Assembly (NCBI GenBank): GCA_947165305.1
Contig: CAMUZW010000007.1
Location: 1 to 35,415, forward strand
Origin: an uncultured Bacteroidales bacterium
GTDB taxonomy: Bacteria; Bacteroidota; Bacteroidia; Bacteroidales; UBA932
Reading direction: 5' to 3'
DNA: 35,415 bases
The notes beneath the pieces were generated by a model, which saw only the letters and a program-made list of their open reading frames with translations, was not told where the DNA came from and did no database searches. How positions within the stretch are numbered: position 1 is the first letter of the stretch; each line of letters starts with the position of its first letter. Positions 1 through 35,415 of this stretch are shown in pieces. The translations under genes and the position numbers were made by a program.

Positions 1-2083
1 CGGCCCAGAGGATGATGCCGACGTTTTTCTGCTGCCCGTAACGGATGATTTCCGGGAGGTCGATTTCGGGGATGACGGCAAAGAGGTCGTCGGCATATCT
101 GGCAGCCCATCCTTCGTCCATCAGGATATATTCGATTCCGTGGCGGGAGGCAAAATCGATATAGGCCTTGTATGTCTCCGTATTGACCCCAGGCATGAAA
201 TCCACGTCCGAGAGGGCGAACTGATTCCACCATTCCCAGGCCACCTTGCCGGGCCTGACCCAGGAGAAATCGCCGCTGGCGGGAGGGGCCAGGCGGGTGA
301 CCAGATCGTTTCCGGCGAGTTCCCGGTCTTCCCGGGCAATGCAGATCACCCTCCAGGGGAAGGTGCGCGCTTTGCCGTCACAGGAGGCGATATAGTCCTC
401 GCGGGAAGTCACGATCCATTGCAGGTTCCGCTTGCCGCCCTGCTTCTCGGTGGCGGGATACCCGGCGAAGCGGGCTTCGAATCCGCAGCCGAAGGGCTTC
501 AGGAACATCCCCGGGTAGGAAATCACGTCGGATTCGGCGATGACCATCTTGATCCCATTGTCCTCGACCAGTGCGGGCAGCACCGCCAGGGGCGGCTCTC
601 CGCCTTGGGTCGGAAGAATGGGTATGTCGTAGGGCCCCATCGCGACGTCCAGGAGCGGCTTTCCGGAAGACCAGACCGGGAACGACGCTGTCGTGTAAAG
701 ATTCTGGAAGTCATCCTGATAAGGATCCACGTTCTTATGCGTATAGGAGAAGAAGGTATTCGTTCCGGCCTCGAAACGGAAATCCGCCCGTTCGGAAACG
801 ACCTGATACGGCTTTCTGGAAGAGGCTTTCCACCGCCAGGCTACGCCGTCATTCTCCGCCCGCACTTCCAGGCTGTAACCTCGATAACGCAGTACGAGCG
901 AGTTTTTCCCCTTGACGATCCTGGCGGGTTTCCCCGCGCCGAATACCGTACCGTCGGACAGTGTCATACCAGCCGGTGAAGGCCGGACCAGGACCTTCCC
1001 GTCGCACGACACCCGGTACAGGACATTCTCGTCACCGGGGCAGACCTCGATGCAGACGCGTCCGTCCGGCGAAGTGGCCTTCTCCCAGTTCTTTGCTGAA
1101 ACGCTGTCATCAAACAGTACCTTGGCCATCAGTGGAAAATGGTCGGAAGGGTAGTGCAACGTACCGTCTGCCGTAGGGTATTTGTCCCGCCGGACCATAA
1201 AGTCCACCGCCTTGAATCCGTCAGTCATGATATGGTCCGGATGCCATTTGCTCCAAGATTTCTCATCCTTGGTATTCTGCGTGCCCCATTCTTTGTCATC
1301 GATGTTCAGGGATCCGTTCCGGTAACATTGCGTGTAGATATCCTCCCACCTTCCTTCGGACAGGTTGCGCCAGTCGCCGGATGTATGCGAGATGTTCAGG
1401 TCCCCCACGAGAATGGAAGGAACCCCTTCCGGGACGAGCGCCTCTCCGAGAAGTCTGAGCTGTTTGATATTCAGGATGTTCCCGCTGTTTCGGGGCCATT
1501 TGTCGTTTTTGTATTTCTGGGGAACGACGGTGTGGGCGTCCAGGAAGTAGAACTCCCGTCCCGTTGCCTTGGTCCGGAACCGTGCCCATACGCAGGGCTT
1601 GCAGGAATGTTTGGGTTCTCCTGCCCTGGTCCGGGGTTCATCGGGGATGCCGCCGATCCAGAAGATCCCGGTCGCGAGCGTGTCGACGAGGTCCCGCCTG
1701 TAGGCAATGGCAACATCGTATGAGATGCCTTTGACCGTGTTGGGATAGAGGATCCAGTCGTAAACGTCGTTGCGTTCAGCCACAAGCTGCCTGATATCCA
1801 GATCTCCCTTTACGCCCCAGATGCTGTCGCAGACTTCCTGTACGCCCAGGATGTCACAATCCATCTCCGCAATCATATCTGCGACAGCAGAGGCGCTGTT
1901 GCACCAGTATCTCTGTTTCCCGGCAAAGACTCCGGCCTTGCCTTTCTCGATGAAGGTTTTGCGGGAACCGCTGGTACATAGATTATAAGTCCCCACCTTG
2001 ATGGAAAGGTCGCGGGGCTTCTCATTCGCCGGGGAGAGCGAAAGAAGGGAAGCCAAGAGGGCAATTGCTATAGCACTGATCAT
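1..2083 (-). CDS. Secreted EEP (endonuclease/exonuclease/phosphatase) domain fused to N-terminal part of a GH97 glycoside hydrolase; 3' end truncated by window edge
   Basis: Manual reverse-strand translation from ATG at 2083 (overlapping the upstream TGA as ATGA) is open to the window edge. N-term MISAIAIALLASLLSLSPANEKP signal peptide; EEP motifs VGTYNL, GVQEV, DAHTV, VGDLN, HPDHI, HYPSDHFPL; then GH97-like SPDGRVCIEVCPGDENVLYRVSCDGKVLVRPSPAGMTLSDG ... PGKVAWEWWNQFALSDVDFMPGVNTETYKAYIDFASRHGIEYILMDEGWA ... IPEIDLPEIIRYGQQKNVGIILWA. Not in the supplied ORF track because it has no stop in the window. Confidence 0.9.
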   Translation of the reverse strand, partial: MISAIAIALLASLLSLSPANEKPRDLSIKVGTYNLCTSGSRKTFIEKGKAGVFAGKQRYWCNSASAVADMIAEMDCDILGVQEVCDSIWGVKGDLDIRQLVAERNDVYDWILYPNTVKGISYDVAIAYRRDLVDTLATGIFWIGGIPDEPRTRAGEPKHSCKPCVWARFRTKATGREFYFLDAHTVVPQKYKNDKWPRNSGNILNIKQLRLLGEALVPEGVPSILVGDLNISHTSGDWRNLSEGRWEDIYTQCYRNGSLNIDDKEWGTQNTKDEKSWSKWHPDHIMTDGFKAVDFMVRRDKYPTADGTLHYPSDHFPLMAKVLFDDSVSAKNWEKATSPDGRVCIEVCPGDENVLYRVSCDGKVLVRPSPAGMTLSDGTVFGAGKPARIVKGKNSLVLRYRGYSLEVRAENDGVAWRWKASSRKPYQVVSERADFRFEAGTNTFFSYTHKNVDPYQDDFQNLYTTASFPVWSSGKPLLDVAMGPYDIPILPTQGGEPPLAVLPALVEDNGIKMVIAESDVISYPGMFLKPFGCGFEARFAGYPATEKQGGKRNLQWIVTSREDYIASCDGKARTFPWRVICIAREDRELAGNDLVTRLAPPASGDFSWVRPGKVAWEWWNQFALSDVDFMPGVNTETYKAYIDFASRHGIEYILMDEGWAARYADDLFAVIPEIDLPEIIRYGQQKNVGIILWA

Positions 2084-3969
2084 TCTTCTGTAATTGTGCC
2101 TGTTGAAATACAGTTCATTTCCGTGTGGGTCTCCGTCGAGTACAGGCCGACGATGGGCTTGGCGATGAGTTCTCCGTGCGTGCCGATCCGAAGGGTCATC
2201 GCTCCGCCATACAGGCAGCCGTCCACCGCGATATCCTTGATGGTAGCGTCTCCCGTCGCCACGCCGGCGATGCCGCCGCACCGGACGTCACCGGTGGATT
2301 CAGAATCCACGAACATCGTCGTGTTGCCCGTGCATTCCTTGATGGAAGACGCGCAGATGTTTCCGGCCACGCCGCCGATGTTCAGGAGCGATTCCGTCGG
2401 GGCGGAGAAGTGGATGCTCCCTTCGTCGGTACAACCCGCTATGGAGGCGAGGGAGTAACCGACGATGCCTCCGATATTGACGGCGCCGTTCAACACGGTC
2501 GTGCCCGGAACGGTGATCTTTCCGTAGTTGATGTCCCCGGAGAAAACACTGGTCGTGTGTATCGGAGTGAAATGGCCTCCGATACCGCCCAGGCTGGCCG
2601 ATTTGGCCGTGCCTTCCATCGTAATGTCACCTTTGTTGACGCAGTTGATGACCTGGACAAAGTATGCCGAGGAATAAGAGCGCCCGATGATGCCTCCGGC
2701 GTGGACCATATCGCTTCCGTCCCCGATGACCGTAATGTCGGCCTCGTTGACGCAGTCTTCAATCAGCGCGTGCGGTGCATAGCCGACGATTCCTCCGACG
2801 CGGATCTGTTTGCCCCACTGGGTGTACCGGATCGATCCGCGGGTCATGCAGTTCCTGGCAATGGCGTTGCCGTACATACGGTTGGCAAGGATTCCGGCCC
2901 AGAAAACCGATCCGTCGCCAACGATGTCCGCCTCTCCCGATATGTTCAAATCCGCTTCCAGGGTCAGATTACGGACGCAGCCGAGCAGTTCGTTTGCAAA
3001 GGCTTTCTTGAGCCCGGAAATGGTGTAGCCGCCTCCGTCAAAATCTCCCGAGAAGCCTTCCAGCGGCATCCAGCTGTCATCCACCTTGATGTCTGCCAAC
3101 AGGCGGGCGTGCAGGATTTCCTTCTGGGCCGCGACTTTCTGGGCAAAAGCTTTCAGCTCGGCATAGGTGGAGATGAGCGTCACCGGCTCGACGTTGGATA
3201 CGAATCCGTCCGCCGGCAGTTCATACACATGCCCTGCGGAGAGGGTCTCTCCGGCCAGGGTGCAAAGCCGCATACGGCCTCCATCTTCGGCATAGATATC
3301 CAGGCAGATCCCTTTGGGAAATGTGCCTGGACAGACGGAAAAGTAGAAAGTCTTTCCCTCGCTGATGTCGACTCCTCCGTTGACCGTCACGTCAATATGA
3401 CTGTTGCCGCTGATCATTGCCGTCTTGCCGGTAAACTGGCCTTCCTCTTTCTCCAGACGGAAACGTCCCGCAAGGGGAGTGCCGTCAAGGGTGTAGAGAG
3501 AGAGGCCCCGGATGGTGGCTGAACCTTTGAGCTGAAGGGACAGGATGCAGGAAAGATGGCTCATTGTAAATGCATTCTGCGCGGAGGAGGCATACATCGG
3601 AGCATAGCCGCTTCGCAGGTTTCCCTGATAGTATTCCTGCCGGGCGGGTATCTCAAACTCGTCATCCTGTCCGGAAATGCCGCCATACAGTACGTTATAC
3701 GGCGCTGCCGGGGCTGTGTCGAAACGGAATGCCGCTATTTTGCTTCCTGCTCCGACGGCATTGAGCGGCTTGGATTCCAGACCATTGACGATGATGCGGT
3801 CACCGACGCTCCAGAGAACGGGATAGGTTGACCCGGACCTGGGCCCCAGAACCGTCCGTGTCTCCGTATCCGGCATCCCGGCCTCCAATATATAATCCTG
3901 CGGGGCGGTCTCTTTGCTGCAAGCCAGAGCCAGACTCAGGATGGGGAGTAAGGTATGCTTGAATCTCAT
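2080..3969 (-). CDS. Surface lipoprotein: N-terminal fimbrillin-like module plus GLUG-type repeats
   Basis: MRFKHTLLPILSLALACSKE lipobox; fimbrillin-like region; repeats such as VGGIVGYAPHALIEDCVNEADITVIGDG, AGGIIGRSYSSAYFVQVINCVNKGDIT, IGGIVGYSLASIAGCTDEGSI, GGVAGNICASSIKECTGN. Confidence 0.8.
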   Translation of the reverse strand: MRFKHTLLPILSLALACSKETAPQDYILEAGMPDTETRTVLGPRSGSTYPVLWSVGDRIIVNGLESKPLNAVGAGSKIAAFRFDTAPAAPYNVLYGGISGQDDEFEIPARQEYYQGNLRSGYAPMYASSAQNAFTMSHLSCILSLQLKGSATIRGLSLYTLDGTPLAGRFRLEKEEGQFTGKTAMISGNSHIDVTVNGGVDISEGKTFYFSVCPGTFPKGICLDIYAEDGGRMRLCTLAGETLSAGHVYELPADGFVSNVEPVTLISTYAELKAFAQKVAAQKEILHARLLADIKVDDSWMPLEGFSGDFDGGGYTISGLKKAFANELLGCVRNLTLEADLNISGEADIVGDGSVFWAGILANRMYGNAIARNCMTRGSIRYTQWGKQIRVGGIVGYAPHALIEDCVNEADITVIGDGSDMVHAGGIIGRSYSSAYFVQVINCVNKGDITMEGTAKSASLGGIGGHFTPIHTTSVFSGDINYGKITVPGTTVLNGAVNIGGIVGYSLASIAGCTDEGSIHFSAPTESLLNIGGVAGNICASSIKECTGNTTMFVDSESTGDVRCGGIAGVATGDATIKDIAVDGCLYGGAMTLRIGTHGELIAKPIVGLYSTETHTEMNCISTGTITEE

Positions 3970-3971
3970 AA

Positions 3972-5786
3972 CTATTTATCCTCGAAGTTTAAGATGACCT
4001 TCAACGGGAAGTGATCAGACGGATAGTGAAGGGATCCGTCCGCCGTCGGGAACATCTCCCGGGCGACCCTGTAGTAAGTCGGGCAGAATCCTTCAATCAG
4101 GATGTGATCCGGACGCCAGGTTCCGGATCCCCCTGTCTCGTTCTTGTTGGCATTCATCGTTCCTTTGTTCTGGACGTCTACATATTCCAGCGTTCCTTCG
4201 ATGTTCATTCGGTCATATACGTCATCCCAGCGGCTGCTGCGCAGGACTTTGTAAGCAACGGAACTTCCGTCGCAGTTCATATCTCCGACAATGATGGAGG
4301 AAGAACCTTCGGGAGCGACCAGCGGAGCCAGCCACTCGACCATTTCCTGCGCGTTGATGATCTGCGCTTCATTGGGGTTCTCGGTCGTTCCCTTGCCGGG
4401 AACGTCCAGGTGGGTGCTGAAGAAATAGAAGGTTTTCCCGCTGGCATTGTGCTTGAATTCTGCCCAGGTGCAGGATCGGTTGGAGCCGGGCCCGTCGAAG
4501 TTGACGCCCCTGACGGGCGGTTCAAACTTGGTGCCCGTGATCCAGTAGCGGCCGGAGTTGACCAGCGTCAGGGTGGACGGCTTGTAGATGATGGCGTCCG
4601 TGGTCCCGATGTCGTCGTAGGTTACGAGTCCTTCTTCGTCGTATTTCGTTGTCCTGAGGTTGTAGATGATCCATTTGTATCCGGGCAGGACATCCTTGAG
4701 GTCGTAGGTTTTCCCATCGTAATCAGGACCGAGCCCGTAAGTGATCCAATCCACCTCCTGCAGCCCCATTACATCGCAGTCCAGCCATTCGATCATCTTC
4801 CCGACAGCCTTGTAGCTGTTGGCCCAGGAGCGCTGCTTCGAGACGCTAGGGTCTTTGTCCATCATGTTCTTGCGTGCAGCTCCTGAAAGGATATTGAAGG
4901 AGCCGGCCTTGATCGAGTTCGCCATCTTCGCCTCTTCTGCGTCCAGACTTCCAGCCCCGACCGTTTCCTTGGTATTGTCATCGGCGCTTCCTCCTCCTAC
5001 CGTCATTTCTTTTCCGGCTTCGTAGGCAATCGTATCGAAGCGATGAAGGGTGGCGGCGGCCAGCTTGATGCCGGAGGGATGGACCTTTACGGTCATCGCC
5101 GTTCCGTCAGTCGCGCGGATAACGGCCTGAAATCCTTTGGAATAGTTTCCGCCGGGCAGGGAGAAGAGGATGTCCCGGCCAGCACCCGAAAGGGCGAGCC
5201 CCTCCCCGAATGAATATTTTAGCGATCCTGATGCACCGGCCTCTGCTGTAATGCTGCCGTCACAGGTTCCGTCCTTGTCCATTCCCAGTCTGAAAGGACC
5301 GCTGATCTTCTCGCTGCCGGGAGAGGTGATTTCCATCTCTTTCAGGGTGGCAGAACCTTTCAGTGACAGTTGGATGATGGCTGCGGGAGTTCGAAGCGTT
5401 ACGCCGTCTTCCAGTCTGGCCGTATGCCCGGCCAGCGGAATTGCGCCCCGGCTTACGGATCCTTCCACGTATTGCTGAAGGGCGGGGAACTCAATCCTGC
5501 CCTGCTGGGTGGATCCGGGGTATACGACATTGTAGGCAGATGCTTCCGCCGGTTTCTGCGTCAGCTTGAAGGCCGCGGTGGCCGTACCGGCCTGATCCTT
5601 TGACAGGGCTTCGGAGCGGATGCCGTTGATGCTGATAACGTCGCCGGCCGCCCAAAGGGTCTTCAAGGCCGGATTTTCAATGCTGGCAGTCAATGAAACA
5701 GACTTGTCTCCTGCCGGCTCCTTCCCGCAGGCCAGGAGAAAGGACAGGAGTGCAATCGTCAAGTACATTTTATTCAACTTCGTCAT
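3972..5786 (-). CDS. Lipoprotein with fimbrillin-like N-terminal module and intact EEP domain
   Basis: MTKLNKMYLTIALLSFLLACGKE lipobox; C-terminal EEP motifs AGSFNI, GLQEV, FSTHLD, VGDMNCD, RPDHI, HYPSDHFPL. Confidence 0.88.
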   Translation of the reverse strand: MTKLNKMYLTIALLSFLLACGKEPAGDKSVSLTASIENPALKTLWAAGDVISINGIRSEALSKDQAGTATAAFKLTQKPAEASAYNVVYPGSTQQGRIEFPALQQYVEGSVSRGAIPLAGHTARLEDGVTLRTPAAIIQLSLKGSATLKEMEITSPGSEKISGPFRLGMDKDGTCDGSITAEAGASGSLKYSFGEGLALSGAGRDILFSLPGGNYSKGFQAVIRATDGTAMTVKVHPSGIKLAAATLHRFDTIAYEAGKEMTVGGGSADDNTKETVGAGSLDAEEAKMANSIKAGSFNILSGAARKNMMDKDPSVSKQRSWANSYKAVGKMIEWLDCDVMGLQEVDWITYGLGPDYDGKTYDLKDVLPGYKWIIYNLRTTKYDEEGLVTYDDIGTTDAIIYKPSTLTLVNSGRYWITGTKFEPPVRGVNFDGPGSNRSCTWAEFKHNASGKTFYFFSTHLDVPGKGTTENPNEAQIINAQEMVEWLAPLVAPEGSSSIIVGDMNCDGSSVAYKVLRSSRWDDVYDRMNIEGTLEYVDVQNKGTMNANKNETGGSGTWRPDHILIEGFCPTYYRVAREMFPTADGSLHYPSDHFPLKVILNFEDK

Positions 5787-6781
5787 TAGTATTGTAATTC
5801 AGCGATGACTGGGAAATGCAGGGCAGGGTAGTGCAATGTTCCGTCGGCCGTCCGATATTTCTTTCTGAGGACGGAGTAGGATTTTACGGAGAAGCCATCT
5901 TCCAGGATGTGATCCGGACGGCCTCCCTGCAACTTCTTCTCATCCAGTGAATTCATTGTGTCTATTGTCTTTCCGTCTGCTTCGCCCAGGGATCCTTCTT
6001 CCTTCAGCCGGTCATAGACATCAAACCATCGCGAAGATGTGAGGGCTTTGTATCCGGGATAGGACGGGGCGTTACGGGCGTTGAGTGTGATGACGGAGGG
6101 CGTCCCTTTAGGGGCGATGTCCGCATTCATATATTCTAAGATATTCCGGCAGTTGGCGACGTTGATCTCGTGGTAGGTGACCTTGCCGGTCTTGGAGTTC
6201 TGGGAGGGACCGTTGACGCCGGCGCTGGTGAAGACCAACTCCTTCTGCGCGTCTTTGTCAAAGAGCCGGACCCACATCATAGAGGCATGTTTGCCTCCAT
6301 ATTTGAATTCCTTGGCACGCCCGGGCTTGTCGAATGTGCCGCTGAGCCAGTAGATTCCATAGTCTCTGAGTTCGAACCGGGAGGACCGCCAGAGGATGCC
6401 TGTCCCGTTCGACATTTTTCCTTCCAGAGGATATGAAGGATTCTTGTTGCTCAGGACAAGCCATTCATAGTCTCCGCCTTTCTCTCGGAGGACAGTGATC
6501 AGCGGTTTGACGCCGTCCAGCCTGCCGGCTATGGTGTCGCAAACGTCCTGGATGCCCATAATGTCGCAGTCGGCCTCCAGGATGGCATCTGCCACGGCTG
6601 AGACGCTATGACACCACATCCGCTCCGGGGACATCTTGCCGTTTTTGACCTGTGTCTGTCGGTTGAACGAATTGGTGATATCGTATGTGCCGACGCGGAG
6701 TGTCGTCTTCCCTTTCTGGGGAGTTGCCGCCACTGCGCAGACCGAGGCTAGGATGGCGCATATTGTCAATAACCTTCTCAT
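5786..6781 (-). CDS. Secreted EEP-fold protein with degenerate catalytic motifs (putative pseudoenzyme)
   Basis: Likely start is MRRLLTICAILASVCAVAA at 6781 (ATGA overlap with upstream stop at 6778), not the longer ORF start at 6868. Aligns with neighbouring EEP paralogs but motifs read GTYDI, GIQDV, TSAGVN, ITLNAR, HYPALHFPV. Confidence 0.85.
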   Translation of the reverse strand: MRRLLTICAILASVCAVAATPQKGKTTLRVGTYDITNSFNRQTQVKNGKMSPERMWCHSVSAVADAILEADCDIMGIQDVCDTIAGRLDGVKPLITVLREKGGDYEWLVLSNKNPSYPLEGKMSNGTGILWRSSRFELRDYGIYWLSGTFDKPGRAKEFKYGGKHASMMWVRLFDKDAQKELVFTSAGVNGPSQNSKTGKVTYHEINVANCRNILEYMNADIAPKGTPSVITLNARNAPSYPGYKALTSSRWFDVYDRLKEEGSLGEADGKTIDTMNSLDEKKLQGGRPDHILEDGFSVKSYSVLRKKYRTADGTLHYPALHFPVIAELQY

Positions 6782-8535
6782 AGCTGCAAATCTGCCCGGA
6801 TGGGATAATGGTCTGATATATAGTTGATATGCAGGTATTTCCGTGTAACAACCTTGAAATCTGTGCATTTTTTGAACCCCTTGTACCAGATATAGTCGAT
6901 GTTGCCGGTCCAGGACTGCCCGAAGCCGTTGAAAGAATATCTGTCATCTGAGGACACAGCCGTTTCCCGGGCATTTTTCATTTCACCGGACAACCGGACC
7001 AGGGCCGGATTGTCCTCCGTCATATTCAGGTCTCCGACCAGTACGCAGGGGAGTTTCCCCTTGTTGATGACGGACAGGGTGTCCAGAATCAGGTCCAGGC
7101 CCTTTGTCCTCGCTTCCTGTCCTTTGTGGTCCAGGTGCGTGGTGACAAAAATGAACTCTTTCTTGCTGTCCTTCATCCGGAGCCGGGCCCAGACGGCCGT
7201 CCGCTTGACGGCCCCGTCCCAACCCAGTGAGGGAACGGACGGTGTTTCGCTCAGGTGAAAGCCGCCCCAGTCCAGCAGGTCGACGGAATTGCAGTTGTAG
7301 TAGAGGCTCGCGCATTCCTTCTTGCCGTCCGGTTCACGGAAGATGCCCACGTGCTTGTAATCCGGGCAGCGGCGGTCCAGATATGCGATCTGGATGTCGG
7401 TGATTTCCTGTGTGCCGAATACGTCCGGTTGCACGTCTTCCAGCATGGCCGGAATAGCTCTTCTTCGCATGGCCCAGCCATTCTCCAAGTCGACGTTATT
7501 GTTGTGGTAACGGACGTTGAAGGACATTGTGCGGACCGTTTTCTTCGCCTTGGGCGGAGTGGGGAGCCCGCTCGGGGAATAATCGATGAAAACTACGTGA
7601 CTGGTCAGCGGCAGATGGTCGGAAGGGTAGTGCAGGGTCCCGTCATCCGTGGCGAAACGGTTGCGGTCGATGACATAGTCCAGCGGACGGAACCCCTGGA
7701 CCATAATGTGGTCCGGATACCATTTGGTCAGCCGGCTCTCGTTTTTGACATTCTGCGTTCCCCACATCCTGGCGTCTTCGCTCATCCGGTCAGAGCGCAG
7801 GAAGTAGAGTTTAGTGTCCATAAACGGCACTTGTGCCAGGGTATTCCAGGTCCTTCCGTTGATGTCGACATTCATGTCGCCGACCAGGATGGCGGGGACA
7901 TCATCCGGCAGATTCTCTTCGCACCATTTCCGGAGCTGCTGGGCGTTGTATTTGTTCCCGTCATCATTGTGGGTCCCGTCAGGCAGCTTCTGAGGCACAA
8001 GCAGATGGGTGGAGATGAAGTAGAACTCCTTCCCCGACGCCTTGTGCAGGAACCGTCCCCAGACGGCGGGACGCTTCCACCCTTTGTATATGCCGGGCGC
8101 CGTCTCCGGCTTGTCCAGGACTCCTCCCATCCAGAAGATCCCGCTCTCCAGGCAGTCAAAGACGGACGGCTTGTAACCGATGGCGTCGTCGAAAGAAATG
8201 GTATTTTTCGGAGAGTTGGGATACAGGATCCATCGGTAGTCACCGCCCTTGGCCGCCACAATCCCGCGGATGTTGCGGGGACCGTTCCAGATACTGTCGC
8301 AGATCTCCTGCAGGCCGATGATGTCGCAGTCCAGATGAACGATCATGTCTCCGACGGCACCGGCGCTGTGGCACCAGTACCGCTGCGGGGATACGGTCGT
8401 ATCTTTCTGGAGAATATCGCGACGGGATCCGGAGGTGTACAGGTTGTAAGTGCCCACCTTGAACCCGGGCGCCTCCCCGGCCGTTGCCGGCAGGGAAAGC
8501 GCCAGGAAACAAAGTGCGATAAGGATTTTTTTCAT
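6778..8535 (-). CDS. Secreted tandem double-EEP domain protein
   Basis: Start MKKILIALCFLALSLPATAG at 8535 (TAATG overlap). EEP1: GTYNLYTSGSR, GLQEI, ISTHL, VGDMNVD, YPDHI, HYPSDHLPL. EEP2: MSFNVRYHNNN, GTQEI, VTTHLDH, VGDLNMTEDN, NIDYI, YISDHYPI. Confidence 0.9.
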   Translation of the reverse strand: MKKILIALCFLALSLPATAGEAPGFKVGTYNLYTSGSRRDILQKDTTVSPQRYWCHSAGAVGDMIVHLDCDIIGLQEICDSIWNGPRNIRGIVAAKGGDYRWILYPNSPKNTISFDDAIGYKPSVFDCLESGIFWMGGVLDKPETAPGIYKGWKRPAVWGRFLHKASGKEFYFISTHLLVPQKLPDGTHNDDGNKYNAQQLRKWCEENLPDDVPAILVGDMNVDINGRTWNTLAQVPFMDTKLYFLRSDRMSEDARMWGTQNVKNESRLTKWYPDHIMVQGFRPLDYVIDRNRFATDDGTLHYPSDHLPLTSHVVFIDYSPSGLPTPPKAKKTVRTMSFNVRYHNNNVDLENGWAMRRRAIPAMLEDVQPDVFGTQEITDIQIAYLDRRCPDYKHVGIFREPDGKKECASLYYNCNSVDLLDWGGFHLSETPSVPSLGWDGAVKRTAVWARLRMKDSKKEFIFVTTHLDHKGQEARTKGLDLILDTLSVINKGKLPCVLVGDLNMTEDNPALVRLSGEMKNARETAVSSDDRYSFNGFGQSWTGNIDYIWYKGFKKCTDFKVVTRKYLHINYISDHYPIRADLQL

Positions 8536-10661
8536 TACTGATTCTGATAAGAGCCCGGCCACCAGCCCTCCGCTCCTCTCGGCGTGCCTGCAGCGTCCGT
8601 ATTGAATACCCCGGCTTCCACAAGCCAGTTGTAGAAGTCTTCACCGTAGTGGTTGCTTCCATCGGGGACGTAGGCTTTGAGTGCGGCTTCAACCTCTGCG
8701 GCCGTAGCTGTCTGGAAGCCTTCCAGGGATGCCGGACCGCTCCAGGGCAGCAACCCGTTCTCGGAGAGTGCAATCGTGCTTCCGAATATGGAAGTGGCCG
8801 TGACGCCGGATATGTCGGTCGCGGTGCCGGTCCCCTTGAAGGTGACTGTAGGCGTCTTCGACAGGACATTGTGCCCGTAGGTGGTGACAATGGTATTTGC
8901 ACCTGAAGCGACGGCCTTGGCAATGGAACTGCCCTCGTCAACGACGATGAGGTTGTTGACGATCATATTCAATTTCTCATCCTTCTTGTAGAATCCGGCG
9001 AATCCGTTGGTGGTTCCAACCTTTGCGGCTGCCATCGTGCAGTTGGCCAGGAGCATCGGGACATTTGCGCGGATACTTCCGTTTGAGGCGGCATTGTTTC
9101 CCATAGGGTTGACCATCGTGCAGTTGTAGATCAGCAATGCATCACCTGCCGATGAGAAGATATCCGGCCCGTTGGTGGCGCAGGCATTTTCGTCAAAAGT
9201 GCAGTTGGCAATGAAAAGGGTGTTGCCCGTCTTTTTCTGGAGGATGGCGCCGCCGTTTCCGATCTTGTCGGGGTTATTGCCCCTGAACAGGCAGTTCAGG
9301 ATCCGCGTGATTCCTGCAGAATAGATGGCGATGGCACCACCTCCGGTTTTGGCGGTCTTGTTCCCGATGAAGGAGCAGTAGGAGATGTTGGCCGCTGATG
9401 TCCCGCCGAGATAGATGGCGCCGCCAGTCTGCTCATTGGTGGCGGAAGTCGTCGCATTCCCCGAGAAGATGCAGTGCTGGATGTCAAAGTGTCCGGCCGT
9501 CAGGTTGAGCGCTCCGCCGGCGCCGTTATGTTTCGCATCGGCGAAAGTGATTCCTTTCAGGGTCAGGTTGACATTGGATGAAGCGCAGGCGAGGATACAT
9601 TCATCTGCCGCACTGGTCTTGAAGATGGTCTTCCCTTCGACACCGGAAACGAAAAGTATCGTCGGTGTGTCATATTTGACGGAGATGGCGCTTCCTTCTG
9701 CTCCGGCAAGGTCATATTCCCCTTCACCGACGAAGATGGTATGACCGTGGAGGGCTGCCCCCTGGGCAGGATCGGACAGATAGGTGATGAGCTGTGCCTG
9801 GTCGCCGGCATTCTCCCAGGATGTTCCGTCCTTGGTCCCGCTGCCGGTGACAGTAATGTAAAAGTTCCCCAGCGCTTCCATATGGCCGTTTACCGGGGTG
9901 TCGATGCAAAGGACGTTTCCGGCCGGGATCGTGGCGGGCTTGTCAGAGGTTGCCTCCCCTTTCCAGAGATTGTTGTCTCCCAGTTTGAAGTAGAGGCCCG
10001 GCAGGCTGACGCCCGGGAGTGTCGCCAGGAAATAGGTCCCGCTTCCGTCAAGGTTGACCTCAATCTCGGGCTGGGTCCCTTCGGTAGTAAAATCGGAGCA
10101 TCCGGCATCCGTGGAAATGGATCCGACGATGTTCATTTTATCATCTGTCGAGGAGAAGATGGCGCGGGTGAGGGTCTCATCATCTATGGTAAACCGGATC
10201 ATACCGACGGCGCTCTTGAAGCGGCCGAAATTCTTTTCCTCCCAGGTCGTATGGGAGGCGATGACCGCACAGTCCTCGAACTTCCCCGTCTGGCTGGCGG
10301 GGAGATGCAGGGTCAGCCTTCCGTCCGCTTCCACCTTTGCGGTGATGGTGGAAGGATAGACGGCGTAATATTCGTCGGCTTCTTCAACCGTTGCCTTGAA
10401 AAGCACTTTGCCATCCACGATCTGGGCGGGGACGATACAACTGCCGCCCTCCCACAGGATCGAAACCAGGTCGCCTTCGTTCCAGGTGACATTCCAGTCT
10501 TCGCCGAGCGTCGTCCGGGTGACAATGTCAGTGTCGGCGGAGAAGGTGACCTCCACGCCTTTCTGCGCAGGCTCGGGGTCCTTGCTGTCCTGTTCTACTT
10601 TTGCACAGGATGCTGCGGCCAGGAGGACCGCCAGCAGAATGATATATCTTTTCATATTCAT
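8535..10661 (-). CDS. Lipoprotein with fimbrillin-like N-terminus and right-handed parallel beta-helix
   Basis: MNMKRYIILLAVLLAAASCAKVEQDSKDPE lipobox; fimbrillin-like TRTTLGEDWNVTWNEGDLVSILWEGG; beta-helix coils HCIFSGNATTS..GGAIYLGGTSAANISYCSFIGNKTAKTGGGAIAIYSAGITRILNCLFRGN. Confidence 0.82.
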   Translation of the reverse strand: MNMKRYIILLAVLLAAASCAKVEQDSKDPEPAQKGVEVTFSADTDIVTRTTLGEDWNVTWNEGDLVSILWEGGSCIVPAQIVDGKVLFKATVEEADEYYAVYPSTITAKVEADGRLTLHLPASQTGKFEDCAVIASHTTWEEKNFGRFKSAVGMIRFTIDDETLTRAIFSSTDDKMNIVGSISTDAGCSDFTTEGTQPEIEVNLDGSGTYFLATLPGVSLPGLYFKLGDNNLWKGEATSDKPATIPAGNVLCIDTPVNGHMEALGNFYITVTGSGTKDGTSWENAGDQAQLITYLSDPAQGAALHGHTIFVGEGEYDLAGAEGSAISVKYDTPTILFVSGVEGKTIFKTSAADECILACASSNVNLTLKGITFADAKHNGAGGALNLTAGHFDIQHCIFSGNATTSATNEQTGGAIYLGGTSAANISYCSFIGNKTAKTGGGAIAIYSAGITRILNCLFRGNNPDKIGNGGAILQKKTGNTLFIANCTFDENACATNGPDIFSSAGDALLIYNCTMVNPMGNNAASNGSIRANVPMLLANCTMAAAKVGTTNGFAGFYKKDEKLNMIVNNLIVVDEGSSIAKAVASGANTIVTTYGHNVLSKTPTVTFKGTGTATDISGVTATSIFGSTIALSENGLLPWSGPASLEGFQTATAAEVEAALKAYVPDGSNHYGEDFYNWLVEAGVFNTDAAGTPRGAEGWWPGSYQNQ

Positions 10662-13027
10662 TACCAGTTGTATTCAATGGGATTCATAGGATCGATGCCG
10701 CTGTCTCCGTCGAAGGGTGTTGCCGGCGGTTCTACGGTGTTGTAGCGGATTCCGATGTAGTTCCAAGCCGTCGGGAAAGACCCCGAGGCAGGATAGACGA
10801 TGGAGGGATCCAGATATGAGACGTTGGAACCCGTCTGCAGTCCTGCATCCGGTATGATCCGGAGATAAACCTTCGGCTGTCCGAGCAGGGTATAGGCCGG
10901 CAGCGGGACATTGACCGGCTTGTAGCCGGCCGTCTGCCACGGTTGTGTAATCGGACTGGTCTGGCAGACCTCCGGCAGACTGTATCTGGCAACGGGGGTC
11001 CAGCTTTCTCCGTTCAGGGAATACTCAACCCTCCAGAAGCGAGGCCCCTGCAGATAGGTTGCGACACCGTTGACGCTCTGGGTCGACGGATAGAAATAGT
11101 TCATGGAGGAGATCTGAAGGCTCATCCTGGAACTGGAGATTCCCTCAGTCGAGAAGACCAGCATCGTGTACATCGGTTCGCCTCCCCTTACCGTCAGGTT
11201 GGTGGCCCAGGCCGAACCGGCGTCTGTCGGGATTTCACCATATCCTTTCTCATTGATTGCCCCGGCGTATTCACTGTTGTATCCGCTCCATCCCGGGCTC
11301 ATCCAGTCGGATCCGTCCGCGAGGATGACGCCGACACCGCTCTCGTGGCCGATATGGCTGTTTCCGGCAGGACCGAGGTAAGAGTAGTCGCGGTACTTGA
11401 TGATCGGCAGCTTGCCGGCACGACCGTCCGTGTAGGAGTCGGGGTAGACATAACTGTACTCGAAGTAGGCGTTTTCGTCACCGTCCGTGGCGTAGTACTT
11501 CTCGAGGTTCTTGTCCTTGATGTAGCGCCATTCGGCGATGATGCCGGAGAATGTCGATTCGGTCATCGTCTGCGCCATCCCGAAATCTTCCTTGCAGGTA
11601 TGGCGGAGCTGGTAGCGTCCGATGTTGCCCCAGGTGTCGGAGTCGGTGGAAGCGTTGTCCTGGTAGCTGAACCGCGGGTACAGTTCGTGGACGACGACAC
11701 CGCTCATATTGCCGCTTCCTTCCGGCAGACGGGAACCGTCGCGACGGTAAGGGCAGGTGGTGTTGGTGTACAGGTACATCGATCCGCCGCAGATGTCGTG
11801 GAGGAGGATGCCGAATTTATTGACCTTGTCGGCGCCTGTTTCCTTGGTGAATTGCTCGCTGATCGGAGTGAGGGGGCCCTTGCGGACTGGGAATTCACAG
11901 TCCTTGATGGTGACATAGGTGAAGATGTCTTCATCCGTCAGGCCGCCGATGTATTTCTCCTTGAGCGGAAGGCCTTCACGGCCGAGCGGCTTGCTGGACA
12001 GGGCCATATTCCCCTTGAATCCGGTTACATAGTAGTAGACCGGATCCACGGAGGCGTCAATGACGGCAGCGCGGAAGATCTTGGTTCCGCGCATTCCGAG
12101 CTTGACCTTGTCTCCCTGCTTGAAGATGTTGTCGGCTGCGGTCTTGGCATCAATCCGGATGCCCATGGAGCCGTCCGTCGCTTCCAGGTAAATGGTCCTG
12201 AGACAGCCCTCGTAGTCGATGACCGTCACACCGGTCTGGGGGTTGTCACCGCAGTTGCCGTTCTCCTTGTCGCTGACGACGATGCCTTCGATGGTAATGT
12301 CTTCCTCGATGTCCGTACCTTCCTCGGTTGCCAGCGCACAGAAATCCTGCAGGCTGTATTCGTTGCCGGCAGTATCTCCGCTGGAGAGCTGGCTGATCAT
12401 CAGCGGGACGCTAATGACTTCCCCGAAGGCGTCGGTGTGAGTTACAGTAATGCTGCCGCGGCGGATGCTGCTTCCGGGGTTGGCTTTAAATGAGAAGGTC
12501 AATTTCGAATCCTTGACGGAGACGTCGTTGATCCAGGCCTCATTGCCGTCGTTGTCCCACTTGAGGACCAGTTCCTGATCTTGCAGGTTGGTCTCGAGCG
12601 AGACGGTTTCCGTTCCGGGAGCAGAGCCTTTGACGGTGATGACGTTGTTCTCTGCGGAAAGAACGGGGGAAACCGTGCCTTTCTGCCGGACCGTCAGGGT
12701 GTCATAGTGATGGGTCTCATCGATTCCGATGACGACTTTCGCCAGGCGGGGGAGGGATGTATTGGCCGTATAGGTCATCTGGAATCCCTCCTTGCCGGCC
12801 GGAGCCGATTCCGGGACGGTCAGCCAGCCGGCTTCCGTCCGGACCGTATAGTCCCGGGTGGCGATGACGGCAATATGAACTTCTCCCTTTTCGGCCTCGA
12901 GATCGCACACCTTTTCGGGGTATCCGAGTCCGGACCCTTCATTGATGGTGCGCTCGTTGATATCTTTTGAACAGGCGATGGCCGCTATCATAGCGGCGCA
13001 AAGCCCTATATTCCGTAAAATTTGCAT
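10661..13027 (-). CDS. BACON/DUF5689-type lipoprotein (putative surface ligand-binding protein)
   Basis: Likely start MQILRNIGLCAAMIAAIACSKD at about 13027, two nt after the upstream stop; BACON-like VCDLEAEKGEVHIAVIATRDYTVRTEAGWLTVPESAP; DUF5689-like EDITIEGIVVSDKENGNCGDNPQ...IYLEATDGSMGIRIDA..FKQGDKVKLGMRGTKI. Confidence 0.72.
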   Translation of the reverse strand: MQILRNIGLCAAMIAAIACSKDINERTINEGSGLGYPEKVCDLEAEKGEVHIAVIATRDYTVRTEAGWLTVPESAPAGKEGFQMTYTANTSLPRLAKVVIGIDETHHYDTLTVRQKGTVSPVLSAENNVITVKGSAPGTETVSLETNLQDQELVLKWDNDGNEAWINDVSVKDSKLTFSFKANPGSSIRRGSITVTHTDAFGEVISVPLMISQLSSGDTAGNEYSLQDFCALATEEGTDIEEDITIEGIVVSDKENGNCGDNPQTGVTVIDYEGCLRTIYLEATDGSMGIRIDAKTAADNIFKQGDKVKLGMRGTKIFRAAVIDASVDPVYYYVTGFKGNMALSSKPLGREGLPLKEKYIGGLTDEDIFTYVTIKDCEFPVRKGPLTPISEQFTKETGADKVNKFGILLHDICGGSMYLYTNTTCPYRRDGSRLPEGSGNMSGVVVHELYPRFSYQDNASTDSDTWGNIGRYQLRHTCKEDFGMAQTMTESTFSGIIAEWRYIKDKNLEKYYATDGDENAYFEYSYVYPDSYTDGRAGKLPIIKYRDYSYLGPAGNSHIGHESGVGVILADGSDWMSPGWSGYNSEYAGAINEKGYGEIPTDAGSAWATNLTVRGGEPMYTMLVFSTEGISSSRMSLQISSMNYFYPSTQSVNGVATYLQGPRFWRVEYSLNGESWTPVARYSLPEVCQTSPITQPWQTAGYKPVNVPLPAYTLLGQPKVYLRIIPDAGLQTGSNVSYLDPSIVYPASGSFPTAWNYIGIRYNTVEPPATPFDGDSGIDPMNPIEYNW

Positions 13028-13029
13028 AA

Positions 13030-15372
13030 TTATTGAACTTTTACGCATCTTACATTTCCTGCCCATCTTCTCTGGGGATAGTTTATGTTGATCTCGCCGG
13101 TGTTGACATTGGTCCTGTACCACAGACGGTAAGATCCTTGATAATCTACATTTTCCTGCGGAGTGGCAGACCAGATCCAGCCGTCGCCCATATTGCACAT
13201 CTCACTGGCAGTCGAGGCCAGGCGGCGGTAGACACCACCCGGCGCGAACAGCATAGATTTTCCGTCGTCATCCGTGATGGAAATGCCGACCAGTTCGACA
13301 AAGGTGGATCCCGAAAGCCGTTTGGCAACGATGCTCAGCACATCGTTCCCGGCAACGGTCCAGCCGTTCGGGCACGGGTTGCCGTCGGCGGTAGGGGATG
13401 CCCAGAGGTCGTTGTCCTGAGGGTCCCTCCAGTCCTGTCTTCCGCTGTTGGCGCTTCCCCAGTAGTAGGTCGTCGGATTGGCGTGCGCTACTTCCGGTGC
13501 GACGCCGTACTGGGCGGTTACAAAGCGGATGGAGTTCGGATAAACCTTCTTATGATTGGCGTTGCCGGTGGACCTCGTCTCATCGGTGGGAGGGAAGGGA
13601 TCCTTTCGGCCCCACTGGTAGTGCATGCCGATCGAGGCGTTGGAGTGGTCATCGGCTTCGGCCTCGATGGCCCCGAGGTTGCGGTCCATCAGGTAGAAGG
13701 CCCCGAATCTGCGTGACTCGACCGGCTGGGCAGGCGCCCAGATCAGGTAGCTCCAGCGGATGACTCCGTCCTGATTCATCACGGCGATATGCGCGTCGCC
13801 GGGGTGTTCCGCTTCTTTGCGGAAATAGAGTTTCCCGGCCTTGGCATCAATGGCCAGATACGTCAGGACATTCGGCTCGGTCTGCCAGAGATATCCGCAG
13901 CGGACGATATCGTCGGCCGGGACGGTCCCGTCCGGACGGCGGATATCGATGCTGTACATCTTTTCGGCCAAATCCTCGACCAGATAGCAGTTGGCCCATT
14001 TCTGCCCGGCGGACAGGTCTTCCGCACCGGTCGGCAGGGTCAGGGAGATCTCCTCGAGGGGAACGATTTCGTGCACACGGCCCACCGTGGTGCTCTCGGC
14101 CGTGATGGCTCCGCTCCATTCCGTCGAAGATGCATGGACGGTCAGGCGGTCAATGTCATTGGCCGGGATGGTCAGGTAAAGTTCTGTCGGCAGGCTGACG
14201 CCTTCTTCAGGAAGCAGGACCTTGATTTCCAGGGAGCTGCTTGACAGCGGGGTGTAAACGGGGCGCTCAGCACTCATATCAATGCTTCCGTCTCCCGCGA
14301 GCGGGATGCCGGAGGAGATGCTCAGGGTCTGCAACGTGCCGGTCCCGGCAATCTTGACGCGAAGAATCGAGCAGGCGCTGTTGAACTGAATGTTCTCTCC
14401 TTCTTTGTTGCCTACGAGGACCATCAGGTCAGAGGATTTTGACAGGGAAGTCTTGAACTCCTGTTCGTCGGGCAGGGTGATATAGACCTTTCCGTTGCTC
14501 CATCGGGAGACGTAATCTTCGGGATAGACACCGCCGAGGATACCGCTCTTGACGGCATCTCCGTTCACAAGCAGGGTGGCCGATTCTGACGAGAGATCTC
14601 CGATCGATGCGGAGATGGTCGAACTGCCGTCAGCGTCGAGCAGGACAAACTGGTCATCTTCCAAGAACTGGATACCGGTCCCGTCAATAGGGGAGACACG
14701 CGCTTCGAGTTCAATGGGGTCGCTGACGGACTGGTTGACTTTGAAGCTGGCCTTGACAGGGGTGTCCCAGCGTGCCAGCGGGAAAGAAATCTGGACTTCG
14801 GCGCTGCGAGGGGCTCCTGTGTTGTTCTCGTCAACCCGGAAAGATACCCGCTTGGGGGAGACTTCGATATCGTGGATCCACGGTTCTTCGTCTTCGCTGG
14901 CATAGATGACGGTGTCAATGGCACCGGAGACGGTGTCTTCATCAAGGTTCGTTCCTGACATAATCCTTGCCTTGGCCGCCGATCTGAGGACGTCGACGGA
15001 TTCCTTGACAAAACTGTAGTTGCCGGCATCCGTGGTTCCCTTTTCCTGAGAGATATAAAGTTCTCTGCTCCCGTGGCTGTTGGAAACATACAGCGTGACG
15101 CCGCGGGATACTCCTGGATTCAGGTCGGTGGTGACCTTCAGTTCGGCATTTCCTTCTCCGGAAGTGGCTGAAAGCGTGACCCAGTCAACATTCTTTCCCA
15201 GTTCTGCCTTCCAGGGGCCGTCACTGTATACAAGGACATAGTAGGTGTCGCCCGAGTTCTTGAATCTCATTTCAGCACGGCTGAGGGCGAGGGGAAGGTC
15301 GAGTTCGTAGCGCTGCGTACACGCAGTCACTGCAAGCAGCATAATGGCTGCCCAATAAATAATCCTTTTCAT
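13030..15372 (-). CDS. Lipoprotein with BACON-like, fimbrillin-like and C-terminal FISUMP-like domains
   Basis: Likely start MKRIIYWAAIMLLAVTACTQ at 15372; BACON-like GPWKAELGKNVDWVTLSATSGEGNAELKVTT; C-term WANCYLVEDL..YLMDRNLGAIEAE..MHYQWGRKDPFPP..PCPNGWTVAG..WIWSATPQ..RWAGNVRCVKVQ. Confidence 0.72.
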   Translation of the reverse strand: MKRIIYWAAIMLLAVTACTQRYELDLPLALSRAEMRFKNSGDTYYVLVYSDGPWKAELGKNVDWVTLSATSGEGNAELKVTTDLNPGVSRGVTLYVSNSHGSRELYISQEKGTTDAGNYSFVKESVDVLRSAAKARIMSGTNLDEDTVSGAIDTVIYASEDEEPWIHDIEVSPKRVSFRVDENNTGAPRSAEVQISFPLARWDTPVKASFKVNQSVSDPIELEARVSPIDGTGIQFLEDDQFVLLDADGSSTISASIGDLSSESATLLVNGDAVKSGILGGVYPEDYVSRWSNGKVYITLPDEQEFKTSLSKSSDLMVLVGNKEGENIQFNSACSILRVKIAGTGTLQTLSISSGIPLAGDGSIDMSAERPVYTPLSSSSLEIKVLLPEEGVSLPTELYLTIPANDIDRLTVHASSTEWSGAITAESTTVGRVHEIVPLEEISLTLPTGAEDLSAGQKWANCYLVEDLAEKMYSIDIRRPDGTVPADDIVRCGYLWQTEPNVLTYLAIDAKAGKLYFRKEAEHPGDAHIAVMNQDGVIRWSYLIWAPAQPVESRRFGAFYLMDRNLGAIEAEADDHSNASIGMHYQWGRKDPFPPTDETRSTGNANHKKVYPNSIRFVTAQYGVAPEVAHANPTTYYWGSANSGRQDWRDPQDNDLWASPTADGNPCPNGWTVAGNDVLSIVAKRLSGSTFVELVGISITDDDGKSMLFAPGGVYRRLASTASEMCNMGDGWIWSATPQENVDYQGSYRLWYRTNVNTGEININYPQRRWAGNVRCVKVQ

Positions 15373-15373
15373 A

Positions 15374-16927
15374 TTACAAGCCGTACGCATTATATTCTTT
15401 GTTGTCAAGTGCATACCCGGAGTTCACGACCTGCTCGGCGGGAATGGGAAGATACCTGTGGCAGCGCTGTGCATAGGTGGGGATTCCTCTTTTGTCCATC
15501 TCCGGCTCCCAGTACTCCTTGATGGCATCGTACCAGATGCCCCAGCGGACGAGGTCGAATTTGCGCTGGAACTCGCCGAAGAGTTCGCGGGCCCTTTCGT
15601 CGCGTACTTCTTGTCTGGCCCTGTTCCAGTTGCTGACCGAATAAGGAGACAGCGCAGCACGGGTACGGACCTGATTGAGGTACTTTTCAAAGGCTTCTTT
15701 ATCCTGTTTCTCGCAATAGCATTCCGCAAGCATCAGGAGGACGTCCGCATAGCGGAATATGGGGTAGTTGTTGGAGTCGGCAGTAGTGCTCATCTCCGGA
15801 CACCAGAACTTGGGTCCCATCCAGGGATCCGTGATGCCGGTATTGAAGGGTTTGCCATCGTAGCGTCGGCCCTGGTTGATGTCCACGCGGAGATCTTTTC
15901 CGTCATCAGGCTGAAGGGCAGCGTGGAAGTAAGAGGTGGGCCGATTGCAGGTTCCTACTTTGGCGGTGGTCCCCAGGAAGGGGATAGAAAGGCCGTCGTA
16001 TGTCTTTGTTCCGGAGGTGTAGGGGGGCATACAGTTCTGGGCCAGGTTGCCGGCGTAGGACAGGGTCCCTTCCGTGTAGGTGTGCCGGATCTCGAAGATT
16101 CTCTCCGGAGTGTCCTTCACGCTGAACAGCAGGTCACTCAGCGGGTATTGGGATAGGTCGCCATAGACGGGGACCAGTCTTTCCAAAGCATCGATGGCCA
16201 CCTGATACCAGTCGGTGTCGCCGGATGTGTCGGTGCCTGCATTCCACAGGGCCATCTTGCCGATGAGCGTCATGCCCATCGCCCAGCCGGCGCGGCCTTT
16301 TTCCACGCCGTCATAAGTACGGGTCTGCTTGAGGGGACCCGTATAGGAATCGCCATTGTAGCTGTAGCAGTCCTGGAGTTCCTTGATCAGATCGGCGCGG
16401 ATTCTAACGGCGCTCATCCTTCCGAGATGGGCGGCACGCTCCATCGTCGCCTGATCCACTACGTCATCCGTATAGAAAGGGACATCGCCGAAGACGGAAG
16501 TCAGCAGATAATACCAGAATGCGCGCATCGTCTTTGCTTCGGCGACCAGGGCCAGCCGGGTCTCGTCGGGAATGGTCGTAGAGGCTTCAATGCCGGCAAT
16601 GGCGGCGTTGCAGTACATCACGGCCTTGTACCCCGTGCTCCATATCCTCTTGGAAACGCTGCATTGGGAGGGATTGATGTCCATAATGGCGTTGACATCA
16701 GACACGGACGGGACATATACGAGGTCTGTCGTTCCTTCGACGTGGGTGAAGAACGCGGTGACATATACTGTCCTGAGCCCCTCGTAGCACGAGTTGACGG
16801 CAGAGATACATTGGGCTTCGGTCTTATAGTAGTTGCTCCTGTCGACGAAGGAAGTGGGGTCTTCGTCCAGGAAGTTGCAAGCGGCCAGCACGAGGGCCGC
16901 AAGCGAAAGTATCAATGATTTTTTCAT
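15374..16927 (-). CDS. susD-like: SusD/RagB family outer-membrane lipoprotein
   Basis: MKKSLILSLAALVLAACNFLDEDPTSFVDRSNYYKTEAQCISAVNSCYEGLR; C-terminal RYADVLLMLAECYCE, RARELFGEFQRKFDLVRWG; directly downstream of SusC. Confidence 0.95.
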   Translation of the reverse strand: MKKSLILSLAALVLAACNFLDEDPTSFVDRSNYYKTEAQCISAVNSCYEGLRTVYVTAFFTHVEGTTDLVYVPSVSDVNAIMDINPSQCSVSKRIWSTGYKAVMYCNAAIAGIEASTTIPDETRLALVAEAKTMRAFWYYLLTSVFGDVPFYTDDVVDQATMERAAHLGRMSAVRIRADLIKELQDCYSYNGDSYTGPLKQTRTYDGVEKGRAGWAMGMTLIGKMALWNAGTDTSGDTDWYQVAIDALERLVPVYGDLSQYPLSDLLFSVKDTPERIFEIRHTYTEGTLSYAGNLAQNCMPPYTSGTKTYDGLSIPFLGTTAKVGTCNRPTSYFHAALQPDDGKDLRVDINQGRRYDGKPFNTGITDPWMGPKFWCPEMSTTADSNNYPIFRYADVLLMLAECYCEKQDKEAFEKYLNQVRTRAALSPYSVSNWNRARQEVRDERARELFGEFQRKFDLVRWGIWYDAIKEYWEPEMDKRGIPTYAQRCHRYLPIPAEQVVNSGYALDNKEYNAYGL

Positions 16928-16932
16928 ACGCC

Positions 16933-19900
16933 CTAGAATTTAATTTGAACCATACCCACCACTTTCCGGGGTCTCGGATAGGCTCCGATATCGGCCCTGC
17001 GGATGGTGGATTCCTGATCACTGACCTTGCTGGAGACATCCGGGTCGAAGCCGTTGTAACGGGTCCAGAGGTATAGGTTGTCAGCGCTGACGCCGACCGA
17101 GAGGCTCTTGATCCATTTGGCCTTCTTGAAATTGAACAGATAAGACAGGCTGATGTTCTTGAGCCGGAGATAGGATGCATCGTGCACCATAAAGTCGCTG
17201 GGAAGCATGCTGCTGCCGCTGGCGCCGCCGGCCGGGAAGTTGGATTCCGGGTTGCGGTAGGGATTCCAGGCATTCAGCATATAGCGGTACTGGTTGGTGC
17301 AGTAGGTCCCTGCCATATAGAATTCAGAGTAGTTGTAGATGCTTCCGCCAACGGAGTAGGCAAGATAGATTCCCAGTTTGAACCCATAGATATGGAAGGT
17401 GTTCTGCAGACCTCCATAGACGACCGGGTCGGCATCTCCCAGATAAGCGAGATCCTGGTTGTCCAGAATACCGTCGTGGTTCTGGTCTACATATTTGGGA
17501 CGGCCGCACTTGTACGGTTTCGCATAGTAGTCGACATATTGGTGCGTAATCTCGTTCTCGGCGACTTCCTCTGCATTGTGCCATACACCGCCATATTGGA
17601 AACCCCAGAGCGAGTTCAGCGGATAACCTACCCTGTAGCCGTACATCATATAGCCCTTCGGGTCGCTCATCGCGACAACCTCCGCCTCGCTCCCGATGTC
17701 TTCGACCATCTGCTTGTTGTGCGAGATGGTGAATTCGGTGGTCCAGGAGAAGTTCTTCTTGACGATGTTGTGGGTCTCCAGGGTGAACTCTATACCTTTG
17801 TTGGAAGTGCGGCCGAGATTCTGGGTAAAGCTGCTGTAACCGCTCTGCTGTGCTTTCTGTACGCTCAGGAGCAGGTCTTTCGTATAGGAAAGATAGCCTT
17901 CTGCCGTCAGTTTCAGGCGTCCGTCGAGGACAGACATGTCGAGGGCGAGGTTGTAAAGGTCGGTCTTCTCCCAGGTAAGGTCCGGACTGTCCAGACGTGA
18001 AGGATAGTAGTAGGTGGCCTGCCCGTCTCCGATCAGGTATCCTGAAGTGGAACTGCTCAGTTTCTGCAGCGAGCTGTAGGGGGAGATGGCGTCGTTACCC
18101 GTCCGTCCGGCGCTGAGCCTGAGGGAGAGATCCTGGAAGACCCGGGTCCGTTTGAGCCAGGGCTCGTTGGCCAGATTCCACTTGAGCGCGCCGGAAGGGA
18201 AGAATCCCCACTTGTGGTTGGCTGCGAAGTTGGATGAAGCATCCTCACGGCCGGTAAGCGTGATATAGTAACGCTGCTTGTAGTTGTAATTGATTCGTCC
18301 CATAAAGGACATCCTTCGGATAACCTGGTTGTTGGATGTGATGGTGTAGTTGTCCTTGTCGCCGATGGCGTTGAGGTCGTTCCATTTTAGGTCATCGACC
18401 AACATTCCTTTTCCGATTACCTGCTGATAGTCGGTTGTCTTGTAGTACATGGACATACCGGCCATTACGTCAAGGTGGTGGGCTTTGGCGAAATCTTTCT
18501 TGTAAGTGATCGTGTTGTCGGTGTTAAGCTGCGTCTGGTTGGAGTCCTGACGCTGGACCTCTCCGCCTGTCCCTGCCATTCTCCTGACCGGCAGGGTGCC
18601 GGGGAGATACCGGTACAGGTGCGTGTCATACTTGTAATAGGTATTCCTGCTCACGATGGTGAGGCCCTTTACCGGCGTGAAGGTCAAGCCGATCGTCTGG
18701 GTGTTGGAGAAGCTCTTCCGTTGGTGGACCGACTGCTTGATGGTGATGAAGGGATTGTTGAAAGGCGTGCCCTTGCCGTAATTGTAGAGATCGTTGATTT
18801 CACTTTCCACATCCAGGGCCGGCGAAATATAGACGGCACCTCCGTACACACTGGTTCCGCCGATGCTGGTCTTGTTGTTATTGTTGAGCCTGTACAGGAT
18901 GTTGGTATTGTAGTCAATTTTGAACCACTTGTTGAATTGGTGCCCCAGATTGAGACGTCCGATCAGTCGCTTGGCACCGGAATCCAGAATGATACCCTCG
19001 TCATCGGAAAATGAGACGGAAGCGAAGTAATTGGTTTTCTTCGTTTTCCCGCTGACGGAGAGGCTGTATTCCTGGAACGGCGCCGTACGTGTGACGGCAT
19101 CGAGCCAATCGGTCCCCTCACCCAGCGCTTCCGGATCCGCGTATTTTGCGGCATAGCCCGGAGTGGCCGGATAGGTCAGGCCGTCCTTGCTGGCCCGGGC
19201 GAAGTCTGTCCGGTCATTGTTGTACATAGCGAACTCCGTCGCGTTCATGATATCCAGCTTGCGGGCGAGCTGGGAGAATCCCAGTTTGACGGTGGCCGTC
19301 ACGCTCGGCCTGGCTGAGCCGGAGTTGCCGGCCTTGGTCGTGACGATGATGACGCCGTTGGCGCCCTGTGAACCGTAAATGGCCGTCGATGACGCATCCT
19401 TGAGGATGGAGATGGATTCGATGTCGGCCGAGTTGAGGTCGCTCAGATCCTGGACGGCATTCATCACACCGTCCACGACGATCAGCGGTTCGTTGCCGGC
19501 TGTGATGGAACGGGATCCGCGGATACGGATGGAAGTGCCCTCCGTCGGGTCGCCGGATACGCTCATGATGTCGGCGCCTGCAATGCGGCCCTGCAGCGCC
19601 TGATCTACGGAAAGGGTGGGGGAACTCTCCACATCCTGCATTTTAACGGTGGCGACGGATCCGGTCAGGTCTTGTTTCTTCTGCTCACCGAATCCGATGA
19701 CCACCACCTCATCAAGATAGGTAGCGTCTTCCTCCATCACAGTGTCGATAACAGTCTGATTACCGACTCTTATCTTTACAGTCTTGTATCCGAGACATTC
19801 AAAGACCAGTACTGCCTCCTTGGAGGGTACTCTCAGTGAAAATTTCCCGGATCCGTCAGTTACGGCTCCGGCAGAGGAACCCTCTACAGAAACCGTTGCG

Positions 19901-20019
19901 CCCGGAAGCGCCTTCCCGTCCGCATCTGCGACAGTTCCGGTTACCTGTACCGGACCCTGTGCGTGAAGGGCGAACGTTACAAATGCGGCGGCCAAAAGGG
20001 CCAAGCATCGTTTCAACAT
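16933..20019 (-). CDS. susC-like: SusC/RagA family TonB-dependent receptor with carboxypeptidase-like regulatory domain
   Basis: 1028 aa; VTGTVADADGKALPGATVSVEGSSAGAVTDGSGKFSL; plug LDEVVVIGFGEQKKQDLTGSVATV..LQGRIAGADI..IRIRGSRSI..ILKDASSTAIYGSQGANGVIIVTTK; ends in VQIKF. Confidence 0.97.
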   Translation of the reverse strand: MLKRCLALLAAAFVTFALHAQGPVQVTGTVADADGKALPGATVSVEGSSAGAVTDGSGKFSLRVPSKEAVLVFECLGYKTVKIRVGNQTVIDTVMEEDATYLDEVVVIGFGEQKKQDLTGSVATVKMQDVESSPTLSVDQALQGRIAGADIMSVSGDPTEGTSIRIRGSRSITAGNEPLIVVDGVMNAVQDLSDLNSADIESISILKDASSTAIYGSQGANGVIIVTTKAGNSGSARPSVTATVKLGFSQLARKLDIMNATEFAMYNNDRTDFARASKDGLTYPATPGYAAKYADPEALGEGTDWLDAVTRTAPFQEYSLSVSGKTKKTNYFASVSFSDDEGIILDSGAKRLIGRLNLGHQFNKWFKIDYNTNILYRLNNNNKTSIGGTSVYGGAVYISPALDVESEINDLYNYGKGTPFNNPFITIKQSVHQRKSFSNTQTIGLTFTPVKGLTIVSRNTYYKYDTHLYRYLPGTLPVRRMAGTGGEVQRQDSNQTQLNTDNTITYKKDFAKAHHLDVMAGMSMYYKTTDYQQVIGKGMLVDDLKWNDLNAIGDKDNYTITSNNQVIRRMSFMGRINYNYKQRYYITLTGREDASSNFAANHKWGFFPSGALKWNLANEPWLKRTRVFQDLSLRLSAGRTGNDAISPYSSLQKLSSSTSGYLIGDGQATYYYPSRLDSPDLTWEKTDLYNLALDMSVLDGRLKLTAEGYLSYTKDLLLSVQKAQQSGYSSFTQNLGRTSNKGIEFTLETHNIVKKNFSWTTEFTISHNKQMVEDIGSEAEVVAMSDPKGYMMYGYRVGYPLNSLWGFQYGGVWHNAEEVAENEITHQYVDYYAKPYKCGRPKYVDQNHDGILDNQDLAYLGDADPVVYGGLQNTFHIYGFKLGIYLAYSVGGSIYNYSEFYMAGTYCTNQYRYMLNAWNPYRNPESNFPAGGASGSSMLPSDFMVHDASYLRLKNISLSYLFNFKKAKWIKSLSVGVSADNLYLWTRYNGFDPDVSSKVSDQESTIRRADIGAYPRPRKVVGMVQIKF

Positions 20020-20166
20020 TGCTGAATATTTAGTTAAACATTTGGGACCTTTTGCGGGTCCTGGTTATTGTCTTTGTCGCTGACTGTGGCTGTCAGTGTG
20101 CGGCCGGCTCCGGCCTGGTGCAAAGTTGGAAAGAAAAAGTCCCTTTTCCGATACCCGCTTCCGAAA

Positions 20167-20303
20167 TTATAAGTTCAAAAAGGGGTTTATAAGTTTTTTT
20201 AAATATAAAAACGGCCTCGTAGCATGTTACGAGGCCGTTTTTGGCTATTTGAACCTTCAAAAAGATAGAAGTGTTTTTATAAGTTTCTAGGTTGTTTTAT
20301 AAG
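20167..20303. repeat. Two pairs of TTATAAG direct repeats (candidate operator sites)
   Basis: TTATAAG at 20167-20173, 20187-20193, 20277-20283 and 20297-20303; spacing within each pair is exactly 20 bp; pairs flank the terminator hairpin. Confidence 0.6.
20207..20242 (-). terminator. Intrinsic, potentially bidirectional terminator downstream of the regulator gene
   Basis: Perfect 15-bp inverted repeat AAAAACGGCCTCGTA-GCATGT-TACGAGGCCGTTTTT with flanking A/T tracts on both strands. Confidence 0.88.
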
Positions 20304-21892
20304 CACTTTACACGTTGTTCGAACTCCTCTTTGGGACACGTCGCCTGGTTCCTGAGCTTGGCCCGGTAGGTGTAGACTGTCGAGAGAGAACACTTGAGAA
20401 ATGAGGCAATCTTCGGGCTGTCGTCGATGCCGAGCTTGAGGGCGGCGAGGATACGGAGCTCGGTCGGAAGACTCTTCCGGGCCGAGTATTCGTCAAAGCG
20501 GGCGTCTTCCCTGAGCAGGGCGTTGACATCCTCGATGAAGTGCGGGAAAATGCCGAGGAAGGTCTGGTCAAAGATCCGGTAGAATTCTTTGTAATCGGCA
20601 AAGCCGGCGGGAGAACGGAGCATTTTCAGCAGGGCGTCCGTTCCTTCGTTCTTGGCTACTTTCCGGAGCATATGGCGCGTCTCTTCCACTTTGTCCAGGT
20701 AACTGATTGAAAGGTCCATATACCGGAACACGTAGTTCTCCTTGATCTTGTTGGCTTCGGCCAGGGCCGCATTGCTCCCGGCCAGGGCCTTGTTGGCCTG
20801 TTCCAGCGATTCGTTGGCCTCTGCCAGTTCCTCGTTGGCCTTCGCCAGCCATTTCGCCTGGCGGCGCGCCAGGCGCATCATATAAAGGATGACGATAAGC
20901 AGGGCTGAGAGAATGATGATGCCGACGATCAGGATGATCCTTCTCGAGCGTTCCGCCCGCATCGAAGCTTCTACGATGATATTCTGGGCCTGGGAGGAAC
21001 GGATGACTTTTGCCTGGAAATCACCTGCCAGTACATCGTCAAAATGGATCTTGATGTACCGGCTCGCCCGGCTCAGGTCTCCTTCGTTATAGAGCGTAAT
21101 GGCCAGTTCATAAAGGGAGAGGAAGTCCCGGTTGGGCGCCTTGAAGTCGCTGACGGCGGATTCCGCCAGCCAGATTTTCTTTTGCTCCGTATCGCCCAGG
21201 AGCCCGTACAGCATGGCCGTGTTGTACTGGATCGAGGTCAGTTCGTGCCAGTTGCCCTTGTCGGCATTTTCATAGCACTCGCGGAAAAGGTTCAACGCCT
21301 TGCCCAGGTGGCCTTCGTCCCTGAAGTGCTGGGCCATCACCTTGCGGCCGTAGTACGATACGGTATCGACGGCCATGTACTCTTCACGGAGCCTGTGCAG
21401 GTCATCGGAATAATTACGCCCTTCGCGGAGAAAGCGCGGGAAGCGTGAGATATTCGTATAGATTTCGATGCCCCCGGAGAGATACTCTTCCAGGAGCCCC
21501 ATCGCCTTGATGCCGGTGGTGTCCAGCGCCTCGTACAGGTTCAGCGCCCGGCCTTCGTCGTGTGACCACACCAGAAGCTGAATTTCCGAGAGCCGGGTGC
21601 GGAACTCTTCCTCGGGGGATGTCGCATATTGCTGCATCCGGGTAACGTAGCGCCCGGCGGAATCTACGCTGAAATGGTGATAGGACTGGTACAGCCGTTC
21701 CGAAAGGGCCCAGCGGAGGCTGTCGGATCCGGCATCCCGCAGGGCGCTCCGGAGGGAGTCATTCCGCTGTTCGAAGGCCTCTACATAGGTCTCCCGCATT
21801 CCAATCGTCCTGTCGAGGTCTCTGAAGGCCTGCTGGAGAGGAGATGGACTGCATGCGGTCAGGAAGAGCAGTATGCCCGGGAGAATCTTCAT
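20297..21892 (-). CDS. Membrane-anchored TPR / transmembrane / coiled-coil / C-terminal HTH regulator (DUF6377-like)
   Basis: Start MKILPGILLFLTACSPSP at 21892 overlaps the gltX stop (ATGA); helical repeat region; TM IILIVGIIILSALLIVILYMM; coiled coil; C-term LPTELRILAALKLGIDDSPKIASFLKCSLSTVYTYRAKLRNQA resembles a LuxR-like HTH. Confidence 0.82.
   Translation of the reverse strand: MKILPGILLFLTACSPSPLQQAFRDLDRTIGMRETYVEAFEQRNDSLRSALRDAGSDSLRWALSERLYQSYHHFSVDSAGRYVTRMQQYATSPEEEFRTRLSEIQLLVWSHDEGRALNLYEALDTTGIKAMGLLEEYLSGGIEIYTNISRFPRFLREGRNYSDDLHRLREEYMAVDTVSYYGRKVMAQHFRDEGHLGKALNLFRECYENADKGNWHELTSIQYNTAMLYGLLGDTEQKKIWLAESAVSDFKAPNRDFLSLYELAITLYNEGDLSRASRYIKIHFDDVLAGDFQAKVIRSSQAQNIIVEASMRAERSRRIILIVGIIILSALLIVILYMMRLARRQAKWLAKANEELAEANESLEQANKALAGSNAALAEANKIKENYVFRYMDLSISYLDKVEETRHMLRKVAKNEGTDALLKMLRSPAGFADYKEFYRIFDQTFLGIFPHFIEDVNALLREDARFDEYSARKSLPTELRILAALKLGIDDSPKIASFLKCSLSTVYTYRAKLRNQATCPKEEFEQRVKCL
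20746..20848 (-). repeat. Imperfect 21-bp tandem repeats encoding heptad coiled coil in the regulator
   Basis: Protein ANEELAE-ANESLEQ-ANKALAG-SNAALAE-ANKIKEN: five consecutive seven-residue units, visible in DNA as recurring gttggcc/gccag units. Confidence 0.7.
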
Positions 21893-23547
21893 CGGCTTTC
21901 GAGCTGCTGCCCGGCGAAGTCGAGCCTGGCGAGGGCTTCGGGGACGCCGACGAGGGAGATGATGTCGGCGATACCGAGACCGCTGGCGCTGCCCGTGAGG
22001 GCGAGGCGGAGGGTGTTCATTACTTTGCCCATCGGCCACTCCTTGCTGCGGATGTAGTCTTCGATGGCTTCCGACATCGCGTGTGCGTCGGCAAAGGACT
22101 TGCCCTGCAGCGAAAGGACCGTTTCCCGGGCCGCTGCGGCGTTCTCCGCGTTCCAGAATTTTTCCGTATCCTTCGCGAGGAAGGGCGCGGTGAGCGAGTC
22201 GTCATAGACCTTCGCCCGCGGATCGGCCGGTTTCTGCGCGACGGCGGCGCCGGCCTTGACGCCGAAGGCTTCGAACTGCGACGGCGCGATGAAAAGGTAC
22301 GATGCAATCGTCCAGAAATCCTCCACGAACGTGGCCCGCTCCTTTATCAGCGAGACGACTTTCAGGACATAGTCCCGGTCGGCATCGGCGATGCCGTGCT
22401 TTGAGAGCACCGGCAGGAACAGGTCTGTGAGTTCTTCCTCACTCTTCTGCCGCAGGTATTCCTTATTGAACCATCTGGCCTTCTCGGGGTTGAATTTGGC
22501 GCCGGCCTTCTGGACTTTCTCCATCGAAAAGGCCTGAATCAGTTCTTCCATCGTGAACAGTTCGCGGTCATCACCCGGATTCCATCCGAGCAGGGCCAGC
22601 ATGTTGACGAAAGCTTCAGGGAAATAGCCGTCCTCACGGTATCCGTGCGAGGCGGTCCCGTCGGCGGCCACCCACCGGAGCGGGAAGACCGGGAATCCCA
22701 TCTTGTCGCCGTCGCGTTTGCTCAGCTTGCCGTTGCCGACGGGCTTCAGCAGCAGCGACAGATGTGCGAACCGCGGCATCGTGTCTGTCCATCCGAAGGC
22801 CTCATAAAGCTGATAATGAAGGGGGAGGGAAGGCAGCCATTCCTCGCCGCGGATGACCTCCGTGATCTCCATCAGGTGGTCGTCGACGATGTTGGCGAGG
22901 TGATAGGTCGGGAGTTCGTCAGCCCGTTTCCAAAGCACTTTGTCGTCGAGGGTGTTGGTATTCATCTCGATATGTCCGCGGATCAGGTCATCCATCTTGA
23001 CGACCGTATTCTCGGGCATCTTGAAGCGGATGGTCCAGTCCGTGGTTTCCGTGAGAAGCCGCTCGGTCTCTTCCGCCGGCAGGGTGAGGGAATTGCGCAG
23101 CTGGAGACGGGTCTTCTGGTTGTAAATGAAGGTCTCTCCGGCGGCTTCGGCCGCAGCGCGGCGGGCGTCGAGGTCTTCGGCACTGTCAAAGGCATAGTAG
23201 GCCTTGCCGGCCGCTACCAGCTGTTCGGCGTACTTGCGGTAGATGGGTTTCCGCTGCGACTGCCGGTAGGGCGCGTGCGGATGCCGCGCTGAAGGGGTTT
23301 CGACAACCTGGCCGGTCGCCATGTCGACGCCTTCGTCTGGAATGATGCCGCACCATCCCAGCGCCTCGATGATGTACTGCTCCGCGCCCGGGACGAACCG
23401 GTGGGAGTCGGTATCCTCGATACGGATGATAAAATCGCCGCCTTTCTGCTTGGCGTACAGGTAGTTATACAGGGCCGTCCGGACGCCGCCCATATGCAGG
23501 GGGCCGGTCGGGGACGGGGCAAATCTTACGCGCGTTCTTCTTTCCAT
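21889..23547 (-). CDS. gltX: Glutamyl-tRNA synthetase
   Basis: MERRTRVRFAPSPTGPLHMGGVRTALYNYLYAK (HIGH-type motif HMGG), KLSKRDGDKMGFPV (KMSKS-type motif), class I aaRS length. Confidence 0.97.
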   Translation of the reverse strand: MERRTRVRFAPSPTGPLHMGGVRTALYNYLYAKQKGGDFIIRIEDTDSHRFVPGAEQYIIEALGWCGIIPDEGVDMATGQVVETPSARHPHAPYRQSQRKPIYRKYAEQLVAAGKAYYAFDSAEDLDARRAAAEAAGETFIYNQKTRLQLRNSLTLPAEETERLLTETTDWTIRFKMPENTVVKMDDLIRGHIEMNTNTLDDKVLWKRADELPTYHLANIVDDHLMEITEVIRGEEWLPSLPLHYQLYEAFGWTDTMPRFAHLSLLLKPVGNGKLSKRDGDKMGFPVFPLRWVAADGTASHGYREDGYFPEAFVNMLALLGWNPGDDRELFTMEELIQAFSMEKVQKAGAKFNPEKARWFNKEYLRQKSEEELTDLFLPVLSKHGIADADRDYVLKVVSLIKERATFVEDFWTIASYLFIAPSQFEAFGVKAGAAVAQKPADPRAKVYDDSLTAPFLAKDTEKFWNAENAAAARETVLSLQGKSFADAHAMSEAIEDYIRSKEWPMGKVMNTLRLALTGSASGLGIADIISLVGVPEALARLDFAGQQLESR

Positions 23548-23553
23548 GGGTCT

Positions 23554-24810
23554 TTATTGAATCACTTTGTCTGCATTGAGCCGTTGGAGGGCCGACACAT
23601 TTTCCAGGGAACTCCTGTCCTGTCCGGGCTCGATGGCCAGCACCGGTTTGTTCTCCGGGCCATACAGGAAGCGTCCCCGGGGCTCGGCGCTGCCGAATCC
23701 GATCTTGATGGTATTGCGTCCCTCATAGGGGTCGACGGTCTCTTCTCCGTGATGCGCCGCCGGCTTGTAGGTGAAATCGGGCGAGAGGATGATCAGGTTG
23801 CCGAGGTTGATGTCGGTAATATCCCCCAGTTTGCCCATGTCGAAGCCGGTCGCGATGGCGGTGATCATCACGGCGTCGCCGATCGTGTCGTCGTAGATGA
23901 TGCCGGTCTTGAACTTGTTGGCAATGCCGGTATACTGGGCGATCCGGTCGTTGATTTCCTCCATGTCCGACATCCGGATGCCCTGGTCGTTGTTGTTGAC
24001 CGTGATGTTGATCAGGACGTTCTTGGCGGTCTTGAGGTCGAAGTCGTTCAGCAGCGGCGATTCGAAGGCGCCCTTGACGGCCTTCTCGAGGCGGTTCTCG
24101 CCCCGGCCTTCGCCGTGGCCCATCAGGGCCATGCCGCTGTCGCGCATCGTGTTGGTGACATCCCGGAAGTCGACGTTGATATAACCGGGCTTGTTGATGA
24201 TCTCGATGATGCCCTTGACGGCCGTCGAGAGGACTTCGTCGACCTGCGGATACGCTTCGTGGAGCAGTTTGTCCCCGAAGTATTCGTAGAGCTTGTTGTT
24301 GTTGATGATCAGCAGGCTGTCGACATTGCGCTCCAGTTCGTGGATGCCGTCCACGGCTTTGGCCTGCGTCTCCAGTCCGTCGGTCTTGAAGGGGATCGTC
24401 ACGACGGCGACCGTCAGGATGCCGCGCTCCTTGGCCATCTTGGCGATGACCGGAGCGGCACCCGTCCCCGTACCACCGCCCATACCGGCCGTGATGAACA
24501 ACATCTGGGTGCCGTTGTCCAGGGCCTTCTCGGCGATTTCCTTCTGGGACTCCAGGGCGGCGTTGCGGCCCGCGACCGGATCGGTACCGGCGCCGAGTCC
24601 GGCGCCCATCTGGATCTTGACGGGTACGGCGCTGCGCTGAAGCACCTGCGAGTCAGTGTTGCAGACGATGAAGCTGCAGCCGGCGATCTTTTCTTTGAAC
24701 ATGTAGTTCACCGCGTTGCAGCCGCCGCCGCCCACGCCGATGACCTTGATGATGGAGTTTTCGGGAACCCAGTCGCTGGGAGTGATGGGGTTGTTGATAT
24801 CGTTTGACAT
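23554..24810 (-). CDS. ftsZ: Cell division GTPase FtsZ
   Basis: GVGGGGCNAVNYM, AGLGAGTDPVAGRNAA, ITAGMGGGTGTGAAPVIAK tubulin-signature motifs. Confidence 0.98.
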   Translation of the reverse strand: MSNDINNPITPSDWVPENSIIKVIGVGGGGCNAVNYMFKEKIAGCSFIVCNTDSQVLQRSAVPVKIQMGAGLGAGTDPVAGRNAALESQKEIAEKALDNGTQMLFITAGMGGGTGTGAAPVIAKMAKERGILTVAVVTIPFKTDGLETQAKAVDGIHELERNVDSLLIINNNKLYEYFGDKLLHEAYPQVDEVLSTAVKGIIEIINKPGYINVDFRDVTNTMRDSGMALMGHGEGRGENRLEKAVKGAFESPLLNDFDLKTAKNVLINITVNNNDQGIRMSDMEEINDRIAQYTGIANKFKTGIIYDDTIGDAVMITAIATGFDMGKLGDITDINLGNLIILSPDFTYKPAAHHGEETVDPYEGRNTIKIGFGSAEPRGRFLYGPENKPVLAIEPGQDRSSLENVSALQRLNADKVIQ

Positions 24811-24813
24811 GGC

Positions 24814-26373
24814 CTATTCGTTTACTTCTTCGGTTACGCTTGTATAGAATTTGTCGACGGCGCGCTCGACCCCTTCCGCCACATTGCTGCTTACTTTGGA
24901 GAGTTTCTGCCAGATGACATGGCCCCAGCCCGGTTTCCGGGTTTCGGGTTTCGGTTTCGGCTTGCGGACAGGTTCCGGCTGCCGGGCAGGCGCCGGCTCG
25001 CGGACGGCGACCGGCTGACGCACGGGTTCGGGCTCCGGCAGGGGTTCCGGTTTCACTTCAGCCACCGGTTCTGGTTCGGGCTCCGGCTCCCAGGCGGCTT
25101 CCGCGGCGGGAGCGGGCTCGTACGGTGGCGTATAAGGCTGTTCGACGGGAGGATAGGTGCTGTCCCAGGGCAGGGGAACCGTTGCCGGTGCATTGAGGCA
25201 CGTGGGCAGCCGGTCGTCCCGCGCGGCGAGAATCATACCGATGACACCGGCCGACCCGGTCTCGAAGGCGCCCGTGACACCATCCGCCGAGAAACGGTGC
25301 TTCGGGTAGCCGATCCTGACATTATAGCCGGACATGTCTTTGATGAGGTTGGCCAGGTTGGCCATGTTGGCCCCGCCTCCGGTGATGACGATGCCGCTGC
25401 GGAGTTCGTCCTTGAGATTGCTCTCCTGGATGGAATACAGGATGGCGTCGATGATCTCGCGTTCGCGGGCATCGATGATGCTGGAGATAAATTTTACCGG
25501 AATCTCCTTGAACGGCCCGTCTTCGTAGCGGATCTGGAGCGTCTTCTCGCTCAGGGTGACGAGTTTGGCCGGCTGGCAGGCGCCGTAAGCGAGCTTGATG
25601 CTCTCGGCGAGGTCCGGGGAAATGGCGCATTCGATCCGGATGTCGCGCGTGACATTGCTGCCGCCGAACGGGATGGCATAATAGTGCCGCATGATGCCGT
25701 TGCTGTAGATCGTCACAGAGGTGACGCCGTGGCCGAAGTCAATGAGCGCTACGCCATTCTCCTTCTCCTCGGCACTCAGGACGGCCTTTGCCGTCACGTC
25801 GGGGAGGAAATATTTCTTGGCAATCGCGATACCTAGGTCGTTGAACATCTTGTCGATGCTGATGACGCTGTTGCGGTTGCCGATGAAAATCTTGAAATTG
25901 CCCACCATCTTGCTGCTGAGGGTGCCGACCACGTCGCTCTCGGACAGCTGGATCTCGTCGTCCGTCGAGAACGACTGCGCCACGGCCCCGTAAATGATCT
26001 GGCTCTTCTCATCGTCGAGCGGATACGACTGCAGGGCGATTTCCTTGAGCGTTTCGACTTCTTCGAAATTGATGTACTCGTTGGGATTGCTGCGGTCAAT
26101 CGTTCCGTTCGCGACCTCCTGGGCGACGCTGTACCGCGGGAGACCGAGAACCACCTGGCGGATTTTGATCTTGAGTTCGTCTTCGGCCTTGAGAATGGCG
26201 TCCTGGACCTTGAAGAAGGCCTTCTTCGGGTTGCGGACGACACTGTAATAGATCCCGTCCGAAGGGGTCTCGCTGTAGTAAATGACCTCTACGTTCTCCC
26301 CGCTGACCCGGGCAATGGCGAGCGCAATCTTGGAAGAACCGAGGTCGATGGCGGCAATGTATCTCTGTTCCAT
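24814..26373 (-). CDS. ftsA: Cell division protein FtsA with long Pro/Glu-rich linker
   Basis: MEQRYIAAIDLGSSKIALAIARVSG actin-like phosphate-1 motif, GVALIDFGHGVTSVTIYSNG, GIVITGGGANMANL; upstream of ftsZ. Confidence 0.96.
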   Translation of the reverse strand: MEQRYIAAIDLGSSKIALAIARVSGENVEVIYYSETPSDGIYYSVVRNPKKAFFKVQDAILKAEDELKIKIRQVVLGLPRYSVAQEVANGTIDRSNPNEYINFEEVETLKEIALQSYPLDDEKSQIIYGAVAQSFSTDDEIQLSESDVVGTLSSKMVGNFKIFIGNRNSVISIDKMFNDLGIAIAKKYFLPDVTAKAVLSAEEKENGVALIDFGHGVTSVTIYSNGIMRHYYAIPFGGSNVTRDIRIECAISPDLAESIKLAYGACQPAKLVTLSEKTLQIRYEDGPFKEIPVKFISSIIDAREREIIDAILYSIQESNLKDELRSGIVITGGGANMANLANLIKDMSGYNVRIGYPKHRFSADGVTGAFETGSAGVIGMILAARDDRLPTCLNAPATVPLPWDSTYPPVEQPYTPPYEPAPAAEAAWEPEPEPEPVAEVKPEPLPEPEPVRQPVAVREPAPARQPEPVRKPKPKPETRKPGWGHVIWQKLSKVSSNVAEGVERAVDKFYTSVTEEVNE

Positions 26374-26382
26374 ATCTTTATA

Positions 26383-27159
26383 TTATTTTTTACAGATAAT
26401 CTGTTTGTCAAAGCGCACGTCCACCACGCCGTAGGAAATCTTTTCCAGCGACGGGACGACGGCTTCGTAATAGGTCCTGATGCGGTCGAACTTGGCTTCG
26501 AACCGGTCCGGGGCTCCGAAGATGAATTTTTCCTTCCCTTCGGCGGGGACCAGCACCAGATTGCCGTCCGGCTGGACGGTGATCTGGGAAATCCGCTTCG
26601 ACCAGCCGTTCGTCTGCATATACGCGACGAGCGCGATGATCCGGTTGAGCCACAACTGCTCTTTTTCTGTATCGGGCTTTCCCTTGAAGCCGTTTCCGGC
26701 CTTGATCGGCACGGCCCCGTCTATGATCGGCACACGGGAGGTGTAGCTCGTCTGAAGCGGGAAGATGAAGCCCTTCTCGTCGGCGTAGAAACCCTGCTCT
26801 CCTTTCTGGAAGCGGATGGCGGGTTCGCGCTGGCCGATTTCGATGTTGAGGTAGCCGCTCCTGTCCATATAGGCTTCGCAGCCGAGGATGGCGCTCTTGT
26901 CGAGCATGATGGTCTCGATCTGCTGCAGGTCGACGTCGTCGACCAGTTTGCCGATGAACGGACCGTAGTCTTCCATGTATTTCTTGATATCGCCTTCGGA
27001 CACGAACGAGAGCCGGGCGCTGTCGGTGATATGCACCTTAAGCCCCTGGCACGACAGCCCCCGCTGCCGCACCCGCTCCGCCGTCAGGACGAAGATATAA
27101 AGGGCTGCGAGAAGCAGGGCCGCGCAGAGCGTCAGTATGTGCCGGACGAAGGGTTTCAT
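26383..27159 (-). CDS. ftsQ: Cell division protein FtsQ
   Basis: Single N-terminal TM, POTRA/FtsQ-like region, position between murC and ftsA. Confidence 0.85.
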   Translation of the reverse strand: MKPFVRHILTLCAALLLAALYIFVLTAERVRQRGLSCQGLKVHITDSARLSFVSEGDIKKYMEDYGPFIGKLVDDVDLQQIETIMLDKSAILGCEAYMDRSGYLNIEIGQREPAIRFQKGEQGFYADEKGFIFPLQTSYTSRVPIIDGAVPIKAGNGFKGKPDTEKEQLWLNRIIALVAYMQTNGWSKRISQITVQPDGNLVLVPAEGKEKFIFGAPDRFEAKFDRIRTYYEAVVPSLEKISYGVVDVRFDKQIICKK

Positions 27160-28502
27160 ACGCGGGAGAGCAGCATTTCGGTGATGGCGCCGGTGAATCG
27201 GTCGATATCGCCGGCTCCGAAGGTTACGAGGACGTCAAGGTCTTCTCTCTCAAGTGTTTCCATCAGTTCCGCGCGCGAGATGAGTATCTTCTCCGGGGCG
27301 GTCACACGGTCGAAGATGATCTTCGAGGTAACCCCGGGGATGGGCAGTTCCCGGGCGGGATAGATGTCCAGGAGGATCAGTTTGTCTACGGCGCTGAGTG
27401 CCGCGGCAAAGCCTTCGGCGAAATCCCGGGTCCGCGTGTAAAGGTGTGGTTGGAAGACGGCCGTCAGCTTGCGGCCGGGGAAGACGTCGCGGATGGAGGC
27501 GATGGCCTTCGAGAGTTCTTCCGGATGATGGGCATAATCGTCGATGTATGCGATCCCGGGCTTGTTGACGTGTACTTCCAGGCGCCGTTTCGCGCCCTGG
27601 AAGGTGCCGATGGCATGACGGATCGCTTCGGGCCGGATGCCGTACAGGAGGGCGATGGCCGCCGCGGCGACGCTGTTCTCCATGTTGACCCTGCCGAGCG
27701 TGCCCACGCGGATGTCGCGCAGGATGCCGCCGGGGCAGTGCAGGTCATAGATAAAGTGCCCGTTGTCGATGCGGATATTCTCCGGATGGAAGTCCGCCGA
27801 CGCGTCCTCAGGATGATAGGTGAGGATCCTTGCTCCGGTATCTTCCGGCGTGATGGGAAGTCCCTTCTTGATGATGACGTCGGCGCTGACCTGCGAGGCG
27901 AAGGCCCGGAAGGCTTCCTGTACATGGGCCAGGTCGCCGTAAATGTCCAGATGGTCCGCGTCCATCGCCGTGATGACTGCGATCTCAGGATGCAGCTGCA
28001 GGAAGGACCGGTCGAATTCGTCGGCTTCCGCCACCACGGTGGGCGTGTGGCTGATGAGCGTGTTGGTGCCGTAATTCCGGGAGATGCCGCCGAGGAAGGC
28101 GGTGCATCCTTCGCCGGACTCCGTCAGGATATGGGCGAGGAGGGTGCTGGTGGTCGTCTTGCCGTGCGTGCCGGCGACGGCGAGGCAGCGCTGCCCTTCG
28201 GCGATTTCGCCGAGCATGCGGGAGCGTTTGATGACGCGGTAGCCCTTCTCGCGGACATACCGCAGTTCGCCGAGATCCTCCGGAATGGCGGGTGTATAGA
28301 CGACGAGCGTGTCCTCCACTTCCTTCGGAATGAAGGAAATGTCGTCACTGTAATGGACGCCGATGCCTTCTTCCAGGAGCTTGGCCGTCAGTTCGGACGG
28401 GGTCTTGTCATAGCCGCTCACGTTCAGCCCCTTGAAGTGGTAATACCGAGCGATGGCACTCATGCCGATGCCTCCGATACCGATGAAATATACGTTCTTC
28501 AT
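27156..28502 (-). CDS. murC: UDP-N-acetylmuramate--L-alanine ligase
   Basis: MKNVYFIGIGGIGMSAIARYYHFKGLNVSGYDKT, AVAGTHGKTTTSTLLAHIL, YIDDYAHHPEEL. Confidence 0.97.
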   Translation of the reverse strand: MKNVYFIGIGGIGMSAIARYYHFKGLNVSGYDKTPSELTAKLLEEGIGVHYSDDISFIPKEVEDTLVVYTPAIPEDLGELRYVREKGYRVIKRSRMLGEIAEGQRCLAVAGTHGKTTTSTLLAHILTESGEGCTAFLGGISRNYGTNTLISHTPTVVAEADEFDRSFLQLHPEIAVITAMDADHLDIYGDLAHVQEAFRAFASQVSADVIIKKGLPITPEDTGARILTYHPEDASADFHPENIRIDNGHFIYDLHCPGGILRDIRVGTLGRVNMENSVAAAAIALLYGIRPEAIRHAIGTFQGAKRRLEVHVNKPGIAYIDDYAHHPEELSKAIASIRDVFPGRKLTAVFQPHLYTRTRDFAEGFAAALSAVDKLILLDIYPARELPIPGVTSKIIFDRVTAPEKILISRAELMETLEREDLDVLVTFGAGDIDRFTGAITEMLLSRV

Positions 28503-29632
28503 TTGACGGTCAGTTTATAGGCCTCTTCGCAGATGACATTGGCCGCATCGGTGAGGGCGAGTTTGAGGATGTTCTGTTCCATGGCGGCGATTTTCTCCGG
28601 ATCGCCCAGCAGTTCCAGCGCCGCCGGGAGGAGTTTTTCGCCGGCTTCGGCGTCCTTTACGATGAGGGCTGCATCCTTGCGGACCAGCGCCATCGCGTTG
28701 TGGGTCTGATGGTCTTCCGCTACGTTGGGGGATGGAACGAAGATGACGGCTTTGCCGAGGGCGCAGAGTTCCGAGACCGTGCTGGCCCCGCTCCGCGAAA
28801 TCACGACATCCGCCGCCGCGTAGGCGAGGTCCATCCGTCCGATGAAGTCGAAATGCTTCACCGCCGGGGCGGGATGTTCCGCGAGGAAGGCATCCACCCC
28901 TTTTTTATAATATCTGCCGCACTGCCAGATGACCTCGACGTCTTCTCCGCCCGGGCATCCGGCCGTAATCCAGGCCTTCATCGCTTTGTTGAGCGTGCCG
29001 CTGCCGAGGCTGCCCCCTACGATGAACAGATGTTTCTTCGCCGGATCGAGCCCGTAGAATGTCATTGCCTCCGCCTTCATTTCCGCCGTGGGCGGAACGG
29101 TCATTTCCTTGCGGATCGGGTTGCCGCTGAGGACGATCTTGCCGGCTGGGAAGAACCGTTCCATGCCTTCGTAGGCGACGCAGATGCAGCCGGCCTTCTT
29201 GCCGAGGATCTTGTTGGTGAGCCCCGCGAAACCGTTCTGCTCCTGGATCAGGGAAGGGATGCCGAGCCGGGTGGCCGCCCAGAGCAGGGGAGCGCTGGCA
29301 TAGCCGCCGACGCCGACTGCGATGTCCGGCTTGAATTCTTTGATAATCCGTTTGGCCTTCCGCACGCTGGAGAGAATCTTGAAGGGCACCTGAATGTCGT
29401 TGACGATGTTCTGCCAGTTGAGCTGCCGCTGCAGGCCCACGATGGGAAGCCCGACAATCTCGTAGCCCGCCGCCGGCACTTTCTCCATCTCCATTTTGCC
29501 TTCCGCCCCGACGAAGAGGATCTCGTTGTCCGGGTTGATTTCCTTCATCTTGTTGGCGATGGAAATGGCCGGGAAGATGTGGCCTCCCGTTCCTCCGCCG
29601 CTGATGATAATCCGTATCGCCTTGTGTTCCAT
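28499..29632 (-). CDS. murG: UDP-GlcNAc--lipid I GlcNAc transferase (ORF may extend to 29650)
   Basis: IRIIISGGGTGGHIFPAISIANKMKE, VGGYASAPLLWAA, QEQNGFAGLTNK, SRSGASTVSELCALGKAVIFVPSPN. MEHKAIRI at 29632 avoids overlap with the ftsW stop. Confidence 0.95.
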   Translation of the reverse strand: MEHKAIRIIISGGGTGGHIFPAISIANKMKEINPDNEILFVGAEGKMEMEKVPAAGYEIVGLPIVGLQRQLNWQNIVNDIQVPFKILSSVRKAKRIIKEFKPDIAVGVGGYASAPLLWAATRLGIPSLIQEQNGFAGLTNKILGKKAGCICVAYEGMERFFPAGKIVLSGNPIRKEMTVPPTAEMKAEAMTFYGLDPAKKHLFIVGGSLGSGTLNKAMKAWITAGCPGGEDVEVIWQCGRYYKKGVDAFLAEHPAPAVKHFDFIGRMDLAYAAADVVISRSGASTVSELCALGKAVIFVPSPNVAEDHQTHNAMALVRKDAALIVKDAEAGEKLLPAALELLGDPEKIAAMEQNILKLALTDAANVICEEAYKLTVK

Positions 29633-29636
29633 ATCG

Positions 29637-31037
29637 TTAAATTTCTTCACTTTCTAATGATTCAAGGTCGTTCAGGCCGCTCTGCACTTCATCGTCTTTC
29701 TCTACGAGCGGATCCGCCTTGCTCGAGTCCCTGAGCATCTGCGTATGGGCCATCCGGCTGATCGAAAGGATGACGCCGAAGGCGCCGCAGAAGCACAGGA
29801 ACGACGATGCGCCGTGGCTGATCATCGGGAGCGTCTGTCCGGTCTGCGGCAGCAGGTGCACGTTGATGGCCATATGCATGAAGGCCTGGACAGAAATGAG
29901 CACGATGAGCCCCGCCATCGCGAATTTGGCAAAATAGTCGTCGCAGATGCGCGCAATCATCGATCCCCGGGCCAGGAGGCTCAGGTACAGGATCATGATG
30001 ATGATGGCGCCCCACCAGCCCGTCTCTTCGATGATAAAACTGAAGATGTAATCCTCGAAAATGACGGCGACCTTGTATTTCTGGTTGCTCCGGCCGATTC
30101 CCTTGCCCAGCGGACCGCCTTCCTTGATGGCGATCAGCGCGCCGACCGGCTGCTCGAGCTTCATGTCGTCGATCACCTTCCGCCTGTCGGAGGGCTTGGC
30201 TTCCATCACCCGCTCGAGTTTGCCGCTGACGCTGCCGGTCCGGGTCTCGACATTGACCTTCGTGATGCGTTCGTGGAGACTGAATCCGGTCGTCTTGTAG
30301 ATCATGAACACCATGCCCAGATACAGTGCCATCACGGCGACCAGGGCGAAGATTTCCTTGAGGTCGACCCCGCCGACAAACAGGATGAGGAACATCATCA
30401 TCATGAAGAGCAGGGTGGCGGACGTGCCGCCGTTCAGCATCATCCCGGAGGTGAGCAGTATCGGAATGTAGATATAGAAGCTCTTGATAAAGAGCGGATG
30501 CTCCAGCCATTTCCAGTTCGGCAGCTGCCGCTGCAGCCACGCGGTGATGCTGAAACTGTCTTCCCGCATCGCGTTGACGGCCCAGGCCAGATACATCACC
30601 ATCGCCACCTTGACGACCTCATAGACGTGGATCTGGATGCCGAAACAGACGATGATCCGCCAGGAGTCGTTGACGACGGCGGCACGGACGGGCCATCCTT
30701 TGGTCGGGTCGGCTGGGTCGGCGCCAATCTTGAATACGAGGAACAGCAGCAGCAGGAACGAGATGATGAATCCGAACTGCGAAATGAACTTGAAGAACCT
30801 GATATTCTTGATGTTGTACAGGACGATGATGACCGTGAGGCCGATCCCGACGATCATCAGGTGGTCCTTGATGATGTCGAACCGGGTCGTCCGCTGCTGA
30901 ATGGCCAGCAGCGGCGTGGAGGTGAAAACCGTGACGACGGAAATCAGGATGAGCAGCAGTGCGATCATCCAGATTACCTTGTCGCCTTCGAACCGGTCTA
31001 TCAGGCTCCTGAGTCTTTTTTCGTCCGTCTTTACCAT
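29637..31037 (-). CDS. ftsW: SEDS-family lipid II polymerase FtsW
   Basis: Multi-TM protein; GPLGKGIGRSNQKYKVAVIFEDYIFSFIIEETGWWGAI, LLPQTGQTLPMISHGASSFLCF SEDS motifs. Confidence 0.95.
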   Translation of the reverse strand: MVKTDEKRLRSLIDRFEGDKVIWMIALLLILISVVTVFTSTPLLAIQQRTTRFDIIKDHLMIVGIGLTVIIVLYNIKNIRFFKFISQFGFIISFLLLLFLVFKIGADPADPTKGWPVRAAVVNDSWRIIVCFGIQIHVYEVVKVAMVMYLAWAVNAMREDSFSITAWLQRQLPNWKWLEHPLFIKSFYIYIPILLTSGMMLNGGTSATLLFMMMMFLILFVGGVDLKEIFALVAVMALYLGMVFMIYKTTGFSLHERITKVNVETRTGSVSGKLERVMEAKPSDRRKVIDDMKLEQPVGALIAIKEGGPLGKGIGRSNQKYKVAVIFEDYIFSFIIEETGWWGAIIIMILYLSLLARGSMIARICDDYFAKFAMAGLIVLISVQAFMHMAINVHLLPQTGQTLPMISHGASSFLCFCGAFGVILSISRMAHTQMLRDSSKADPLVEKDDEVQSGLNDLESLESEEI

Positions 31038-31049
31038 CGTTGCGTGCCG

Positions 31050-32390
31050 TTAGAGATTGCGGACGGCTTCCTTGAACTGGGCGCCGCGGTCTTCGTAATT
31101 CTTAAAGAGGTCGAAACTCGCGCAGCAGGGGCTCAGCAGGACGACGTCACCGCTGTCAGCGAATCCGGCGGCCGCTTCGACGGCGTCTTTCGCGGAGCGT
31201 GTGTCGACCATCCTGTCGGCTCCGACGATGCCCTCGAACGCGGCGTGAATCTTGGCATTGTCTACGCCGAGGCAGACGATCGCCTTCACTTTTTCTTTCA
31301 CCAGGTCGCTCAGGATGCTGTAGTCGTTGCCTTTGTCGGTGCCGCCGACGATCCAGACGACCGGCTTGGTCTGGCATTCGAGCGCATACCAGGCGGAGTC
31401 GATGTTGGTCGCCTTGGAGTCGTTGATGTACAGGACGTCCTTGATGCTCAGGACGGGCTCCAGGCGATGCTCGATGGGCTGGAAGGTGGCCAGGGAATTG
31501 CGGATGACCTCATTGTCGATGTCGCAGGCCTTGGCCGCGAGGGCGGCTGCCATCGAATTGTAGATATTGTGCTTGCCGCCGAGGGCCAGCTCCTTCAGGT
31601 AGAGGTTGGTTTCCTCCTTCTCGTAGCGGATGACGATCTTGTCTTCCCGGAGGAAGGCGCCCTGCTCCACTTCCTTCTCCTGCGTGAAGGGGAGCATCTT
31701 GCAGCGGAGGATGATGTTGTCGAGGTGACGGATCGTGATCTCGTCGTCGCTGTCGAAGATGAAGCAGTCGTCGGGAGCGAGGTTCTTCGTGATCTTGAAC
31801 TTAGCGGCCACATAGTTCTCCATCTTGTGGTCGTAGCGGTCGAGGTGGTCGGGCGTGATGTTGGTGATGATGGCGATGTCCGGCTTGAAGTCGTACACGT
31901 CATCGAGCTGGAAACTGCTGATTTCCAGGACGTAATAATCGAAGTGCTCGGTCGCGACCTGCAGGGCGTAGCTCTTGCCGATGTTGCCGCCGAGGCCGAC
32001 GTTGAGGCCCGCGTTCTTCAGCAGGTAGTAGATCAGCGAAGTGGTCGTGGTCTTGCCATTCGAGCCGGTGATGCAGATCTTCTTCGCCGTGTCATAGCGG
32101 CCGGCGAATTCGATTTCGGACACGATATGCGTGCCCTTCTCCCGGAGCTTGCGGATCATCGGGGCGGTCCCGGGGATGCCGGGGCTCTTGATGACCTCGT
32201 CTGCGCTGAGGATAAGATCTTCGGAATGCTGTCCCTGCTCGAAGGGGATGTCCCACTTCCGGAGGGTTTCCGCATACTCCTGCTTGATCTCTCCCTTGTC
32301 CGAAAGAAATACGTCGAATCCTTTTACTTTTGCGAGCACGGCGGCTCCCACGCCGCTTTCCGCTCCACCCAGAACTACTATCCTAGACAT
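31050..32390 (-). CDS. murD: UDP-N-acetylmuramoylalanine--D-glutamate ligase
   Basis: ITGSNGKTTTTSLIYYLLKNAGLNVGLGGNIG, INDSKATNIDSAWYALE, LLSPCCASFDLFKNYEDRGAQFKEAV. Confidence 0.97.
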   Translation of the reverse strand: MSRIVVLGGAESGVGAAVLAKVKGFDVFLSDKGEIKQEYAETLRKWDIPFEQGQHSEDLILSADEVIKSPGIPGTAPMIRKLREKGTHIVSEIEFAGRYDTAKKICITGSNGKTTTTSLIYYLLKNAGLNVGLGGNIGKSYALQVATEHFDYYVLEISSFQLDDVYDFKPDIAIITNITPDHLDRYDHKMENYVAAKFKITKNLAPDDCFIFDSDDEITIRHLDNIILRCKMLPFTQEKEVEQGAFLREDKIVIRYEKEETNLYLKELALGGKHNIYNSMAAALAAKACDIDNEVIRNSLATFQPIEHRLEPVLSIKDVLYINDSKATNIDSAWYALECQTKPVVWIVGGTDKGNDYSILSDLVKEKVKAIVCLGVDNAKIHAAFEGIVGADRMVDTRSAKDAVEAAAGFADSGDVVLLSPCCASFDLFKNYEDRGAQFKEAVRNL

Positions 32391-32408
32391 ATATGTTTAT
32401 TTTTTTTG

Positions 32409-33698
32409 TTAACGAATTTTCAGGAGGGCCAGGGTCGATACCGCGAGGAGGATGCCCACAATCCAGAAGCGGAGTGTAATCTTGGCTTCGTGAAGCGGCG
32501 GGTTCGGCTTGGGATATTTGATGTATCCGCCCGGGACCTTGTTTTGCTGATAATGGTGATGCAGGGGCGTGCGGCTCCAGATCCTTCCCTCTGCGCCGCC
32601 ATGCCTGCGCTTGTAGATCTTGAAATAAGTGGTCTGCAGAATCACGGAGAGGCTCTCCATGAAGAAGATGCCGCAGAGCAGGGGCAGGAGGAGTTCCTTC
32701 CGGAGCAGTACCGCGCTGACGCCGATGACGCCGCCGAGCGCCAGCGAGCCGGTATCGCCCATGAAGATGGCTGCGGGATAGCTGTTGTACCAGAGGAAAC
32801 CGAGCAGGGCGCCCACCATGGCGGCCATGAAGACGGCGATTTCACCGGTTCCGGGCAGGTACATGATATTGAGGTATTCCGAGTCGATGAGGTTGCCCGA
32901 GAGCCAGGCCAGGATGCCGATGACCACGCCGACGATGGCGGATGTACCGGTCGCGAGCCCGTCCATGCCGTCGGTGAGGTTGACGCCGTTGGAGCAGGCC
33001 GTGATGATGAAGATGATCACGAGGACGTAGATGGCCCATTTGGTGTACCAGCCCATCGCGCCCTTGAAGGGGGAGAGCCATTTATAGTCGAACTCGTGGC
33101 TCTTGACGAACGGGATGGTCGTCTTGGTGGATTTGACGACGTCTTCCTTCGCATAACGGCCCGAGGTGACGATTTCCTGCTCCTCCGGGGCGGGATTCTC
33201 CACTTTTTCGCGGACGACGATGTTCGGACTCATCCAGACGGTCAGTCCGATGACAAAGCCGAGGATGATCTGGCAGAGCAGTTTTACCTTGCCCGGCAGG
33301 CCTTTCTTGTTTTTCTTGACGGATTTGATGTAGTCGTCGGCAAAGCCGAGTCCGCCGCACCACAGCAGGCTGAAGCAGAGCAGGATGATGTAGATGTTGG
33401 TCAGGTCGGCGAACATCAGCACTCCGAAGAGAATGCCGAAGATGATGATGACCCCGCCGAATCCCGGCGTATTTTTCTTCTGGTTCTGGCCGGCGGTCTG
33501 GGCGTCTTCCTCCCGTTCGCCTTCCAGCAGTTCCTTCCGGCTGGTCAGCTTCCTGACGAACCACTTCCCGAAGATCAGCGCGAAACTGACCGAGAAGATA
33601 CTCGCAAGGATGGCGCGGAAGGACAGGTAATGCATCAGGTTCAGGCCGGGGAAGTCCATCCCCAGCGATTCAAACCATCTGAACAGGTGATACAACAT
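32409..33698 (-). CDS. mraY: Phospho-N-acetylmuramoyl-pentapeptide transferase with lineage-type insertion
   Basis: NLTDGMDGLATGTSAIVG, YNSYPAAIFMGDTGSLALGGVIG, RTPLHHHYQ motifs. Confidence 0.97.
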   Translation of the reverse strand: MLYHLFRWFESLGMDFPGLNLMHYLSFRAILASIFSVSFALIFGKWFVRKLTSRKELLEGEREEDAQTAGQNQKKNTPGFGGVIIIFGILFGVLMFADLTNIYIILLCFSLLWCGGLGFADDYIKSVKKNKKGLPGKVKLLCQIILGFVIGLTVWMSPNIVVREKVENPAPEEQEIVTSGRYAKEDVVKSTKTTIPFVKSHEFDYKWLSPFKGAMGWYTKWAIYVLVIIFIITACSNGVNLTDGMDGLATGTSAIVGVVIGILAWLSGNLIDSEYLNIMYLPGTGEIAVFMAAMVGALLGFLWYNSYPAAIFMGDTGSLALGGVIGVSAVLLRKELLLPLLCGIFFMESLSVILQTTYFKIYKRRHGGAEGRIWSRTPLHHHYQQNKVPGGYIKYPKPNPPLHEAKITLRFWIVGILLAVSTLALLKIR

Positions 33699-33704
33699 AC
33701 TTCT

Positions 33705-35171
33705 CTACAGGCTTATCTGGTTAAAGGTTTCAGTAACGATTTCTTTCTCGTCAAAATGACGTTTTTCGGTCCCGATGATCTGGTAGGTCTCGTGCCCCTT
33801 TCCGGCCAGGAGGATCGTCGCCCTTTCCGGGGCGGTGAGGATGGCGGTGCGGATGGCTTCCTTGCGGTCTTCGATGAAAAGGCTCTTCGCAAGGCCTTTC
33901 GGGCTCAGCCCGGTCCGGATGTCGTCCATGATGTCCGCGGTCCGCTCGGTCCGGCTGTTGTCGGAGGTGACGATGATCTTGTCGGCCATCTTCTCGGCCA
34001 CCGCGGCCATCTCGGGCCGTTTTGTCTTGTCGCGGTCGCCGCCGCAGCCGAACAGGCAGATGAGCGTGCGCTCCGGCGCGATGTCGCGCAGGGTGGAGAG
34101 CACGTTCTCCAAGGCATCCGGCGTATGGGCGTAATCGATAACGACGCTGATTTCCCGCGGTCCGCGCAGGGTTTCCAGCCGGCCTTCGGCCGAAGTGAGG
34201 CCGCTGATGGCGACGAGTGCTTCTTCCGGGGTGGCGCCTACCGCCAGGGCCGTGCTGTAGATGGCCAGGAGGTTGTAGGCGTTGTGGCGGCCGATGAGCC
34301 GGGTCCAGGTCTCGCGCCCGTCGATGCGGAGCATCATGCCCTCGAAGCTCTCCTCCATCACGCGGGCGGTGTGGTCGGCCAGGGAACGCAGCGAATAGGT
34401 GATGACCCTGGCTGCGGTGTTCTGGACCATGACGCGGCCGTTCTTGTCATCGATGTTGATGATGGCGCAGGCGTCGCTGCCGAGGCGGTCGAAGAACAGT
34501 TTCTTGCAGCGGAGATATTCCGCGAAGGTCTTATGGTAATCGAGGTGGTCGTGGGTGAGGTTGGAGAAGATGGCAACTTTGAAGTGCAGGCCGCTTACCC
34601 GCTCCTGCTCCACGCCGATCGAACTGACTTCCATGAAGCAGTAGGCGCATCCCGCATCCACCATTTCGGCGAGCAGGCGGTTGATCGTGATCGGGTCGGA
34701 GGTGGTGTTGGTCGTCTCCGTGCGGCGGTCGCCCACATAGTTGGCGATGGTCGACAGCAGGCCGCAATTGTAGCCGAGCCCCATGAACAGCTTGTACAGG
34801 AGCGTGACCGTGGTGGTCTTGCCGTTGGTCCCGGTGATGCCGACCAGGGTGAGCTTGTCGGAAGGATGGCCGTAGAAGGCGGCTGCCATCATGGCCACGG
34901 CCCTGCGGGAATTCTCCACCCGGACGAGCGTAATGTCTTCGGCGTCGATTCCTTCCAGCGCGCCTTCCGTTTCGTAGACGATGGCTTTCGCCCCCTTGGC
35001 GATGGCCTGGGGGATGAAGGCATGGCCGTCTCCGGCGAATCCTTTTACGGCGATGAAGAGCCCGCCGGGCACGACCTTGCGGCTGTCGTCGGCGATGCCG
35101 GCGATCTCCCGGGCGGCCGTTCCCTTGATTTCCAGCACACCGCTGTCCTGTATGATATTCTCCAGTCTCAT
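33705..35171 (-). CDS. murE: UDP-N-acetylmuramoyl-L-alanyl-D-glutamate ligase (MurE family)
   Basis: GITGTNGKTTTVTLLYKLF, TNTTSDPI, VVIDYAHTPDALENVLSTL, LLAGKGHETYQIIG. Confidence 0.96.
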   Translation of the reverse strand: MRLENIIQDSGVLEIKGTAAREIAGIADDSRKVVPGGLFIAVKGFAGDGHAFIPQAIAKGAKAIVYETEGALEGIDAEDITLVRVENSRRAVAMMAAAFYGHPSDKLTLVGITGTNGKTTTVTLLYKLFMGLGYNCGLLSTIANYVGDRRTETTNTTSDPITINRLLAEMVDAGCAYCFMEVSSIGVEQERVSGLHFKVAIFSNLTHDHLDYHKTFAEYLRCKKLFFDRLGSDACAIINIDDKNGRVMVQNTAARVITYSLRSLADHTARVMEESFEGMMLRIDGRETWTRLIGRHNAYNLLAIYSTALAVGATPEEALVAISGLTSAEGRLETLRGPREISVVIDYAHTPDALENVLSTLRDIAPERTLICLFGCGGDRDKTKRPEMAAVAEKMADKIIVTSDNSRTERTADIMDDIRTGLSPKGLAKSLFIEDRKEAIRTAILTAPERATILLAGKGHETYQIIGTEKRHFDEKEIVTETFNQISL

Positions 35172-35415
35172 TACTTCAGTACGATATGTATGGTCTCGCC
35201 ACGGCTGAGGGCCTTCTGGGCGGCGGGCGTCTGCGACACCACGTGTCCGGTCCCTTCGTAGGTGACCTTGTATCCGTTGTTTTCAATCACATAGACGGCA
35301 TCCATCAGGCCCATGCCCTTCATGTCGGGGACGTGGCCGTCGGTCTGCCCGCCGGTATAGACCGTATCCATCTCCGGCATCCGCCCGCTTCGCGGAAGCG
35401 CTTCCTGCCCGCCGG
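35171..35415 (-). CDS. ftsI: C-terminal PASTA domain of a PBP/FtsI-type protein; 5' part beyond window
   Basis: Open frame from the window edge: GGQEALPRSGRMPEMDTVYTGGQTDGHVPDMKGMGLMDAVYVIENNGYKVTYEGTGHVVSQTPAAQKALSRGETIHIVLK; TAATG overlap with murE; dcw gene order. Confidence 0.8.
   Translation of the reverse strand, partial: GGQEALPRSGRMPEMDTVYTGGQTDGHVPDMKGMGLMDAVYVIENNGYKVTYEGTGHVVSQTPAAQKALSRGETIHIVLK

What the first reader, a model, noticed from the sequence alone, without database searches (positions are those of the whole stretch)
1..2083. EEP-GH97 fusion missed by the ORF track
Reverse-strand translation from 2083 to the window edge is open and joins a motif-complete EEP domain (to about 1100) directly to a GH97-like N-terminal beta-sandwich and the start of its catalytic barrel (from about 1075). 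The four EEP-bearing proteins here are neighbours, but only this one is covalently joined to a glycosidase. That suggests phosphodiester/phosphoester cleavage and alpha-glycoside hydrolysis on the same molecule. The supplied ORF list contains only antisense or out-of-frame fragments in this interval.
Basis: partly seen in the sequence, partly recalled or inferred. Interest (0 to 1): 0.78.

Follow-up and report, generated by a model that had tools for sequence, protein, structure and literature searches.

The report
Phosphoesterase–alpha-galactosidase fusion in rumen glycan locus
Rumen Bacteroidales carry a single protein that joins a phosphate-ester-cutting domain to an alpha-galactosidase, inside a gene cluster for taking up complex sugars; this suggests that they feed on a still unidentified phosphate-bearing, galactose-decorated glycan.

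Summary
Window 2-2083 (minus) is one open frame, cut by the contig edge, that joins a motif-complete EEP domain (Exo_endo_phos) to a GH97 N-domain and the start of the GH97 barrel. It is no assembly join: 13 other Bacteroidales genomes, mostly from rumen, carry the same fusion at full length (959-1013 aa) in a syntenic locus. In the window's own genome the C-terminal tail and next genes lie on the end of contig C4. Both halves keep every catalytic residue tested and are under purifying selection. The GH97 half belongs to the retaining alpha-galactosidase branch; the EEP half is nearest, distantly, to Bacteroides EEP proteins, including one deposited as mannosyl-6-phosphatase. The locus is a SusC/SusD locus with four EEP proteins (five domains, one degenerate). 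In relatives the same GH97 is free, or fused instead to GH3 or a GDSL esterase. The EEP fusion arose once and was seen in one genus only. Best reading: a two-active-site, probably periplasmic enzyme taking phosphate/phosphodiester and alpha-galactose off one glycan. The architecture seems undescribed in the open papers searched; substrate and activities are untested. New variant of a known kind.

The parts
2..2083 (-). EEP-GH97 fusion, N-terminal 694 aa; C-terminal part lies beyond the contig edge (last 51-52 aa on contig C4 of the same genome)
   Evidence: open frame; Pfam; C4 tail
2020..2083 (-). probable N-terminal signal sequence, no lipobox found by simple pattern
   Evidence: sequence and pattern search; inference, no signal-peptide predictor run
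1106..2026 (-). EEP (Exo_endo_phos) domain; window residues N34, E83, H184, D228, N230, D283, S313, D314, H315
   Evidence: Pfam PF03372; alignments
1076..1105 (-). short linker of about 10 residues
   Evidence: between EEP end and GH97_N start
281..1075 (-). GH97 N-terminal domain
   Evidence: Pfam PF14508, 112 bits
2..271 (-). start of GH97 catalytic barrel (first 95 of 275 model positions)
   Evidence: Pfam PF10566, 104 bits
2080..3969 (-). 629-aa lipoprotein: domains resembling Bacteroides fimbrillin-like 'cell adhesion' proteins plus GLUG beta-helix, probable surface binding protein
   Evidence: Pfam GLUG; AlphaFold model pLDDT 84.8; Foldseek 3t2l, 3ufi, 4k4k, 5nf4 and IgA1 proteases; lipobox pattern
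3972..5786 (-). 604-aa lipoprotein with C-terminal EEP domain
   Evidence: Pfam 24.1 bits, just under cut-off 24.5; alignment; lipobox pattern
5786..6868 (-). EEP-fold protein with degenerate active site, conserved in relatives (conserved region aligns from about residue 30, so the true start may be internal)
   Evidence: alignment, EEP tree clade 100/99, synteny
6778..8535 (-). 585-aa tandem EEP-EEP protein
   Evidence: two Exo_endo_phos stretches
8535..10661 (-). 708-aa lipoprotein of unknown fold, conserved in the locus
   Evidence: no Pfam match; synteny
10661..13066 (-). BACON + DUF5689 lipoprotein
   Evidence: Pfam; lipobox pattern
13030..15414 (-). BACON-domain lipoprotein
   Evidence: Pfam; lipobox pattern
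15374..16927 (-). SusD-like lipoprotein
   Evidence: Pfam PF07980
16933..20019 (-). SusC/RagA-type TonB-dependent transporter
   Evidence: TIGR04056, 805 bits
20297..21892 (-). DUF6377 protein, possible regulator of the locus
   Evidence: Pfam; 40-41% identity to DUF6377 proteins inside the related loci L034 and L035

Best explanation
A bifunctional, probably periplasmic enzyme of a SusC/SusD polysaccharide utilisation locus. Proposed pathway: SusC/SusD and the surface lipoproteins capture a phosphate-bearing, alpha-galactosylated glycan; the lipid-anchored EEP protein makes first cuts; imported fragments meet the EEP-GH97 enzyme, whose EEP site (divalent metal) hydrolyses a phosphomono- or phosphodiester while its GH97 site (calcium, retaining double displacement) releases alpha-galactose from the same fragment; GDSL esterase, GH35 and other enzymes finish the job. 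Shown by sequence: both domains in one chain, catalytic residues conserved, gene linkage. Inferred: both activities, location, a shared substrate, the order of steps.
For: Both Pfam domains above cut-off; full set EEP + GH97_N + GH97 + GH97_C in the orthologue L014. EEP residues invariant in 14 of 14, GH97 nucleophile and two glutamates in 13 of 13 that reach the sites; pairwise dN/dS 0.06-0.17 in both halves. Retaining alpha-galactosidases 3a24 and 5e1q are the nearest solved structures by far (562 and 559 bits against 143 for the next); the D-to-G position of 5e1q aligns with the conserved D; (K/M)(I/V)DF is the retaining signature (PMC2670981). EEP profile nearest 4c1r 'mannosyl-6-phosphatase'. 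GH97 fused in three different ways, or free beside EEP genes, in related loci: EEP, GH3, GDSL and GH97 therefore probably share a substrate. Single origin of the EEP fusion (100/99).
Against: No biochemical test. The EEP match to 4c1r is distant (49.5 bits) and EEP specificities vary widely; phosphate is not shown in any substrate. The GH97 score is below the equivalog cut-off of the retaining alpha-galactosidase model (729 against 800). The predicted structure of the fusion was poor (pLDDT 50.8), so domain arrangement is unknown. DUF5689 also occurs in a protein needed for DNA uptake in Riemerella (PMC8459023).
Confidence: 0.55

Rival explanations
1. Convenience fusion: two genes of one locus were joined by loss of the intergenic region; the two domains work on different bonds or even different molecules, and joining gives only co-expression and co-localisation.
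For: GH97 is free in L034 and L035, fused to GH3 in L032 and to GDSL in L055, so no particular partner is required; neighbouring genes overlap or nearly touch. In L055 an EEP-EEP gene lies directly upstream of GH97-GDSL, and its first EEP is sister to the fusion EEPs, a simple route to the fusion.
Against: Fusion kept in 14 genomes with about a 10-residue linker and both active sites conserved.
Confidence: 0.25
2. The EEP domains are nucleases and the locus scavenges nucleic acids or phosphate; the alpha-galactosidase is incidental or acts on sugar-decorated nucleic acids.
For: Neighbouring EEP proteins match ExeM/NucH and MnuA nuclease models weakly; a DUF5689 protein is needed for natural transformation in Riemerella (PMC8459023).
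Against: Those matches are far below cut-off (26-32 against 300; 25-27 against 185), and the fusion's EEP alone matches no NCBIfam model. Related loci are rich in glycoside hydrolases (GH3, GH35, GH39, GH10, GH30, GH78) and a GDSL esterase.
Confidence: 0.1
3. The target is membrane lipid: galactolipids (alpha-galactose on digalactosyl glycerol) and phospholipids or sphingolipids, with EEP as a phospholipase-C-like enzyme and the GDSL protein as acyl esterase.
For: Alpha-galactosidase, beta-galactosidase-like GH35, GDSL esterase and EEP genes together; such lipids are plentiful in forage (general knowledge).
Against: SusC/SusD, BACON and several polysaccharide-type hydrolases point to soluble glycans; no lipase of the phospholipid type or sphingomyelinase match was found.
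Confidence: 0.07
4. Assembly or gene-calling artefact.
For: The gene is cut by a contig edge in the window's genome.
Against: Thirteen other genomes carry the same join at full length without stops.
Confidence: 0.01

Closest known systems
Retaining GH97 alpha-galactosidase of Bacteroides thetaiotaomicron (BtGH97b; PDB 3a24, 5e1q)
   Same: N-domain, barrel and C-domain; (K/M)(I/V)DF nucleophile motif; two conserved active-site glutamates
   Different: The known protein as crystallised has no EEP domain; here about 330 residues of EEP precede it
Bacteroides EEP protein deposited as mannosyl-6-phosphatase (PDB 4c1r) and the related 3mpr, 3g6s
   Same: EEP fold by sequence profile, catalytic motifs
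   Different: Only distant similarity (49.5 bits by profile); no glycosidase attached; substrate of the present domain unknown
CapGH97, a calcium-activated alpha-galactosidase of a gut Bacteroidaceae arabinoxylan cluster (PMC8810776)
   Same: GH97 alpha-galactosidase in a herbivore-gut carbohydrate cluster
   Different: The passages read report no EEP domain; its cluster has GH43 and GH10, here EEP genes dominate
RgAgaSK, alpha-galactosidase fused to a sucrose kinase (PMC7688924; abstract only)
   Same: Precedent for an alpha-galactosidase joined to a phosphate-handling enzyme
   Different: Kinase adds phosphate; here a hydrolase of the EEP fold is joined; different families

Membership tests
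EEP / Exo_endo_phos superfamily | Pfam PF03372 above cut-off | tested here: met
   49.3 bits against 24.5
EEP / Exo_endo_phos superfamily | conserved metal-binding and catalytic residues (N, E, H, D, N, D, SDH) | tested here: met
   invariant in 14 of 14 fusion proteins
EEP / Exo_endo_phos superfamily | metal-dependent phosphoester hydrolysis | not testable with these tools
   needs assay
GH97, retaining alpha-galactosidase subfamily | GH97_N, catalytic and GH97_C domains | tested here: met
   all three in orthologue L014; window copy is cut after the first 95 barrel positions
GH97, retaining alpha-galactosidase subfamily | (K/M)(I/V)DF nucleophile motif and the two conserved glutamates | tested here: met
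   nucleophile D and both glutamates in 13 of 13 orthologues that cover the sites; motif from PMC2670981; the window copy ends before these sites
GH97, retaining alpha-galactosidase subfamily | NCBIfam equivalog NF053844 above its cut-off of 800 | tested here: not met
   729 bits: same subfamily, equivalog status not shown
GH97, retaining alpha-galactosidase subfamily | alpha-galactosidase activity, calcium dependence | not testable with these tools
   needs assay
Polysaccharide utilisation locus | tandem SusC and SusD genes with linked degradative enzymes | tested here: met
   15374-20019; linked enzymes on C4
Polysaccharide utilisation locus | induction by a defined glycan | not testable with these tools
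   needs expression data
ExeM/NucH extracellular nuclease | NCBIfam NF033681 above its cut-off | tested here: not met
   fusion EEP: no match; neighbours 26-32 bits against 300
Mannosyl-6-phosphatase (4c1r) group | same substrate specificity | not testable with these tools
   only distant profile similarity

The most novel reading that the evidence does not exclude
The fusion marks a dedicated uptake and degradation system for a phosphodiester-linked, alpha-galactosylated glycan (for instance a teichoic-acid-like, capsular, protozoal or fungal phosphoglycan) in the rumen, in which one enzyme removes both the phosphate linkage and the galactose next to it.
Probability: 0.3. Interest if true: 0.65.

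Novelty: new variant of a known kind. Interest (0 to 1): 0.45.

Why it matters
Phosphate-bearing glycans are poorly covered by known gut and rumen degradation systems. A conserved protein that ties a phosphoesterase-type domain to an alpha-galactosidase, in a locus with five EEP domains, gives a concrete handle for finding such a glycan and for assigning function to EEP proteins in SusC/SusD loci, which automatic annotation tends to name as nucleases.

Tried and rejected
Assembly artefact: rejected by 13 orthologous fusions. Inverting alpha-glucosidase type GH97: rejected, since the KIDF motif is present and the retaining alpha-galactosidases are far closer. Nuclease family membership: cut-offs not met. 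AlphaFold model of the full fusion: too poor to use (12 sequences, pLDDT 50.8), so no fold search was run on it. Paper searches for a described EEP-GH97 fusion or an EEP-linked polysaccharide locus: nothing relevant in the open library; subscription papers are not covered, so absence of precedent is weak evidence. Some first tries failed for technical reasons. Substrate from neighbouring hydrolases: GH3 (near beta-glucosidase 9ul7 and SN243), GH35, GH39, GH10 and GH30 do not agree on one known glycan.

Full report
Observation. The reverse frame from 2083 to the window's left edge is open. The window is the whole of contig C7 of its genome (35,415 bases), so the gene is cut by the contig edge. 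Pfam places Exo_endo_phos at residues 58-315, GH97_N at 337-601 and the start of the GH97 barrel at 605-694, all above curated cut-offs. The frame is absent from a closed ORF list because it has no stop inside the window; with open ends it is listed.

Not an artefact. One scan of 85,462 genomes with short peptide patterns gave 11 loci, all encoding the same fusion, from rumen, goat and roe deer samples where the record title says so. In samples of 394 genomes of the order and 398 of the phylum only the window's own genome matched at the stricter limits used; in 399 genomes of the family, five did over the whole query, all of the same genus. These are samples at stated E-value limits, so rare fusions elsewhere are not excluded. 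All 13 other copies are complete, 959-1013 aa, without stops.

The missing part. A search of the window's own genome with the C-terminal half of the nearest orthologue (L017) finds its last 51 residues at 84% identity at the very end of contig C4, minus strand (C4:38225-38377 of 38,378). Next to it on C4 follow GDSL esterase, GH35, a sodium/dicarboxylate-type symporter and a FAD oxidoreductase, the same kinds of genes as in the related loci. C7 and C4 therefore most likely adjoin, with about 220 residues of the gene in the gap. This is inference from gene order and similarity; no read crosses the gap here.

The two catalytic halves. GH97: the nearest solved structures are 3a24 and 5e1q, retaining alpha-galactosidase, at 562 and 559 bits, against 143 or less for the alpha-glucosidase branch. 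The retaining signature (K/M)(I/V)DF was described for this subfamily in PMC2670981; its aspartate, and two glutamates spaced as in that family, are present in all 13 orthologues that reach these sites. The window copy stops before them. The NCBIfam equivalog for retaining alpha-galactosidase is missed (729 against 800), so I claim the subfamily, not the equivalog. EEP: N, E, H, D, N, D and SDH are invariant in all 14. The profile's best match among solved structures is 4c1r, deposited as mannosyl-6-phosphatase, at 49.5 bits, then 3mpr and 3g6s. That is a distant relation; it suggests sugar-phosphate chemistry but does not show it. Pairwise dN/dS (simple Nei-Gojobori counts) is 0.06-0.17 in both halves for six pairs; some pairs have high synonymous divergence, so the values are rough.

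Neighbourhood. From 20019 down to 2 on the minus strand the window has SusC, SusD, BACON and BACON-DUF5689 lipoproteins, a 708-aa lipoprotein, a tandem EEP-EEP protein, an EEP protein with a degenerate active site, a lipoprotein with a C-terminal EEP, a 629-aa lipoprotein with fimbrillin-like and GLUG parts, and the fusion. The order is largely kept in the related loci, which often carry an additional 270-aa gene. Downstream genes in relatives include GDSL esterase, FAD oxidoreductase, GH35, GH39, GH3 and GH10. By simple pattern the fusion, the EEP-EEP protein and the degenerate EEP lack a lipobox, while the 604-aa EEP protein, the 629-, 708-, 801- and 794-aa proteins and SusD have one. This supports, but does not prove, a periplasmic place for the fusion.

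How the fusion arose. In the GH97 tree the EEP fusions are one clade (100/99). Outside it lie, in turn, a GH97 fused to GH3 (L032), a GH97 fused to a GDSL esterase (L055) and free GH97 genes in EEP-bearing loci (L034, L035). In the EEP tree the fusion EEPs are one clade, sister to the first EEP of the EEP-EEP protein of L055 (100/99). In L055 that EEP-EEP gene lies directly before GH97-GDSL. Loss of the second EEP and the stop between them would make the fusion; this route is my inference. That the same GH97 has been joined to EEP, GH3 and GDSL in different relatives is the best evidence that these activities serve one substrate.

Mechanism. My best reading is a two-active-site enzyme that removes a phosphate ester or phosphodiester (EEP, divalent metal) and an alpha-galactose (GH97, calcium, retaining) from the same imported fragment. 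Domain identity is well supported; activities, shared substrate and location are inferred. The rivals are a convenience fusion, nucleic-acid scavenging and lipid degradation. Nuclease models are missed by a wide margin, and the wealth of glycosidases argues against nucleic acids, although DUF5689 also occurs in a DNA-uptake protein of Riemerella (PMC8459023).

Novelty. No paper found in the searched open library describes this architecture. CapGH97, a calcium-activated alpha-galactosidase from a gut Bacteroidaceae cluster (PMC8810776), and the alpha-galactosidase/sucrose-kinase AgaSK (PMC7688924, abstract) are the nearest described cases found. Both halves are known families and multi-domain enzymes are common in such loci, so this is a new variant of a known kind. 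Interest comes from the link it suggests between EEP proteins and galactose-bearing phosphoglycans.

Noticed in passing
window 5786-6868 (-); L020:4536-5519; L034:12150-13121: EEP-fold protein with lost catalytic residues (N to D, QE to QD, GDMN to TLNA, SDH to ALH) kept in syntenic position across relatives: a conserved pseudoenzyme, perhaps a binding protein.
   Followed up: partly
L032:5426-9727 (-): GH3-GH97 fusion (1433 aa) in a relative's EEP-bearing locus.
   Followed up: partly
L055:7356-10382 (+): GH97-GDSL esterase fusion (1008 aa) directly after an EEP-EEP gene.
   Followed up: partly
L020:12886-16617 (+); L035:10535-12187 (+): A domain of about 530-550 aa without Pfam or PDB sequence match, fused to GH3 in one relative and free in others.
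   Followed up: partly
L038:893-2050 (-); C4:34441-35658 (-): Sodium/dicarboxylate-family symporter, weakly nearest the Ser/Thr transporter model SstT (73 bits against cut-off 308), conserved in the locus; unusual company for a glycan locus.
   Followed up: no
G000:C4:27414-29414 (+), L067: A free GH97 paralogue (45% identity) lies on the opposite strand of the contig that carries the fusion's tail.
   Followed up: no
window 20297-33698 (-): Upstream of the locus lie a DUF6377 protein, a class Ic tRNA synthetase, and a division/cell-wall cluster (FtsZ, FtsA, Mur ligases, MurG-like, FtsW-like, MraY-like).
   Followed up: no
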